Source of the DNA: Pseudomonas sp. SCA2728.1_7
GTDB taxonomy: Bacteria > Pseudomonadota > Gammaproteobacteria > Pseudomonadales > Pseudomonadaceae
DNA length: 64,000 nucleotides
Direction of reading: 5' to 3'
Assembly: GCF_018138145.1 (NCBI RefSeq)
Contig: NZ_CP073104.1
Coordinates: 682,001 to 746,000 of the forward strand
Shown here: in pieces, positions 1-64,000 of the stretch
Position numbering within the stretch: position 1 is the stretch's first letter
Layout of the letters: every line of letters begins with the position of its first letter
The notes under the pieces: generated by a model
What the model saw: only the letters and a program-made list of their open reading frames with translations
Database searches by the model: none
Told to the model about the DNA's origin: nothing
Position numbers and translations under genes: made by a program

Positions 1-511
1 TACGGTCCGGACGGCGGCAGTCGGCAACCGCCGAGCCTTCCTTGAGAAATTCCGGGTTGGAGACGATATCGAACTGCAGCAGGCGGCCGACCTTGATCAA
101 GGCTTTTTCGATGTGCGTGCGCAGGGTATCGCCAGTGCCCACCGGCACCGTGGATTTCTCGACGATGATCAACGGCTGCTCACGATGGCGGGCAATCGCA
201 TCGCCGACCGAAAGCACGTAACGCAGATCTGCCGAACCGTCCTCACGCGACGGCGTACCCACGGCGATAAACGCCACGCGAGCGTGCTGCACGGCGAGTT
301 GTTCATCGGTGGTGAATTGCAGGCGTTTCGAATCCAGACCTTCGCGCACCAGACTGGCCAGCCCCGGTTCGAAAATGCTGACATGGCCCTGGCGCAACAG
401 CTCGACCTTCTTCTGGTCGACGTCCATGCACACGACATCATGGCCGACCTCGGCCAACACCGCCGCTTGCACCAGACCGACGTAACCGCTGCCAAATACT
501 GTGATTTTCAT
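1..511 (-). CDS. ugd: UDP-glucose 6-dehydrogenase, N-terminal part (cut by window edge)
   Basis: Oxidises UDP-glucose to UDP-glucuronate in the cytosol, the precursor for UDP-4-amino-4-deoxy-L-arabinose. About 170 residues are visible. The protein starts [20 protein letters not shown], the Rossmann glycine motif of the UDP-glucose/GDP-mannose dehydrogenase family. Further in are [11 protein letters not shown] and [11 protein letters not shown], both typical of this family. The start ATG overlaps the arnF stop by 4 bp, so this is the last gene of the arn operon, as in P. aeruginosa. The C-terminal UDP-binding domain lies outside the window. Confidence 0.93.
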
Positions 512-912
512 GGAGCACTCCTGAATTCGGGCGCACGAGCCGGACGAGTGTTGATAGTGATGACCCCGAGCATGACCAGCGCCACGCCCAGTGATTTAGT
601 GAAACTGAAGGATTCGTTGAACAGCGGCAGACTGGCCGCCAGCAAGTACACCAGCGCGTAGCTGATGCTCAGCAGCGAGTAAGCCCGGCCCAGCGGCAGA
701 TCGCGCAGGGCGGCGAGCCAGCAGAGCATCGACAGCGCGTAGGCAAAAATCGCCGCGATGACCACGGCCAGCGCGCGCAAATCGAGGCTGTCGATGTACA
801 GCCATTTTTCCGGTGCGGGCAGACGCGTCATGCTCCAGCGCATGCCCAGTTGTGCAGCGCTGACGAGGAACACGCTGCCGAGGGCGAAAGTGATACCGCG
901 ACGTTGATTCAT
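508..912 (-). CDS. arnF: 4-amino-4-deoxy-L-arabinose-phosphoundecaprenol flippase subunit ArnF
   Basis: Small inner-membrane protein of the EamA/DMT superfamily, 134 residues with four hydrophobic segments. With ArnE it is thought to flip undecaprenyl-phosphate-L-Ara4N to the periplasmic face for ArnT. The frame is open further upstream, but the ATG at 912 ([15 protein letters not shown]) gives the normal family length and overlaps the arnE stop by 4 bp, so the longer 239-residue reading is rejected. Position between arnE and ugd matches the standard operon order. Confidence 0.9.
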
Positions 913-1253
913 GACTGCTGCCCCAGTAAAACCACGCCGCCGATCACCAACGCCACGCCAAACCAATGCTGGCGGTCGATCGGTTCGCGGAAGACGAAGC
1001 GCGCGATCAGGGTGATCAGGACAAAGTTGAGGCTGAGCATCGGATAAGCGATGCCGACTTCCAGCCGCTGCAACACCAGCAGCCAGACCAACAGGCCCGA
1101 GCCAAGTGCGAACAGGGCCAGCCATAACCACGGCGAGCGCAGTTTGCCGGTCAGCGAAGAATCGCTCCCGCGCCAGCTCTCCACGGCGTACTTCTGCGCG
1201 ATCTGGCCGAGGCAGGTCAGCAGGCACGCGGCCAACAGCAGCAACAGGCTCAT
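909..1253 (-). CDS. arnE: 4-amino-4-deoxy-L-arabinose-phosphoundecaprenol flippase subunit ArnE
   Basis: A 114-residue protein of the small multidrug resistance-like fold with four predicted membrane helices. [20 protein letters not shown] is typical of ArnE. It is the partner of ArnF in translocating undecaprenyl-phosphate-L-Ara4N across the inner membrane. Its start overlaps the arnT stop by 4 bp and its stop overlaps the arnF start by 4 bp, which indicates translational coupling. Confidence 0.9.
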
Positions 1254-2902
1254 GACGCCTCCTTGGGCAGGATCATGATCACCAGGTTGCCCTGCTCGTA
1301 ACGGACGCCGTCCTTTGGCAACTTGTCGATTTCGTCCAGTTCGTCCTGCCCCTTGACGCGCATCACCACGCCGACTGAACCGCTGCGGCGCGCCTCACGC
1401 ATCCACTGTTGTACGTGTTCGGGATCGACCCGCTGTTGAATGCCGTCAGGATAAGCAAGGCCATATTTCAATTCGCCTATCGTGTTGTACAACGCCACTT
1501 GCGGGGTTTTCAGGCGCCAGGCCAGTGCCGATGCGGCACCCAGATCGTTGCTCAACAGGTGTTCGGTCTGCGCCAGTTCGCTGACGTGATGCTTGATGAA
1601 CTGATCCGGCATCTTGTTGGCGACCACCGATTTCGGCAGCGCTGCCGGCAACACGGCGATCAGCAACAGGCTGCCGAGCGCCGGCGCGGCCCAGCATTGC
1701 AGCGGCAGAAAGGCTAGCAGCAGGTTGGCGATGATCCAGCCGATCAGTGCGATAAACACCAGCACCATGCTGTGCAGTTCGTGGTCGTAGACCGGTTTGG
1801 TCAGTTGCAGGTACACCAGCGCGATCAGCGTGACGACGCCCAGCAACAGATTGAGCAGACCATTGATGCTCAGCGCGCGACCTTGCTCAAGACGCAAGCG
1901 GTCGGCCAGCGTATTGCCCAGCAGCAACGCCATCGGCAGCAGGCACGGCAGGATGTAGGTCGGCAGTTTGCCGTTGGCCAGGCTGAAAAACCCCAGCGGC
2001 ATCAGCAGCCACAGCAACACAAACACGACTTTTGGCTGAACGCGGGTTTGCCATGCCTGCTTGAATGCCGTCGGCAGCAAGCCTACCCACGGCAGACTGA
2101 ACGCCACCAGCAGCGGCAGATAGAACCACCACGGCGCATCGTGTTGCGCGTCATCACCGGCAAAGCGACGAATATGTTCGTGCCAGAAGAAGAACCGCCA
2201 GTAGTCCGGCTCCTGCGCATGCACCGAGAGCACCCACGGCAGGCTGACGAGGATCGCCACGGCAATCGCCACCGGGCCGAACATCAGCAGTTCACGCCAG
2301 CGTTTTTGCCAGAGCATCCACGGCAGGGCGATCAACACCGGCAGCAGCCAGGCGAGGAATCCCTTGGTCATGAAACCCATGCCACACGCCAGCCCCAATA
2401 CCGCCCAGGCCGCCATGCGCTTGCCGCTGGTGTGGCTGTCGAGGGCAAACCACAGCGCCACCAGACTGAGGTTGACCCAGAAGGTGAATTGCGGATCGAG
2501 GTTGGCGTAACCGGCCTGACCGGCGACCACGGTAAAACTCATGTAGAGCAGGGCGCAGACGAAACTTTTGCGCGGTTCGTTCCATAAACGTCGGGCGACC
2601 AGATAGCACAGCAGCACACTCAACCCGGTGCTCAGCGCCGACGCGAAACGCACACCGAACAGGTTTTGCCCAAACAACTCCTGACCCAGCGCGATCATCC
2701 AGTAACCGGCAATCGGCTTCTCGAAATAACGCAGGCTCATGAAGTGCGGCGATACCCAGTTGCCACTGAGCAGCATGTCCTGGCTGATCTGTGCGTAACG
2801 GGTTTCGTCGGGAATCCACAAGCCGTGCGTGCCCAGCGGCAGCAGATAGGCCAGCAAGCAAATGACCAGCAACAGCAGTGGCAGCGTCCAGCGTTTAGTC
2901 AT
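1250..2902 (-). CDS. arnT: Undecaprenyl-phosphate-L-Ara4N transferase ArnT (copy 1)
   Basis: Membrane glycosyltransferase (GT83) that moves L-Ara4N from undecaprenyl phosphate to lipid A phosphates in the periplasm, lowering the negative charge and giving polymyxin resistance. The 550-residue protein has an N-terminal helix, then the conserved first periplasmic loop [17 protein letters not shown] and [11 protein letters not shown], followed by many hydrophobic helices and a soluble C-terminal domain. Length is normal for the family. It lies between arnD and arnE with 4-bp overlaps on both sides. A second, clearly paralogous copy lies at 13228-14943. Confidence 0.95.
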
Positions 2903-3783
2903 GCGCCTTGCACTCCCAGCCAGCCTTCACGGCCGTCGAGGGCGCCGCGTTGCACGCGACCCACGGGCAAGGTGTTGAAGAACTCGGGCAGCAAATCGCC
3001 CAGCGGTTTGAAATCGATATCTCGCTGGCGCGCATCGGCCAGCAATTGACGAAAATCTTCAGCCATCAGAATCCCTTCTACTTCGGCGTGAATGGTGTAG
3101 ACGTTGAGCTGTTGCGGGCGAAAGTGGTCGAGGATGAAATCGTTGAAGTCCCGCGCCGCTACGATCGGGCCGACGACCTCGTCGAAGGTCGGCAAATCCA
3201 CCGGAATCTGCGGTGTACCCGGCGTGCCGTCGGCCAGCAACGGGCGAAACAGGCGTTGCCCACGGCAATCGCTGTTGTAGCGAAAGCCGAAGGCTTGTTT
3301 GGCCTCGATCACGCGCTCGTCGGCACGCCAACCGGCGGCGGCCGAACACTCGACTTTCTCGCCGAGGATGTCGCTCAAGGTGTCGACGCCCTGACGGATC
3401 TGCTCGATCAGTTGCGCATTGCTCCAGCGCCCGGCATTGGCCTGCCAGCCGTGGTGATCCCACGCATGCAGGCCCACTTCATGACCGGCATCGCGGGCCT
3501 GACGCATCAGGTGCCCGAGGTCACGGCCAATCGGTTTGCCCGGCCACGCGGTGCCAGCTAGCAGAATGTCCCAGCCGTACAGGCCGGCGGCGTTGGAGCG
3601 GAGCATTTTCCAGAGGAACTGCGGGCGGATCAGGCGCCACAGATGCCGGCCCATGTTGTCCGGGCCGACACTGAAGAAGAACGTTGCCTTGATCTGCGCC
3701 TCGTCGAGCATTTCCAGCAGACGCGGCACCCCTTCACGGGTGCCGCGATAGGTATCGACGTCGATACGAAGGCCTGCCTGCAT
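2899..3783 (-). CDS. arnD: 4-deoxy-4-formamido-L-arabinose-phosphoundecaprenol deformylase ArnD
   Basis: Polysaccharide-deacetylase (NodB-like) family protein, 294 residues. It removes the formyl group from undecaprenyl-phosphate-L-Ara4FN. The N-terminus shows [20 protein letters not shown] and [15 protein letters not shown], the ArnD version of the metal-binding deacetylase motif, and [11 protein letters not shown] further in. The arnA stop and the arnD start share one base at 3783, and the stop overlaps arnT by 4 bp. Confidence 0.94.
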
Positions 3784-5774
3784 TAGCGCTTGTCCGCTTG
3801 TTCGAGCATGGCTTCACGCAAGAAGAAGTCGAGCGTGTTGCCAATGGTCTCGCGCATTTCCACGGTCGGCGTCCAGTCGAGCAGACGCTTGGCGTTGGCA
3901 ATGCTGGGTTTGCGGTGCTCGACGTCCTGGTAACCGGCGCCGTAGAACGCCTTGCTTTCCACGTCGCGGAAACCGGCGAACGGCGGGAAGTTATCGCGCA
4001 GCGGATGCGCTTCGAACTGACGCAGCAGCTCTTCGCCCAACTGACGGATGCTGGCTTCGTTGTCCGGGTTGCCGATGTTGATGATCTGGCCGTTGCAGAC
4101 GTCGTTGTCGTTATCGATGATCCGTGCCAGCGCCTCGACGCCATCAGCGATGTCGGTGAAGCAGCGTTTCTGCTCGCCGCCGTCGAACAGACGAATCGGC
4201 GTGCCTTCGACCAGATTGAGGATCAATTGGGTGATGGCGCGCGAACTGCCGATGCGTGCCGAATCCAGACGATCAAGGCGCGGCCCCATCCAGTTGAAAG
4301 GACGGAACAGGGTGAAATTCAAACCCTTGGCGCCGTAGGCCCAGATCACCCGGTCGAGCAGTTGTTTGGACACCGAGTAGATCCAGCGCTGCTTGTTGAT
4401 CGGGCCGACCACCAGGTTGGAAGTGTCCTCATCGAAGTGTTTGTCCTGGCACATGCCATAGACTTCCGAGGTCGACGGGAAGATCACGCGCTTGTTGTAC
4501 TTGACGCAGTAGCGCACCAGTTTCAGGTTTTCTTCGAAGTCGAGTTCGAACACACGCAGCGGGTTGCGGGTGTATTCGATCGGTGTAGCGATGGCCACCA
4601 GCGGCAGGACCACGTCGCACTTCTTGATGTGGTACTCGATCCACTCGGAGTGAATGCTGATGTCGCCTTCGACGTAGTGGAAGTGCGGATGGCTGCGCAG
4701 ACGGTCGATGGCGTCGGAACCGATGTCCAGACCATAGACTTCATAGCGATCATCACGCAGCAGACGCTCGGACAAGTGATTGCCGATAAAGCCGTTGACG
4801 CCAAGGATCAGCACGCGGGTGCGACGTGGCGCACGACCGGATTCAGCGCCGCGCAGCAGCGAGCCGTCGACCAGACCGAGTTCATTGGCCAGTTGCGGGC
4901 CACTGAGAAAAAGACCGTTATCGTTGCGTTGGCCGGAGAGGATCACCAGCGAATCTTCGCCGCAGGCAATGCGCAGCGGGTCGACGCTGATCACCCGGCC
5001 CGGTGCCTGGCCGTCATTGCCTTTGACGACTTCGGCGCTCCAGACGATGAGTTTGTGCTCGCCGACCGCGCAGAACGCGCCCGGATACGGTTGGGTCACC
5101 GCACGCACCAGGTTGAACAGTTGCTCGGCCGGTTGCGCCCAGACCAGTTTGCCGTCCGCTGCGCTGCGACGACCGAATACCGTCGCTTTGGATTCGTCTT
5201 GCGGGGTTTCGCTGATCTTGCCTTGCAGCATGGCTGGCAAGGTGTCGCGCAGCAGATCCGTCGCGGCGATGCGCAATTTGCCGTGCAGGCTCAGCGCGGT
5301 GTCGCTGCGTTCGATGGCCACGCGCTGCTGGGCAACGATGGCGCCGGCATCGGCACGTTTGACCATGCGGTGCAGGGTGACGCCGGTTTCGGTCTCGCCG
5401 TTGACCAGCACCCAGTTGGCTGGGGCGCGGCCACGGTAGCTTGGCAGCAACGAGCCGTGCAGGTTGAACGCGCCTTTTTTGGCCACGGCCAGCAACGACT
5501 CGCTCAGCAGGTTGCGGTAGTAGAAGGAGAAGATGTACTCAGGGGCGAGCTTGGCAATGCGCTCGATCCACAATGGATGGTTGACGTCTTCCGGCGCGTG
5601 CACCGCGATGCCTTTGCTGGCGCACAGTTGCGCAACCGATCCGTAAAACGCGTTTTCTTTCGGGTCATCCGCGTGAGTGAACACCGCTGCGATGTCATAG
5701 CCGCTGTCGAGCAGGCCTTGAATGCCGGCGCAGCCAATGTCGTGGTAAGCGAAGACAACAGTTTTTGCACTCAT
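3783..5774 (-). CDS. arnA: Bifunctional UDP-L-Ara4N formyltransferase / UDP-glucuronate decarboxylase ArnA
   Basis: The 663-residue length fits the two-domain enzyme. Residues 1 to about 300 are the formyltransferase, with [19 protein letters not shown] carrying the catalytic Asn and His. Residues about 318 to 660 are the NAD-dependent decarboxylase, with the Rossmann motif [11 protein letters not shown], the STSEVYG Ser-Glu pair and a YSVSK Tyr-x3-Lys. The two halves catalyse oxidative decarboxylation of UDP-glucuronate and formylation of UDP-L-Ara4N. It sits between arnC and arnD with overlapping ends. A 660-codon open frame runs antisense through nearly the whole gene; I take it as a high-GC shadow. 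Confidence 0.96.
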
Positions 5775-6793
5775 GAGTGAACCTGACCGGTAGTAGAAGT
5801 AGAAGAGAGACCGTCAACAGTGACCGCAGGCGCCGGCTCGGCGGCGTGGCTGCGCAAGACTTTTTCAATGAAGAAACGCGGGCGGGCGCGCACGTCGCTG
5901 TACATGCGCCCCAGGTATTCGCCGAGCAGGCCCATGCCGATGAACTGGCCACCGGTGAACACGAACAGCACGGCGAACAGCACAAACATGCCGTCACCGG
6001 CCCATCCGGAACCGAAGGCCAGACGCATGACGATCAACGCAAAAGCAAACAGCAATCCAAGCCCGGCCATGGTGAAACCGACGATGCTCAGCAGGCGCAA
6101 CGGCGTAGTGGTCATGCAGGTGATCAGGTCGAACATCAGGTTGATCAAACGCATCGGGCTGTACTTCGAATCGCCGTGCTCACGTTCGGCGTGGGCGACG
6201 ACGATTTCGGTGGTGTGGCGGGCGAAGCTGTTGGCCAGAATCGGGATGAAGGTGCTGCGTTCACGGCAGGCGAGCATCGCGTCGATGATCGTCCGCCGGT
6301 AAGCGCGGAGCATGCAGCCGTAGTCGCTCATGGCGACGCCGGTAGAGCGCTGCACGGCGAGGTTGATCAGCTTCGACGGATAGCGACGCAGGGCCGAATC
6401 CTGACGATTACCGCGCACGGTGCCGACAACGTCGTAACCCTTTTCGGCTTCGGCGACCAGGCGCGGGATTTCTTCCGGCGGGTTCTGCAGGTCGGCGTCG
6501 AGGGTGATGACGACATCGCCTTTGCATTGCTCGAAACCGGCCATGATTGCCGCGTGCTGGCCGTAGTTGCGGTTGAGAATGACGGCCACAAACGGGCTGT
6601 CTTCACGGGTGGCGGCTTCTTCAAGAATATTCGCGGATTCGTCACGGCTGCCGTCGTCGACGAGGACGATTTCATAATCGTGACGCAGCATGCGGCAGGC
6701 CGCTTCGGTGCGGCGCAGCAGTTCCGGCAGGCTGTCCTGTTCGTTGTAGACCGGGATAACGATCGAAACACAGCGGATCGGATAAGGTTTCAC
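5771..6793 (-). CDS. arnC: Undecaprenyl-phosphate 4-deoxy-4-formamido-L-arabinose transferase ArnC
   Basis: GT2 family enzyme that loads L-Ara4FN from the UDP-sugar onto undecaprenyl phosphate at the cytoplasmic face of the inner membrane. The 340 residues hold [18 protein letters not shown] at the N-terminus, [13 protein letters not shown], the acidic [13 protein letters not shown] motif, and two C-terminal membrane helices at about 235-300. The start overlaps arnB by 4 bp and the stop overlaps arnA by 4 bp. Confidence 0.94.
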
Positions 6794-7938
6794 GGGCGTT
6801 TGTCCATAAGGGTGGCGATGGCGCCGACCACGCGATCAAGGTCCTGATCGCTCATGTCGGGGAACAGCGGAATCGAACACAGCCGCGCCGAGTTCCATTC
6901 GGTGTCGGGCAGGTAGAGGTCAGGGTCACGCTGGCGATACCAGGTGTGCAGGTGGGTGGCGATGAAATGGATACCGGTGCCGATGCCTTGGTCCTGCAAA
7001 CCTTGCATGAAGGCTTCGCGGTCGATGCCGCAGCGCTCGCTGTCGATGCGCAGGATGAACAGGTGCCAGGCGTGGGTTTGTGCGTAGGCGGGCACGGCCA
7101 GCGGTTGCACCGGCAGGCCTTCGAGTTTTTGCCGGTAGGCGGCGGCCAATTCAGTGCGACGGGCGTTGATCGCGTCCAGACGCTCAAGCTGCACCAACGC
7201 AATCGCGGCGTTGATGTCGGCGAGGTTGTATTTGAACCCCGGCTCCATCACTTGGGCCTGCGGCTTGCGGCCACCGGTCAGGCGATCGTAGGCGTCGACG
7301 CCCAGACCGTGGAACTTGAGCATGCGCACGCGGCGGGCCAGGGCTTCGTTATCGGTGACGAACATCGCGCCTTCGGCACAGGTCATGTTCTTGATCGCGT
7401 GGAAGGAGAAAATCGCCGTGCCCTGCGAGCCGACGTGACGTCCCTTGTAGCGGGTACCAGCAGCGTGGGCGGCGTCTTCGATGACGGCGATGCCGTGTTT
7501 GTCGGCCAGCGCGTACAGCGGATCAAGATCAAATGCGGCGCCGGCGTAATGCACCGGGATGATCGCTTTGGTGCGTGGGGTGATGGCGGCTTCGATGCGT
7601 GCGGCGTCGGTCATCAAGGTGTCGCGATCAACGTCGACGAACACCGGTGTGGCGCCGAGCAGCGAGATCATGTTGGCGGTCGACACCCAGGTCTGCGACG
7701 GAGTGATGACTTCGTCACCCGGGCCAATGCCCAGGGCCAGCAAGGTGATGTGCATGCCGCCGGTGGCGGACGAAAGTGCCACCGCATGCCGACAGCCAAC
7801 GTATTGCGCGAATTGTTCTTCGAGTGCCTGATTTTTTGGTCCGGTGGTGATCCAGCCGGAACGCAATACTTGCTCTACGGCTGCAATTTCTTCATCGCCG
7901 ATACTCGGACGAGAAAAGGGGAGAAACGCCTGACTCAT
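6790..7938 (-). CDS. arnB: UDP-4-amino-4-deoxy-L-arabinose-oxoglutarate aminotransferase ArnB
   Basis: PLP-dependent DegT/DnrJ/EryC1 aminotransferase that makes UDP-L-Ara4N with glutamate as donor. It is the first gene of the arn operon. The protein starts [18 protein letters not shown]. The pyridoxal-phosphate lysine is probably the one in [13 protein letters not shown], and [11 protein letters not shown] is the cofactor-stacking region. The frame stays open 18 codons upstream, but the ATG at 7938 has a GAGGTG ribosome site just before it and gives the usual 382 residues. The upstream region likely carries the polymyxin/Mg2+-responsive promoter known for this operon; see the entry for 7939-8323. 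Confidence 0.94.
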
Positions 7939-8323
7939 GAACACCTCATCACAAACAATCAGAAGAAAACCAAGTCGACAAACTGGATCCAATCTCAGCG
8001 TAGACGCAAAAAATACCTTTGCATCAATAAGTTGCTGATACGACTTACCGTCGGGGTTCGGTTGACTTTTGTGGCTTCGCGCGGCAGTTTGGACGGCGCC
8101 GGCACGGGATCTGTTGGAATTAAGGTTAAGCCCGTTTTTGTGAAAGGAACATGAAAAACCGGTCGGCGAATCGTTTATCTAGAACTCATACAGCCGCTGT
8201 TCAGACTTCTACCGTTTATCGTCGTTTTTAGTAGAAAAGTCCTACAGAAGTGTCCCCTTTATAGGGGAAATGTTGCAGTTGTTAGTTGCTGTGTTGAATT
8301 GTTTTTACTCAAGGCCTTTACGT
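7939..8323. promoter_or_regulatory. Divergent intergenic region between arnB and the recombinase
   Basis: An AT-rich gap with no coding frame that I can support. It should hold the arnB promoter (minus strand) and the recombinase promoter (plus strand). Seen in it: on the minus strand CTTAACCTTAAT at 8130-8119, two hexamers close to the PmrA half-site YTTAAK but without the usual 5-base spacer; on the plus strand GTTTA-TCGTC-GTTTT at 8214-8228, one base off a PhoP-like GTTTA-N5-GTTTA box but facing the recombinase; and a short dyad TCCCC-TTTATA-GGGGA at 8253-8268. None is strong enough to assign a regulator. Confidence 0.35.
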
Positions 8324-9262
8324 TTGACTGACTTGTCCGTTGTACCGCTGCAAACCCGCCAAACCAATCCGATGACCCTGTATCTGGCGCGCCTGGCCCC
8401 CTCCAGCCAGTTGACCATGCGCTACGTTTTGCAGGATGCGGCCGACCGTCTCGGCTTTGAAGACATGAATGTCGAGGATATTCCCTGGCACGCATTACAA
8501 CCTGAAGATGTGGTCGCCCTGGTTGCCGCATTGCGCGAAGACAACTATGCGCCGAATACTTCTTCGCTTTATGTAAATGCCGTGCGTGGGGTGATGAATG
8601 AAGCGTGGCGCATGAGTTTGATCACTCAGGATCATCTGCTGAAAATGCGTTCGGTAAAAGGTATTGCCGGCACGCGCTTGTCGCAGGGGCGCAACTTGAA
8701 GCGCACTTTGATCCATGAATTGATGGAAGTGTGCGCTGCCGATCCGCGCCCGCAGGGGCTGCGCGACGCGGCGGTGATTGCGTTGTTGTACGGCACCGGC
8801 ATGCGTAAATCGGAGTCGGTGGATCTGGACTTGAATCAGGTCGACTTTACTGAGCGCAGCCTGACCGTCACCGGCAAAGGCAATAAACAACTGATCAAGT
8901 ACGCGCCGGCCTGGGCGTTCGCCAAACTCGATGCGTGGCTGGAGCTGCGCCGCTCGCAACTCAAGGAAGGCGAGAGCGATGATGCCTTTCTGTTCAATCG
9001 TATCCGTCGCGGCAGCCATATCACTCGCGAGCGCATCACCAAACACGCGATTTACTACATCGCCCGTCAGCGCGGCACGCAGGTCGGGGTGAAGATCATG
9101 CCCCACGACTTCCGCCGCTCGTTCATCACGCGGGTGATCGAAGAACATGATCTGTCGATCGCCCAGAAGCTGGCGCACCACAGCAACATCCAGACCACCG
9201 CCAACTACGATGTGCGCGATGACAACGAGCGGCGGCGAGCGGTGGATCGCTTCGATCTGTGA
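8324..9262 (+). CDS. Tyrosine-type site-specific recombinase/integrase
   Basis: About 312 residues with the phage-integrase catalytic set. The first Arg is in GTGMRKSESVDL, the Lys in VTGKGNK, the His-x2-Arg box in MPHDFRRSFI, the second His in LAHHSNIQTT, and the nucleophile Tyr in TANYDVRDD. An N-terminal SAM-like core-binding domain (SSQLTMRYVLQDAADRLG) precedes them. The start is uncertain: a TTG at 8324 has AAGG 9 bases upstream, an ATG at 8270 extends the frame, and an ATG at 8372 lacks a ribosome site. The stop codon abuts the fbpC stop with no gap. There is no phage, transposon or gene-cassette context, so its target is unknown. All catalytic residues are present, so it is probably active. 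Confidence 0.88.
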   Translation: MTDLSVVPLQTRQTNPMTLYLARLAPSSQLTMRYVLQDAADRLGFEDMNVEDIPWHALQPEDVVALVAALREDNYAPNTSSLYVNAVRGVMNEAWRMSLITQDHLLKMRSVKGIAGTRLSQGRNLKRTLIHELMEVCAADPRPQGLRDAAVIALLYGTGMRKSESVDLDLNQVDFTERSLTVTGKGNKQLIKYAPAWAFAKLDAWLELRRSQLKEGESDDAFLFNRIRRGSHITRERITKHAIYYIARQRGTQVGVKIMPHDFRRSFITRVIEEHDLSIAQKLAHHSNIQTTANYDVRDDNERRRAVDRFDL

Positions 9263-10321
9263 TCAGGGAATCGCGAAGACGTGAGCCGCACCGAGTACCG
9301 ATAACTGCACGTCGCTGCCAGCGGGTGGCGCGTGCATGCCGGAGCTGCGTACCAGCAGCGAACGGCCGAGATCCTGACTGACCGGCGAGCGCAGTTCGAC
9401 GGTGAGGGTGCAGGTGTTGCCAGCGAAGTCGCGTTCGGTGACCACGGCGGGGCAGCCTTGTGTGCCGAGTACGGCGCCGGACAACTGCAACTGTTCGGGC
9501 CTGAGCATGATCTGCGCGTTGCCGATAAATCCGTTGCTGTTCACCGGCACCTGGCCGAGATCGCAGTGGGCCAGACCGGATTCGATCCGCGCCGGCATGA
9601 CCACGGCTTCACCGAGAAAATGCGCGGTCTGCTCGTCGTGCGGGTATCGGTAAAGATCCATCGGATGCCCCGATTGCACCAGCCGCCCGCCGCGCATCAC
9701 TGCCAACTGATCGGCAAATGACAGCGCTTCGCCCTGATCATGGGTGACCAGAATCGTCGTGACGCCAGCGTCCTCGAGCAAGCGCGCGACCATTTTGCGC
9801 ATGGCGCTGCGCAGGCCAGTGTCGAGGGCGGAGAAGGGCTCATCGAGCAGCATCAGTCGCGGTTGTTGCGCCAATGCCCGAGCAAGGGAAACCCGTTGCT
9901 GCTGGCCGCCGGACAGCTCATGGGGCCAACGGTTGGCCATGTTGGCGTCCAGCGAAACGCTGTCCATCAATGCCTTGATCCGTTCCTCTCTGGCGGTGCC
10001 GGTCAGCGTCAGGCCGAAACCGATGTTGGCGGCGACGGTCATGTGCGGAAACAGCGCGCCGTCCTGCGGCACATAGCCGATCTGCCGTTGGTAAGCGGGC
10101 ACGGCGTGAGTGCTGTCGACCAGCACCTGACCGTTGAGCGTGAGGCTACCGGCATCAGGGAATTCAAACCCGGCAATTATCCGCAGCAGCGTGGTTTTGC
10201 CTGAGCCGGACGGGCCGACAATCACCGTGCGGCTGCCGGTCGGTACCGACAGGCAGATGTCATCCAGCGCTTTCTGCGCGCCAAAGGACTTGTTCAGAGA
10301 AATCAGTTCGAGTGCGTTCAT
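9263..10321 (-). CDS. fbpC: Ferric iron ABC transporter ATP-binding protein (FbpC type)
   Basis: Cytosolic ATPase of a periplasmic-binding-protein-dependent importer, 352 residues. Walker A is GPSGSGKTT at about 36-44, the signature LSGGQQQRV at about 136-144, and Walker B LMLLDEP at about 156-162, followed by the switch His in [14 protein letters not shown]-terminal TOBE-like regulatory domain fills residues about 240-352. It is the last gene of a three-gene operon, overlapping the permease gene by 4 bp. The FbpC assignment rests on the downstream position, the two-domain permease and the Fe3+-type binding protein. Confidence 0.88.
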
Positions 10322-11916
10322 CGGCCAGCGGTGCGCCTGGATTGGTGATAGAGAATGGCCGTCAGCGGCAACGAAAGCAGCACCATCAACAGTGCGTAAG
10401 GCGCGGCGGCGGCGTAATCGATTTCGCTGGTCATGGCCCAGAAACCGGTAGCCAAGGTGCGGGTGCCGTTGGGGGCGAGCAGCAAAGTGGCGGTCAGTTC
10501 ATTGGTGATCGCCAAAAACACCAGCGCGGCGCCGGCGGCAGCACCCGGCGCGGCAAGACGCAGGGTGATCAGCCATAAGGCACGCAACGGCGATCGACCG
10601 AGGCTTTGCGCAATGTTCTCCAGCTCCACTGGCGCCTGGGCAAAACCGGCACGCAGGCTGACCAATGCGCGGGGCAGGAACATCAGCAGATAGGCGAGCA
10701 GCACGGTGATGGTGGTCTGGTAGATCGGCCGGGCGAAATGGATGGTCACGGTGACCAACGCGAGTGCCACAACAATCCCCGGCAGCGAACTGGTGATGTA
10801 GTTGCAGCCTTCAAGCAAGCGCTGCAATTTGCCCGGCGCGCGGATCGACAGCCAGGCAATCGGAATCGCCGCCAGACTGGTCAACAGCGCACCGGCGACG
10901 CCGAACGACAGGGTTTGCAACAGCGCGGGCACCAGTTCATCACCGCCCCACACGTCCCAGCCACCGGCAATCAACCAGCGACTCAACGTCAGCAACGGCA
11001 CGCCGAGAGCGAGCAGACAGGTTAGTCCTTGCAGACCGAGCCCGAGGATCACGCTGCCACGACCGAGCCGCACCGTGCGTTGTTCGCGCGCGCTGCCGGA
11101 ACCCACGCGGGCATAGCGCGCCTTGCCCCGGGCGGCGGATTCGACGGTGAGCATGGCCAGACAACACAACGCCAGAACACCCGCCAGCATGTTCGCTGCC
11201 GGGCCGTTGAAGGTCGATTTGAACTGGTCGAAAATCGCCGTGGTGAAGGTGTCGAAGCGGATCATTGCGTACAGGCCGTACTCGGCCAGCAAGTGCAAGC
11301 CGACCAGCAATGCACCGCCGCAGATCGCCAGACGCAACTGTGGCAACACCACCCGGAAAAACACCGCCCAAGGCTTGAGACCCAAGGATTCGGCAACGTC
11401 CTCAATCGCCGGGTCGAGGCGACGCAACGTCGCCGCAACCGGCAGATAGAGAAATGGAAAGTACGCAATCACCGACACCAGCACGCCGGCCGGCAATCCG
11501 TGAATCGAAGGAATCAGGCTGACCCACGCATAGCTGTGAACGAACGCCGGCACTGCCAATGGCGCTACGGCCAGCAATGACCACAGGCGTCGACCGGGCA
11601 GGTTGGTGCGCTCGGTCAGCCAGGCCAGTGCGGTGCCAAGCAAGATGCACAGCGGCAGCGTGATCAACACCAGCAGCACGGTGTTGATCAGCAACTCCGC
11701 CACCCGTGGGCGAAACACCAAGGCTTCGATAGTCGCCCAGCCAGTCGCCCACGACACACCGAGCACAAACGCGATCGGCAGCAACGACAACAGTGAAACG
11801 CCGACGGCCAGTGCAACCACCCAAGAACCACCGCGCCCGGTCAGGGCGCGGGGTTTCAGCCTGAGGCTGGCGGAGGAGGCCGCAGCGACCTGCGCAGGAA
11901 GGGTTTCGGGGAGCAC
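10318..11916 (-). CDS. fbpB: Ferric iron ABC transporter permease (FbpB type)
   Basis: Fused double permease of 532 residues with about twelve membrane helices. It contains two binding-protein-dependent transport modules, each with an EAA-type loop (for example AVAESLG-like [14 protein letters not shown] in the first half and [15 protein letters not shown] in the second). This architecture is typical of FbpB/HitB/SfuB iron permeases. It lies directly after fbpA and overlaps fbpC by 4 bp. Confidence 0.9.
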
Positions 11917-12930
11917 TTACAGGATTCCCGCCTGGGTCATCAACTCGACGGCTTTTTTGCTGTCGAGTTTCGACGCATCGACTTTTGGTGCGTCGAGATC
12001 TTTCAGCGGCGTCAGTTTCGGGTTCGACGGAGCGTCTTTGCCGACCGCGTACTCAAACGAGGTGCCGCTGTGGAGAATTTCCTGGCCTTCTTTGCCGGTG
12101 ATGTATTTGACGAACTTCTGCGCCTCTTCCTGATGTTTGCTGGAGGCCAGTACGCCGGCGCCGGAAGTACTGACAAACGCGCCCGGGTCCTGATGCTTGA
12201 AGTAATAGAGCTGGGTGTTCTTGCTGTTTTCGCCGGTCTTGGACTGATCGACGAAACTGTAATAGTGATAGATCACGCCGCTGTCGATCTGCCCGGCGTT
12301 GACCGCTTTGAGCACGGCGCTGTTGCCGCGATACACGCTGGCGTTGGTTTTCATGCCTTTGAGCCAGTCGAGTGTGGCGGCTTCGCCTTTCTGCTCGAGC
12401 ACGGCGGCGACGATGGCCTGGAAGTCAGCGCCGGCCGGTGAGGCAGCCCAGCGGCCTTTCCACTCAGGTCTGGCCAGATCGAGCAGGGATTTCGGCAGGT
12501 CTTTTTCCGCCAGTTTCGCCGGGTTGTAGACGAACACGGTCGAACGGGCGGCGATGCCGATCCACTGGCCATGGGCCGGGCGGTAGGCAGAGTCCACTTG
12601 TTCCAGCGTCGCCGGAGCGATCGGCGCGAACAGCTTGGCGTTGTCGACCAGCACCATCGCCGGGGAGTTCTCGGTGAGGAACACGTCTGCCGGCGAGGCC
12701 GCGCCTTCCTGCACGATCTGGTTGCCCATTTCAGTGTCGTCGCCGTTGCGAATCGTCACCGGAATCCCGGTTTCCTCGGTGAAGCCGGCCACCCAGGCCT
12801 TGGTCAGGCTTTCGTGCTGGGCGTTGTAAACCAGCAAGCCAACACCGTCAGCCGCAACGGCTGAGCCTGCGCTGAGCAGGGCGCTGACCAGCAATGCGCG
12901 TTTCAGAAAGGACGGGACCTTTGAATTCAT
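11917..12930 (-). CDS. fbpA: Iron(III) ABC transporter substrate-binding protein (FbpA type)
   Basis: Periplasmic ferric-iron-binding protein of 337 residues. A signal peptide of about 26 residues ends at AGSAVAA before DGVGLLVYNAQHESLTKAW. The Tyr-Tyr pair in GVIYHYYSFVDQ fits the iron-coordinating tyrosines of FbpA. The start ATG at 12930 is preceded by AGGAG. It heads the fbpABC operon, with a Fur-like site about 60-80 bases upstream, so it is likely induced by iron limitation. Confidence 0.9.
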   Translation of the reverse strand: MNSKVPSFLKRALLVSALLSAGSAVAADGVGLLVYNAQHESLTKAWVAGFTEETGIPVTIRNGDDTEMGNQIVQEGAASPADVFLTENSPAMVLVDNAKLFAPIAPATLEQVDSAYRPAHGQWIGIAARSTVFVYNPAKLAEKDLPKSLLDLARPEWKGRWAASPAGADFQAIVAAVLEQKGEAATLDWLKGMKTNASVYRGNSAVLKAVNAGQIDSGVIYHYYSFVDQSKTGENSKNTQLYYFKHQDPGAFVSTSGAGVLASSKHQEEAQKFVKYITGKEGQEILHSGTSFEYAVGKDAPSNPKLTPLKDLDAPKVDASKLDSKKAVELMTQAGIL

Positions 12931-12988
12931 AACGGTGACGCTCCTGATTTTTTAGACGTTATGGGCAGGCATTCGCGGGCAGCCTTCA

Positions 12989-13010
12989 ATGCGAATGATT
13001 TGCAGATATT
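12989..13010 (-). promoter_or_regulatory. Candidate Fur box upstream of fbpA
   Basis: On the minus strand this reads ATATCTGCAAATCATTCGCATT, with the central AATCATT of the Fur consensus GATAATGATAATCATTATC and partial dyad symmetry. It lies 59-80 bases before the fbpA start, a sensible place for iron repression. The match is imperfect. Confidence 0.45.
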
Positions 13011-13227
13011 CAGCCGCAGGCAATGTAGAGAGGCAAATGAGAAAAAAACGTCAAACAAACCGTTAATACATGTCATTGCCATTCAGATTAGCAGCGACTC
13101 GGTGACGCGCGGTTGCCGTGCGTCATTCCGCGTCAGGCGTTCAGGAGGGATCAGGCAGGCAACGCTCTGGTCGGCGCAGTCGCTGCCAGCAGAATCCATA
13201 ACGCCCTGCGTTCTATGGCCGTTGAGG

Positions 13228-14943
13228 TCATGGCTGGCGCTTGGCGAAGATGTAGATCTGCAGATTGCCGCGCTGGTAATGTTTGCCATCTGCCGGCAAC
13301 AACTCGATTTCCTGCGCTTCCTGAGTGCTGTTGACGCGCATCACCACCGCCACCGAGCCTTTTTTGCGCGCGTCGGTCATCCATTGGCCGACGTCGTCCA
13401 GACCGACCTTGCGGGCAGCCATGGCCGGATCGTCGAGGCCGTATTTCAGTTCACCGACGGTATTGAACAGATCCACTTGCGGCCGCTTCAGACGCCACGC
13501 CAAGGCCGACGCTGCGCCAAGGTCATTGCTCAATAGCGAGGATGCCTCGCTCAAGGTCTGTTGATGTTCGGCAATAAACTGGTCGGGCATTTTGCTGTCG
13601 ACGATCTGCGCCGGCATGGCGGCCGGCAGCAGGGCAATCAACAGACCAATGCCGAGCGCGGGCATGGCCCACATCGTCAGCGGCCGCATGATCTGCAAGG
13701 CGTTGGCGATGATCCAGCCGATCAGCACGATAAACACCAGCGACAGACTGAACATCTCGGTGTTTGCGTAGACTTCTTTGCTCGCTTGCAGATAGATCAG
13801 CGCGATCAGGGCAGCGCTGCCCAGCACGGTGTTGATCACCCCGTTCAGGCGCAGAACCTGCGTGTTGTGCTGTTCCAGCCAGTTGACCACGGTGTAGCCC
13901 ATCAGCAGGGCCAGAGGAAACAGGCACGGCATGATGTAGGTCGGCAGCTTGCCGCTGCTCAGGCTGAAAAAGATCAGCGGCAGCACAAACCACAGCGCCA
14001 GAAACGCGGTTTTTGCCTCGTGTTTTTCACGCCAGGTACGAATCAGCGTCGACGGCAATAACAGCGCCCATGGCAACGTCGAAGCAAACAGCAACGGCAG
14101 ATAGAACCACCACGGGCGTGCATGCTGGGCATCATCGCCCGCAGCGAAACGGCGGATGTGTTCATGCCAGAAGAAAAAGCGCCAGAAGTCCGGCTCGCGC
14201 ACGTGTACCGCAAGTGCCCATGGCACGCTGACCAATGCGGCGACCAGCACCGCCACCGGGCCGTAGCGCAGCAGTTCGCCGAAACGGCGTTGCCAGACCA
14301 TGTAGGGCAGGGCGATCAGCACCGGCAGCAGCAGGGCGAGAAAGCCTTTGGTCATCAGGCCCATGCCACAAGCGACGCCGAGCAATGCCCAACTGCCGAG
14401 GCGGGCCTTTGTGGTGCTGCTGTCGATGGCAAACCACACCGCCACCAGACTGAGGTTGACCCACAAGGTGAACTGCGGATCGAGGTTGGCGTAGCCTGCC
14501 TGACCGGCGATCAGGCCAAAACTCATGTACAGCAAGGCACAGGCAGCGCTGATGCGCGGGTTGTTCCAGAGCCGGCGCGCCAACAGGTAGGCGAGCCAGA
14601 CGCTGACCCCAGTGCTGACGGCCGAAGCGATGCGCACACCGAACAGGTTGTCGCCGAAAATCGCCTGACCGATGGCGATCATCCAGTACCCGGCAATCGG
14701 TTTCTCGAAGTAGCGAATGCCCATGAAGTGCGGTGCGATCCAGTTGCCGCTCAGGAGCATTTCCTGGCTGATCTGGCCGTAACGGGTTTCGTCGGGGATC
14801 CACAAACCGTGGGTCATCAGCGGCAACAGATAAAACAGCACAAACGCCAGGATCAGCCCGGGAATCGCCCAGCGTTCGATCAGCGAAGGAGGTTGTATCA
14901 AATGGCGGGCAGCGTGGCGCAACGGAAGGGTATCGGACGTCAT
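13228..14943 (-). CDS. arnT2: Second undecaprenyl-phosphate-L-Ara4N transferase (ArnT paralogue)
   Basis: A 571-residue GT83 membrane glycosyltransferase clearly paralogous to the operon-borne ArnT. It shares [34 protein letters not shown] and the same pattern of membrane helices plus a soluble C-terminal domain. It has an extra 20-residue N-terminal extension ([20 protein letters not shown]). It is not in an arn operon: the upstream neighbour on the same strand is an Ais/PmrG-like phosphatase gene, which also suggests a lipopolysaccharide role. Dual ArnT genes are known in the P. fluorescens group. It may use the same donor with a different acceptor or inducer; that is inference. Confidence 0.92.
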
Positions 14944-15006
14944 GACTGAGCCTTGTGACGAATAAAAAGTATCTGGCTTAAAACACTAGAAACCGTGGCG
15001 GTTTTT

Positions 15007-15681
15007 TCATTGGTTATGTGTAACGTCTAATATCTGCCAGAACGGCGTATTGATAATGCCCAACACTGTAAGTTGTTTCCGGTTATCAATTCTTACAAGT
15101 AAGGTGCTTCCATACTCGGCAGCAATCGCATGAGGAAAACCGGTCTGTTTTTCAAAATCACTGATGCAGCCGCTGTGAGTGACCAGCACAAGATTCTGCT
15201 GCGCCACTTTGCGCGCGACGATTTCATCGCGAAGTGTCGGCCCGCATGTGGCCAGCCAGTCTTCGGCAAGGGCATCGTGGCCGAACATGTAATGCGCGGT
15301 TTGCGCCGTACGGGTCAGCGGGCTGCTCAACACCACAGCTTGTTGCATGCCCAGTTTCACAAAGCCTTGGCCGACCGCTTGCGCCGCAGTGCTGCCCACT
15401 TCGGTGATGCCATCCGCCGGGCCCAGGCAGGTATTGCTTGAGCGGTCACAACGTTCGGTGTGCCGCACCAGCGCAACGACTTCACCGGCCCGCCAGGCTT
15501 TTATCCATTCAGCGGTGGTGCTGCGCCCGGCATGATCGAGGTCGGTCGGCGAGCGTGGCCACCAGACAAACCCGCTGACCAGAATGGCCACAAGCACGAC
15601 ACACACCAGTGCAATCCATAGCCGAAAGCGCGGCGTGCGCCGGTAGCGGAATAAATGTTTCAACTGAAATGATTGCGCCAC
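15007..15681 (-). CDS. Ais/PmrG-like membrane-anchored histidine phosphatase
   Basis: A 224-residue protein with one N-terminal membrane helix at about residues 21-41 and a periplasmic histidine-phosphatase domain. The catalytic motif is LVRHTERCD (the RHG-type His), with a second His in LVTHSGCISDFE. This pattern fits the Ais/PmrG group, lipopolysaccharide core heptose(II)-phosphate phosphatases in enteric bacteria. Its place just upstream of arnT2 on the same strand supports a role in remodelling LPS phosphates, though the substrate is unproven. A short hairpin AAACCG-TGG-CGGTTT at 14990-15004 lies just past the stop. Confidence 0.75.
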   Translation of the reverse strand: MAQSFQLKHLFRYRRTPRFRLWIALVCVVLVAILVSGFVWWPRSPTDLDHAGRSTTAEWIKAWRAGEVVALVRHTERCDRSSNTCLGPADGITEVGSTAAQAVGQGFVKLGMQQAVVLSSPLTRTAQTAHYMFGHDALAEDWLATCGPTLRDEIVARKVAQQNLVLVTHSGCISDFEKQTGFPHAIAAEYGSTLLVRIDNRKQLTVLGIINTPFWQILDVTHNQ

Positions 15682-15965
15682 AATGTTGCCTCTTTAAATG
15701 CCAGATAGTTCATTCAGTGCAACGTAAGGCTTGGGCAGCGAGCAACTTTACGACTGTTTGCTTGAAGGCTGACTGAACACTACGTTCAAGCTCGTCGGGT
15801 CGCGGTGAAGAACATGTGAAAAAATTGCCAGAAGTTGAGCGGGGCAACTAAAGCGGCTATTTGATAAGTAAACTCAAATACTGTTTTTGTTTGTCCAGGG
15901 GCTTACCAGGACGCCACTCTTGCGGTGAAGCTCAATGCTGCCAAACAACGGAGCCACTCAAGCGC

Positions 15966-17270
15966 ATGGATCTCAAGCAAAGCCTGACGAAACGGATCGT
16001 GATTGTGTTCGCGCTGATGAGCGCTTTAGTCGCCGGTGTCTTTGCATTGGGGATCGTCGCGACCGTACACGTGGTGGAGCGCAAGTTGACCACCACCACG
16101 TTGAGCGGGGGGCTACACCGGTTATTGGCAATGGACGACATCCGTCTCTGGAGCCATACACCGGAAAAAAGCGAATTGTTTTTCTTCGAGGGCGGGCAGG
16201 GGCCATTGGCGCTGACTCGACAACTGGCCGAGTTACCCTTGGGTTTTCAGGAAATCACCTTCCACGGTGATGCCTTCTACGCCATGGTCGAAGCCGTCGG
16301 CGGGCGCAAATACGTGTTGCTGCGCGATCAAGAGAGCCTCGAACAGCGTGAGCATCTGCTGTTTATTGTGGTGATCGTCGGATTCATCCTCAGCATCGTT
16401 CTGGCGCTGGTCCTCGGCCGCTTGCTCGCACGACGGGTCATGGCGCCGGTGATTCGCCTGGCCCGACAAGTGCGCCATCGCGATCAGCTCATCGAGGTCG
16501 CGCCGCCATTGCACCCTGATTACGCCGCCGATGAAGTCGGCGAACTGGCGCTGTCGTTCGATCAGACTTTGGGACGCCTGCGCGCGACCTTGAGCCGGGA
16601 GAAACTGTTCACCAGCGATGTCAGCCATGAACTGCGCACACCATTGATGGTGCTAACGACATCCTGCGAGTTGCTGTTGGCCAACCCGTCGCTTGATGCC
16701 CGTTCAGGCGCACAGGTCAGCCGGATCGCCCGGGCCAGCCACGAGATGCGTCAATTGGTCGAAACCTTTCTGATGCTGGCGCGCAAGCCTGAAGAGGTTC
16801 GCGTGCAGTCTACGTGCACGCTGAAAGAAATCGCCGATGCGCAGACAGAGGTGTGGGGCCGCTTGATCCGCGAAAAAGGCCTGGAGTTTGTCTACGATCC
16901 GCTGCATGCCGGCGCCGGACGCTTCAACCTGACCTTTCTGCAATCAGTGATGGGCAACCTGTTGCGCAACGCCTGGCATTACACCGACCACGGTTACGTG
17001 CGCCTGACCCTGCTCGAAAACAGCTTCGTGGTCGAAGACAGCGGCATTGGTATCCCGGAAGAACAGCGCCATGCGATGTTCCAGCCCTTCGTGCGCGGTG
17101 ATGAACAACGCGGCGAAGGGCTCGGGTTGGGGCTTTCGCTGGTGCAGCGGATCTGCAGCCAGCAACACTGGCAAGTGCAGCTCACCACCCGTGAACCCAA
17201 TGGCTGTCGTTTCACGGTGACGCTGATTCAGGAGGAGGGCGGACAGCCGCGCGGATTGCCGGCGGCCTGA
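15966..17270 (+). CDS. Orphan sensor histidine kinase
   Basis: Inner-membrane two-component sensor, 434 residues from the ATG at 15966 (MDLKQSLTKRIVIVFALM), which has GGAG 12 bases upstream. The frame is open further upstream, but those residues look non-coding. It has a first membrane helix at about 9-34, a periplasmic loop of about 90 residues, a second helix at about 130-150, and a HAMP-like segment. The phospho-acceptor His is in FTSDVSHELRTPLMV, followed by the N box NLLRNAWHYTDHG and the G boxes VEDSGIGIPEE and GEGLGLGLSLV. No response regulator is adjacent. The neighbouring LPS-modification genes suggest envelope sensing of ColS/PmrB type, as inference. Its 3' end overlaps pqiC by 43 bp, tail to tail. 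Confidence 0.88.
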   Translation: MDLKQSLTKRIVIVFALMSALVAGVFALGIVATVHVVERKLTTTTLSGGLHRLLAMDDIRLWSHTPEKSELFFFEGGQGPLALTRQLAELPLGFQEITFHGDAFYAMVEAVGGRKYVLLRDQESLEQREHLLFIVVIVGFILSIVLALVLGRLLARRVMAPVIRLARQVRHRDQLIEVAPPLHPDYAADEVGELALSFDQTLGRLRATLSREKLFTSDVSHELRTPLMVLTTSCELLLANPSLDARSGAQVSRIARASHEMRQLVETFLMLARKPEEVRVQSTCTLKEIADAQTEVWGRLIREKGLEFVYDPLHAGAGRFNLTFLQSVMGNLLRNAWHYTDHGYVRLTLLENSFVVEDSGIGIPEEQRHAMFQPFVRGDEQRGEGLGLGLSLVQRICSQQHWQVQLTTREPNGCRFTVTLIQEEGGQPRGLPAA

Positions 17271-17779
17271 CTGATCGCCGCAGCCAGGCGTTTGACGTTG
17301 TTCTGCTGGGCGCCCACCAGATCATCGATGGTCGGACCGGACGGTGATTGCAGGGTCGAACGGCAGGTCAGCGAGCCATTGTCAGTGGCGCCGACGGGAC
17401 GCAAGCGCCATTTCGCATCGATCAGGCCGTACTGACCGGGGATCGAGTCAAAGCGTTGCACTTCGATGCGCACCGAAACATTGCCTTGGCCACTGGTATT
17501 GCTCAGTTGATCGGCCAACGCACCGCGCAACTCATCCGCCAGTGTCGCCCCCCACCAATCGGTTTCCAGAATCGCCAGGCCGCTGTTGCCTTGGCGGATA
17601 ACGATTTGCGCCCGGTCGACCTGCGGCGGCACGCTCAGCGCTTCAATCGGAATCTGCGCGCCGGTCCGGGTGTTGGCGATCTGCACCGGCGTCAGCGTGT
17701 GAAAGCTGATCGGGTCGCTGCGGCAGGCGCCCAGCAGCATGAACGCAGCGAGCACGGTGATTTTCAGCGGTACAGCCAT
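17228..17779 (-). CDS. pqiC: PqiC-like outer-membrane lipoprotein (ABC-type transport auxiliary family)
   Basis: 183 residues with a lipoprotein signal MLLGACRSD (lipobox Cys at about residue 19), then a DUF330/ABC-type auxiliary lipoprotein domain. PqiC docks with the PqiB MCE tube at the outer membrane in intermembrane lipid transport. It lies 16 bp downstream of pqiB on the same strand. The C-terminal coding end runs 43 bp into the convergent sensor-kinase gene. Confidence 0.85.
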   Translation of the reverse strand: MAVPLKITVLAAFMLLGACRSDPISFHTLTPVQIANTRTGAQIPIEALSVPPQVDRAQIVIRQGNSGLAILETDWWGATLADELRGALADQLSNTSGQGNVSVRIEVQRFDSIPGQYGLIDAKWRLRPVGATDNGSLTCRSTLQSPSGPTIDDLVGAQQNNVKRLAAAISQAAGNPRGCPPSS

Positions 17780-17795
17780 GGTTCAGCTCCTGTGC

Positions 17796-19451
17796 TCAGT
17801 TGCGTGGCGGGCCTTTCAGATCGATAGGCGCGGCGTTGTCGGGGCGACCACGAATCAGCGATTCCGGATGCCGACCCAGGTAATCCGACAGCTCACGCAG
17901 CGAACGCGACATGCGTCCGAGTTCGTCGAGGGTTTCCGTGAGTTTCTCGCGTTGCGGCGAATCCTCGGCCAACGTGGAACTGGCGGACTGCAAGGTCTTG
18001 CTGACATCGGCGAGGGTGCTCTGCACGCCCGGCAAGGTCTTGGCGTTGAACTGCGTGAGGCCTTTGCGCAGCTCGATCAGATTGCTGTCGAGGTTATTGG
18101 CGATGCGATCAACCGGCAGCTTGTTGAGCTTGTCGACCACGGCTTCGAGTTTTTCCTGCAGTTGTTCGAGACTGCCGGGAACGGTGGGTAGAACGACCGG
18201 GCGAACGCTCGGATCGAACGCGACTTTCTCCGCTTTCGGGAAGAAGTCCAATGCGACGTACAACTGGCCGGTCAGCAGGTTGCCACTGCGCGCCTGGGCA
18301 CGCAGGCCATTATCGATGAAGGTGCCCAGCAGGCGGATGCCGGCGGCTTCGTCGTTGGGGTCGTGCTTGAATTCGGTGAGCATCTTTTTGTAGGCCTGAC
18401 CGAGACGCTGCGGGTAAATGACGATGCCGACGTTAAGCGGGAAGGTGCGTTTTTTCGCATCGAAATCCAGGTTGATGCCTACGACCCGGCCGATTTCCAT
18501 ACCGAGGAACTCGACCGGCGCATCGACCTTGAGTCCGCGCAGTGACTGCTCGAAACGCAACACCATGTATTGCGCCTTGCCATTCGGCGGGGCGAGGGCG
18601 CTCTGCTGGTCAGCGAACAGCTCGTAATCCTTGTCGTCGGCGGCGGCCACATCGTTGGGACTGTAATCCGGAGCACGGAACGCAATACCGCCCACCAGCA
18701 GGGTCGACAGCGATTCGGTCTTCACGGCAAAGCCGTTGGCACCGACATTGATATCGATGCCGCTGGCATTCCAGAAACGGGTGTTTTCGGTGACGAAGGC
18801 GTCGTTCGGCGCGTGAATGAACACCTCGATATCGACCCCTTTGCCTTCCGGGTTGAGGGCGTAAGTGACGACCTGGCCGACCGGAATCTTGCGGTAATAA
18901 ACCGGTGAGCCGATGTCCAGTGAACCGAGGTCCGGCGCATGCAGCATGAAGCGCTTGCCGGGTTCGCCATAGGTGATCGGCGGCGGATTTTCCAGCCCCT
19001 TGAAGTTCTTTGCGCGGCCATCGGACTGACCGACGTCGGCGCCGATGTAGTCACCGGAAAGCAGGGTGTCGATGCCCGAAACGCCGCCGGCGCCAATGCG
19101 CGGGCGCACCACCCAGAACTGTGAATCTTCGCGCGTGAAGGTTTCCGCCTGTTTGGACAGCTTGATGGTGGCGTCGACGCTTTTCTGGTCGCCACTCAAC
19201 TCGACGTCCGTCACCTGACCGATGACCACGTTGCGGTATTTGACCTCGGTCTTGTTCGCCGTCAAGCCGCTGCCGGTCTTGAAGTTGACGATGATCGTAG
19301 GACCTTCCTGCATCAGGTTGTGCACCACCAGCGAAATGCCCACCAGCACTGCCACAATCGGCACAATCCAGACGAGTGAAATGCCGAAACGGCGGGTTTT
19401 GACTGGGGCTTGGCCTGGTGCTCGCGGCTCGTCGGTGGCTGACGACTTCAT
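17796..19451 (-). CDS. pqiB: Intermembrane transport protein PqiB (three MCE/MlaD domains)
   Basis: 551 residues with one membrane helix at about 26-44 (ISLVWIVPIVAVLVGISLVV), then repeated MCE domains. The first begins NFKTGSGLTANKTEVKYRNV; the later ones carry similar PVYYRKIPVGQV and PVEFLGMEIGRV stretches. A C-terminal helical region (about 430-540) would form the long needle seen in PqiB. Its role is lipid trafficking between inner and outer membranes. PqiA, the usual inner-membrane partner, is not encoded next to it; upstream lies a REPIN-like repeat and an unrelated oxidase gene. Confidence 0.9.
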   Translation of the reverse strand: MKSSATDEPRAPGQAPVKTRRFGISLVWIVPIVAVLVGISLVVHNLMQEGPTIIVNFKTGSGLTANKTEVKYRNVVIGQVTDVELSGDQKSVDATIKLSKQAETFTREDSQFWVVRPRIGAGGVSGIDTLLSGDYIGADVGQSDGRAKNFKGLENPPPITYGEPGKRFMLHAPDLGSLDIGSPVYYRKIPVGQVVTYALNPEGKGVDIEVFIHAPNDAFVTENTRFWNASGIDINVGANGFAVKTESLSTLLVGGIAFRAPDYSPNDVAAADDKDYELFADQQSALAPPNGKAQYMVLRFEQSLRGLKVDAPVEFLGMEIGRVVGINLDFDAKKRTFPLNVGIVIYPQRLGQAYKKMLTEFKHDPNDEAAGIRLLGTFIDNGLRAQARSGNLLTGQLYVALDFFPKAEKVAFDPSVRPVVLPTVPGSLEQLQEKLEAVVDKLNKLPVDRIANNLDSNLIELRKGLTQFNAKTLPGVQSTLADVSKTLQSASSTLAEDSPQREKLTETLDELGRMSRSLRELSDYLGRHPESLIRGRPDNAAPIDLKGPPRN

Positions 19452-19562
19452 CCATGTCTCCTCGATTGAATGGGCACTGAGCGTCAGGAACGCAAAAGCA
19501 CCTCATCAATATAGAAGTGCTTGGCGATAGAGCAAATGTGAATAGCGCATGTGCCGCGACCT

Positions 19563-19664
19563 GATCGTTCCCACGCTCTGCGTGGGAATGCAGCCCGTGA
19601 CGCTCCGCGTCACTGGACGCAGAGCGTCCCTTGAGGCATTCCCACGCAGAGCGTGGGAACGATC
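19563..19664. repeat. REPIN-like inverted repeat with nested hairpins
   Basis: A perfect 29-bp inverted repeat: 19563-19591 (begins GATCGTTCCCACGCTCTGCG) pairs with 19636-19664. Each arm also contains its own hairpin CCCACGC-TCTGCGTGGG-like. Between them lie two more palindromes, GTGACGC-TCC-GCGTCAC and GGACGC-AGA-GCGTCC. The arrangement of paired palindromes in an intergenic space matches REP-derived REPIN elements of pseudomonads. The region between pqiB and the puuB-like gene holds nothing else. Confidence 0.85.
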
Positions 19665-19706
19665 AAAGCCGGGAACGATTAGATCGTGTCAGCGCGGTTT
19701 GTACTG

Positions 19707-22120
<2,414 letters not shown>

Positions 22121-22152
22121 TCAGGTGGTTCTTTGCTGTTTGAGCTGCCGCA

Positions 22153-22217
22153 ATCGCGAGCAGGCTCACTCCTACATTTTGGAATGCACTCCCTGTAGGA
22201 GTGAGCCTGCTCGCGAT
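22153..22217. repeat. REP doublet (inverted 24-bp arms)
   Basis: Perfect 24-bp inverted repeat: 22153-22176 and 22194-22217, with a 17-base spacer. The right arm contains GTAGGAGTGAGCCTGCTCGC, the common P. fluorescens-group REP core. It lies between the puuA-like stop and the potF-like start, where it could form a stem-loop in the transcript and separate expression of the two genes. Confidence 0.9.
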
Positions 22218-22242
22218 AGCGGTGGTACTGACAACGAAGGTC

Positions 22243-23601
22243 TTAAACGCTCAGCATCAGGAACTCACGCTCCCACGAGCTGATCACGCGCTTGAAGTTT
22301 TCATGCTCGGCACGCTTCACCGCGACATAACCACGGACAAACTTGTCGCCGAGGTATTGCGCAACGGTTTCGCATTCTTCCATCTGCGTCAGCGCTTCCT
22401 CGATGGTGATCGGCAAGCGCAGGTTGCGGCGTTCATAGGCGCGGCCCTGTACCCCGGCACTTGGCTCGATACCTTCGACCATGCCGATGTAACCGCAGAG
22501 CAGACTCGCGGCGATCGCCAGATACGGGTTGGCATCGGCACCTGGCAGACGGTTTTCCACACGCATCGCTTCAGGGCTTGAGGTCGGCACACGCAGGCCG
22601 ACGGTGCGGTTTTCTTCGCCCCATTCAACGTTGACCGGCGCCGAGGTGTCCGGCAGGAAGCGGCGGAACGAGTTGACGTTCGGCGCGAACATCGGCAGCA
22701 CTTTCGGGATGTATTTCTGCAAACCACCGATGTAGTGCAGGAACAGTTCGCTCATCTGCCCGTCAGCATTGGCGAAAATCGGTTTGCCAGTGGCGATGTC
22801 CACCACGCTTTGGTGAATGTGCATGGCGCTGCCCGGCTCATCGCCGATCGGCTTGGCCATGAACGTCGCCGCAACGTTGTGCTTGAGTGCAGCCTCACGC
22901 ATGGTGCGTTTGAACACGGTGATCTGGTCGGCCAGATCCAGTGCGTCGCCATGACGGAAGTTGATTTCCATCTGCGCCGGGCCGTCTTCGTGGATCAGCG
23001 TATCGAGGTCCAGACCTTGCAGTTCGCACCAGTCGTAGACGTCTTCGAACAGCGGATCGAATTCGTTGGCGGCATCGATGGAGAACGACTGCCGGCCACT
23101 TTCCGCACGGCCCGAACGGCCCAATGGTGCCTTGAGCGGCAAGTCCGGGTCTTCGCAGCGTTGGGTCAGGTAGAACTCCATTTCCGGCGCAACAATCGGC
23201 TTCCAGCCTTTGTCGGTGTACAGCTGCAAGACTTTCTTCAGCACGTTGCGCGGCGACAGTTCGATCGGGTTGCCGAACTTGTCGAAGGTGTCGTGGATAA
23301 CGATGGCGGTCGGTTCGATCGCCCACGGAATCACGTAGACCGCGTCAGCCACGGGCTTGCAGACCATGTCGATATCGGCAGGATCGAGCAGGTCGTAGTA
23401 GATGTCGTCGTCGACAAAATCCCCGGTTACCGTTTGCAGCAGCACACTTTCCGGCAGGCGCATGCCTCGCTCATGCAGGAACTTGTTGGTCGGTGCGATC
23501 TTGCCGCGGGCAATGCCGGTCAGGTCGCTGACCACACATTCGACTTCGGTAATCTTGTGATCTTTCAGCCACGTGAACAGCTGATCGAAAGGGGCATTCA
23601 T
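22243..23601 (-). CDS. puuA: Gamma-glutamylpolyamine synthetase, glutamine synthetase-like (PuuA/SpuB)
   Basis: 452-residue glutamine-synthetase-fold enzyme starting MNAPFDQLFTWLKDHKITEV, as in Pseudomonas SpuB/PuuA-like proteins. It ligates glutamate to a polyamine using ATP. Visible motifs include the metal-binding VAPEMEFYL, the GSAMHIHQSV loop and a C-terminal VENRLPGADANPYLA. The longer upstream frame is rejected: the ATG at 23601 has GAGG upstream and matches the family start. It is the first gene of the puuA-potF-puuB set, divergent from an AraC regulator. Confidence 0.9.
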   Translation of the reverse strand: MNAPFDQLFTWLKDHKITEVECVVSDLTGIARGKIAPTNKFLHERGMRLPESVLLQTVTGDFVDDDIYYDLLDPADIDMVCKPVADAVYVIPWAIEPTAIVIHDTFDKFGNPIELSPRNVLKKVLQLYTDKGWKPIVAPEMEFYLTQRCEDPDLPLKAPLGRSGRAESGRQSFSIDAANEFDPLFEDVYDWCELQGLDLDTLIHEDGPAQMEINFRHGDALDLADQITVFKRTMREAALKHNVAATFMAKPIGDEPGSAMHIHQSVVDIATGKPIFANADGQMSELFLHYIGGLQKYIPKVLPMFAPNVNSFRRFLPDTSAPVNVEWGEENRTVGLRVPTSSPEAMRVENRLPGADANPYLAIAASLLCGYIGMVEGIEPSAGVQGRAYERRNLRLPITIEEALTQMEECETVAQYLGDKFVRGYVAVKRAEHENFKRVISSWEREFLMLSV

Positions 23602-23735
23602 AAAGACCTCGTTATTGGTTTTATAGACGCCGGGGAGGGCGGGTTTCATCTTCCGCCCCTTCCCCTGTGGCGCGTTGACGACTATCTTGGGCGAGCCTTG
23701 CAGTTCCATCTATCCACTTTAAGCAGCACCAAAGC

Positions 23736-23750
23736 GCACCAAAAGAGTGC
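23736..23750. promoter_or_regulatory. Candidate NtrC-type site between puuA and the AraC gene
   Basis: GCACCAAAAGAGTGC, with GCAC and GTGC arms 7 bases apart, closely resembles the NtrC dyad (GCACTATTTTGGTGC in enteric bacteria). A second half-site GCACC lies at 23726-23730. It is 135 bases upstream of puuA and just before the AraC start. I could not find a convincing sigma-54 -24/-12 element on the minus strand, so its function is open. Confidence 0.35.
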
Positions 23751-23763
23751 GCAAGGTCACCCC

Positions 23764-24663
23764 ATGACAACGTGCAATCCACTACAAGTCCAAGCGTTCA
23801 ACACCGCCGATGTGGCCGAACAAGTCCGCGCGACACCAGGCTGGGTTCAGCATTACCAACAGATGTCGCCGGGCCATTTCGCCGGGCAGATCCGCTATCT
23901 GGATCTGCAGGGTGTCGAGGTCTATGAAGAGCAGATGAACACCCGGGTCGAGCAGAATTTCAGTGCGCCATCGGGTGCTCTGGCGTTCTGTTTTGATCGC
24001 AGTGACAACGCGCTGTACCTGCTCAATGAAGAGAGCCGCAACATCTGGATCACCCCGGAGAACTATCAGGAAATTGCCGTGGTGTTCGGTCCGGAGTTTG
24101 TCCGTCAGCACGGTCTGGATGTGGCGAAACTCGAAGGCTTGTTCATGACGCAACTCAATTGCGGGCAGAACGCCTTGTTCAGTAAATGGTTAAGCTCAAC
24201 TCTCACGAAGTTGTCGCAAGCTGTTGATCCTCTTGATAAAGATGCACTTGCCCAGCAGCTGCTGGAAGACTGTCTGTTCATTCTCGACAACGCTCACACC
24301 AGCCTCGATCGCGGTGGCTTACAGCGTCGTACCGAGGAACGGATGATCATGAAACGGGTGGGAGAGTGGGCGGCGGATTCGCCGGAAGACACGGTCAATC
24401 TGCTGGAGCTTTCGCAAGTGGCCGGGGTGCCGTTGCGGCAATTGCAGCAGGCGTTCAAGGCCTACACCGGGATGACCCCGAGTCACTGGCTGCGCCTGCG
24501 CCGATTGAACAGCGCACACCGCGAATTGCTCAAACGTCGGCCCACCGAAACCACCGTCGCCGAAGTGGCGATGCAGTGGTCGTTCTGGCATTTGGGAAGG
24601 TTTTCCAGCAGTTACCGGGCGTTGTTCAAGGAGTTGCCGAGCGAGACCTTGAAGCGCTCATGA
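23764..24663 (+). CDS. AraC-family transcriptional regulator (EutR-like)
   Basis: 299 residues from the ATG at 23764; the frame open upstream of it is antisense to puuA and is a shadow. The N-terminal half is a ligand-sensing domain (QVQAFNTADVAEQVRATPGW). The C-terminal 100 residues form two helix-turn-helix units, LLELSQVAGVPLRQLQQAF and TTVAEVAMQWSFWHLGRFSS. It is divergent from the puuA-like gene, so it probably controls polyamine use, although this is inferred from position only. Confidence 0.85.
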   Translation: MTTCNPLQVQAFNTADVAEQVRATPGWVQHYQQMSPGHFAGQIRYLDLQGVEVYEEQMNTRVEQNFSAPSGALAFCFDRSDNALYLLNEESRNIWITPENYQEIAVVFGPEFVRQHGLDVAKLEGLFMTQLNCGQNALFSKWLSSTLTKLSQAVDPLDKDALAQQLLEDCLFILDNAHTSLDRGGLQRRTEERMIMKRVGEWAADSPEDTVNLLELSQVAGVPLRQLQQAFKAYTGMTPSHWLRLRRLNSAHRELLKRRPTETTVAEVAMQWSFWHLGRFSSSYRALFKELPSETLKRS

Positions 24664-24705
24664 ATGCCGTCGTGGATAAAAAGGCTTTGTGTCGGCGCGC
24701 AAGTT

Positions 24706-24724
24706 AAATAGAATCACTCTCATT
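24706..24724 (+). promoter_or_regulatory. Candidate Fur box upstream of the ECF sigma gene
   Basis: AAATAGAATCACTCTCATT; its reverse complement AATGAGAGTGATTCTATTT is close to the AATGAGAATNATTCTCATT form of the Fur dyad. It lies 30-48 bases before the sigma factor start, where it could cover the promoter. Iron-repressed ECF sigma genes of pseudomonads usually have such a box. Confidence 0.6.
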
Positions 24725-24753
24725 TGAAGCTGACTTCGCGCAGGACTCTTGAG

Positions 24754-25263
24754 ATGACTGAAGCAGCGACGCCATCGCCGCAGCACCTGCACGAACTGTA
24801 TCGCGATCACCGGGGCTGGCTGGAAACCTGGCTGCGGCGGCGCATGGGCAATGCCTGGGATGCGGCGGATTTGAGTCAGGACACCTTTCTGCGCGTGCTG
24901 TGCAGCGCTCAGCCGATTACCGATATGCGCGAGCCGCGGGCGTATTTGCTGACCGTCGGCAAACGCCTGCTGAGCAACTTCTACACCCGCCGTAGCCTGG
25001 AAAAAGCCTACCTCGAAGCCCTCGCGCAATTGCCTGAAGAGTGCGTGCCTTCGCCTGAACAGCGCTGGCTGCTGCTGGAAACCCTGCAAGCGCTGGACGA
25101 ACTGCTCGATGGTTTGCCCCGAGCCGTGCGCCGGGCCTTTCTCTTGAGTCAGCTTGAAGGCCTCGGTTATCGCGAAATCGCCGAGCGCCTGCAGGTCTCA
25201 GAGCGCACAATAAAACGTTATATGGCAATGGCCTACGAGCATTGTTTGATGTTGGATCTATGA
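24754..25263 (+). CDS. ECF RNA polymerase sigma factor (FecI/iron-starvation type)
   Basis: 169 residues with sigma region 2 (WDAADLSQDTFLRVL, EPRAYLLTVGKRL) and region 4 (AFLLSQLEGLGYREIAERL followed by VSERTIKRYMAMAYEHC). The ATG at 24754 is chosen over one ten codons upstream because it gives the family start; a GGACTCTTGAG stretch precedes it. It is followed by an overlapping fecR-like gene and then a TonB-dependent receptor with an STN domain, so this is a cell-surface signalling set. It should direct transcription of the receptor gene when ferri-siderophore is bound. Confidence 0.93.
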   Translation: MTEAATPSPQHLHELYRDHRGWLETWLRRRMGNAWDAADLSQDTFLRVLCSAQPITDMREPRAYLLTVGKRLLSNFYTRRSLEKAYLEALAQLPEECVPSPEQRWLLLETLQALDELLDGLPRAVRRAFLLSQLEGLGYREIAERLQVSERTIKRYMAMAYEHCLMLDL

Positions 25264-26210
25264 TGCGCGTTGCGCCCAACACCGAAGCGCGTGAAGTCGC
25301 GCGTGCCGCCGCACAGTGGTTGGCATTGCTCGAGTCCGGCGAAGCCAGTGAAGCCGATCACGTGCGCCTTAAGAGCTGGCGCGACAGCGATAGCCGCCAT
25401 GAAAACGCCTGGCAGAAGATTCAATTACTGCGCCAGCGCTTTTCCAGTCTGCCAGCAGAATTGGCCATGGCCACACTCGATCGCCCGGATCTGGCGCGGC
25501 GTGCAGCATTGAAAAAGGCGCTGGGTCTGGCGGCTTTGGTGCCGACGGCGTGGTTGATCAGTCGCCAGTTGCCACTCGACGTCTGGCGCGCAGATTTGCA
25601 GACTTCCACCGGCGAGCACACGCGAACACGGCTGGCCGACGGCAGCACCTTGCAGCTGAACACCGCCAGTGCGGTGAACGTCGATCTGGCCAGCCGTCAG
25701 TTGACGCTGGTGCGCGGCGAAATGGCGCTCAACGTTCCGGGTAGCACGACATTGACGGTCAACGCGCCGTACGGTCGGATCATTGTCAGCCGCAGCGAAA
25801 TCTGCGTGCGCCTCAACGAGCGTGACTGCAACGTGTCGGTCGTCAGCGGCTCGGTGCAATTGCAGCCGTTGCACGGGCCGGCGCTGCAGTTGAACGCCGG
25901 GCAACAGGTCAGCCTGCAAGCTTCTGGCGCCGGCCCCGTCGCGCTGTTCGACGCCAAAATGCCGGGCTGGCGTGACGGTGTGTTAATGGCGCAAAACCAG
26001 CCGTTGGGGGATTTCCTGCGCGAGTTGAGCCGTTATCGCTCGGGGCTGCTGCGCTGGGAGCCGGCACTTGAAAGTTTGCGGGTCACCGGCAGTTTCCGCC
26101 TCGACGACACCGATAAAGTGCTGGCCCTGCTGGCGGCGAGCCTGCCGTTGGAGGTGCATTCGCGCACGCGTTTCTGGGTAACGCTGGCGCCGCGAAAAAA
26201 TATCGTCTGA
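25260..26210 (+). CDS. FecR-family anti-sigma/sigma regulator
   Basis: 316 residues. The N-terminal cytoplasmic part has the DUF4880 motif AREVARAAAQWLALLESGEAS and the Trp-rich WRDSDSRHENAWQKIQLL. A membrane segment lies at about 83-100 (LGLAALVPTAWLISRQLP). The periplasmic FecR domain follows (THTRTRLADGS-like HTRTRLADGSTLQLNTASAV), then a C-terminal STN-like part. It conveys the receptor signal to the sigma factor. Its ATG overlaps the sigma stop (ATGA), which indicates coupling. Confidence 0.92.
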   Translation: MMRVAPNTEAREVARAAAQWLALLESGEASEADHVRLKSWRDSDSRHENAWQKIQLLRQRFSSLPAELAMATLDRPDLARRAALKKALGLAALVPTAWLISRQLPLDVWRADLQTSTGEHTRTRLADGSTLQLNTASAVNVDLASRQLTLVRGEMALNVPGSTTLTVNAPYGRIIVSRSEICVRLNERDCNVSVVSGSVQLQPLHGPALQLNAGQQVSLQASGAGPVALFDAKMPGWRDGVLMAQNQPLGDFLRELSRYRSGLLRWEPALESLRVTGSFRLDDTDKVLALLAASLPLEVHSRTRFWVTLAPRKNIV

Positions 26211-26277
26211 AGCCTGTCCCTTTTTTTCGCCTCACCGGTCATTGCAGGTAAGTGAACAAAATCGAGAGCTTCTTCCA

Positions 26278-28677
26278 ATGCCCGCAGTATTCCCAAGTCG
26301 TTTGCGTCCGTTGTTGCAGTTGAGCCTCCTGCTGAGCCTGAGTGCCAGCCCTGTGTTGATTCAATCCAGTTGGGCCGAAGACGCCCGGCGCAGCTATCAG
26401 GTGCCGGCTGGCAGCCTGAGTGCAGTGTTGACAAGATTTGCCGGTTTGGCCGGGGTCAATCTGTCGGTCGATCCGGCACTGGTGAGTGGCCGCAACAGCA
26501 ACGGTTTGTCGGGCGAGTTTGGCGTGGAGGAGGGATTCACCCGGTTGTTGCTGGGTTCCGGTCTGCAACTGCAACCGCTGGGCGAGCAGGCCTACACATT
26601 GATTCCAGCCGCCGAGGGCAGCAGCCTGCAACTGGCGCCGACGTCGATTCTTGGTGCCACCGGTTCAAGTGATGCCGATGTGTTTGCCGGCGGCCAGGTT
26701 GCGCGGCGCGGCTCTCAGGGTTTGCTGGGGTCGAAAGACTTCATGGAAACCCCGTTCAGCATGACCACTTACACCAGCGAAGCCGTGAAAAACCAGCAGG
26801 CACGCACGCTGGGCGATCTGATCGCCAGCGACCCTTCGGTGCGCGCGACCAACCCGGCCGGTGGCCGCTACGAGCAGTTCACCATCCGTGGTTTCAGTCT
26901 GTTCAACAGCGACGTCGCCTATAACGGCCTCTATGGGGTGCTGCCGACTTACACGATCGATATGGAAATGGCCGATCGCGTCGATATTCTGAAAGGCCCG
27001 AGCCAACTCATTAACGGGATCTCGCCGCGGGGCAGTGTCGGCGGGGGGATCAACGTGGTGCCCAAGCGTGCCACCGACAAACCGATCACCTCGCTGACGG
27101 CCAATTATGCGTCGAACAATCAGGTGGGCGGCGCGGTGGATGTCGGCCGGCGGTTCGGTGAGGACAATCAGTTCGGCCTGCGCTTCAACGGCGTCAAACA
27201 ATCCGGTGATACCGAGTGGGATCATCAAAGTGTCGACCGTGACATGGCCGTGCTCGGTCTGGATTTTCGCGGTGAGCGCTTGCGACTTTCGACCGACATC
27301 GGCCACACCGAGCGCGATACCGACGCGCCGCAAGAGCGCGTGCAAGTCGCCGCCAATGCCAAGGTTCCGAGCGCGAACAAGGTGCATCGCAACTACGCGC
27401 AACCGTGGAGCCAGGCGAAAACCGAGGACACATTCGGCACAGTCAACGCCGAGTTCGACGTCAATGATTCGGTGATGCTGTACGGCGGCGTCGGCGCGCG
27501 CAAAAGTAATCATGACTTCTTGCGCCACGCCGTTTCCGTCACCAACGATGCCGGTGATTTCAGCGTACTGCCGCGCGACTTCACCCGCGACGAAAACGTG
27601 CGCACGGCCACGGCCGGCGTGCGCAACTGGTTCCATACCGGGCCGGTGAGCCATGAGGTCAACCTCGCGGCCAGCTACTTCTACATGGATTTCGAGAACG
27701 GCGGCGCACGTTACGCGGCAGGGCGCAGCAACCTGTATGAACCGGTGGAAACGGCTAAACCCGGCACGCCGACACGCAATGACGCCAAGGTCTACACGGA
27801 AAACCGCTTCAGCGGCGTGGCCTTGTCCGACACGCTGGACTTTTTCGATGATCGACTGTTGCTGACCCTCGGTGCGCGCTGGCAGCGGGTGAAAGTTGAT
27901 GACTGGAGCGATGACGTTAAAGGCGACACGGCTTACGACGAAGAAAAGGTCTCGCCATCGGGCGGGATTCTGTTCAAGGCCACGGACCGATTGTCGCTGT
28001 ACGCCAACTACATGGAAGGCCTGAGCCAAGGCAAGATCGCGCCGTCGACTTCCATCAACGAAGACGAAATCTTCCCGCCATTTATTAGCCGCCAGGTTGA
28101 AGTCGGTGCCAAGTACGATGCCGGCGCCTACGCGTTGACCGCTGCGGTATTTCGCATCAAGCAACCGGCGTACGAAACCAACGCCACCACGCGAGTCTTC
28201 GGGCCCAATGGCAAGCGCGAGAACAATGGCGTGGAGTTGAGCGTGTTCGGCGAACCGCTCAAAGGCGTCCGCTTGCTCGGTGGCGTGATGTACATCGACA
28301 GCGAATTGACCAAGACCACCAATGGCACCTTCGACGGCAATCGCGCGCCGGCGACGCCCAAATACAACGTCAATCTGGGCGCAGAGTGGGACGTGCCGAC
28401 TGTGCAGGGGCTGACGCTGACAACCCGTGGCATCTATTCCAGTTCGCAGTATCTGGATCAGTCTAACGACAAGGAAATCGATTCCTGGGAGCGCTTCGAC
28501 GTAGGGACGCGCTATGCCTTCAAGGTTGACGACAAAACCATCACCTTGCGCGGGAATATCGAGAACGTGCTGGATAAGCGTTATTGGAGTTCGGCAGGCG
28601 CTTCGGATGACAGTGAGCCGGGATTGACGTTGTCGACACCGAGAACCTATCTGCTTTCAGCGACGGTGGACTTCTGA
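26278..28677 (+). CDS. TonB-dependent ferric-siderophore receptor with signalling (STN) domain
   Basis: 799-residue outer-membrane receptor. Signal peptide about 1-33 (ending SSWAEDA), then an STN domain at about 38-110 (YQVPAGSLSAVLTRFAGLAG; TRLLLGSGLQLQPLGEQAYT), then the plug with VDILKGPSQLINGI and GGGINVVPKR, then the barrel ending in the aromatic STPRTYLLSATVDF. The STN domain shows it is a transducer that signals to the FecR and sigma proteins encoded just upstream. The pattern is of the FpvA/FiuA/FoxA group. The siderophore cannot be told from sequence by eye; a xenosiderophore is likely because no synthesis genes are nearby. Confidence 0.93.
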   Translation: MPAVFPSRLRPLLQLSLLLSLSASPVLIQSSWAEDARRSYQVPAGSLSAVLTRFAGLAGVNLSVDPALVSGRNSNGLSGEFGVEEGFTRLLLGSGLQLQPLGEQAYTLIPAAEGSSLQLAPTSILGATGSSDADVFAGGQVARRGSQGLLGSKDFMETPFSMTTYTSEAVKNQQARTLGDLIASDPSVRATNPAGGRYEQFTIRGFSLFNSDVAYNGLYGVLPTYTIDMEMADRVDILKGPSQLINGISPRGSVGGGINVVPKRATDKPITSLTANYASNNQVGGAVDVGRRFGEDNQFGLRFNGVKQSGDTEWDHQSVDRDMAVLGLDFRGERLRLSTDIGHTERDTDAPQERVQVAANAKVPSANKVHRNYAQPWSQAKTEDTFGTVNAEFDVNDSVMLYGGVGARKSNHDFLRHAVSVTNDAGDFSVLPRDFTRDENVRTATAGVRNWFHTGPVSHEVNLAASYFYMDFENGGARYAAGRSNLYEPVETAKPGTPTRNDAKVYTENRFSGVALSDTLDFFDDRLLLTLGARWQRVKVDDWSDDVKGDTAYDEEKVSPSGGILFKATDRLSLYANYMEGLSQGKIAPSTSINEDEIFPPFISRQVEVGAKYDAGAYALTAAVFRIKQPAYETNATTRVFGPNGKRENNGVELSVFGEPLKGVRLLGGVMYIDSELTKTTNGTFDGNRAPATPKYNVNLGAEWDVPTVQGLTLTTRGIYSSSQYLDQSNDKEIDSWERFDVGTRYAFKVDDKTITLRGNIENVLDKRYWSSAGASDDSEPGLTLSTPRTYLLSATVDF

Positions 28678-28732
28678 TTCCACTCGGCAAATCCAAAGCA
28701 ATCGGGAGTGCTATCAGCGAGCTGACCCACTC

Positions 28733-29725
28733 TCAGAGTGATGTCCTGACCACCAATGGACAGTCAACTCGCTGAGTTCCCGATAGCTCCAGGGTCTCGA
28801 TCAGATGACGTGCAGCCTGGCACCCAATTTCGTAGTACGGCAGTTGCACGGTGGTCAGCGGCGGGATGAACAACTCGGCAATGCCGATCATGTTGTCGTA
28901 GCCGAGCACGGCGACATCGTCGGGAATTTTCAGGCCGCGCCCCAACAACAGCTGATAGGCACAAAAGGCAATGCGGTCGTTGCCACAGATCAGAATATCG
29001 AATTGGGGACGACCATCAATGACATGCCGGTCGAGGATAGCGGCTGTTTCACCATAGGCATCATGATCGGAAAGGTCGTATTGCAGGACTGTGTCAGGCG
29101 CCAGTCCGAATGCCTGACAGGCACGCTGCAGGCCTTTTTGTCGCAGCCCCCATGCCAGACTCTGTTTCGGCAGATTGATACACAGAGGACGTTTGTAGCC
29201 GAGGCTCAATGCGTGGTGTACGGCGCGGTACTGGCCCATTTCGTCGTCGGGTACATAGCTGACGAGGTCGCTGTCATCTGCCAGACAATTGGCGAGCACC
29301 AGAGGCTTGCTCTTCAAGCGCTCGGGAATGCTGACCTGGCGAAACCCCATGGCGCTGAAGATCAAGCCGTCTGGACGGTGCGACAGCATCAGATCGATGT
29401 TCTGGTCGGTGGGTGGGTTGCTTAGCAGGTTGAGGATAAAGACATTCCAGCCGGCCTGCTGCGCGGTCTGTTCAATGGACAGCAGCAGCTCGACCGCGAA
29501 GGGCGTGGTCGCAGTGTCCAGCGCGAACACGCCGATGGTGCGCGACTGCAGGTTGTCACCGCGCATCTTGCGCGCTGACAGGCTGGGTACGAATTGCAGT
29601 TCATCAATGGCACGACGCACCCGTAGGAGGGTTTCGGGGCTCAGTTTTTCCGGAGTATTGAGCGCTCGAGACACCGTCATCAGGGACACGCCGGCCAGTT
29701 GTGCAACGTCTTTCACTGAAGTCAT
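28733..29725 (-). CDS. LacI-family transcriptional regulator (ScrR-like)
   Basis: 330 residues. The N-terminal helix-turn-helix is MTSVKDVAQLAGVSLMTVSR followed by the hinge VPSLSARKMRG. The periplasmic-binding-fold effector domain contains IGVFALDTATTPFAVELL and VAVLGYDNMIGIAELFIPPL. It is the last gene of the sugar cluster, 75 bp after the GH32 hydrolase, and probably represses the sucrose genes through the operator-like palindrome at 35601-35612. Confidence 0.9.
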   Translation of the reverse strand: MTSVKDVAQLAGVSLMTVSRALNTPEKLSPETLLRVRRAIDELQFVPSLSARKMRGDNLQSRTIGVFALDTATTPFAVELLLSIEQTAQQAGWNVFILNLLSNPPTDQNIDLMLSHRPDGLIFSAMGFRQVSIPERLKSKPLVLANCLADDSDLVSYVPDDEMGQYRAVHHALSLGYKRPLCINLPKQSLAWGLRQKGLQRACQAFGLAPDTVLQYDLSDHDAYGETAAILDRHVIDGRPQFDILICGNDRIAFCAYQLLLGRGLKIPDDVAVLGYDNMIGIAELFIPPLTTVQLPYYEIGCQAARHLIETLELSGTQRVDCPLVVRTSL

Positions 29726-29800
29726 GCGAAGTGCGGCCGGTCAGGTTGACGCAGAATCATGACACAGGGCCCGGGCTTCTCGCGACCCGTATGACGCCGC

Positions 29801-31303
29801 TCATGACCATCCAGAACCGAGCGGCCATGCCTTGGCAATAGAGACGCGGCCGCCACTCCCGCTGGCCATCAGCTTCACACCCAGACTGTCGGAGCTCGGA
29901 TAGAGGCGACTGCTGAGGCTGAAGCGGCCGTTTTCGTCGAACACCTCGATGGACGAGCGATCAAGAAAAACGCGCAGCTCGAGTCGCTCTTGCGCCGGGT
30001 CTATCGAGACGCTGCGCTGGCCGGTGACTTGCGCACCCGAGCGGCTACGGTCAAGCACCAGGCGCTGCAGTGATGCATCGTAATAGAGCAGGGTTTCTTC
30101 ACGGCCGTCGTCGCTGCAGCGCAAGGCGACTCCCACGTGGCCGTCAGTGCAGCCGAGCAGATCCAGATGCACATGGAGTTCGAGCATATCGCCCTTCATA
30201 TCCGGTACCCAGCGGCTTCCCGACGCTTCCCACCACGGCGTCCCCGGCAATTGCGTCATTCGCAGCGCGCTGAGCTCCCGTGCCGGATACACGCAAAGGC
30301 GATCGGCGCACAGCTCCAATTCGCGGGGCAATCCGAGCATGCCGCACCAGTGATGGGCCTGGCTCGGCATCGGGCTTTCCCACATGTCCAGCCATGCCCA
30401 GACGAGGCGCCGACCATCGGCGGCCAACAGCGTTTGCGCCGCATAGAAATCATGGCCGTTATCCAGCTCGATAAAAGGCCCGCCGGTGAAGTGCCACTGG
30501 TTGTCGAGCTGGCCCACTCGATAACCGGTCTGGTACTTGTTGAGCCGGTCATAACCGTCGGCTTGCATGCCTTGTGGTGAGTACAGCAGCACATCGCGTC
30601 CATTCAGTCGAAACAGGTCCGGGCATTCCCACATATAGCCATCGCCCTCGCTGCCGGCGGACACATAGTCGAGGAATTCCCAGACGTGCAGATCCGTGGA
30701 CCGGTACAACGGCAGCAGCGGCCTGTCGCCCAAACGTGCGCCGGCAATCAGGTACCAATAGCCATCCGCCTGCCAGACCTTGGGGTCACGAAAGTGCATG
30801 ATGGCGTCTTGCGGCGCGCTGTCGATGACGGCCCCGTGTTTGACGAAGCGGATGCCATCGGTACTGGTTGCCAGGCACTGCACTTGACGGATCAAGCGTT
30901 CATCCCCCACTTCGCCCAGCCAGGTATGCCCGGTGTAGATCAAGGCCAGGGTATCGCCACAGACCACGGCGCTACCGGAAAAACAGCCGTCGTGGTCGCA
31001 GTCATCGCCGGGTGCCAGCGCAATGGGCAGGTGCTGCCAATGCACCAGATCGGCACTCTTGGCGTGGCCCCAATACATCGGCCCCCATTTCGCGTCGAAG
31101 GGGTGATGCTGATAGAACACGTGATATTCGCCACGAAAGTACACGACCCCGTTCGGATCGTTCATCCAGCCTGCCGGCGGGGCAATATGATAACCGGGTC
31201 GATAATCCTCGATGACGCGAGACTGGCTGTCAGCGAGTGCGCGCTGCGCAAGGTCATGGGTCGAAGACATGGGATCGCTCTGGGTATTCACAGACAAGGT
31301 CAT
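29801..31303 (-). CDS. GH32 beta-fructofuranosidase / sucrose hydrolase (ScrB/SacA-like)
   Basis: 500 residues, no signal peptide, so cytosolic. The GH32 nucleophile motif is present as GWMNDPNGVVYF, the transition-state Asp as FRDPKVW, and the acid/base Glu as MWECPDLFRL, followed by a C-terminal beta-sandwich domain (VFLDRSSIEVFDENGRF). It hydrolyses sucrose, or fructosyl sugars, after uptake. The gene overlaps the ABC ATPase gene by 4 bp. No PTS is present, so the substrate is probably unphosphorylated sucrose imported by the ABC system. Confidence 0.92.
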   Translation of the reverse strand: MTLSVNTQSDPMSSTHDLAQRALADSQSRVIEDYRPGYHIAPPAGWMNDPNGVVYFRGEYHVFYQHHPFDAKWGPMYWGHAKSADLVHWQHLPIALAPGDDCDHDGCFSGSAVVCGDTLALIYTGHTWLGEVGDERLIRQVQCLATSTDGIRFVKHGAVIDSAPQDAIMHFRDPKVWQADGYWYLIAGARLGDRPLLPLYRSTDLHVWEFLDYVSAGSEGDGYMWECPDLFRLNGRDVLLYSPQGMQADGYDRLNKYQTGYRVGQLDNQWHFTGGPFIELDNGHDFYAAQTLLAADGRRLVWAWLDMWESPMPSQAHHWCGMLGLPRELELCADRLCVYPARELSALRMTQLPGTPWWEASGSRWVPDMKGDMLELHVHLDLLGCTDGHVGVALRCSDDGREETLLYYDASLQRLVLDRSRSGAQVTGQRSVSIDPAQERLELRVFLDRSSIEVFDENGRFSLSSRLYPSSDSLGVKLMASGSGGRVSIAKAWPLGSGWS

Positions 31304-32445
31304 AGGGCGTGTGCTCGGATTGAGCGTGGAGAGAGGTCATCCGCCACGGATTCAATGGCGTGCGGCTGGTGCTTCAATGCCGTGCCGTCGCTGTCGAACA
31401 GGTGGATCTTGGCGATGTCCAGTTGCAGTTCGACCCGATCGCCTGCCTGCCAACCGGCGTTGACTTCACAACGACAGATCAGCGGCTCGTCCTGACCTGT
31501 ATCGAGGTGCACATAGGTTTCACTGCCTAGGTATTCGACACCGGTCACGACGACACCAGCCGTTCCCGGCGCCGCTTTGAGCGACAGGTGTTCCGGGCGA
31601 ACGCCCAGGCTCAGCGCGGTGTCTGCCGCCAGGTTCGAGCTGTCGAAGGGCAGGGTGGTCATCCCCAAAACGGCAGCATCGACCAGGCTGGTTTCGCCCG
31701 GCGCCTGTAGGCGGGCCGCCAGGAAATTCATTTTCGGCGAACCGAGAAAACCGGCGACAAAGCGGCTGGCCGGGCGCTCATAGAGTTCGCGCGGTGAGCC
31801 GACCTGCTCGATATGGCCGCCATTGAGCACGACAATTTTGTCGGCCAGGGTCATCGCTTCGACCTGATCGTGAGTGACGTAGATCATGGTCGAGCCCAAT
31901 CGGTCATGCAGTCGGGCGATTTCGTTGCGCATCTGCACCCGCAAGGAGGCATCCAGGTTGGACAGCGGCTCATCGAACAACAGAATGTCCGGTTCCCGCG
32001 CCATGGCCCGGCCCATGGCCACACGCTGACGCTGCCCTCCAGACAGTTCTTTTGGTTTGCGTTGCAGCAGTTTGTCCAATTGCAGGATTTGCGCGGTTTT
32101 CAGTACGCGCTCGCGCAGGCTGCTCTTTTCAGTCTTGGCCAGTTTGAGACCAAAACTGATGTTGTCGTAGACGCTCATGTGCGGGTACAGCGCATAGGAC
32201 TGAAATACCATGCCGACGCCACGCTCACGCGGTTCCAGATCGTTGACCCGGCGCCCGTCGATCAACAGATCACCGGCGCAGATCGAATCCAGTCCGGCGA
32301 TCAGTCGCAGCAGTGTCGACTTTCCGCAGCCCGAAGGGCCGACGAAGACCACGAATTCACCCGCCGCAATCTCCAGGTTGATGTCGCGAAGAATCCGCGC
32401 GCCGCCCAATTGTTTGTTGACGTTGTCCAGTTTCAATTTGATCAC
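31300..32445 (-). CDS. Sugar ABC transporter ATP-binding protein (MalK/UgpC family)
   Basis: 381-residue ATPase. Walker A is GPSGCGKST at about 36-44, the signature LSGGQRQRVAMGRAM follows, Walker B is ILLFDEPLSNLD, and the switch His is in YVTHDQVEAMTLAD. The C-terminal TOBE/OB domain (LGVRPEHLSL) is of MalK type. It drives the adjacent permease pair and is encoded 27 bp downstream of the MalG-like gene. Confidence 0.92.
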   Translation of the reverse strand: MIKLKLDNVNKQLGGARILRDINLEIAAGEFVVFVGPSGCGKSTLLRLIAGLDSICAGDLLIDGRRVNDLEPRERGVGMVFQSYALYPHMSVYDNISFGLKLAKTEKSSLRERVLKTAQILQLDKLLQRKPKELSGGQRQRVAMGRAMAREPDILLFDEPLSNLDASLRVQMRNEIARLHDRLGSTMIYVTHDQVEAMTLADKIVVLNGGHIEQVGSPRELYERPASRFVAGFLGSPKMNFLAARLQAPGETSLVDAAVLGMTTLPFDSSNLAADTALSLGVRPEHLSLKAAPGTAGVVVTGVEYLGSETYVHLDTGQDEPLICRCEVNAGWQAGDRVELQLDIAKIHLFDSDGTALKHQPHAIESVADDLSPRSIRAHAL

Positions 32446-32472
32446 GATGCGGTTCCTTGTCTTTGTTGGGCA

Positions 32473-33315
32473 TCAACCCTTTAACGCGCCGGCAGTGAGA
32501 CCGGAAACGATTCGGCGCTGGAAGATCAGCACCAGAATCACCAGTGGGACGGTGACCAGCACCGAGGCGGCCATCAACAAGCCCCAAGGCAATTCATGGG
32601 GGCTGCCGCCGGAAATCAAGGCGATGGCAACCGGCACCGTGCGTTGGCTGTCGGTGAGGGTGAAGGTCAGGGCAAACAGAAACTCGTTCCACGCGGCGAT
32701 GAAGGCCAGCAAGCCAGTGGTGACCAGGGCGGGCCAGAGTAGCGGCAACAACACGCGGGTCAGCGTCACCCAGGGCGACGCACCATCCATGATTGCCGCT
32801 TCCTCCAGCTCATGGGGGAGTTGCCCCATGAACGTGGTCAGCACCCAGACGGTGAAGGGCAGAGTGAAAATCGTGTAGCTGAGGATCAACGCCCACGAGG
32901 TGTTGTACAGACCCAAGGCGCGGATCACTTCGAACAGTCCCGACAGCACCGCGACCTGGGGAAACATCGACACGCCAAGGACCATCATCAACACCGTGCC
33001 ACGCCCACGGAATTTCACTCGGCCCAAGGCATAGGCAGCGGTCAGGCTGAGGAACAGCGCCAATGTCACCACGCACAGCGCAACCACCAGCGAATTACCG
33101 ATCGCTCGCAGGAATGAGGCCTGGTGGAGGACCGCCGCGTAATTGGAAAAGTCGGGATTTTCGATCCAGTAACTCACCTCGAACAACGCGCTGGAGGGCT
33201 TCAGCGACGTCACAATGGCGTAGTAGAAAGGGAACACCGCATACAGCAGCAAAACCCCGATCAGACACCAGAATCCGAGGCGCAACAGCGCTTTTTTCAG
33301 CAGGCGCGGGCTCAT
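32473..33315 (-). CDS. Sugar ABC transporter permease (MalG type)
   Basis: 280-residue inner-membrane protein with six predicted helices. The EAA loop is ELEEAAIMDGASPWVTLTRV, and the C-terminus SGLTAGALKG is typical of carbohydrate permease subunit 2. It overlaps the MalF-like gene by 4 bp. Confidence 0.92.
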   Translation of the reverse strand: MSPRLLKKALLRLGFWCLIGVLLLYAVFPFYYAIVTSLKPSSALFEVSYWIENPDFSNYAAVLHQASFLRAIGNSLVVALCVVTLALFLSLTAAYALGRVKFRGRGTVLMMVLGVSMFPQVAVLSGLFEVIRALGLYNTSWALILSYTIFTLPFTVWVLTTFMGQLPHELEEAAIMDGASPWVTLTRVLLPLLWPALVTTGLLAFIAAWNEFLFALTFTLTDSQRTVPVAIALISGGSPHELPWGLLMAASVLVTVPLVILVLIFQRRIVSGLTAGALKG

Positions 33316-34274
33316 GCGCGGACCTCCAGTTGACGGCGTCCGAGGTAGAGATAAAGCATGGCGATCACCGCGACCACCAGAAACAACAGCGTCGACGCCG
33401 CGCTGCCGTAACCGACGTCCTGGAACTCCACCAGGTGCTGGCGGGCATACACCGACATGCTCATGGTGCTCGACGAGTTCGAAGTCAGCACATAGATGAC
33501 GTCGAATACCCGCAAGGAATCAAGGATGCGGAAGATCGCCGCCACCAGCAGTGCAGGCATCAACAGTGGCAGGGTGACGCGCCAGAACACCTTCAGCGGA
33601 TGAATGCCATCGACCCTGGCCGCTTCGTAGCAATCGCTCGGCAACATCTGCAAGGCCGCGAGCATCAGCAGCGTGACGAAGGGCACGGTCTTCCAGACGT
33701 CAACAATGATCACCGCCCACATCGACAGATCGGCATCTGCCGTCCAGGCCAGGGGGGCGTCAATCAGGCCGAGGCTGAGCATCAGGTGATTGATGATGCC
33801 GAACTGGTCGTTAAGCATCCATGACCAGATCTTCGCCGAGACAATCGTCGGAATCGCCCACGGAATCAGAATCAACGCCCGCACCAGCGAACGGCCGGTG
33901 AACTTGATGTTCAGCAGCAACGCCACCAACAGCCCCAGGACGACTTCCAGCCCCACCGAGACCACCGTGAAATACAACGTGTTGCGCACCGCATTCCACC
34001 ACTGTGGATCGACGAGGATGCCCGACCAGCCGGACTCGCTGAACAGCAGATAATTGCTCAAACCTATGAAGGTTGCGCTACCGGTGTCGGCCAGGCTGGC
34101 GTCGGTCAGGCTGAACCAGAATGTGCGCAGCAGCGGCCACGCAGCCACCAGGGCCAGGCAGATCAGCATTGGCGTCAGAAACAGCCAGGCAGCGCGCCCC
34201 CGGCGCCGTTGTACAGGCGTTTCCTTCGTGAGCAGAAGCTCGTCAAACGGGGCATGGGTCGTAGAGACAGACAT
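33312..34274 (-). CDS. Sugar ABC transporter permease (MalF type)
   Basis: 320 residues with six predicted helices after a 28-residue cytoplasmic tail. The EAA loop reads DCYEAARVDGIHPLKVFWRV. It forms the heterodimeric channel with the MalG-like subunit. It begins 21 bp after the binding-protein gene. Confidence 0.92.
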   Translation of the reverse strand: MSVSTTHAPFDELLLTKETPVQRRRGRAAWLFLTPMLICLALVAAWPLLRTFWFSLTDASLADTGSATFIGLSNYLLFSESGWSGILVDPQWWNAVRNTLYFTVVSVGLEVVLGLLVALLLNIKFTGRSLVRALILIPWAIPTIVSAKIWSWMLNDQFGIINHLMLSLGLIDAPLAWTADADLSMWAVIIVDVWKTVPFVTLLMLAALQMLPSDCYEAARVDGIHPLKVFWRVTLPLLMPALLVAAIFRILDSLRVFDVIYVLTSNSSSTMSMSVYARQHLVEFQDVGYGSAASTLLFLVVAVIAMLYLYLGRRQLEVRA

Positions 34275-34295
34275 GGTGATTTCCTTCCTTGTGGC

Positions 34296-35570
34296 TTACC
34301 AGTTCCGGCGTTTGATGCGCGTGAGTTCGCTTTCCAGTTCGGCCAATGCCTGATCGACGGGCAACTCGCCCGCCAGCACGCCATGCACCCGATCGAAGAA
34401 CGCATTGGAGACCCGTGGATAGCGATCGGCGGTGATGGCGGCGGGGCGCATGACCCCAGCGTTGAGAATGCTGTGCAGCTGAGCGTAATAAGGCATGGCC
34501 GCGAGCAATTCGGGATCTTGATACAGCGACTCGATCACCGGGTTATAGCCGCCTTTCAGCGCTCGACGTTTTTGCTCTTGGGCACTGCTCAGGTAGCTCA
34601 CCAGCTCAGCGGCAAGTTTGGAATGCGCGCTGTAACGCGATACGGCCAGGCCCCAGCCACCGAGGGTGGAGGCATGCTCGCCAGTCTCGCCGCCGCGGGG
34701 CAGGGGAGCGACGCCGACCTTGTCTTTTACGGCGCTGTCCTGGCTTTGCACCAAGGCCCAGACATAAGGCCAGTTACGCATGAACAGCGCATTGCCCGAC
34801 TGGAATACGCCACGTCCTTCTTCCTCGGTGTAATTGAGCACGCCCCGCGGGGAGATGTCGCCGACCCAGCTTTTCGCCAGGGTCAACGCCGCTCTTGAGG
34901 CCTGACTGTTGACCACGATGTCGCCGCGTTGATTGATCAGTCCGCCTTGCGGCTGACTGCTGATCCACTCCAGCGCATTACACGTCAGCCCCTCGTAGGC
35001 ACGCCCCTGAAAGATGTAACCCCAGGCATTGGCGTTGCCGGCGTTGCGCTCAGCCTGTTGTACATCCCTGGCGGTAGCGGTCATTTCCTCCCACGTCTGA
35101 GGAACCTGCTTGTTGTATTTCTCAAGCAGGTCTTTGCGGTAGTACAGCAGCCCCGAGTCGGTGAACCACGGCATCGTCACCAGCCGTCCGTTGACCGTGG
35201 CGTTATCGACCTGGGCCTGGAAGTAGCCTTGAGTCGTGTTGGCGGGCAGCGCCTCACGCAGATCCATCAAGTGTTTGGCGAGCATCCCCGGCCAGACCAT
35301 ATCGATTTGAATGATGTCGATGTCGGTGGACTGCGCACTGAGGATCTGCTGATAGAACGACAACCTCTCGGTCGCCGAGTTAGGCGTGGAGACCACCTCG
35401 ACGTTGTTGCCGGTCTGTTTCGACCATTCCTCGACGGCCTCCTTGCACAGCTGCAACTCCGCACCTACCGCACCGCAGGAGATCGTCAGATCGGTTGCGT
35501 TCGACACGGATGGCAGTGCGGCAGACAGGGTGATCAATACAACGGGCAGGAGCGATTTCAGGTGTTTCAT
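34296..35570 (-). CDS. Sugar ABC transporter substrate-binding protein
   Basis: 424-residue periplasmic binding protein of family 1 (MalE-like). The signal peptide is MKHLKSLLPVVLITLSAALP up to about residue 25 (SNATDLTIS). The frame is open 51 codons further upstream, but the ATG at 35570 has AGGACG before it and begins a clean signal peptide. The rest shows NWPYVWALVQ and AEEGRGVF-like solute-binding features. It heads the operon binding protein - permeases - ATPase - GH32 - LacI. The substrate is probably sucrose, judged from the GH32 neighbour. Confidence 0.9.
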   Translation of the reverse strand: MKHLKSLLPVVLITLSAALPSVSNATDLTISCGAVGAELQLCKEAVEEWSKQTGNNVEVVSTPNSATERLSFYQQILSAQSTDIDIIQIDMVWPGMLAKHLMDLREALPANTTQGYFQAQVDNATVNGRLVTMPWFTDSGLLYYRKDLLEKYNKQVPQTWEEMTATARDVQQAERNAGNANAWGYIFQGRAYEGLTCNALEWISSQPQGGLINQRGDIVVNSQASRAALTLAKSWVGDISPRGVLNYTEEEGRGVFQSGNALFMRNWPYVWALVQSQDSAVKDKVGVAPLPRGGETGEHASTLGGWGLAVSRYSAHSKLAAELVSYLSSAQEQKRRALKGGYNPVIESLYQDPELLAAMPYYAQLHSILNAGVMRPAAITADRYPRVSNAFFDRVHGVLAGELPVDQALAELESELTRIKRRNW

Positions 35571-37303
<1,733 letters not shown>

Positions 37304-37396
37304 TCGTTGAACGTACTTGCGATAGTGCAGTGCTGGAGCGGCGAAGGATGCTCCAGGCTGATGATGTCGTTTCTTCCCAGGATGGATGATTACCCA

Positions 37397-38146
37397 ATGC
37401 TCAAGTTCAATGCTCATCTCGGTTTCCAATTCAATGAATTGCCTTTTCTACAACGCATCGAAGCCGCCGCAGCCGCCGGTTTCCGGGCAGTTGAATTCCC
37501 TTCACCGTATGAATTCGACGCCAGTCTGCTTGCCGACCATCTAGCCCAATACAGTTTGCCGTTGATTCAGTTCGCCGCCCCGGCTGGCGTGACCAAAGGC
37601 ATCGCCGCGTTACAGGGCAGGGGAGAGGAATTTCGTGACGGGTTGCTCCAGGCCGCCCGCTACGCAAAGACCTTGGCGTGTGCGGATGTCCACATCATGT
37701 CGGGCGTTACCACGCAGAATGACGCTGAGCGAACCTACGCGGGCAACCTGGAATATGCGATCAAGTACATGGAAGACCAGGGGCTGCGGCCGCTTATCGA
37801 AGTGATCAGCGCGCAGGCGATGCCGGGCTATTACATGTCCGACTTCAGCAAGGCGCAACAGGTACTGGAGACCTTCCCGAGTGTCGGGTTGATTCTTGAT
37901 CTTTACCATGCCCAGCTTTTGACCGGAGATGCAGCCGATGTGTTGGCGCGGTTTTATGACAGAACCGTGCACGTGCAAATTGCCGATTGCCCGGGGCGTC
38001 ACGAACCGGGAACGGGGAGTCTCGACTTTGCTGCGTTGTTCGCGGCGCTGGAGCAACGCGGATACGTCGGATGGATCGGGTGTGAATATCGTCCTTCTGG
38101 GTCTACCGTTGAGAGTCTTGACTGGATCAAGCAGCTAAGTGCTTAG
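37397..38146 (+). CDS. Hydroxypyruvate isomerase-like / sugar isomerase (Hyi family)
   Basis: 249 residues of the xylose-isomerase-like TIM-barrel fold. Starts MLKFNAHLGFQFNELPFLQR, a clear Hyi family N-terminus. Metal or active-site residues are in PLIEVISAQAMPGYY, LILDLYHAQLL and WIGCEYRPSG. Members interconvert hydroxypyruvate and tartronate semialdehyde or act on 2-oxo-tetronate. It follows the porin by 93 bp and may be co-transcribed, but a link to sucrose use is not obvious. Confidence 0.8.
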   Translation: MLKFNAHLGFQFNELPFLQRIEAAAAAGFRAVEFPSPYEFDASLLADHLAQYSLPLIQFAAPAGVTKGIAALQGRGEEFRDGLLQAARYAKTLACADVHIMSGVTTQNDAERTYAGNLEYAIKYMEDQGLRPLIEVISAQAMPGYYMSDFSKAQQVLETFPSVGLILDLYHAQLLTGDAADVLARFYDRTVHVQIADCPGRHEPGTGSLDFAALFAALEQRGYVGWIGCEYRPSGSTVESLDWIKQLSA

Positions 38147-38274
38147 GTTCCAGGCGAAAATCTTTGAGTCGCTGATGTGGGGACAATCGCCGCCATCAAA
38201 GGCAGAAGCCCTTGATGGCCGAGCGAGAAGAACTCATCGATATCGGCCTGACGCCGACGAGTAGGGGGGAGTTA

Positions 38275-38679
38275 ATGCCTGATGCGGTTTTTGTAAGTCG
38301 AACTATTTTGTTCGGAGATTGTGATCCGGCAGGGGTGGTTTACACCCCGCGATTCTCATATTTTGCTGTAGAGGCCATTGGAGTAGCACTCGACAGATGG
38401 GTAGGGGGGCCGGGGCTTAGAGCGGTGATGAGTTTTAATATATTGCCGCCGGTGCGTGCGATGTCGATCGAGTTGCTGGCTCCGCTGACGTGGGATGACG
38501 AAATGATTATTAAAGTTGGCGTGGCCAGGTTGGGCGAGCACTCTTTTACTTTTTTGGTGGAGGGTTTTATAGGCGAAGGCGTACTGGCATTTACCGCGAA
38601 TGTCACACACGTTTGTGTCTCACCGGAAAGTAAGGAAGTTGCACCCATTCCAGCTCCGTTGCGAGCGCTTCTTTCATAG
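38275..38679 (+). CDS. Acyl-CoA thioesterase, 4-hydroxybenzoyl-CoA thioesterase-like hotdog protein
   Basis: 134 residues. The start at 38275 is set by the strong ribosome site GGGGGGAG four bases upstream, not by an in-frame ATG 21 codons earlier. The hotdog catalytic motif is FGDCDPAGVVYTPRFSYF with the expected Asp. Base composition is visibly lower in GC than the surrounding genes. It would hydrolyse an acyl- or aroyl-CoA. No operon partner is evident, and the neighbours give no substrate. Confidence 0.75.
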   Translation: MPDAVFVSRTILFGDCDPAGVVYTPRFSYFAVEAIGVALDRWVGGPGLRAVMSFNILPPVRAMSIELLAPLTWDDEMIIKVGVARLGEHSFTFLVEGFIGEGVLAFTANVTHVCVSPESKEVAPIPAPLRALLS

Positions 38680-38777
38680 ATGATCAGACGGTTCCTCACA
38701 ACAAAGCGCGACACTGGACTGGTATGCAGGATGAGCGTGGATCGATTACAAAGCGATCCATTGAAAGGACGAGCACG

Positions 38778-39311
38778 ATGAACCGAACCAGTCATATTTG
38801 CCTGATGGCCAACTATAACGAATGGATGAACGCAAAAATTTATGAGGCAGCCAGAAGCCTGTCAGATGAAGAACTCTCAGTGGACAGGAAAGCATTCTTT
38901 GGTTCAATTCTCGGGACGTTGAACCACTTGGTGGCCGGCGACACTGTCTGGCTAAAGCGATTCGCCGGGCACCCTGCTAATTACTTGGCTCTGGCATCGA
39001 TTCAACAGCTTCCTGCCCCCAAAAGCCTCGACCAGTTGCTTTTCTCGAGTATCCGAGATCTTTGGGCACATCGAGTGTGGCTTGATCAGAAAATTGTAGA
39101 GTGGTCTCGCTCCATTGCAGAGCCGGACCTGGATCACACCCTCAATTACACAAGCATCAAAGGAATATCCGCTGACAGGAGCTTTTATGGCTTGGTCATG
39201 CATTTTTTCAACCATCAGACGCACCACCGCGGACAAGTGACAACGTTGCTTTCACAAGCGGGTGTCGATATAGGTGATACGGATCTGGTCGTCCTCATTC
39301 CGCTTACATAA
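38778..39311 (+). CDS. DinB-family metal-dependent protein
   Basis: 177 residues of the DinB/YfiT four-helix bundle fold. The three metal-binding histidines are probably in GTLNHLVAGD and HFFNHQTHHRGQVTTLL. Starts at 38778 (MNRTSHICLMANYNEWM) behind GAAAGGACGAGC. DinB proteins are often thiol-dependent transferases or detoxification enzymes, but this one has no specific assignment. GC content is lower than the neighbours, as in the thioesterase gene before it. Confidence 0.8.
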   Translation: MNRTSHICLMANYNEWMNAKIYEAARSLSDEELSVDRKAFFGSILGTLNHLVAGDTVWLKRFAGHPANYLALASIQQLPAPKSLDQLLFSSIRDLWAHRVWLDQKIVEWSRSIAEPDLDHTLNYTSIKGISADRSFYGLVMHFFNHQTHHRGQVTTLLSQAGVDIGDTDLVVLIPLT

Positions 39312-39468
39312 CGGAGCAAGGCATCGGGCTCTACAATCGCTCATCCCAAGCAGTGTTCGATGTAGCGTTCGGTCAGTTCGAGCTTCTTCTAAAGGGCGAA
39401 TCAGTACCTATCGCAACTACGTTTGGTGGCTTCCCTTGTGTAACTGATTCACGCGCACTGGCGCTTGG

Positions 39469-39510
39469 TATCTTCGTTAGCGATACCTCCCAACGACGCA
39501 TGCGATTGGC
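39469..39510 (+). promoter_or_regulatory. Catabolic-cluster operator, copy A (upstream of first LysR gene)
   Basis: TATCTTCGTTAGCGATA at 39469-39485 gives the 17-base frame TATC-N9-GATA. It is followed by CCTCC and then CGATTGGC at 39503-39510. The CGATT element begins 34 bases after the first base of the core, exactly as in the copies at 43771, 44777 and 46284. It is 96-137 bases before the LysR start. The rest of the 294-bp gap 39312-39605 shows nothing I can name. Confidence 0.6.
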
Positions 39511-39605
39511 GCATGGGTACACAGCTCGCTAAGGTCATGATTCGTTTTTGATCCTGCCTGCAAACCGGGCGCAAAGACGTCACCATCACCTTCAGCGGAA
39601 CCCAC

Positions 39606-40541
39606 ATGCGATATCGACGCCTCGACCTTAATCTGTTGGTTGCGCTGGACGCCTTGTTGAGCGAATGCAGTGTCAGCCGGGCGGCCGAGCGTCTGTGCCT
39701 GGGGCAGTCAGCTGCCAGTTCGGCATTGGGCCGCTTGCGTGAACATTTCAACGACCCGTTACTGGTGCAAGTGGGGCGCCGCCTGGAACCCACGGCGCTG
39801 GGCCTGGAGTTGCTGCCAAAGGTACGTGCAGCGTTGGCACTGACACGGGAAGTCGTCGACGCGCCACTAAGTTTTGATCCGGCGAACTGTGACCGGCACA
39901 TCACCCTCGTAGCCTCCGATTACGTCGCCGACGTGCTGGTTCCGGCGGTCAGCCGTGTATTGGCGCGTATCGCTCCGGGTATTCGCTTGAGCCTGCGCGA
40001 CATGCCGGTGCCGCGCGACGGTGATGTCGTCAGCGAAGCCCTGGATTATCGGCGCAGTGATTGCGTGATTGTGCCGCAACGACGGTTGAACCCGGCCTAT
40101 CCCCATGTGCCGCTGATGACGGACCAGCTCTGTTGTATTGTCTGCGCGCAACAGCCACAGTTTGCCGAGCAACTGAGCATGGCTGACTATCGCGCCGCGG
40201 CGCATGTGGTGCGCGAGTTTGCCGACGGACACAATCTGGCGATGGACGCCATGCACCTGCATGAACTCGGAATAGAGCGGCAAGTGGCGGTAACCGTTGA
40301 AAGCTTTGTGCTGATGCCGCAATTCATTGTCGGTACCGCGCGCATTGCCACGGTGTTTCAACGACAGGCGCAACGCTTCGCCCAGTGTTATCCATTACGC
40401 GTCCACCCGGCGCCGTTGGCTTTTCCCGAGGCCGTTCAAGTCTTGCAATGGCATCCCTATCAAGAACATGACCCGGTTATGCAGTGGTTTCGCGGCCTGC
40501 TTCTGGAACAGGCCGCGTTGCTCGATCAGCCGTCTGGTTGA
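39606..40541 (+). CDS. LysR-family regulator 1 (NodD/FdeR-like)
   Basis: 311 residues. N-terminal winged helix: LDLNLLVALDALLSECSVSR and AAERLCLGQSAASSALGRLR, then DPLLVQVGRRLEPTALGLELL, typical of the NodD-like LysR branch whose members often sense aromatic compounds. The effector domain follows from about residue 95. It precedes and converges with the amidohydrolase/GlcG pair and has the cluster operator upstream, so it is likely autoregulated. It resembles the second LysR at 43739-44701 in its N-terminus. Its 3' end overlaps the GlcG-like gene by 16 bp, tail to tail. Confidence 0.9.
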   Translation: MRYRRLDLNLLVALDALLSECSVSRAAERLCLGQSAASSALGRLREHFNDPLLVQVGRRLEPTALGLELLPKVRAALALTREVVDAPLSFDPANCDRHITLVASDYVADVLVPAVSRVLARIAPGIRLSLRDMPVPRDGDVVSEALDYRRSDCVIVPQRRLNPAYPHVPLMTDQLCCIVCAQQPQFAEQLSMADYRAAAHVVREFADGHNLAMDAMHLHELGIERQVAVTVESFVLMPQFIVGTARIATVFQRQAQRFAQCYPLRVHPAPLAFPEAVQVLQWHPYQEHDPVMQWFRGLLLEQAALLDQPSG

Positions 40542-40972
40542 TCGCCGCTGTCGGCGACCAATCCAGCCTTGGCTATGGCCAGCAATGCGCAGCGCTCGTC
40601 GTTGTCCGAGGTATCGCCACTGATGCCGATAGCCCCGATCACCACGCCCTCGGCATTACGGATCAGCACACCACCCGCCACGGGAATCACCTCGCCGCCA
40701 GTCAAACTGTTGATCGCATCGAAAAACGCTGGCATTGCCTGCGCGCGCCGCGCCAGTTCACGCCCACCAAAACCCATGCCCAGGCAACCGCGTGCCTTGC
40801 CGATGGCGATTTGCGGGCGCAGGAAGGTGGCGTGTTCGTCGCGCAAAACCGCCAAGGGATGGCCGGCGGCATCCAGTACGGCAACGCCCAGCGGTTTGAT
40901 CCCGGTTTCCCGAGCGATGCGGATGGCATCGCTGGCTATGGTCGTCGCAGTCAGTAAATCAAGTCGTTGCAT
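40526..40972 (-). CDS. GlcG/HbpS-family protein
   Basis: 148 residues beginning MQRLDLLTATTIASDAIRIA. The domain shows GIKPLGVAVLDAAGHPLAVL, IAIGKARGCLGMGFGGREL and GGVLIRNAEGVVIGAIGISG, the typical GlcG/PduO-like fold that can bind haem or small ligands. It is 11 bp downstream of the amidohydrolase gene and surely co-transcribed. A start 5 codons upstream is also possible. GlcG proteins often sit in catabolic operons without a defined role; an accessory function in ring or chain breakdown is inference. Confidence 0.8.
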   Translation of the reverse strand: MQRLDLLTATTIASDAIRIARETGIKPLGVAVLDAAGHPLAVLRDEHATFLRPQIAIGKARGCLGMGFGGRELARRAQAMPAFFDAINSLTGGEVIPVAGGVLIRNAEGVVIGAIGISGDTSDNDERCALLAIAKAGLVADSGDQPDG

Positions 40973-40983
40973 GGCCTCTGTCC

Positions 40984-42333
40984 TCATACGGCCCACTTGC
41001 CCAGTTGGGCCACGCGGTCGCGGGTGTAAAGATCCGTCCATTTCAGTGAGTTGAAGTCGGACACCTGCTTGGGGTTGTAGGGGCTGCGATCCATGCGTAC
41101 CGGTTGGCCGGCCTTGTAAACGGCCTTCAGGCGCGAACGATCCTGAAGGATGCGGATGTCGTCCAGTGGTGAACCGTCGAGCACGAGGAAGTCTGCCTGC
41201 TTGCCCACTTGCAGGGTGCCGAGGGTTTCACCGCGCGGCATGCAGCGCGCGCCGACAGCGGTCGCGGCATATAAGGCTTCGGCCGGGGTGAATCCAAGCC
41301 GAGTGACAAATAACTCCAGTTCACGAGCGTGCCACTCGCCGTAAGGCGTCACCGCGAACCCGCTGTCACTGCCGCAGGCGAACGGTACGCCGGCCGCTTT
41401 GGCGCGTTTGAGTACCGCCGAACCGACCTCCAATGTGCGAGCACAATAACCGGCATAACCCGTGCTGATCGCCGGATCATGGGGCTGGCAGAAGTCCACG
41501 GTGTTCTGCGGGAACGTCATGGTCGGGGCAAGGATGCTACCGGCCTCGAGCAACGCTTCGATGCACGCGTCGTCCATGTAAAAGGCATGGAAAACCAGGT
41601 CAACGCCTGCACGCGCCGCGTACATCACAGCTTCGCGCCCATAAGCATGGGTGGCGACCTTGCAGCCCAGACGATGCGCTTCCTCAACCATTTCGAAGGT
41701 TTCGTCGGCAGTGAAGGCCGCAATGATTTCGCCGTTGGGGCGGCGGTGCGTGCCGTCCATGGCGATCTTGATCAGGTCGACGCCGTCCTTGGCCTGTTTG
41801 CGAATTTCGGCGAGTGCATCGCTGCGGCTGGTGACCAACTGCGCGGTGAAGTATTCCGGAGCGCCGACCCGACTCGGGAACCAGTCATTGAGACTCTGGC
41901 GGTTGGTGATGACGCGGCTGCTGGCTGCGATGCGCGGGCCTTCAAATAAACCAGCGGTCACCGCATTGCGCACGGCGATGCTGAGCTGGCCGCTGTCGCC
42001 GGGGCAGACCATGCTGGTGACGCCGGCGGCCAGCACGTGTTGCGCGAAGAACATCCCGCGCAACGCGCGAAATTCGTCACTGGTCCATAGATCAATGTCT
42101 TCTTCGCTTTGAGCGTTGCCGAAGGCCAGATGGGTGTGCACATCTACCAGCCCCGGCATCACGAAATTATCCCCCGCATCCACCTGTGTATCGCCTGGCT
42201 GGGGAGAGGGGGCCAGCGCGGTAGCGCCGACGTAACTGAGCAGGCCGTTTTCGACGATCAATGTCTGTTGTTGGCGGGTTTGCAGTCCGGTGCCGTCAAA
42301 CAGGGTCTGGCATTTCAGGTGCAGGGCAGTCAT
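40984..42333 (-). CDS. Metal-dependent amidohydrolase-family hydrolase
   Basis: 449 residues of the amidohydrolase TIM-barrel superfamily (imidazolonepropionase/prolidase-like branch). Metal site VDVHTHLAFG is at about 64-73. A lysine in DLIKIAMDGT may bridge the metals. Other ligands are in VATHAYGREA, LVFHAFYMDD and FACGSDSGFAV. C-terminal beta domain: LGTLQVGKQADFLVLDG. It cleaves a C-N, C-O or similar bond in an unknown substrate. A perfect palindrome typical of a LysR site sits 85-101 bases upstream, so it is probably controlled with the rest of the catabolic cluster. Confidence 0.85.
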   Translation of the reverse strand: MTALHLKCQTLFDGTGLQTRQQQTLIVENGLLSYVGATALAPSPQPGDTQVDAGDNFVMPGLVDVHTHLAFGNAQSEEDIDLWTSDEFRALRGMFFAQHVLAAGVTSMVCPGDSGQLSIAVRNAVTAGLFEGPRIAASSRVITNRQSLNDWFPSRVGAPEYFTAQLVTSRSDALAEIRKQAKDGVDLIKIAMDGTHRRPNGEIIAAFTADETFEMVEEAHRLGCKVATHAYGREAVMYAARAGVDLVFHAFYMDDACIEALLEAGSILAPTMTFPQNTVDFCQPHDPAISTGYAGYCARTLEVGSAVLKRAKAAGVPFACGSDSGFAVTPYGEWHARELELFVTRLGFTPAEALYAATAVGARCMPRGETLGTLQVGKQADFLVLDGSPLDDIRILQDRSRLKAVYKAGQPVRMDRSPYNPKQVSDFNSLKWTDLYTRDRVAQLGKWAV

Positions 42334-42417
42334 GGCGTCTTCGCTATGTGATTGTTATGCAAAGAGAGGCTAGAGAGCAGGCGAGGGGACGACCAGCAGA
42401 TTGCATCGATGGCTGAG

Positions 42418-42434
42418 TATTGACGGCATCAATA
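42418..42434 (-). promoter_or_regulatory. LysR-type palindrome upstream of the amidohydrolase
   Basis: TATTGACGGCATCAATA, a perfect 17-base dyad TATTGA-N5-TCAATA holding a T-N11-A core. It uses the same 17-base frame as the cluster operators (TATCGC-N5-GCGATA at 46284) but with A/T in place of C/G at the inner arm and without the downstream CGATT element. It lies 85-101 bases before the amidohydrolase start. Confidence 0.5.
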
Positions 42435-42463
42435 GCTGCGCCAGCGCTTGAATCCGTTAATGC

Positions 42464-42501
42464 AAAACGCCGGACAATCGAAAGATTATCCGGCGTTTTT
42501 T
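42464..42501. terminator. Rho-independent terminator, probably bidirectional
   Basis: Stem AAAACGCCGGA / TCCGGCGTTTT, extended by AATC/GATT around a GAAA loop, followed by TTTTTT on the plus strand. It lies just beyond the stop of the alpha/beta hydrolase gene (minus strand), where it would end that transcript. Confidence 0.75.
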
Positions 42502-42521
42502 ATGGCGTGTTTTTCAGTGGA

Positions 42522-43679
42522 TCAAGCGGTGCGACCGCCGAGGGTTTCAGCAACCCAGTCAGCAATGTATTGCCCGGCATTGATGCTGTTGTCGAAGCTC
42601 GAATGCTGCACACCACCTTCACGTTCGGTGAAGATTTTCAGTTCACATTTTGGACTGTTGACCAGTTGTTCGTAGGTGCGATGCGCCCATTTCAACGGAA
42701 TCTGCGAATCCTGTTCACCATGGGTCACCAGGAACGGCACCTTGATGCGGTCGAGCACGCCGTCGAGGTGGACGTTTTCGGCGATGCTCATGAACTCTTC
42801 GACGTCCTTGGCACCCCAGACCCAGCAGACATGCGCCCAGTAATGCGGTACCGGGAAGCTGCCTTCCTTTTCCAGTCGACGCTTTTGTACATCACGCCAG
42901 TCGTGGTTGGCGCCCCACACGACGCCGCAAGCGAAGCGCGGTTCGAATGCAACTGCACGCGGGCAGTAATAACCGCCCAACGAGACACCTTCGAGTCCAA
43001 TGCGTGCAGCGTCAACGTCGCTTCGGGTTTCCAGCCAATCCACCACACGACTGGCCCAGTGTTCACTGTCGAATCGTGCAGTCAGGCCATGCAGGCGCAG
43101 CGCTTCGCCGGTGCCGGGCTGGTCGATGATCAGCGAAGAGATGCCGCGTTTCGCCAGCCAGGCTGGCAGGCCCACGCGGTATTTCATTTCCTTGGTCGAG
43201 TCCAGGCCGTTGACCTGCACCAGAATCGGCGCCGGCCCCTCGACGCCTTCGGCACGCACCAGCAAGCCGGAAAGATGTTTGCCCTCGTAAGGGATTTCCA
43301 CCCGTTCGCAGTTTTCACGCGACAGTTCGACGCCGCGCTTGAAGGTCTGCAGGAAACGTTGATAGAGCTCAGTGCGGCCCGGCGCACCGTGGGCTTGCAG
43401 GCGCTCGCAGGTCAGATAATAGGTGGCGGCGCGGTTGTATTTTTCGCCAGCCGAGAGCATCCGGCCATTGCCTTCGTCTTCCTCGGCCAGACCGCAAAGC
43501 TTGTCGGCCATTTTCGCCCAGGTTTCGCGAAAGGCGCGGGTTCCGGCTGCGTCCGGCTGCTTGGCCGCCTCTTGCAGCGGGGCGCACATCTCTTCGATTT
43601 CGCCCATGCGGGCGCCCATTTCAATGGCCAGGTCGACAGAGAGATTCCAAACGTAGTTGGTCGGGAAATAGCGAAACAT
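42522..43679 (-). CDS. Alpha/beta hydrolase, C-C-bond hydrolase-like (DHPON hydrolase/FrsA-like)
   Basis: 385 residues. The N-terminal 130 residues are helical, as in 2,6-dihydroxypseudooxynicotine hydrolase and its relatives that cleave C-C bonds next to a carbonyl. The hydrolase core has the nucleophile elbow GVSLGGYYCPRAVAF, VQVNGLDSTKEM (oxyanion region), a probable acid in THGEQDSQIP and the His in GVQHSSFDN. In the setting of a ring-cleavage cluster it could hydrolyse the meta-cleavage product or split a diketone. A copy of the cluster operator lies 92-108 bases upstream. Confidence 0.8.
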   Translation of the reverse strand: MFRYFPTNYVWNLSVDLAIEMGARMGEIEEMCAPLQEAAKQPDAAGTRAFRETWAKMADKLCGLAEEDEGNGRMLSAGEKYNRAATYYLTCERLQAHGAPGRTELYQRFLQTFKRGVELSRENCERVEIPYEGKHLSGLLVRAEGVEGPAPILVQVNGLDSTKEMKYRVGLPAWLAKRGISSLIIDQPGTGEALRLHGLTARFDSEHWASRVVDWLETRSDVDAARIGLEGVSLGGYYCPRAVAFEPRFACGVVWGANHDWRDVQKRRLEKEGSFPVPHYWAHVCWVWGAKDVEEFMSIAENVHLDGVLDRIKVPFLVTHGEQDSQIPLKWAHRTYEQLVNSPKCELKIFTEREGGVQHSSFDNSINAGQYIADWVAETLGGRTA

Positions 43680-43738
43680 GATTATTGTTGTCCTTATGGT
43701 TGCCTTGGCATTCCCAAGGCACGTTAAGGATCACCCGA

Positions 43739-44701
43739 CTAATTGGCCAATCGTGACGGCGGATACGAGGTATCGCGAGATACGATGGGCACGTGTTGCA
43801 GATGCTGGATGGATTCGCTGATGCGTTCGCGCAGCCAGCGGTGCATCGGGTCGCCGTCAACGCTGCGGTGCCACAACATGTACTCGCGCATGACCGGGAT
43901 CTTCACCGGTGGCGGCAGGATGCGCAGCGGCAGATAGTGCGCGTAGAGGTTCGCCAGGCGCTGGTGCATCGTGGCGATGCGCTGCGTGCCGACAATCAGT
44001 TGCGGCAGGGTATTGAAGTCGCTGGTGATCACTTCAATGCGCCGATTGAAGCCGTATTGATTCATGAACCATTCTTCGATGCTCATGTGCCGGGTACGGC
44101 CGAAGCCCACCGAGACATGGCCCATCTGCATGTACTGCTCAAGGGTCAGGGTGTCGCCGACTTGCGTATTGCCTTGCCACACCACGCACACGTGTTCTTC
44201 CTCGAACAGCAGGTGCGAAGGGTGGCCTTCAATGATGTAGCGCTCGGGAACAATCATCAGATCGACCTCGCCACGTACCAGCAACTCGCCGGAATTGTCG
44301 CTTGGGCCAAGCATTTCGAAAGTGATGTTGGGCGCTTGCTGATGAATGTTCTGGATCACTTGGGCGAACAGCACGCTGATCAGATAGTCCGAGGTCACCA
44401 AGCGGAAATGACGCTTGCTGGTGGCCGGGTCGAACACCGGTTTGGCAGTGATTGAGGACTGGATCGTCAGCAGGACTTCACGCACCGGTTTGGCCAGTTC
44501 CGTGGCATAGGGCGTGGGCTGCATCTTGCGTCCGACCTGCACCAGCAGCTCATCCTCGAAGTAGGTACGCAACCGCGCGAGCACGCCGCTGGTGGCGGAT
44601 TGGGTCATGTGCAGGCGTTCGGCAGCGCGGGTGATGTTCTGCTCTTCGAGCAACACATCGAGCGCGACCAGCAGGTTCAGATCCAGATGGTTGAAACGCA
44701 T
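43739..44701 (-). CDS. LysR-family regulator 2 (NodD/FdeR-like)
   Basis: 320 residues from the ATG at 44701 (MRFNHLDLNLLVALDVLLEE). The in-frame start 17 codons upstream is rejected because the family starts here. Winged helix: NITRAAERLHMTQSATSGVL. The effector domain has FRLVTSDYLISVLFAQVI. It is divergent from the dioxygenase operon with an operator copy between them, the classic LysR arrangement, so it is the best candidate activator of the 44959-58941 operon. Like FdeR and NodD it may respond to a flavonoid or another aromatic; that is inference. Confidence 0.9.
   Translation of the reverse strand: MRFNHLDLNLLVALDVLLEEQNITRAAERLHMTQSATSGVLARLRTYFEDELLVQVGRKMQPTPYATELAKPVREVLLTIQSSITAKPVFDPATSKRHFRLVTSDYLISVLFAQVIQNIHQQAPNITFEMLGPSDNSGELLVRGEVDLMIVPERYIIEGHPSHLLFEEEHVCVVWQGNTQVGDTLTLEQYMQMGHVSVGFGRTRHMSIEEWFMNQYGFNRRIEVITSDFNTLPQLIVGTQRIATMHQRLANLYAHYLPLRILPPPVKIPVMREYMLWHRSVDGDPMHRWLRERISESIQHLQHVPIVSRDTSYPPSRLAN
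43745..43787 (-). promoter_or_regulatory. Catabolic-cluster operator, copy B (upstream of the hydrolase)
   Basis: Read on the minus strand from 43787: CATCGTATCTCGCGATA, then CCTCGTATCC, then CGATTGGCC. The CGATT element starts 34 bases after the core start, as in the other copies. The segment shares GCGATACCTC and CGATTGGC with copy A. It lies inside the 3' end of the LysR 2 gene and 66-108 bases before the hydrolase start. Confidence 0.6.
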
Positions 44702-44776
44702 GGGCAGGTCCGTTTTTGTATTTATTTTCGCAATACATTCGAACGAATCCATTGGCGCGTCAACCTTCGTCGCAGG

Positions 44777-44820
44777 TATCGCGTTTGCCGATAGGTCGCA
44801 TCCCGACTCGCGATTAGTCA
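44777..44820 (+). promoter_or_regulatory. Catabolic-cluster operator, copy C (between LysR 2 and the dioxygenase)
   Basis: TATCGCGTTTGCCGATA at 44777-44793, then TCGCATCC, then ACTCGCGATTAGTCA ending at 44820. It matches copy D (46284-46327) at 37 of 44 positions by my alignment. The CGATT element is again 34 bases from the core start. The core lies 76-92 bases from the LysR 2 start and about 166-182 bases from the dioxygenase start. Confidence 0.75.
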
Positions 44821-44958
44821 GCTGTCAGCCCTTGCGCCAATCTTCGCCGCAGTCGGCCCTGCTGCCGACACCACCACCGGTTTCCAGTCAGGCCTGGCGC
44901 GCTGCAAGGCGTCCATGGCGACAGTCACCGGATCATAATTTCAATGGAGTGGTAAGCC

Positions 44959-45900
44959 ATGAACATCATTGGCCTTGATGCCCTGATTTTTGGCGTCGAT
45001 GACATTCAAGCCTGCACCGATTGCCTGCGCGACTACGGCCTTGCGCCGGTCGGCGTAGACAGCAAAGGCGGGCGTTTCGAAGCGCTGGACGGCACTGCCG
45101 TGATTATCCGCCGAGCCGACGATCCTGACTTGCCGGCGGCGATCGGTCCGGCGCCGTCGATTCGCGAGACGGTCTACGGGGTCGCTGCGATCAGCGATCT
45201 GGATGCCATCGAAGATGAGCTGGCCCGTGATCGTAGTGTCAGTCGTGATCAACACGGCGTGCTGCACAGCGTTGACGACATGGGTTTCGCTATCGCTTTT
45301 CAGGTCACTGTACGCAAGCCTTACAGCGCACCGGATGACCTGACCAACGCCGCCGGCCATGCGCCACAGCGGCCGCTTAACCAGCCGGGCATTACCCTTG
45401 ATATGGGCGCTGTGCCGCGCACTTTGTCGCACGTGGTGTATTTCGTACCCGATGCGGCGAAAGCGGAAGCCTTTTACGCCGAGCGTCTGGGTTTTCGCAC
45501 CACCGACACCTTCATTGGCGCCGGGCCGTTCATGCGCCCGGCCGGCTCTGACGATCACCATTGCCTGTTCATGATCCAGACCCCGCCGCACATGAAAGGC
45601 TGCGAACACTTCACCTTCCACATGGGCAGTGGCACCGAAGTGCTGCTGGCCGGGACGCGGTTCGAGCAAAAAGGCTGGACCAGTTTCTGGGGGCCGGGCC
45701 GTCACCTGTTTGGCTCCAACTGGTTCTGGTACTTCAACAGTCCATTGGGCTGCCACATCGAATATGACGCCGATATGGACAAGCACGATGACGCCTGGGA
45801 GGCCCGTCGCGCGCCGCTGTCGGCGGATAACTCGCAGTTGTTCCTGTTTACCGCGAAAGAAAAATGGGCCCCGGGCGGTCCGCCGCCAAAACTCGGTTGA
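44959..45900 (+). CDS. VOC-superfamily extradiol (meta-cleavage) ring dioxygenase
   Basis: 313 residues with two vicinal-oxygen-chelate modules. The C-terminal one carries the likely iron ligands: His158 in LSHVVYFVPDA, a His of CEHFTFHMG at 217 or 221, and Glu268 in GCHIEYDAD. This is the 2-His-1-Glu set of type I extradiol dioxygenases. It would open a catechol-like ring next to a hydroxyl. It is the first gene of a long operon, 13 bp before a small Rieske protein. In the fde naringenin operon of Herbaspirillum a dioxygenase (FdeC) cleaves the hydroxylated A ring; this gene holds the equivalent place. Confidence 0.85.
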   Translation: MNIIGLDALIFGVDDIQACTDCLRDYGLAPVGVDSKGGRFEALDGTAVIIRRADDPDLPAAIGPAPSIRETVYGVAAISDLDAIEDELARDRSVSRDQHGVLHSVDDMGFAIAFQVTVRKPYSAPDDLTNAAGHAPQRPLNQPGITLDMGAVPRTLSHVVYFVPDAAKAEAFYAERLGFRTTDTFIGAGPFMRPAGSDDHHCLFMIQTPPHMKGCEHFTFHMGSGTEVLLAGTRFEQKGWTSFWGPGRHLFGSNWFWYFNSPLGCHIEYDADMDKHDDAWEARRAPLSADNSQLFLFTAKEKWAPGGPPPKLG

Positions 45901-45913
45901 GGCCGCGCTGATC

Positions 45914-46276
45914 ATGAGCGCTATTGCGCAGCCACTGTGTCGGCTGGACGAACTGGAGGAGGGCCGGGCGCGCGGATTCGATCCGTTGGCGCAGGGCCGC
46001 GACAGCGTATTTGCCCTGCGTCATCGCAATCAGGTGCGGGTCTATCGCAACCGTTGTCCGCATCTGGACGTGCGCCTGGAGTATCGCAAGGATCGGTTCC
46101 TGTCCGCCGATGGCCAGTTGATCGTCTGTTACGCCCACGGTGCGCAATTTCTGCCGGCGACCGGCGAGTGCATCTACGGCCCATGCCTGGGCCAGACGCT
46201 GGAGGCGCTGCCGACCTACGAGAAGGACGGCTGGCTGCTGGTGCGAATGCCTGAAGGGTTGCCGCAGCCGGGATAA
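45914..46276 (+). CDS. Small Rieske [2Fe-2S] ferredoxin-like protein
   Basis: 120 residues consisting only of a Rieske domain. Cluster ligands are Cys48-x-His50 in NRCPHLDVRLEY and Cys72-x2-His75 in VCYAHGAQFLPATG. Starts at 45914 (MSAIAQPLCRLDELEEGR). There is no oxygenase alpha or beta subunit next to it. It sits between the dioxygenase and the flavin hydroxylase and may reduce or reactivate the dioxygenase iron, as suggested for ferredoxins in meta-pathway operons. Confidence 0.85.
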   Translation: MSAIAQPLCRLDELEEGRARGFDPLAQGRDSVFALRHRNQVRVYRNRCPHLDVRLEYRKDRFLSADGQLIVCYAHGAQFLPATGECIYGPCLGQTLEALPTYEKDGWLLVRMPEGLPQPG

Positions 46277-46283
46277 ATCGAGG

Positions 46284-46327
46284 TATCGCGTACGGCGATA
46301 CATCGCATCCTTACTCGCGATTAGTCA
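46284..46327 (+). promoter_or_regulatory. Catabolic-cluster operator, copy D (upstream of the FAD hydroxylase)
   Basis: TATCGCGTACGGCGATA at 46284-46300 is a perfect TATCGC-N5-GCGATA dyad. It is followed by TCGCATCC and ACTCGCGATTAGTCA to 46327, which also gives a second wider dyad ATCGC-N10-GCGAT. It lies 84-127 bases before the hydroxylase start, within the otherwise tight operon, so it marks an internal LysR-dependent promoter. Confidence 0.75.
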
Positions 46328-46410
46328 AATCCCTGCTTTGCCGGGAAGCTTCATCCAACGATGCCGTGCCCGACGCAGCATCGATCACAAGAATAAAAAG
46401 AGAGAACACC

Positions 46411-47547
46411 ATGAGTGCAGTGAACAACGTTCTGATCGTGGGCGGTGGTATCGGCGGCTTGTGTGCGGCCATCGCCTTGCGGCGTAAAGGTATCGAGGTC
46501 GACCTGATCGAGCTCAAGTCCGAATGGACAGTCTACGGCGTCGGGATTATTCAGCAGAGCAACGTCGTCCGTGAGATGGCCAAGCTGGGCGTTCTCGACG
46601 GTTATCTCGATGCCGCTTATGCCTTCGAAGACGTCGCTATCTACGGCCCGGGCGGGCAGCAACTGGCGCGCATTCCGGGTCAGCGACTGGCCGGCCCGCA
46701 GTATCCTGCCAACGTCGGTATTTCCCGCCTGGCACTGCACAAAGTCCTCAGCGAAACCGCGCTGCAGCTCGGTGCCAACGTCCGTTTGGGCTTGAGTGTG
46801 GAAACGCTGGACGACAACGGCGCAGAGGTCGACGTGTTGTTTACCGACGGCAATCGCGGCCACTACGACCTGGTGGTCGGTGCCGACGGACTGTTCTCGA
46901 AAGTGCGCAGCCTGGTCTTCGGCGATGCCTACACCCCGCGTTTCACGGGCCAATCGGTGTGGCGCTACAACTTTCCCCGCGCACCACAGATCGATCATCT
47001 GGCCAACTATCAAAGCGCTGACGGCAACGCCGGTCTGGTGCCGCTGGCCGGCGATTTGATGTACCTGTTTCTGACGTCTCACGAACCGTCCAATCCGTGG
47101 ATGGATCCTGCCGATCTGGCTGCGCAGATGCGCCAGCGCCTGCAAGGCTTTACCGGGCTGATCGGCGAGCTGCGTGAGCAAATCACCGACAACAGCCAGG
47201 TCGTCTACAAGCCGATGGAAGTGGTGTTCGTCGATGAGCCGTGGCATCGCGGACGCGTCCTGCTGATCGGCGATGCGGCCCACGCCACCACGCCGCACCT
47301 CGGTCAAGGCGCCGGCATGGCCATCGAAGACGCGATTGTGCTCAGCGAAGAACTGACTCGCGAGCAGTCCGCCGCCAGCAGCGTCGAGCAGCAGTTGCAG
47401 CGCTTCATGGCGCGGCGCTTCGAACGTTGCAAATACATCAGCGAAAGCTCGGTGCTGGCCGGCGACAAGGAAATGCAACACGACCGCGCCTTCGATCGCA
47501 TTGGCCTGGTCAAGCAAATGCTCGCGCGCACTGCCGAGCCAATCTGA
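46411..47547 (+). CDS. FAD-dependent aromatic monooxygenase (hydroxylase)
   Basis: 378 residues of the p-hydroxybenzoate-hydroxylase-like class A flavoprotein family. FAD-binding VLIVGGGIGGLCAAIALRR is at the N-terminus, the DG motif YDLVVGADGLFSKVRS in the middle, and GRVLLIGDAAHATTPHLGQG near residues 285-305. Starts at 46411 behind AGAGA; an upstream in-frame ATG at 46366 lacks a site. It would hydroxylate a phenolic ring with NAD(P)H. Paired with the extradiol dioxygenase this gives hydroxylation then ring cleavage. FdeE, which adds an 8-hydroxyl to naringenin, is the comparison I have in mind. Confidence 0.88.
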   Translation: MSAVNNVLIVGGGIGGLCAAIALRRKGIEVDLIELKSEWTVYGVGIIQQSNVVREMAKLGVLDGYLDAAYAFEDVAIYGPGGQQLARIPGQRLAGPQYPANVGISRLALHKVLSETALQLGANVRLGLSVETLDDNGAEVDVLFTDGNRGHYDLVVGADGLFSKVRSLVFGDAYTPRFTGQSVWRYNFPRAPQIDHLANYQSADGNAGLVPLAGDLMYLFLTSHEPSNPWMDPADLAAQMRQRLQGFTGLIGELREQITDNSQVVYKPMEVVFVDEPWHRGRVLLIGDAAHATTPHLGQGAGMAIEDAIVLSEELTREQSAASSVEQQLQRFMARRFERCKYISESSVLAGDKEMQHDRAFDRIGLVKQMLARTAEPI

Positions 47548-47604
47548 GCCCCACCTGCGACTCATCCACAGCAGTTACCACTATAAAAACAAGAGGTTAA
47601 CGCG

Positions 47605-49302
47605 ATGGTTAGTTCTACGACTGCGGCGCTCACGCGTCGCCCGGTCTGCTCGTCTGCACCCTTTGGTTTGAGCGTTGCTGCGCTGCTGGTGCTGTGCAGC
47701 CAGGCCGCTCACGCTTTCGACATCGATACCGGCAACCCGGACTTCAAGCTGCGCTGGGACAACACGATCAAGTACAGCGCTGCCTGGCGCACGCAGAATC
47801 CGAGCAGCAAATTGACCGAGGGGCAGGTAGCGCTCAATCAGGACGATGGCGATCGTGCGTTCAAAAAAGGCCTGATCTCCAATCGCACCGATATCCTCTC
47901 GGAGCTGGATCTGTCGTTTCAGGATTTCGGCGCACGTTTGAGCGGTGCAGCGTGGTACGACAGCGAGTACCAGGGCAACAACGACAATAATGATCCAAGC
48001 CGCGCCAACGCGCGTTCGGTGGGCTACGACGAGTTCACCGATGACACCCGTCATTTGCACGGTGGCGACGGCGAAATCCTCGACGCGTTCGTCTACTGGA
48101 ACGGTGAACTGGCCGACCGTGCAACGTCGGTGCGCGCCGGCCGTCATGGCCTGATCTGGGGCGAAAGCCTGTTCTTCGGCGCCAACGGTATTGCCGGTGG
48201 CATGGCCCCGGTTGACGTGGTCAAGGCGCAGTCGGTGCCTAACACGCAGTTCAAGGAAATCACCCGTCCGGTCAATCAACTGTCTGGCACCTTCCAACTG
48301 ACGGACGACGTATCGCTCGGTGCCTACTACCAACTCGAATGGGAAGAAACCCGACTGCCCGCCGCTGGCAGTTATTTCTCCACCAGCGACACCATTGGCG
48401 AAGGCAATGAGCGCTTGATCGTCGGTGCGCCGTTTCCAGCATTTCTTGGCGGCAACCCGGCCAGTCCTGCCGCGTTTTTCCACGGCAATGACAAGGAAGC
48501 GCGCAGTTCGGGGCAGGGCGGTCTGCAACTGAAATACAGCGCTGAGACCGTCGAATACGGCCTCTACGCCATTCAGTACCACGACAAGACGCCCAAGCTG
48601 TACCTCAGACCTTCCACTGGCGCACCGAACTTCAGCACGGGCCAAATCGGCGATTACTACTGGGTTTACCCGGAAGACATCCGCGCGCTGGGCGCCAGTT
48701 TCTCCACCACAGTCGATGCCTACAGCTTTGCCGGTGAAGCCTCGATGCGCTGGAACATGCCGCTGGTGTCCAACGGCGTCACGGTGCTACCTGGGGTTGC
48801 TGCCGATAACGATGACGATGCGCTTTATGCCGTCGGGCGCACCGCGCACATCAACCTCAACGTGATCGCTTCGTTCGGGCCGAACTTCATCGCCAAGGAG
48901 TCCGGATTCGTCGGTGAGGTCGCCTGGAACCGTCTGCTCAGCGTCACGAAAAACCGTGCCGCACTAGACCCCAACGCCACCGATGACGGTCTCGGCTTCA
49001 AGATGGTTTACACCCCGACTTATCGGCAGTTTTTCCCCGGCGTGGATATCAGCATTCCGGTTGGCATGAGCTATTTCCCGCTGGGCAAATCGGCGGTTGT
49101 CAGTTCGTTCGGCGCGGATAACGGCGGTGACATGAATATCGGTATTACCGCGACCTACCTCGACCGTGTGACCGCCGGCCTGACGTACACGCATTACTAC
49201 GGCCCCGAGAACACCAACCTCAACGCGGCCAGCCAATTCAATTTCCAGCAATCGCTGAAAGATCGGGATTACCTGGCTTTCTCCGTCAAGACCACGTTTT
49301 AA
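47605..49302 (+). CDS. DUF1302 outer-membrane protein
   Basis: 565 residues with a signal peptide of about 38 residues (LLVLCSQAAHA before FDIDTGNPDFKLRWD), then a beta-rich sequence ending in the aromatic YLAFSVKTTF typical of a barrel. DUF1302 proteins are encoded with DUF1329 proteins in many Gammaproteobacteria and are thought to be outer-membrane channels for hydrophobic compounds; the function is not settled. It is 57 bp after the hydroxylase, with AGAGG before the ATG. Confidence 0.85.
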   Translation: MVSSTTAALTRRPVCSSAPFGLSVAALLVLCSQAAHAFDIDTGNPDFKLRWDNTIKYSAAWRTQNPSSKLTEGQVALNQDDGDRAFKKGLISNRTDILSELDLSFQDFGARLSGAAWYDSEYQGNNDNNDPSRANARSVGYDEFTDDTRHLHGGDGEILDAFVYWNGELADRATSVRAGRHGLIWGESLFFGANGIAGGMAPVDVVKAQSVPNTQFKEITRPVNQLSGTFQLTDDVSLGAYYQLEWEETRLPAAGSYFSTSDTIGEGNERLIVGAPFPAFLGGNPASPAAFFHGNDKEARSSGQGGLQLKYSAETVEYGLYAIQYHDKTPKLYLRPSTGAPNFSTGQIGDYYWVYPEDIRALGASFSTTVDAYSFAGEASMRWNMPLVSNGVTVLPGVAADNDDDALYAVGRTAHINLNVIASFGPNFIAKESGFVGEVAWNRLLSVTKNRAALDPNATDDGLGFKMVYTPTYRQFFPGVDISIPVGMSYFPLGKSAVVSSFGADNGGDMNIGITATYLDRVTAGLTYTHYYGPENTNLNAASQFNFQQSLKDRDYLAFSVKTTF

Positions 49303-49314
49303 GAGGACTTGCGC

Positions 49315-50703
49315 ATGACCTATAACAACAAAAATGCCGCGTTCACACTCAAAGCCTTGTGCTTTGCGTTGCTCGCAAGCCTGGCGGTATTGAGTCACGG
49401 TGCCGCAGCAGCCACGGCTGACGAAGCGGCGAAATTGAACAAGTCACTGACGCCTTTCGGTGCCGAGCGCGCCGGCAATGCCGACGGTTCGATTCCAGCC
49501 TGGGATGGCGGCTACACCAAGGTCGATCCGGCCTTCAAGGAGGGCGGCAAACGCAGCGATCCGTTTGCGGCCGACAAGCCGCTGTTCAGCATCACCTCAA
49601 AGAATCTGGCGCAATACGCCACCAAGCTCAGCGATGGCACCAAGGAGATGTTCAAGCGATTTCCTGACACCTATCGCATCGACGTCTATCCGACCCGTCG
49701 CTCGGCCGCTGCGCCGCAATGGGTGTACGACAACACCCTGAAAAATGCCACCCGCGCCAAGCTGGTCGAGAGCAGCGCTGGACCGGTGCCCGAAGGCGCG
49801 TTTGGCGGTATTCCATTCCCGATCCCGCATAACGGCGCCGAAGCCATGTGGAACCACATCCTCAACTGGCGCGGCACGTCACTGGCCATGCACTTTCGCC
49901 ATTACCTGATGACCGCAGACGGCAAACAGGTGATGACCACCGACGGCCAGGCGATCCAGGACATGCCGTATTACTACCAGGACGGCACGCCGGAAAGCTT
50001 CGCCGGTGATTACTGGCTGTTCCGTCTGCTTAACGTCGGCCCACCGTTGCGTGCCGGTGAGCAGATCATGGGGCGCACCAATATCAACGGCGACAAGTCC
50101 CAGGCTCACGTCTATCTGACCGGCCAGCGCCGCGTGCGCAAGTTGCCGAATGCCTGCTGCGACACACCGACGCCGGCCACCGCCGGGGTGATGTCGTTCG
50201 ATGAGTTGAGCGTGTTCCAGGGACGCATTGATCGCTTCGACTGGAAACTGGTCGGCAAGCAGGAAATGTACATCCCCTACAACACCAACAAAGTCCTGAC
50301 CGCCGGCAAGCCGGAAGATTTGTTCCTGGCCCATCACATGAATCCCGATTACGTGCGCTGGGAGTTGCATCGCGTGTGGGTGGTAGACGCCGAACTCGCG
50401 CCGGGCAAGCGTCACCAGTTGCCGAAGGGCCGCTACTACCTCGACGAAGATACTTGGCAAGCCATGCTCGGCGATCGCTGGGACGCCAACGGCCAACTCG
50501 CCAAAACCTTGTGGTCGCTGCCAGCCGTGCTGCCGGATCTGCCAGCGCAAGCGCAGCTGTCTTCGGGTTTCTACGACCTGACCTCCGGCGCCTGGTTTAT
50601 CCAGAACGTCTACACCGGTCTGCCTGAGCAATACGGCGTGGTCGATCGCTACAAGGCATCGGAATTCTCGCCGGCGGCGATGGCGGGTGCCGGGGTTCGT
50701 TGA
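49315..50703 (+). CDS. DUF1329 periplasmic (LolB-like) protein
   Basis: 462 residues. Signal peptide about 1-33 (LASLAVLSHGAAAA), then LNKSLTPFGAERAGNADGSI, the start of the DUF1329 domain, whose fold resembles lipoprotein- or lipid-binding proteins. The ATG at 49315 has GAGGA 7 bases upstream, and a TTG two codons earlier is less likely. The gene lies 12 bp after DUF1302. Probably a periplasmic carrier working with the barrel and the RND pump. Confidence 0.85.
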   Translation: MTYNNKNAAFTLKALCFALLASLAVLSHGAAAATADEAAKLNKSLTPFGAERAGNADGSIPAWDGGYTKVDPAFKEGGKRSDPFAADKPLFSITSKNLAQYATKLSDGTKEMFKRFPDTYRIDVYPTRRSAAAPQWVYDNTLKNATRAKLVESSAGPVPEGAFGGIPFPIPHNGAEAMWNHILNWRGTSLAMHFRHYLMTADGKQVMTTDGQAIQDMPYYYQDGTPESFAGDYWLFRLLNVGPPLRAGEQIMGRTNINGDKSQAHVYLTGQRRVRKLPNACCDTPTPATAGVMSFDELSVFQGRIDRFDWKLVGKQEMYIPYNTNKVLTAGKPEDLFLAHHMNPDYVRWELHRVWVVDAELAPGKRHQLPKGRYYLDEDTWQAMLGDRWDANGQLAKTLWSLPAVLPDLPAQAQLSSGFYDLTSGAWFIQNVYTGLPEQYGVVDRYKASEFSPAAMAGAGVR

Positions 50704-50763
50704 ATCGGGCCGGATCGCCACACGCTGTGGCGATCCGGTTTCACAGGTGGTTTCGAGGTCGGT

Positions 50764-51867
50764 ATGAACAGAATCTGTCAGGTGCTCGGGCGGTTGTTAG
50801 CGCTGCTGGCGCTGCCTTGCGTAGTACCCGTGAGTCAGGCTCAGGCCGCTGCCGTCGGCGATGTATTGCACACCCCGGCGATGCGCGCGCCACAGGCCCG
50901 CCAAGCGGTCTTGCTTGATCTGGCCCGGTCAGGTGCGCGGTTGGTGGCGGTCGGCGAACGCGGCATCGTCTTGCTCTCCGATGACAACGGCATCAATTGG
51001 CGGCAGGCGCAGGTGCCGGTGTCCGTCAGCCTTACGGCGGTGCAATTTGTCGATGCCAACACGGGTTGGGCGGTCGGCCATGCCGGTGCGGTGCTGGTCT
51101 CCCACGACGGTGGGGAAAACTGGGCGTTGCAGCTGGACGGCAACCGCGCTGCGCAACTGGAGTTGCACGCCGCACGCGAGCAACTGCCGACAGCCACTGA
51201 CCCGGACGCAGCGGCGGCGCGCGTGCAAACCGCCGAACGGATGGTCAGCGAAGGTGCGGACAAACCGTTTCTCAGCCTCAAGTTCACCGATGAGCGTCAC
51301 GGCCTGATCGTCGGCGCCTACGGCCTCGCGTTTACCACCGAGGACGGCGGGGTGAGCTGGCAGTCGCTGATGGGCCATATCGACAATCCGATGGGCGCGC
51401 ACCTGTATGCCATCGCGCAACAAGGCGAGCGTTGGTTCATCGCCGGCGAGCAAGGCTATGTGGCGCGTTCCGAGGACGGTGGACAATCCTTCGTCGCGCT
51501 CGACAGCCCGTACAGCGGCAGCTTTTTCGCCCTGCATGTACGCGATGACGGCGCGCTGCTGGCGGCTGGGTTGAAAGGCAACGCGTTCATTTCCACCGAC
51601 GACGGCAACAGCTTCGTGCCCGCGCCCGTACCGATGCCGGTGTCCTTCAGTGATGCGATCCGCAGCGATGACGGCCAGTTGTTGTTGGTCAATCAGGCGG
51701 GCGCAATGTTTCGCACCACGGGCGACGCAACAACCCTGCAGCCTTTCGGCAAACCGCTGGGCAAACCGATTGCCAGCGTCGTGCAGGCCGCCGATGGCAG
51801 CCTGGTGCTGGCCGGTTTCACCGGGGTGACGCGCCTGGCGTCGCCCACTGCTACAGCTTCGGAGTGA
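50764..51867 (+). CDS. YCF48-like beta-propeller periplasmic protein
   Basis: 367 residues with a signal peptide of about 29 residues (VPVSQAQAAAV). The rest repeats a blade pattern: GWAVGHAGAVLVSHDGGENW, LIVGAYGLAFTTEDGGVSW, FIAGEQGYVARSEDGGQSF, AAGLKGNAFISTDDGNSF. It belongs to the photosystem II assembly factor YCF48/BNR-repeat family. In DUF1302/DUF1329/RND sets it is assumed to be a periplasmic assembly or adaptor protein. Its stop is 4 bp before the RND start. Confidence 0.85.
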   Translation: MNRICQVLGRLLALLALPCVVPVSQAQAAAVGDVLHTPAMRAPQARQAVLLDLARSGARLVAVGERGIVLLSDDNGINWRQAQVPVSVSLTAVQFVDANTGWAVGHAGAVLVSHDGGENWALQLDGNRAAQLELHAAREQLPTATDPDAAAARVQTAERMVSEGADKPFLSLKFTDERHGLIVGAYGLAFTTEDGGVSWQSLMGHIDNPMGAHLYAIAQQGERWFIAGEQGYVARSEDGGQSFVALDSPYSGSFFALHVRDDGALLAAGLKGNAFISTDDGNSFVPAPVPMPVSFSDAIRSDDGQLLLVNQAGAMFRTTGDATTLQPFGKPLGKPIASVVQAADGSLVLAGFTGVTRLASPTATASE

Positions 51868-51871
51868 GGTT

Positions 51872-54346
51872 ATGAAACCATTCGACAACGCCACGGCCAG
51901 CCTGGCGAGTTTCGACCCGCGCTCCGGCTCGGTCGTGGAACGCTCTTTGTTCAATCACCGGTTGTGGGTGTTGCTGGTGTGCCTGGTGACCACGCTCTTC
52001 CTGGGCTATCAGGCCACGCGCGTCGAGCTGAACGCCAGTTTCGAAAAGATGATTCCCACGCAACAGCCTTACATCGCCAATTATCTGCAACATCAAAAGC
52101 AGCTCAGCGGTCTGGGCAACTCCTTGCGCATTGTCGTCGCCAATCGCCAGGGCGATATCTACGACGCTGATTATCTGAAAACCTTGCAGGCCTTGAGCGA
52201 CAAGCTTTACCTGCTGCCCGGCGTCGATCGTGCCTACATGAAGTCGCTGTGGACGCCCGCAACACGCTGGGTTGCAGTGACTGAAGACGGACTGGATGGC
52301 GGCCCGGTGATCCCGGACGATTATGCCGGCACACCGGCCAGTCTCGAGGACTTGCGCCGCAACGTGCAGCGTTCCAACGAACTCGGCCAACTGGTAGCGT
52401 TCGATCAAACCTCGAGCATCATTTACGTGCCGTTGCTGGCGACGACTGCTGACGGCCAGGCGCTGAATTACTCGGTGCTGTCCGAGCAACTGGAGGCGTT
52501 GCGTAGCCAGTACCAGAACGAAAAGATCGACATTCACATCACCGGTTTCGCGAAAAAAGTCGGTGACCTGATTGCCGGACTCAAGCAGATCCTGTTGTTT
52601 TTCGCCGTCGCAATCCTGATCACCACCGCCGTGCTGTTCTGGTACACGCGCTGCCTGCGCAGCACGGTGCTGGTGGTGTTCTGCTCGCTGGTGGCGGTGG
52701 TCTGGCAACTGGGTCTGTTGCCGTTGCTCGACTATCAGCTGGATCCGTATTCGGTGCTGGTGCCGTTTCTGGTGTTCGCCATCGGCATGAGCCACGGTGC
52801 GCAGAAGATGAACGGCATCATGCAGGACATCGGTCGCGGCATGCACCGGGTGGTGGCGGCGCGATTTACCTTCCGCCGACTGTTCCTGGCCGGGCTGACG
52901 GCATTGCTCTGCGACGCAGTGGGTTTTGCCGTGCTGATGCTGATCAAGATCCAGGTGATTCAGGATCTGGCGGTGATCGCCAGTATCGGTGTGGCGGTGC
53001 TGATTTTCACCAACCTGATTCTGCTGCCGGTGTTGCTGTCCTATGTCGGCGTAACGCCGCGTGCGGCGCAACTTAGCCTGAAGAGCGAGCAGAACGACCA
53101 GACCGGCGCGCGGCGTCATGGCTTCTGGCGTTTTCTCGATCTGTTTACCCGACGTCGCTGGGCCAGCCTGTGCATTGCCATCAGCCTGGCGTTGGCGGCA
53201 TTGGGTTTTGTGGTCAGCCTGCAATTGAAGATCGGTGATCTGGATGCCGGCGCACCGGAGCTGCGGGCCGACTCACGCTACAACCAGGACGATGCGTTTC
53301 TGACCCGGCATTACGGCGCCAGCAGTGATTTGTTCGCAGTGATGGTGAAGACCCCGGCCGGGCAATGTGCGCGTTACGACATCCTCGCCAAGGTCGATGC
53401 GCTGGACTGGCAACTGCGCGCGCTGCCGGGGGTGGATTCGACCAACTCGTTGGCCTTGCTCAACCGGCGCATGCTGGTTGGCCTCAGCGAAGGCAGCGCC
53501 AAGTGGTACGAGCTGCAGAACAATCAGGCGATGCTCAACATGATCACCGCCAGTGCGCCACGCGGCTTGTACAACGAGGATTGCAGCCTGCTCACGCTGT
53601 ACGCCTACCTCACCGACCACAAGGCTGAAACGCTGACGCGGCTGGTCGAACACGTCGAGCAATTCGCCGCAGCCAATAACGACAAGGATGTGCAGTTCCT
53701 GCTGGCAGCGGGCAATGCCGGCATTGAGGCGGCGACCAATATCGTGGTCAAGCAAGCCAATCGCGAGATGCTGTTCTGGGTTTACGGAGCGGTGATCGTC
53801 CTGTGCCTGATCACCTTCCGCTCGTGGCGCGCCACGCTGTGCGCGGTGATTCCACTGATGGTCACCTCGATCCTCTGTGAAGCATTGATGGTCTGGCTGA
53901 ACATCGGTGTGAAGGTCGCGACGTTGCCGGTGATCGCGTTGGGTGTCGGCATTGGCGTCGACTATGCGTTGTACGTGATGAGCATCCTGCTCGGTCATCT
54001 GCGCCAAGGCGCGAGCCTGTCAGAAGCCTATTACCGCGCACTGGTGTCCACCGGCAAAGTGGTGATGCTTACCGGCATCACGCTGGCCATTGGCGTGGCC
54101 ACGTGGATCTTCTCGCCGATCAAATTCCAGGCTGACATGGGCGTGCTGCTGGCGTTCATGTTCGTCTGGAACATGGTCGGCGCACTGCTGCTGTTACCAG
54201 CGCTGGCGTACTTCCTGCTGCCTGCACGGCGCACGAACACTGACGCAGAAACGCCGGAGGAGGCCATCAATCTGGCCCTGCCGTCGCGAGCCGTGGCGGT
54301 AGATGTTGTTCAATCGCGTCATCGGGAGACCTGTCATGGCCGTTGA
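51872..54346 (+). CDS. MMPL/RND-superfamily transporter
   Basis: 824 residues with twelve predicted helices in two MMPL halves. The first helix is at about 31-48, a large periplasmic loop follows, then a helix bundle at about 235-395. The second half repeats this, with IALGVGIGVDYALYVMSILL near residue 690 (the proton-relay helix). Members move lipids and hydrophobic small molecules. Together with DUF1302, DUF1329 and YCF48 it forms a cell-envelope transport module. The stop overlaps the MFS gene by 11 bp. Confidence 0.9.
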   Translation: MKPFDNATASLASFDPRSGSVVERSLFNHRLWVLLVCLVTTLFLGYQATRVELNASFEKMIPTQQPYIANYLQHQKQLSGLGNSLRIVVANRQGDIYDADYLKTLQALSDKLYLLPGVDRAYMKSLWTPATRWVAVTEDGLDGGPVIPDDYAGTPASLEDLRRNVQRSNELGQLVAFDQTSSIIYVPLLATTADGQALNYSVLSEQLEALRSQYQNEKIDIHITGFAKKVGDLIAGLKQILLFFAVAILITTAVLFWYTRCLRSTVLVVFCSLVAVVWQLGLLPLLDYQLDPYSVLVPFLVFAIGMSHGAQKMNGIMQDIGRGMHRVVAARFTFRRLFLAGLTALLCDAVGFAVLMLIKIQVIQDLAVIASIGVAVLIFTNLILLPVLLSYVGVTPRAAQLSLKSEQNDQTGARRHGFWRFLDLFTRRRWASLCIAISLALAALGFVVSLQLKIGDLDAGAPELRADSRYNQDDAFLTRHYGASSDLFAVMVKTPAGQCARYDILAKVDALDWQLRALPGVDSTNSLALLNRRMLVGLSEGSAKWYELQNNQAMLNMITASAPRGLYNEDCSLLTLYAYLTDHKAETLTRLVEHVEQFAAANNDKDVQFLLAAGNAGIEAATNIVVKQANREMLFWVYGAVIVLCLITFRSWRATLCAVIPLMVTSILCEALMVWLNIGVKVATLPVIALGVGIGVDYALYVMSILLGHLRQGASLSEAYYRALVSTGKVVMLTGITLAIGVATWIFSPIKFQADMGVLLAFMFVWNMVGALLLLPALAYFLLPARRTNTDAETPEEAINLALPSRAVAVDVVQSRHRETCHGR

Positions 54347-55583
54347 GTCTTCACTTGAAAACAGCGGCCGCCGCGCCGGTTTGACGCAATCGCTGCTGTT
54401 GTTGCTCGGCAGCTGTCTGCCAGTGCTCGGCGCGGTATTGCTCGCACCGGTATTGCCGCGCATGCAGGCACATTTTGCCGAGGTCGCAGGCAGCACCGTG
54501 CTGGTGCCGATCGTGCTGACCCTGCCGGCATTGATGATTGCGCTACTGGCGCCGTTTGCCGGGGTCATCGCCGACCGGCTCGGACGCAAACCTTTGTTGT
54601 TGGCGAGCATGGCCCTGTACACGCTCTGCGGTGTGTTGCCGCTGTGGCTGGATTCGCTGCCGGCGATTGTCGCCAGCCGCGCCGGCATCGGTCTTGCAGA
54701 GGCGGGGATCATGACCTGCTGCACGACGCTGATGGGCGACTACTACAGCGGCGCACGCCGTGAACGCCTGTTTGCACTGCAAATGGTCGCGACGTCGCTC
54801 TCTGCTGCGGTGTTTATCGCGCTGGGTGGTTTTCTCGGCCAGGACGACTGGCGCACGCCGTTTGCGCTGTACGCGGTCGGGCTGATTTTCTTGCCGCTGA
54901 TGGCGTGGAAACTCTGGGAACCGCAACCCCGCGTGCAACCGGCAGCAACGGTGCCGACGCCAGTCCCGCGCCTGTTTCCGTGGCGCGCACTGACACCCCT
55001 GTATGCGTTGTCGCTGCTCGCGGGCCTGAGCCTATTCATCGTGCCGGTGCAGGCCGGCTACTTGCTCAACCTGTTGCACGTGGATGCGCCGCAGCAGATC
55101 GGCATGACCATGGGCGCCAATCAACTCGGTGTGCTCGCTGGGGCCTTGAGTTTTCGTTTATTGAGCGGTCTGCGCAGCCAGCATGTGTTGCTGATTGCCT
55201 ATGGCCTGGCCGGCATTGGCGGCTTGTTGATGGCCGCCGCCGGCAGTCACGCGCAAGTGGTGGTGGCGGTTCTGGTCAATGGTCTGGGCATCGGCCTGAT
55301 GTTGCCGACGTTGATCACCTGGATCATGGCGCAAGTCGGGTTTGCTCAGCGTGGGCGAGCGGCGGGGTGCTTCACCGCCGCGATTTTCGCAGGCGAGTTC
55401 ATCAGTCCGCTGGTGGTGCTCGCCATCACTTCCGGGGCTTCCACGGCGTTGCCGCAAGCGTTGGCCATGATCGGTTGGCTGCAACTGGTCGTGGCGCTGT
55501 TTTGTCTGTCCGTGCCGAGGCTCGGTGGTCTATTGATCCGCACGAATGTTGGCGGGCACGACTCCATCGGCAACGGCCATTGA
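54336..55583 (+). CDS. MFS transporter
   Basis: 415 residues with twelve predicted helices. The MFS loop 2-3 motif appears as GVIADRLGRKPLLLAS. Starts at 54336 behind GGGAGA, inside the 3' end of the RND gene. It likely imports the pathway substrate or exports an intermediate across the inner membrane. Specificity cannot be read from the sequence. Confidence 0.88.
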   Translation: MAVESSLENSGRRAGLTQSLLLLLGSCLPVLGAVLLAPVLPRMQAHFAEVAGSTVLVPIVLTLPALMIALLAPFAGVIADRLGRKPLLLASMALYTLCGVLPLWLDSLPAIVASRAGIGLAEAGIMTCCTTLMGDYYSGARRERLFALQMVATSLSAAVFIALGGFLGQDDWRTPFALYAVGLIFLPLMAWKLWEPQPRVQPAATVPTPVPRLFPWRALTPLYALSLLAGLSLFIVPVQAGYLLNLLHVDAPQQIGMTMGANQLGVLAGALSFRLLSGLRSQHVLLIAYGLAGIGGLLMAAAGSHAQVVVAVLVNGLGIGLMLPTLITWIMAQVGFAQRGRAAGCFTAAIFAGEFISPLVVLAITSGASTALPQALAMIGWLQLVVALFCLSVPRLGGLLIRTNVGGHDSIGNGH

Positions 55584-55596
55584 ACGAGGATATTCC

Positions 55597-56178
55597 ATGC
55601 AAGCGCTTCCCCCATTCAAGCGCGTGGTCACCGGGCATGATGCCCACGGCCGCGCCGTCGTCGTCAGTCACGCAGCAACTGCCAACGTCTTCGCGCTGCA
55701 ATCGGTGCCGGGCACGGTGTTTCATGAAATATGGAACAGCAGCGGCAGTCCGGCACTGCTCGACAATGCCGATGATCCAACCAGCAAACCCTTACAGCTG
55801 AGCCCCGGCCCGCTGGGCAGTGTGATTCGTGTCGTCGACATTCCGCCAGACAGCGTGCAGAACCAGGTCAGCGCTGCCGATGCAGCGGCGGCATTCGCCG
55901 AGATTGGCCAGGCGCATGCCGGCACCGGCCAAGCGAACTCGCGGCACAAACTGATGCACCGCACCGAAACCCTCGATTACGGCATCGTCACCGAAGGCGA
56001 AGTCTGGCTGGTGCTCGACGATGAAGAGATCCACCTCAAACGCGGCGACGTGGTGGTTCAGCGCGGCACCCATCACGCGTGGAGCAATCGCACCGAGGCC
56101 ATGGCGCGCATGGTGTTTATTCTGCTGGACGGGCGTTTCGCCGCTGAACTGCAAGACTGCCCGGGAGAAACGGCATGA
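55597..56178 (+). CDS. Cupin-domain protein
   Basis: 193 residues. One cupin barrel occupies the C-terminal half: LDYGIVTEGEVWLVLDDEEI and GDVVVQRGTHHAWSNR. The expected metal ligands are partly replaced (Glu in TEGEVW, His in GTHHAW), so catalysis is uncertain. The ATG at 55597 has a GAGGA site; an upstream ATG inside the MFS end is rejected. It overlaps the FAH-family gene by 4 bp. It could be a dioxygenase or isomerase acting on ring-cleavage products. Confidence 0.8.
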   Translation: MQALPPFKRVVTGHDAHGRAVVVSHAATANVFALQSVPGTVFHEIWNSSGSPALLDNADDPTSKPLQLSPGPLGSVIRVVDIPPDSVQNQVSAADAAAAFAEIGQAHAGTGQANSRHKLMHRTETLDYGIVTEGEVWLVLDDEEIHLKRGDVVVQRGTHHAWSNRTEAMARMVFILLDGRFAAELQDCPGETA

Positions 56179-57158
56179 AGCTCGCAACCTTGAAAAACAG
56201 CAGCCGTGACGGCCAATTGGTGGTGGTTTCGCGCGACATGGCCCGGGCGCTGGACGCCCGTTTGGTAGCGCCGACCTTGCAGCAAGCAATCGAAAACTGG
56301 GCTGATGCTGAGCCGCGTTTACAAGCCCTGGCGCGTGAACTTGAAAACCACGATTGCCGCGAGGCCTTTGCCTTCGACCCCACGCAGGCGATGGCACCGT
56401 TGCCGCGTGCTTACCAATGGTGCGATGGCTCAGCGTTTCTCAGCCACGGCGCGCTGATGCAGAAGGCGTTCAACCTCGACCCGATTGAAGGCGCTGACCG
56501 TACGCCGTTGATGTATCAGGGCGCCGGTGATGACTTCATCGGCGCACACGATGACATCGAACTGCCGAGCGAAAGCCAGGGCATCGATTTCGAAGGCGAA
56601 TTTGTCGTGTTGGTCGATGATGTGCCGATGGGCTGTTCGGCGGAAAACGCGTTGCAACACATCAAGCTGATCCTGCAGATCAATGATGTCAGCCTGCGTG
56701 CGCTGGCACCGCGTGAAATGCGCACCGGTTTTGGATTTCTGCAAGCCAAGCCGTCCTCCAGTTTTGCCCCGCTGGCGATTACCCCGGATGAACTCGGCGA
56801 AGCCTGGCGAGACGGTCGCGTCAATTTGCCCCTGCAAGTGCAGTGGAACGGCGAGTGGTTCGGCCAACCGCACGGCGCGCAGATGAACTTTCATTTTGGC
56901 CAACTGATCGCTCACGCGGCCCTGACCCGTCGCTTGCGCGCCGGCACGCTGATCGGTTCTGGCACGGTGTCGAACGCCGAGCGCAACGTCGGCTCGGCGT
57001 GCATCGCCGAACGTCGGGCCATCGAGATGATCGAGCAGTGTGCGCCGGTGACAGGCTTCATGCGTTTCGGTGATCGCGTGCGCATGGACGTCACCGGCAG
57101 CGATGGCCAGTCACTGTTTGGCGCGATCGATCAACGCGTCGTCAAAGCCAACGGCTAA
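56175..57158 (+). CDS. Fumarylacetoacetate hydrolase-family protein
   Basis: 327 residues. C-terminal FAH domain with acidic metal ligands in GIDFEGEFVVLVDDV and the loop GSGTVSNAERNVGSACIAER. N-terminal extension YQWCDGSAFLSHGALMQKAF as in full-length FAH-like hydrolases. Members hydrolyse or decarboxylate beta-diketo acids and hydrate dienoates, standard steps after meta-cleavage. It is between the cupin (4-bp overlap) and the SDR gene (9 bp). Confidence 0.88.
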   Translation: MKLATLKNSSRDGQLVVVSRDMARALDARLVAPTLQQAIENWADAEPRLQALARELENHDCREAFAFDPTQAMAPLPRAYQWCDGSAFLSHGALMQKAFNLDPIEGADRTPLMYQGAGDDFIGAHDDIELPSESQGIDFEGEFVVLVDDVPMGCSAENALQHIKLILQINDVSLRALAPREMRTGFGFLQAKPSSSFAPLAITPDELGEAWRDGRVNLPLQVQWNGEWFGQPHGAQMNFHFGQLIAHAALTRRLRAGTLIGSGTVSNAERNVGSACIAERRAIEMIEQCAPVTGFMRFGDRVRMDVTGSDGQSLFGAIDQRVVKANG

Positions 57159-57167
57159 GGAACGCCC

Positions 57168-58169
57168 ATGCGTGTACTGATTACCGGAGCCAATGGCTTT
57201 GTCGGTCGCGAACTGCTGCGTTGTCTGCTCGCGCGCGGCAGTTTGCGCGGGCAAGTCATTCGTTCGCTGCTGGTGCTGGACACCGACGTCCAAGGCCTGC
57301 CAGACGATCCGCGTTTGCGTCGGCACAGCGGCAGCGTGACGGACGCAGCGTTGATGCGCCGGGTCCTGGCCGATGGCATCGACGTGGTGTTTCACTTGGT
57401 CAGCGTCCCCGGCGGAGCGGCGGAGGCGCATTACGAACTGGGTTATCAGGTCAACCTGCTGGCCAGCCTCGAACTGCTCGATCAACTGCGCAACAAGGCG
57501 CGACCGCCAGTGCTGGTGTATGCCAGCAGCGTTGCGGTGTACGGCGCTGATCTGCCGGCGAAGATGAACGAGCAGGCTGAACTGCACCCGCAATTGTCGT
57601 ACGGCACACACAAGATGATGGTCGAGCGCGCGCTGATCGATCTGGGTCGGCGCGGTGAAGTCGACAGCCGCGCGGTGCGCCTGCCGGGCATTGTCGCGCG
57701 CCCGCGTGAACCCAACGGTTTGCGCTCGGCCTTCATGAGCGACTTGATGCGTGCCTTTGCCGAGGGCGCTGAGTATTGCTGCCCGGTATCACCGCAAGCA
57801 ACAGCGTGGTGGATGTCGGCGCGCTGTTGCGTAAACAACCTGATCCACGCTGCTGAACTGGATGACGCCGCCGCGCAACAGCGGGTCTGGCAACTACCGG
57901 TGCTGCAGTTGTCCATCGCCCAAGTCGTCGATGCTCTGGCGGCAACTTACGGCGAGCAACGCCGTGCGCTGATCAGTTTCGCCGCTGACCTTGAGCTCGA
58001 AACCCTGTTCGGGCGCATGCCGCCCTTGAAAACCCCGCAGGCCCGCGCTGCCGGTTTCTGCCATGACGGCAACGTCGCCACGCTTATTCGCAACGCCCTC
58101 AACCCAGCCCCATACCGGCCTCTGCCGTTGAACGGAGACACGCCTCATGTCACAGCCCATCCCGCGTAA
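57168..58169 (+). CDS. NAD-dependent epimerase/dehydratase (extended SDR, DenD-like)
   Basis: 333 residues. Rossmann motif MRVLITGANGFVGRELLRCL, active site Tyr in HPQLSYGTHKMMVERAL (YxxxK) and Ser in VYASSVAVYGAD. The C-terminal region resembles D-erythronate-type dehydrogenases. It could reduce or oxidise a hydroxy-acid or ketone fragment. Its 3' end overlaps the cyclase gene by 23 bp, in another frame, so the two are translationally coupled. Confidence 0.85.
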   Translation: MRVLITGANGFVGRELLRCLLARGSLRGQVIRSLLVLDTDVQGLPDDPRLRRHSGSVTDAALMRRVLADGIDVVFHLVSVPGGAAEAHYELGYQVNLLASLELLDQLRNKARPPVLVYASSVAVYGADLPAKMNEQAELHPQLSYGTHKMMVERALIDLGRRGEVDSRAVRLPGIVARPREPNGLRSAFMSDLMRAFAEGAEYCCPVSPQATAWWMSARCCVNNLIHAAELDDAAAQQRVWQLPVLQLSIAQVVDALAATYGEQRRALISFAADLELETLFGRMPPLKTPQARAAGFCHDGNVATLIRNALNPAPYRPLPLNGDTPHVTAHPA

Positions 58170-58941
58170 ACGTCGTCTGGTCGACCTTTCGGTGACCCTC
58201 GATAACAACCCGTACACAGACCCGCCACCGCTGTTGCCGAAAATAGATTACATGGATCACCAGCAAGGTTGGCCGGAGATGGCGGCTATGTTCCCGGGGT
58301 TGCAGCTTGAACAGATGCCCGGCAATGAGTCGTGGGCCGCCGAGCGTTTGCAGATCACCACCCACAGCGGCACCCACATGGATGCGCCTTGGCACTACGC
58401 CTCGACCACCGATGGCGGCGAGCCGGCGTTTGGCATTGATGAGTTGCCGCTGGACTGGTGTTTGCAGCCGGGGGTCAAACTGGATTTTCGCCATTTGCCC
58501 GACGGTCACGTGGTCACGGCAGAAGAGGTCGAAGCGGAACTGGCGCGTATCGAGCACACGTTGCAACCGCTGGATATCGTGCTGATCAACACCCGCGCCG
58601 GGGCACTGTTCGGTCAGCCGGGTTACCTCGATGCCGGCATCGGCATGGGGCGCGAAGCGACGATGTATCTACTGGAACGTGGCGTGCGCGTGGTCGGCAC
58701 CGACGCCTGGAGCTGGGACGCGCCGTTCAAATACACCCGTGAACGTTTTGCTGCCAGCGGCGATGCCTCGATCATCTGGGAAGGGCATAAGGCCGGGCGC
58801 GATATCGGCTACGGGCAAATGGAAAAACTGGCCAACCTCGAATCCCTGCCAGCGAGCGGATTCACGGTGTCGTGCTTTCCTTACAAGATCCGGCATGCGT
58901 CTGCAGGTTTTGTGCGCGCGGTGGCTATTTTCGAAGAGTGA
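58147..58941 (+). CDS. Cyclase-family metal-dependent hydrolase (kynurenine formamidase-like fold)
   Basis: 264 residues. The family motif TTHSGTHMDAPWHYAS at about 75-90 supplies His and Asp metal ligands. Further residues are in VVGTDAWSWDAPFKY and IIWEGHKAGRDIGYGQMEK. Members hydrolyse amides, esters or lactones, or dehydrate. It is the last gene of the catabolic operon. A hairpin terminator follows at 58997-59029. Opening a lactone from ring cleavage is a plausible job but unproven. Confidence 0.87.
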   Translation: MSQPIPRKRRLVDLSVTLDNNPYTDPPPLLPKIDYMDHQQGWPEMAAMFPGLQLEQMPGNESWAAERLQITTHSGTHMDAPWHYASTTDGGEPAFGIDELPLDWCLQPGVKLDFRHLPDGHVVTAEEVEAELARIEHTLQPLDIVLINTRAGALFGQPGYLDAGIGMGREATMYLLERGVRVVGTDAWSWDAPFKYTRERFAASGDASIIWEGHKAGRDIGYGQMEKLANLESLPASGFTVSCFPYKIRHASAGFVRAVAIFEE

Positions 58942-58996
58942 TCGGGCTGTTTGAGGCATTCCTTTAACGACAGTAAGAGAACGGCAGGCTTTGAAC

Positions 58997-59029
58997 ACAG
59001 TGGACGGCGTTTGCCGCCGCCACTGTTTT
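58997..59029. terminator. Rho-independent terminator between two convergent units
   Basis: Stem ACAGTGG ... CCACTGT, with an inner CGGC/GCCG pair around a GTTT-like loop, then TTTTG on the plus strand. It lies between the cyclase stop (58941) and the Rieske oxygenase stop (59037) and would end the long catabolic operon. Confidence 0.7.
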
Positions 59030-59036
59030 GAGGCCT

Positions 59037-60110
59037 CTAATTCGTCGGATTGCGCAGTCGCTCGATGATTCTACGAGCACGATTGGCTCCGACGTCGACA
59101 TGAATATCAATCATCGGGCGCGTACCGAACCGGCACATGTTCTGGTACTGCGCTTCGATCACCACTTTGTCTTCGTCGAACGTTAATCGCGTCTGATGCA
59201 GAACTTTGGCTGTGACGGCCTCGGGATCATGTTCAGGGTTGGTGGCCATGGTCCAGAAATAGTGGCTTGTGGTGTCTGTTTCCGGCGTCACGCCGTGAAA
59301 ACCACGCATATGAAAACCACCTCGATCCGGGTTGTTCAGGTCGTCTGTGCCCGCGTCTATCGCGCCGGTCCAGATGCGCAGGTGATTGAAGTGAAATTCG
59401 ATCTCCTGCCAGCGGTCGATGTTGCCTTTGAACGGGTAGGCTGCGGTGTAGGTCGGCGGCGGAACGGAATCGGGCATGTGGCGAACCACACGAACCATCG
59501 AGTCGTCGCCGTCCACACTCATCTGCGCGTTCATATGAATACTGGCGTTGCCGCCAATGGTGTGCAAATGGACGTAGCCCAAGTGACTGAGATCCATGAG
59601 ATTGTCGTGGATGAGTTGATAGGGCGCGTCGTAGTGATAGACATCACCGTCGAACAGGTATTTACCGCTGCTGTGCACGTCGTAGGTCGGTGGCGCGAAT
59701 GTCGGCTCAGGATGCTCGGCGCTGCCGAACCAGATCCAGATGATCTGATCCTGCTCCCGGACAGGGTAGGCAGGGACTTTGGCTTTGCTCGGGATCTTGT
59801 CCTGGCCCGGAATTTCAATGCATTTACCGCCTTCATTGAACAGCAGACCGTGGTAACCGCAGCGCAAACCACGTTCCTCCACCGCGCCGCCGGACAGCGG
59901 CAGTGCTCGATGGCAGCAGCGATCTTCCAGCGCGGCGACCTGGTTATCCGCCGTGCGAAAAAGCACCACGGGTTTATTCAGTAACGTACGGCCAAGTGGC
60001 TGGTGTTTCAGTTCCCGGCTCAAGGCTGCGACGTACCATTGATCGAGCGGGAAACTCGGCACGGTGGCCGGGGCGATTTCATGGGCAAGGGGTTGGGCAG
60101 CAGTTGTCAT
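59037..60110 (-). CDS. Rieske non-haem iron oxygenase, VanA-type (aromatic O-demethylase-like)
   Basis: 357 residues. Rieske motifs are EDRCCHRALPLSGG (Cys-x-His) and RCGYHGLLFNEGGKC (Cys-x2-His) in the first 110 residues. The mononuclear iron and bridging Asp are in IHDNLMDLSHLGYVH, close to vanillate O-demethylase VanA. It probably cleaves an aromatic methyl ether or hydroxylates an aromatic acid. The reductase gene lies 36 bp upstream on the same strand (60147-61100), so the pair form a two-component oxygenase. Confidence 0.88.
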   Translation of the reverse strand: MTTAAQPLAHEIAPATVPSFPLDQWYVAALSRELKHQPLGRTLLNKPVVLFRTADNQVAALEDRCCHRALPLSGGAVEERGLRCGYHGLLFNEGGKCIEIPGQDKIPSKAKVPAYPVREQDQIIWIWFGSAEHPEPTFAPPTYDVHSSGKYLFDGDVYHYDAPYQLIHDNLMDLSHLGYVHLHTIGGNASIHMNAQMSVDGDDSMVRVVRHMPDSVPPPTYTAAYPFKGNIDRWQEIEFHFNHLRIWTGAIDAGTDDLNNPDRGGFHMRGFHGVTPETDTTSHYFWTMATNPEHDPEAVTAKVLHQTRLTFDEDKVVIEAQYQNMCRFGTRPMIDIHVDVGANRARRIIERLRNPTN

Positions 60111-60146
60111 GATGTTCTCCGGCGAGCGGTCAAGGCTCGGTTCAGG

Positions 60147-61100
60147 TCAAAGGTCCAATACCAGGCGGGGCGATTTGGCACGTGAGCAGCACGGGGTGAA
60201 ACGGTCATTGGCAGCGTGTTCAGCAGCCGTCATGAACTGGTCACGATGATCAGCAATGCCTTCGAGCAAAACCGTGACACAGGTGCCGCAGACGCCTTGC
60301 TCGCACGATGATTCGATGGCAATCCCGGCCTCATCGAGCACCTCGAAAACGGTGCGATCGGCGGGGATGTAAAAAATCTGTCCTGTACTCGCCAGTTGAA
60401 CTTCGAAGGGCGAATCCGCGCTTGCATCGACAGGTGCGGCGGCGAAAAACTCTCTGTGCACGCGATCTTCCGGCCAGCCAGCGGCCTGCGCGGTGTCGAG
60501 GATGAAATTCATGAAGCCGGCGGGGCCGCACACGTAAAGGTGAGTCGTGGTATCTGGCGCGGCGAGGAGGGCGGTTGCATCGAGTTTCTGTTCGGGCGAT
60601 CCGCTGTCGTCATGCAAATACACGTGGCTGGCGAAGGGCGCCTCTCCGAGCCATCGGATAAACGCGGCACGTTCGCTGGATCGAAAGCTGTAATGCAGCT
60701 CGAAATCTGCGCTTTGATGATGAAGTTCATGGGCCATCGCCAGTATCGGCGTAATGCCAATGCCGCCGCCAAACAGCAGGTGACGCTTGGCTGAGTCCGC
60801 GAGTGGGAAGAGGTTGCGTGGTTCGCTGATGCTGAGTGTCTGTCCTTGGCTGATGGTGTCGTGCATTGCAGCAGAACCGCCGCGGGAGGCAGGATCCTTC
60901 AGCACACTGATTACGTAGCGATGACGTTCTTTTGAGTCATTGCACAGCGAGTATTGCCGGGTGAGGCCGCCGGCAATGTGGATGTCGATATGGGCACCGG
61001 CATTGAACGGTGGCAACGGCTGATCGTCCGCTGCGCACAGCTCGAAACTGCAAATACCCTCGGCCTCAACGACTTTGCGGGTGACGTTGACTTGAAGCAT
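60147..61100 (-). CDS. VanB/phthalate dioxygenase reductase-type oxidoreductase
   Basis: 317 residues: FMN domain at about 1-100 with RQYSLCND, NAD domain with LFGGGIGITPILAMA and YVCGPAGFMNF, then a plant-type [2Fe-2S] ferredoxin domain with SSCEQGVCGTCVTVLL and a last Cys in FTPCCSRAK. Start at 61100 (MLQVNVTRKVVEAEG) preceded by GGAGAAG; an ATG 5 codons upstream is less likely. It passes electrons from NAD(P)H to the adjacent Rieske oxygenase. Confidence 0.92.
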   Translation of the reverse strand: MLQVNVTRKVVEAEGICSFELCAADDQPLPPFNAGAHIDIHIAGGLTRQYSLCNDSKERHRYVISVLKDPASRGGSAAMHDTISQGQTLSISEPRNLFPLADSAKRHLLFGGGIGITPILAMAHELHHQSADFELHYSFRSSERAAFIRWLGEAPFASHVYLHDDSGSPEQKLDATALLAAPDTTTHLYVCGPAGFMNFILDTAQAAGWPEDRVHREFFAAAPVDASADSPFEVQLASTGQIFYIPADRTVFEVLDEAGIAIESSCEQGVCGTCVTVLLEGIADHRDQFMTAAEHAANDRFTPCCSRAKSPRLVLDL

Positions 61101-61340
61101 GACTTCTCCCTCCACATTGAAGTGGCTGCTGAAAAACGAACGGCAAAAAAGGGTGCGAGCGGGTGACGAATCAGCCGGGCGCGAAGAAGCAGGAGGAGTG
61201 GCTAATCGTGGGCGCCAGGGAAGGGCACGGTTGGCGAGGGTTCATAAGCAAGACCTGTAATTATTTTTTTGAGGTTGTGCTACGGCGTATCATGCGGCGC
61301 ATCGTCCGCAATGCCAGGCTGAGTGAATCCTCAGATAAAT

Positions 61341-61358
61341 TAGTTGCGGTGTCAACCA
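61341..61358. promoter_or_regulatory. Candidate MarR operator between the VanB-like and MarR genes
   Basis: TAGTTGCGGTGTCAACCA, a dyad TAGTTG-N6-CAACCA with one mismatch. It is 34-51 bases before the MarR start and inside the divergent intergenic region, where MarR repressors usually bind. Weak evidence from symmetry only. Confidence 0.3.
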
Positions 61359-61391
61359 TATTGCAAGATCTTCGATCTACGGTGTTTCTTG

Positions 61392-61862
61392 ATGCCTACC
61401 GATACACAACTGAACCTGTCGCGTTATGTACCTGGCCTGGTGACTTTCCTGGCGAACAAACTCGCCACGGGAGCCTCGCAGTGCTACCGCAAACACTTCG
61501 GCATCGGCGTGGTTGAATGGCGAATGCTTTCAATGCTGGCGGTTGAATCCGACATCACTGCCAATCGAATCTGCCAGGCGATCGGTCTCGACAAGAGCGC
61601 GGTCAGTCGTTCATTGCAGACATTGGAAGCAGCGGGGCGGATCACCAGTCAGCTGGATCCCGAGGACGCGCGGCGTTACACCGTGCGATTGACGGCCAGC
61701 GGCAAAGAACTGCATGACCGCGTGCTCAAAGTTGCACTTGAGCGAGAAGCGCGTCTGCTCAGCGGATTGACCCCGGCCGAGGTCGACACGTTGGTTGACT
61801 TGCTTGGGCGCCTGCATCTGCAAGTGCCCAATGTGAACAGTTATGACCCGAGTGAGGAGTGA
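61392..61862 (+). CDS. MarR-family transcriptional regulator
   Basis: 156 residues starting MPTDTQLNLSRYVPGLVTFL. The winged helix covers VEWRMLSMLAVESDITANRI, GLDKSAVSRSLQTLEAAGRI and DPEDARRYTVRLTASGKEL. It is divergent from the VanAB-type oxygenase genes, so it probably represses them until an aromatic substrate binds. The ribosome site is weak; an ATG at 61344 is an alternative but adds non-family residues. Confidence 0.88.
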   Translation: MPTDTQLNLSRYVPGLVTFLANKLATGASQCYRKHFGIGVVEWRMLSMLAVESDITANRICQAIGLDKSAVSRSLQTLEAAGRITSQLDPEDARRYTVRLTASGKELHDRVLKVALEREARLLSGLTPAEVDTLVDLLGRLHLQVPNVNSYDPSEE

Positions 61863-62011
61863 GTCGCGGCAGACTAGCGTGAAATCGGCGTTGAGGGCTG
61901 CTGCCCGACGCGAGTTGGCGGGCGGCTGATATTTGGTCATTGGATCAGAGGTTGTAGACCGCCCAAAAGGCTGGGAGGCTAGCGTGACATTTACCATACG
62001 GACATGCCGAA

Positions 62012-62752
62012 ATGAGCTCAGGAAAAATCCTCGTCACAGGTGCGGCAGGAAAGATCGGCAATGCTTTTTGGCAAGAGCGCGACGATAAATCCGATTTGCG
62101 TTTGGCCGATCTAGACGTAACAGCACTTCCGGGCTCGGCACAGCGTTTCACTCTCGATGTCACGGATCAAGCCAGTTGCCTTCGAGCTTGCGAAGGTATC
62201 CATACCGTCATCCATCTAGCTGCTGACCCAAATCCGGACGCCGATTTCATGGCCTCACTGCTTCCAGTGAACATTGTGGGCACTTACAACATGCTGTTCG
62301 CCGCAAAGGCACAAGGCTGCAAGCGCTTCATATTTGCGAGCAGTGCCCAAGTGATCGAAGGATATCCAACGGATGTTCAGATACAGGAATGCATGGCACC
62401 TAAACCAGGCAATCTCTACGGCGTCAGCAAGGCGTTTGGAGAAGCTTTGGCTTCGATGTATGCAAACGACGGACAGATGACGACCATCGCAGTCCGTATT
62501 GCCAACGTAGCCAAATTTCAACAAGGGGAGACCCACAGTCCCAGAGACGTCGCGGCCTTCATCAGTTTTAGAGATGTTGTCGCGCTACTCAATAATTGCG
62601 TTGAAGCCGAGCTAAAGGGATTCCACGTTATTCATGGGGTCTCAGATAACCGCTATAAGCGCCTCTCTATTGATCAGAGTAGAAAAATTGTCGGATATGC
62701 TCCCATTGATGATGGGTTTGAGATTTTGGAAGGAGGCGCTCAATCTGATTGA
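62012..62752 (+). CDS. NAD(P)-dependent SDR, uronate dehydrogenase-like
   Basis: 246 residues. Rossmann motif KILVTGAAGKIGNAFW, then ADLDVTALPGSAQRF, IHLAADPNPDADF, FASSAQVIEGYP and the YGVSKAFGEALASMY active site. Length and motif order resemble uronate dehydrogenase. Its GC is below that of the catabolic cluster. No neighbour tells its substrate. I see no pathway partner close by. Confidence 0.75.
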   Translation: MSSGKILVTGAAGKIGNAFWQERDDKSDLRLADLDVTALPGSAQRFTLDVTDQASCLRACEGIHTVIHLAADPNPDADFMASLLPVNIVGTYNMLFAAKAQGCKRFIFASSAQVIEGYPTDVQIQECMAPKPGNLYGVSKAFGEALASMYANDGQMTTIAVRIANVAKFQQGETHSPRDVAAFISFRDVVALLNNCVEAELKGFHVIHGVSDNRYKRLSIDQSRKIVGYAPIDDGFEILEGGAQSD

Positions 62753-62925
62753 ACGCACACTTCCTCTGAGAAGGTCACCGTGATGCGCCGGGAAAACGTG
62801 CTGGTTTAATGATTGGCAGACGCTCACGACCACCGCTTCCGGCCCGAAGCTGACAGTGGAGGGCATGCGGTTGCTTCGATGCTTTTCAATGAACGTCATC
62901 AGAACTCGACAAGGAGACGTCCCCC

Positions 62926-63411
62926 ATGACCAAGCCAATGCTTCATTTGATGTCAGGCAAGATTGCATCCGGTAAATCGACGTTGGCCAAGTCCTTGGCG
63001 TCTGAACGGTCGGCCATTTTGATGAGTGAGGATTATTGGCTCTCAAGGCTTTACCCTGATCAGATCCAGTCAGTGGCCGATTACGTGAGGCTTGCGCGTC
63101 AGATTCGGGCACTGGTGGGCCCGCTTGTCATCGATGTGCTGAAGGCTGGCGTGACTGTGGTTCTGGATTTCCCGGCCAACACTCCAGAGGATCGGCAGTG
63201 GTTACGCGGTCTGGCTGACGCTGCCGAAATTCCCCACTGTTTCCATTACATCGAAGTGGATGATGAGACCTGTCGGGGCAGGCTACATCGGCGCAATGGC
63301 CGCGCCGAGCATGAGTTTAGAGCAAGCGACGCTGAGTTCGATTTGATAACGAGCTACTTTCGTGCTCCAGATACGAATGAGGGGATATGGATTGAAATTC
63401 ACCGACACTGA
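62926..63411 (+). CDS. Small P-loop kinase/ATPase (AAA_33-like)
   Basis: 161 residues. Walker A is MSGKIASGKSTLAKSLA at about 9-25. A Walker-B-like VVLDFPANTPEDRQW is at about 78-92, and an arginine-rich stretch CRGRLHRRNGRAEHEF at about 122-137. It resembles small nucleotide or sugar kinases and phosphotransferases of the zeta-toxin/AAA_33 group. The phosphorylated substrate is unknown. ATG preceded by AAGGAG. The 173-bp gap before it holds no gene I can recognise. Confidence 0.75.
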   Translation: MTKPMLHLMSGKIASGKSTLAKSLASERSAILMSEDYWLSRLYPDQIQSVADYVRLARQIRALVGPLVIDVLKAGVTVVLDFPANTPEDRQWLRGLADAAEIPHCFHYIEVDDETCRGRLHRRNGRAEHEFRASDAEFDLITSYFRAPDTNEGIWIEIHRH

Positions 63412-63483
63412 AGGGCGGTCATATTGCTTGGAGTTAGTTATCTGGAACGTCTGCTTCTAGCGGCGCAGGTGATCGTTGATGCA

Positions 63484-63588
63484 ATAGAAGTGGCCTCGCT
63501 GATTAACTTCCTGTTGAGCGAGGGGGCTTCCTTCGTTACTGGCCAAGTGATCAGCGTCGATGGGGGAGGGAGTCTCGGTGGGAAATAG
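63484..63588 (+). pseudogene. C-terminal remnant of a short-chain dehydrogenase
   Basis: The plus-strand frame ending at the TAG at 63586 reads EVASLINFLLSEGASFVTG followed by QVISVDGGGSLGGK, the conserved C-terminus of a FabG-like SDR. The frame stays open upstream to about 63418, but that part has no Rossmann or YxxxK motif, so only the tail of the gene is left. No start codon with a ribosome site is visible. It is probably debris of a deletion at this spot. The following bases to 63812 hold no gene I can support. Confidence 0.75.
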
Positions 63589-63812
63589 CGATATGAAGCG
63601 GATTTTCAGCCTGCGTTGTTAATCTGTCAGTCTGCGGTCTCGAAGCGCTCGACAGACGAAATCGGCCAGAAGCGGTCGGTGGACAAAGACCTTCACAGGG
63701 AAAAAGCGTCGCCCTTTACCAAGAGGCTGCCCCATGGATGTTATTGCCGATTACTCAAAACACCATCGACCTTGCGCGGGCGTATGCGCTGCCGCAGTGA
63801 AGGAGGGGAAAC

Positions 63813-64000
63813 ATGATAGGTAAACGTTTATTAGGTATGGTCGCATTGGCAGGATTACTTGCAGGAGGAGCCGTGGCCGACGAGGAAAAAGGCTTGGTGG
63901 TGCGCATCGCGCAACTCGAAATCGATCCTGCACAGGTTGCGGCCTATCAAGCCGCAGTCAAAGAAGAGATCTCAGAATCGACTCGAACAGAGCCGGGCGT
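63813..64000 (+). CDS. Secreted ABM-domain (quinol monooxygenase-like) protein, N-terminal part
   Basis: Cut by the right edge. Starts with ATG at 63813 behind AGGAGGGG. Signal peptide MIGKRLLGMVALAGLLAGGA ends near VADEEKG, followed by LVVRIAQLEIDPAQVAAYQ and AAVKEEISESTRTEPG, the start of an antibiotic-biosynthesis-monooxygenase-type domain. About 62 residues are visible. It may act on quinols or phenolics in the periplasm, but only the family is supported. Confidence 0.7.
   Translation, partial: MIGKRLLGMVALAGLLAGGAVADEEKGLVVRIAQLEIDPAQVAAYQAAVKEEISESTRTEPG

Follow-up and report, generated by a model that had tools for sequence, protein, structure and literature searches.

Four tandem palindromic sites (operators A-D; Table 1) in a 64-kb window of Pseudomonas DNA, i.e., the whole stretch analysed, are very probably nod-box-type operators through which the LysR 2 protein activates catabolic units in response to an aromatic ligand. 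The nod box is the switch through which root-nodule bacteria answer plant flavonoids, and it is usually taken as a mark of symbiosis. Judging from the predicted proteins, the genes of the cluster studied here probably digest plant compounds such as flavonoids. The reading of A-D builds on the sites themselves, their geometry, their conservation, their near-confinement to such clusters and the relationship between LysR 2 and NodD.

Table 1. Operators and neighboring genes in the window (positions counted from its first nucleotide)
Feature	Position	Strand	Description
Operator A	39469..39507	+	11/12 palindrome letters (second ATC reads AAC); LysR 1 start 99 nt past its end
LysR 1	39606..40541	+	Separate LysR clade (Pfam, tree, genome search)
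HbpS-like protein and amidohydrolase	40526..42333	-	
Alpha/beta hydrolase	42522..43679	-	Nearest solved relative by sequence: 2,6-dihydroxypseudooxynicotine hydrolase
LysR 2	43739..44701	-	NodD-like regulator, probable binder of A-D (Pfam, tree, sequence identity)
Operator B	43749..43787	-	Perfect tandem ATC-N9-GAT (12/12 letters); within the 3' end of the LysR 2 ORF; hydrolase start 70 nt on
Operator C	44777..44815	+	Perfect tandem (12/12 letters); between divergent LysR 2 and dioxygenase genes; 144 nt to dioxygenase start
Glyoxalase-fold (extradiol-type) dioxygenase	44959..45900	+	
Rieske ferredoxin	45914..46276	+	
Operator D	46284..46322	+	Perfect tandem (12/12 letters); FAD hydroxylase start 89 nt downstream
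FAD-dependent aromatic hydroxylase	46411..47547	+	
DUF1302, DUF1329, YCF48 and MMPL genes	47605..54346	+	Downstream of hydroxylase; names from annotated Massilia and Azospirillum homologues

A sequence-only reading of this region had proposed four copies of a two-part operator, starting at 39469 (+), 43787 (-), 44777 (+) and 46284 (+), and all four were recovered at these places and on these strands, each with a YATC-N9-GATA core and a CGATT element whose first base is always offset by 34 bases from that of the core. Operators C and D are identical at 37 of 44 positions, as that reading held, and the remaining pairs at 24-29 of 44. The fixed phasing stands, but the division into a core and a separate CGATT element was rejected: the two parts are copies of one palindrome, ATC-N9-GAT, the second set off from the first by 22 bases (ATC to ATC), and CGATT forms the right half of this second copy. 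Since 22 bases amount to about two helical turns, the two palindromes would lie on one face of the helix.

Even at one mismatch, A-D are the only sites in the window (four against 0.20 expected; 100 dinucleotide shuffles, largest count 1). A scan of the 6.78-Mb genome, which the same reading had suggested, returned five exact matches, and the reversed control pattern none. The fifth match (C1:961274) precedes a presumably MexE-like gene and has no second ATC; a matrix built from Pseudomonas sites (the Pseudomonas matrix) gives it a score of 4.0, versus 29-62 for A-D. At one mismatch, the tandem pattern by itself adds six genomic places, A among them and five elsewhere. A paralogous cluster of this genome (L044) has no site with at least 11 palindrome letters, holding only degenerate variants at 6615 (-) and 7629 (+) that were picked up by the matrices. 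A chance origin of the four sites was rejected by the shuffles, the genome count and the congeneric counts given below. Additionally, no sigma-70 consensus promoter was found in 39300-46600 (shuffles 2.2, sd 1.3), which weakly favours the LysR 2 operator model.

Of 298 congeneric genomes, 58 carry the full operator pattern, with 144 occurrences in total and none for the reversed control; 130 of the 144 lie within 20 kb of the dioxygenase gene, and the pattern is present in all 43 genomes having a dioxygenase orthologue. These counts strongly support the earlier proposal of a regulon defined by one common LysR operator of fixed phasing. Among 41 cluster loci, which overlap the training set of the Pseudomonas matrix, include close kin of the window's cluster and count at least three genomes twice (L047/L142, L050/L108 and L060/L128), a same-strand site lies 39-350 nt upstream of the hydrolase in 40/40 loci with that gene; a site is also found upstream of the FAD hydroxylase (the place of operator D) in 34/34 loci with a hydroxylase and upstream of the dioxygenase (the place of operator C) in 36/41. 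Before LysR 1, a same-strand site scoring at least 25 within 350 nt was found in only 9/21 loci. Some relatives have an A-type site before a chemoreceptor gene, followed by LysR 1, and several have a fifth operator between the amidohydrolase and hydrolase genes, an interval that in the 64-kb window has no site scoring at least 25. Seven of the 10 genomes with only a 52-65% dioxygenase have no exact site nearby; among them, G023 has a 67% LysR 2 with an internal stop, and G079 and G081 have no LysR 2 at E 1e-60. The dioxygenase of G079 also carries an internal stop.

At all four promoters, operator columns exceed the rest of the upstream region in conservation (0.81/0.66, 0.87/0.56, 0.70/0.47 and 0.64/0.38). 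This bears on whether the four sites could be recent duplications of one DNA segment without regulatory meaning, as the close agreement of C and D might suggest. Yet the sites occupy both strands and unlike surroundings, are more conserved than their flanks, and stay upstream of transcription units in rearranged loci (L052, L053 and L054); contradicted by the conservation and by these loci, duplication without function is extremely improbable and was rejected.

The sequence-only reading had further predicted that either or both LysR proteins bind all four operators. This is narrowed here to LysR 2, because it was found for all 41 cluster loci (38 beside the cluster and three elsewhere in the genome) and LysR 1 is missing from four of 12 relatives. 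Where LysR 1 is missing beside the cluster it may still lie elsewhere, as a genome-wide search of these 12 relatives (own genome apart) showed: seven have orthologues of 61-86%, two of which are reported with an internal stop and six of which lie away from the fetched cluster stretch; one has a doubtful 45% match only; and in G267, G066, G272 and G299 no orthologue was found genome-wide. In the latter four, the best match to LysR 1 (36-38%) is LysR 2 itself, and the operators are retained; as judged from these genomes, LysR 1 is not required for operator retention. An arrangement in which LysR 1, or a mixed LysR 1/LysR 2 complex, is the regulator and LysR 2 senses something else would suit the position of operator A before LysR 1, the 61% identity between the DNA-binding domains of both proteins and the seven orthologues, but these four genomes speak against it, as does the absence of any locus among the 41 with LysR 1 and without LysR 2, and we consider it improbable. 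LysR 2 is the likely binder of operators A-D, as predicted from these distributions.

The closest solved chain to LysR 2 is a NodD-like ligand domain, 94.7% identical to R. leguminosarum NodD1 and 41% identical to LysR 2. In agreement with this kinship, the mean identity of LysR 2 (analysed as 43739-44704, one residue longer than in Table 1) to NodD rows is 41% in the ligand domain and 55% in the DNA-binding part. In a tree that is rooted at midpoint only and has several long branches, some of them meeting, the 11 rows labelled NodD (four annotated as such, four more beside nod genes and three, L037, L042 and L154, labelled by likeness) form one clade (100/100) with LysR 2 outside; the sampling is selective because the NodD rows came from the best plasmid matches and the catabolic rows were chosen by their dioxygenase.

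The boxes of five rhizobial symbiotic plasmids likewise consist of two ATC-N9-GAT palindromes in the same register, and A-D share this nod-box geometry, with the palindromes 22 bases apart. In register, the Pseudomonas and rhizobial matrices show a correlation of 0.61, against at most 0.42 over 20,000 column permutations; this likeness of geometry is partly built in, because the rhizobial matrix came from sites picked with the tandem pattern at up to two mismatches. The blind direction of the comparison is the Pseudomonas matrix on three rhizobial stretches, where the expected box ranked first in two and second in the third. Specifically, in 49 kb of R. leguminosarum (~98,000 positions) the nodA box came 1st, the glmS-side box 4th and the acyl-carrier (nodF-side) box 6th, and the box before the calcium-binding protein gene (two mismatches) fell outside the top 8; the C. 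taiwanensis nodB box came 1st; and in CB3171 a different position scores above the box. Conversely, the rhizobial matrix placed operators C and D first and third among ~128,000 window positions, with an unrelated match (5.5) between them and with A and B absent from the six best matches; the scores of the window operators are only 4.7-5.7 (C 5.7, D 4.7), and these are therefore diverged nod boxes. Outside the palindromes, A-D lack the rhizobial letters (AAACAATCRATT and the TTTTACCAATC tail) except for CRATT and a partial tail; seven operators of Duganella, Pseudoduganella and Rugamonas are nearer the rhizobial letters (16.4-42.3 with the rhizobial matrix). Downstream of A-D lie catabolic rather than nodulation genes, and a search of this genome for the NodA family protein, positive in both control plasmids, gave no match.

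In 28/35 NodD-like loci, the top-ranked rhizobial-box position falls upstream of the LysR gene (permuted mean 5.8, maximum 13, 150 trials), and the Pseudomonas matrix gives 18/35 (permuted mean 1.6, maximum 6 of 100). The 35 loci, most of them from other proteobacteria, hold NodD-like LysR genes with 30-60% identity (the paralog of this genome, two plasmid clusters and 32 from 80 loci kept of 357, leaving out those above 60% identity or without a NodD-like gene in the fetched stretch). The seven misses are L073, L074, L076, L077, L086 (rank 2), L097 (rank 3) and L148, and the rank-1 sites score 4.3-42.3 with the rhizobial matrix, many of them being degenerate. Among 20 other LysR loci drawn from the 124 family matches in the genome, with gene starts estimated, the best rhizobial-box position in 20 kb was upstream in one, L162 (permuted mean 1.2, 40 trials).

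This difference weighs on another explanation, namely that A-D are generic LysR operators (T-N11-A plus an activation site at similar spacing) whose likeness to nod boxes is convergent and uninformative on NodD. ATC-N9-GAT indeed includes T-N11-A, and L162 is a rank-1 case at another kind of LysR gene. Additionally, a tandem site family of identical layout occurs in 12/298 genomes and, in the one case examined (L057), lies between a yeiH-type gene and a different LysR gene, which we take from its sequence to be YeiE-like; geometry alone is therefore no proof of a NodD-type binder. Similarly, the FdeR region of the Herbaspirillum seropedicae fde promoter is described as T-N11-A boxes (PMC10799723), and the MexT sites before mexEF-oprN, ATYA-N7-YGAT, are also termed nod boxes (PMC11432991). 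The contrast between 28/35 NodD-like and 1/20 other LysR genes argues against generic operators, which we regard as unlikely.

In the proposed mechanism, LysR 2, transcribed away from operator C, would bind all four operators, possibly as a tetramer by analogy with NodD, which is said to act in this form (PMC5596368) and, going by reference titles in PMC11771551, to bind two sites on one helix face. Its ligand would be aromatic, probably either a flavonoid or a product formed early in its breakdown. Liganded LysR 2 would activate the LysR 1 unit and at least three catabolic units, i.e., the hydrolase, dioxygenase-Rieske and FAD hydroxylase-DUF1302-DUF1329-YCF48-MMPL units, and may tune its own gene via operator C. 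The DUF1302-DUF1329-YCF48-MMPL genes probably share one operon with the hydroxylase from operator D; such operon limits and the direction of control are, like binding, predicted features.

The nodulation switch may itself have been borrowed from digestion: NodD and the nod box could be a branch, re-used by rhizobia, of an older circuit of proteobacteria, where a LysR akin to NodD would read plant flavonoids and turn on flavonoid-eating genes via nod boxes. We hold this origin as a serious but tentative possibility, of slightly less than even weight. In the midpoint-rooted tree, all NodD rows fall into a single clade amid catabolic regulators, and some Oxalobacteraceae catabolic clusters have nearly canonical rhizobial boxes. 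Catabolic clusters of diverse proteobacteria, for the most part not known to us as nodulators, are marked by the nod-box layout together with a NodD-like regulator. Thus read, the layout is a signature for mining such regulons, the operators are a promoter set for aromatic biosensors, and the circuit gives a testable answer on the origin of the NodD circuit. A chemoreceptor also seems to belong to the regulon of some relatives, and the search for a plant compound would then be coupled to its digestion.

Compared with the rhizobial system, the cluster agrees in the register of the two ATC-N9-GAT palindromes, in the placement of CRATT, in having a NodD-like LysR and in the divergence of regulator and target at operator C; it differs in most half-site letters (ATCGC.. 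here, ATCCA.. in rhizobia), in having catabolic genes in place of nod genes and in the position of LysR 2 outside the NodD clade. Among known LysR sites, those of MexT are matched by C1:961274, which fits ATYA-N7-YGAT by eye (PMC11432991) and is set apart from A-D by its missing second ATC and low score. Genes of the kinds known from fde- and ifc-type flavonoid catabolism are present, namely an FAD hydroxylase and a glyoxalase-fold dioxygenase, which serve A-ring breakdown in those clusters, a hydrolase and, as in fde, a NodD-like LysR; this is a likeness by kind, and the substrate is presumed from homology. The Variovorax ifc cluster resembles the present one, by description rather than sequence, in its FAD hydroxylase, glyoxalase-type dioxygenase and 2,6-dihydropseudooxynicotine hydrolase-like hydrolase (PMC11069340), whose gene disruption left daidzein degradation running; unlike here, the main text of that paper names no LysR, and no description of an operator was found. 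In H. seropedicae, naringenin degradation is reported to be under the control of FdeR, a NodD-like regulator (PMC10799723) that gives a 60-bp DNase I footprint (PMC10799723; PMC11069340). As in the window, a NodD-like LysR stands over a cluster with an FAD hydroxylase and a glyoxalase-type dioxygenase, although the fde region, likened here by description and not by sequence, is described in PMC10799723 with no nod box named. The fde T-N11-A boxes lie in one intergenic region, whereas four operators serve separate units here.

The four operators in the window are nod boxes in architecture. A pattern scan returned all four copies exactly where the sequence-only reading had placed them, and the likeness it had noted between operators C and D was borne out (37 of 44 positions equal). 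Its two-part division was upheld for the 17-base core, which is the first palindrome, whereas the supposedly separate CGATT element proves to be one half of a further palindrome, its right half; this second palindrome begins 22 bases after the first. Perfect operators thus read, in register, Y-ATC-N9-GAT-N7-ATC-N9-GAT-T; B, C and D carry all 12 palindrome letters and A carries 11, its second ATC being replaced by AAC. Operator B falls inside the LysR 2 reading frame, at its 3' end.

Positions of operators and related sites (C1, genome-wide coordinates; L, fetched loci; distance, operator end to gene start)
Feature	Position	Strand	Context	Distance (nt)
Operator A	39469	+	LysR 1	99
Operator B	43787	-	Hydrolase	70
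Operator C	44777	+	Dioxygenase	144
Operator D	46284	+	FAD hydroxylase	89
Fourth perfect bare tandem	C1:305197	both	Inside L064 reading frame	
Pump-gene site	G000:C1:961274 (L006:3275)		Before putative pump gene	
Second tandem family	L057:9400-9438		Between a different LysR gene and a putative yeiH-type gene	
Fifth operator, relatives	L142:6962; L108:6686; L131:6841	both in some	Amidohydrolase/hydrolase gap	
Chemoreceptor stretch	L048:5799-7925		Strong operator before putative chemoreceptor gene	
Paralogous variants	L044:6615; L044:7629	-; +	At LysR promoter and before dioxygenase	
Massilia variants	L045:3425; L045:12549; L045:20843	-; -; -	Intergenic	

Such sites exceed what chance would give. 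Allowing up to one mismatch, the originally proposed pattern (YATC-N9-GATA, with CGATT starting 34 bases after the core start) occurs four times in the window versus 0.20 in shuffles, and exact matches in the whole genome number five (control pattern, 0). The bare tandem pattern occurs without mismatch at four genome places, each on both strands (control, 0), three of which are B, C and D; one mismatch adds six further places, operator A among them. The site before the pump gene, which we take to be MexE-like, matches the originally proposed pattern and fits the MexT motif ATYA-N7-YGAT. MexT sites, for which the available text of PMC11432991 gives that motif, are likewise termed nod boxes there.

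The same cluster is present in named Pseudomonas records, with protein identities of about 92-99%. When 298 congeneric genomes were scanned for the complete tandem including CGATT, 58 of them held a total of 144 matches, and the reversed control gave 0. Of these matches, 130 are no further than 20 kb from a dioxygenase with at least 52% identity (median distance, 1.2 kb). The 14 matches without such a dioxygenase inside 20 kb were assigned to one conserved site family (12) and to another (2). The family of 12, found in 12 of the 298 genomes, is a second conserved tandem ATC-N9-GAT site; in L057 its flanking genes presumably encode a YeiE-like LysR and a yeiH-type protein, as their sequences read. 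Each of the 43 genomes whose dioxygenase is at least 79% identical has a match, versus 15 of the 255 others. Where the sole dioxygenase is 52-65% identical, a site lies near it in 3 of 10 genomes; this shortage of exact sites where the dioxygenase is more distant slightly lowers confidence in the explanation favored below. The geometry by itself is not confined to NodD relatives.

Within the genus, operators follow promoters. In 41 longer loci, which include matrix training sites and at least three genomes twice, a site was counted when it lay on the same strand, scored at least 25 and stood 39-350 nt upstream of the gene. By this count every locus with a hydrolase (40 of 40) or an FAD hydroxylase (34 of 34) has a site before that gene; for the dioxygenase the figure is 36 of 41 loci and for LysR 1 it is 9 of 21. 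At all four promoters the operator columns are better conserved than the remaining upstream region. In four of the five dioxygenase exceptions (L052, L053, L054 and L143) hydrolase and dioxygenase adjoin and the site precedes the hydrolase; the fifth, L110, has nothing stronger before the dioxygenase than a site scoring 6.8. L052 and L053 carry an own site for a separate DUF1302-DUF1329 unit. A fifth operator occurs in relatives, and none was detected at score 25 in window positions 42334-42521. L061 and L066 keep the site at the position of operator D, the FAD hydroxylase downstream being missing or too different to see. The paralogous cluster of the window's own genome (L044; dioxygenase, 56% identity; LysR, 48-49%) has degenerate operator variants. 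In L048, L141 and L063 a gene that we take, from its sequence, to encode a methyl-accepting chemoreceptor has a strong operator upstream (scores 53-60); in L048 the gene is directly followed by LysR 1. Of 15 such genes in relatives, three are preceded by a strong site and 11 by a weaker one (17-41), whereas the remaining gene lacks a site. Since the window has no match to this gene, operator A may be a remnant of a chemoreceptor promoter.

Mean identity of LysR 2 to NodD sequences is 41% over the ligand domain and 55% over the DNA-binding part. Its best solved relative is a ligand domain with 94.7% identity to R. leguminosarum NodD1, and some database records of close homologues are named nodulation protein D or nod box-dependent activator. 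The LysR 2 gene sits next to the operators at 38 of the 41 loci; for the remaining three it was located at another place in the genome. LysR 1 forms a separate clade; a genome-wide search of 12 relatives found an orthologue (61-86% identity) in seven, a doubtful 45% match in G060 and none in G267, G066, G272 and G299. As LysR 2 was found for all 41 cluster loci and LysR 1 is missing from some relatives, LysR 2 is, judged by gene content, the constant partner of the operators. The best explanation, in which we place considerable confidence, is that these are nod-box-type operators, with LysR 2 as their predicted binder and ligand-responsive activator.

The cluster encodes an FAD hydroxylase and a glyoxalase-fold dioxygenase, along with a Rieske ferredoxin and an alpha/beta hydrolase. 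Among proteins of solved structure, the closest to this hydrolase is 2,6-dihydroxypseudooxynicotine hydrolase. DUF1302, DUF1329, YCF48 and MMPL genes follow downstream. According to the accessible portion of PMC11069340, the fde and ifc clusters employ similar kinds of enzymes on the A ring of naringenin and daidzein, the ifc hydrolase being dispensable for daidzein degradation. By this analogy, a flavonoid-type substrate is likely. An fde-like cluster is reported in P. thivervalensis (PMC8515041, in part).

The rhizobial boxes of R. leguminosarum (nodA, acyl-carrier/nodF-side, glmS) and C. taiwanensis (nodB) share the register found here, with CRATT equally placed, and the ATC-N9-GAT palindrome is a stated mark of nod boxes (PMC5596368, available text). 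A matrix built from 21 non-redundant Pseudomonas sites ranked the nodA box first among about 98,000 positions in 49 kb of R. leguminosarum, with two more boxes at ranks 4 and 6, the C. taiwanensis nodB box first and the Rhizobium CB3171 box second. Conversely, a matrix of 38 rhizobial boxes ranked C first and D third in the window, at low scores and with an unrelated match between them.

Among the best 80 of 357 dioxygenase loci from many proteobacteria, NodD-like LysR genes are frequent. In 28 of 35 loci with such genes (about 13-25 kb each, with the paralog from the window's genome among them), the locus-wide best rhizobial-box position falls within about 420 nt upstream of the LysR gene; column-permuted matrices reached 5.8 loci on average and never more than 13 in 150 trials. 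As a control, other LysR genes of the window's genome were sampled at intervals of about six from 124 family matches, their starts being estimated from where the domain matched; the best position fell upstream in 1 of 20 (permuted mean 1.2, 40 trials). Seven operators from Duganella, Pseudoduganella and Rugamonas, reading ...AATCAATTTTACACATA, are very near R. leguminosarum ...AATCAATTTTACCAATC. A Massilia plasmid cluster (L045) has its own variant, ending AAACGGTTTT and repeated at three places, as though operator and regulator had diverged in step. In a midpoint-rooted tree with selective sampling, 11 NodD sequences form one clade among catabolic regulators, a placement compatible with, and no proof of, a catabolic origin of the nodulation switch.

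Prior knowledge covers NodD, nod boxes and the NodD-like FdeR. Among the open-licence papers listed, none describes, by title or abstract start, nod-box operators serving a catabolic regulon of this kind. Within that scope, the recognition of these sites as nod-box-type is new, as are the predicted four-promoter regulon with its conservation across the genus and the recurrence of this layout upstream of NodD-like genes in distant catabolic clusters.
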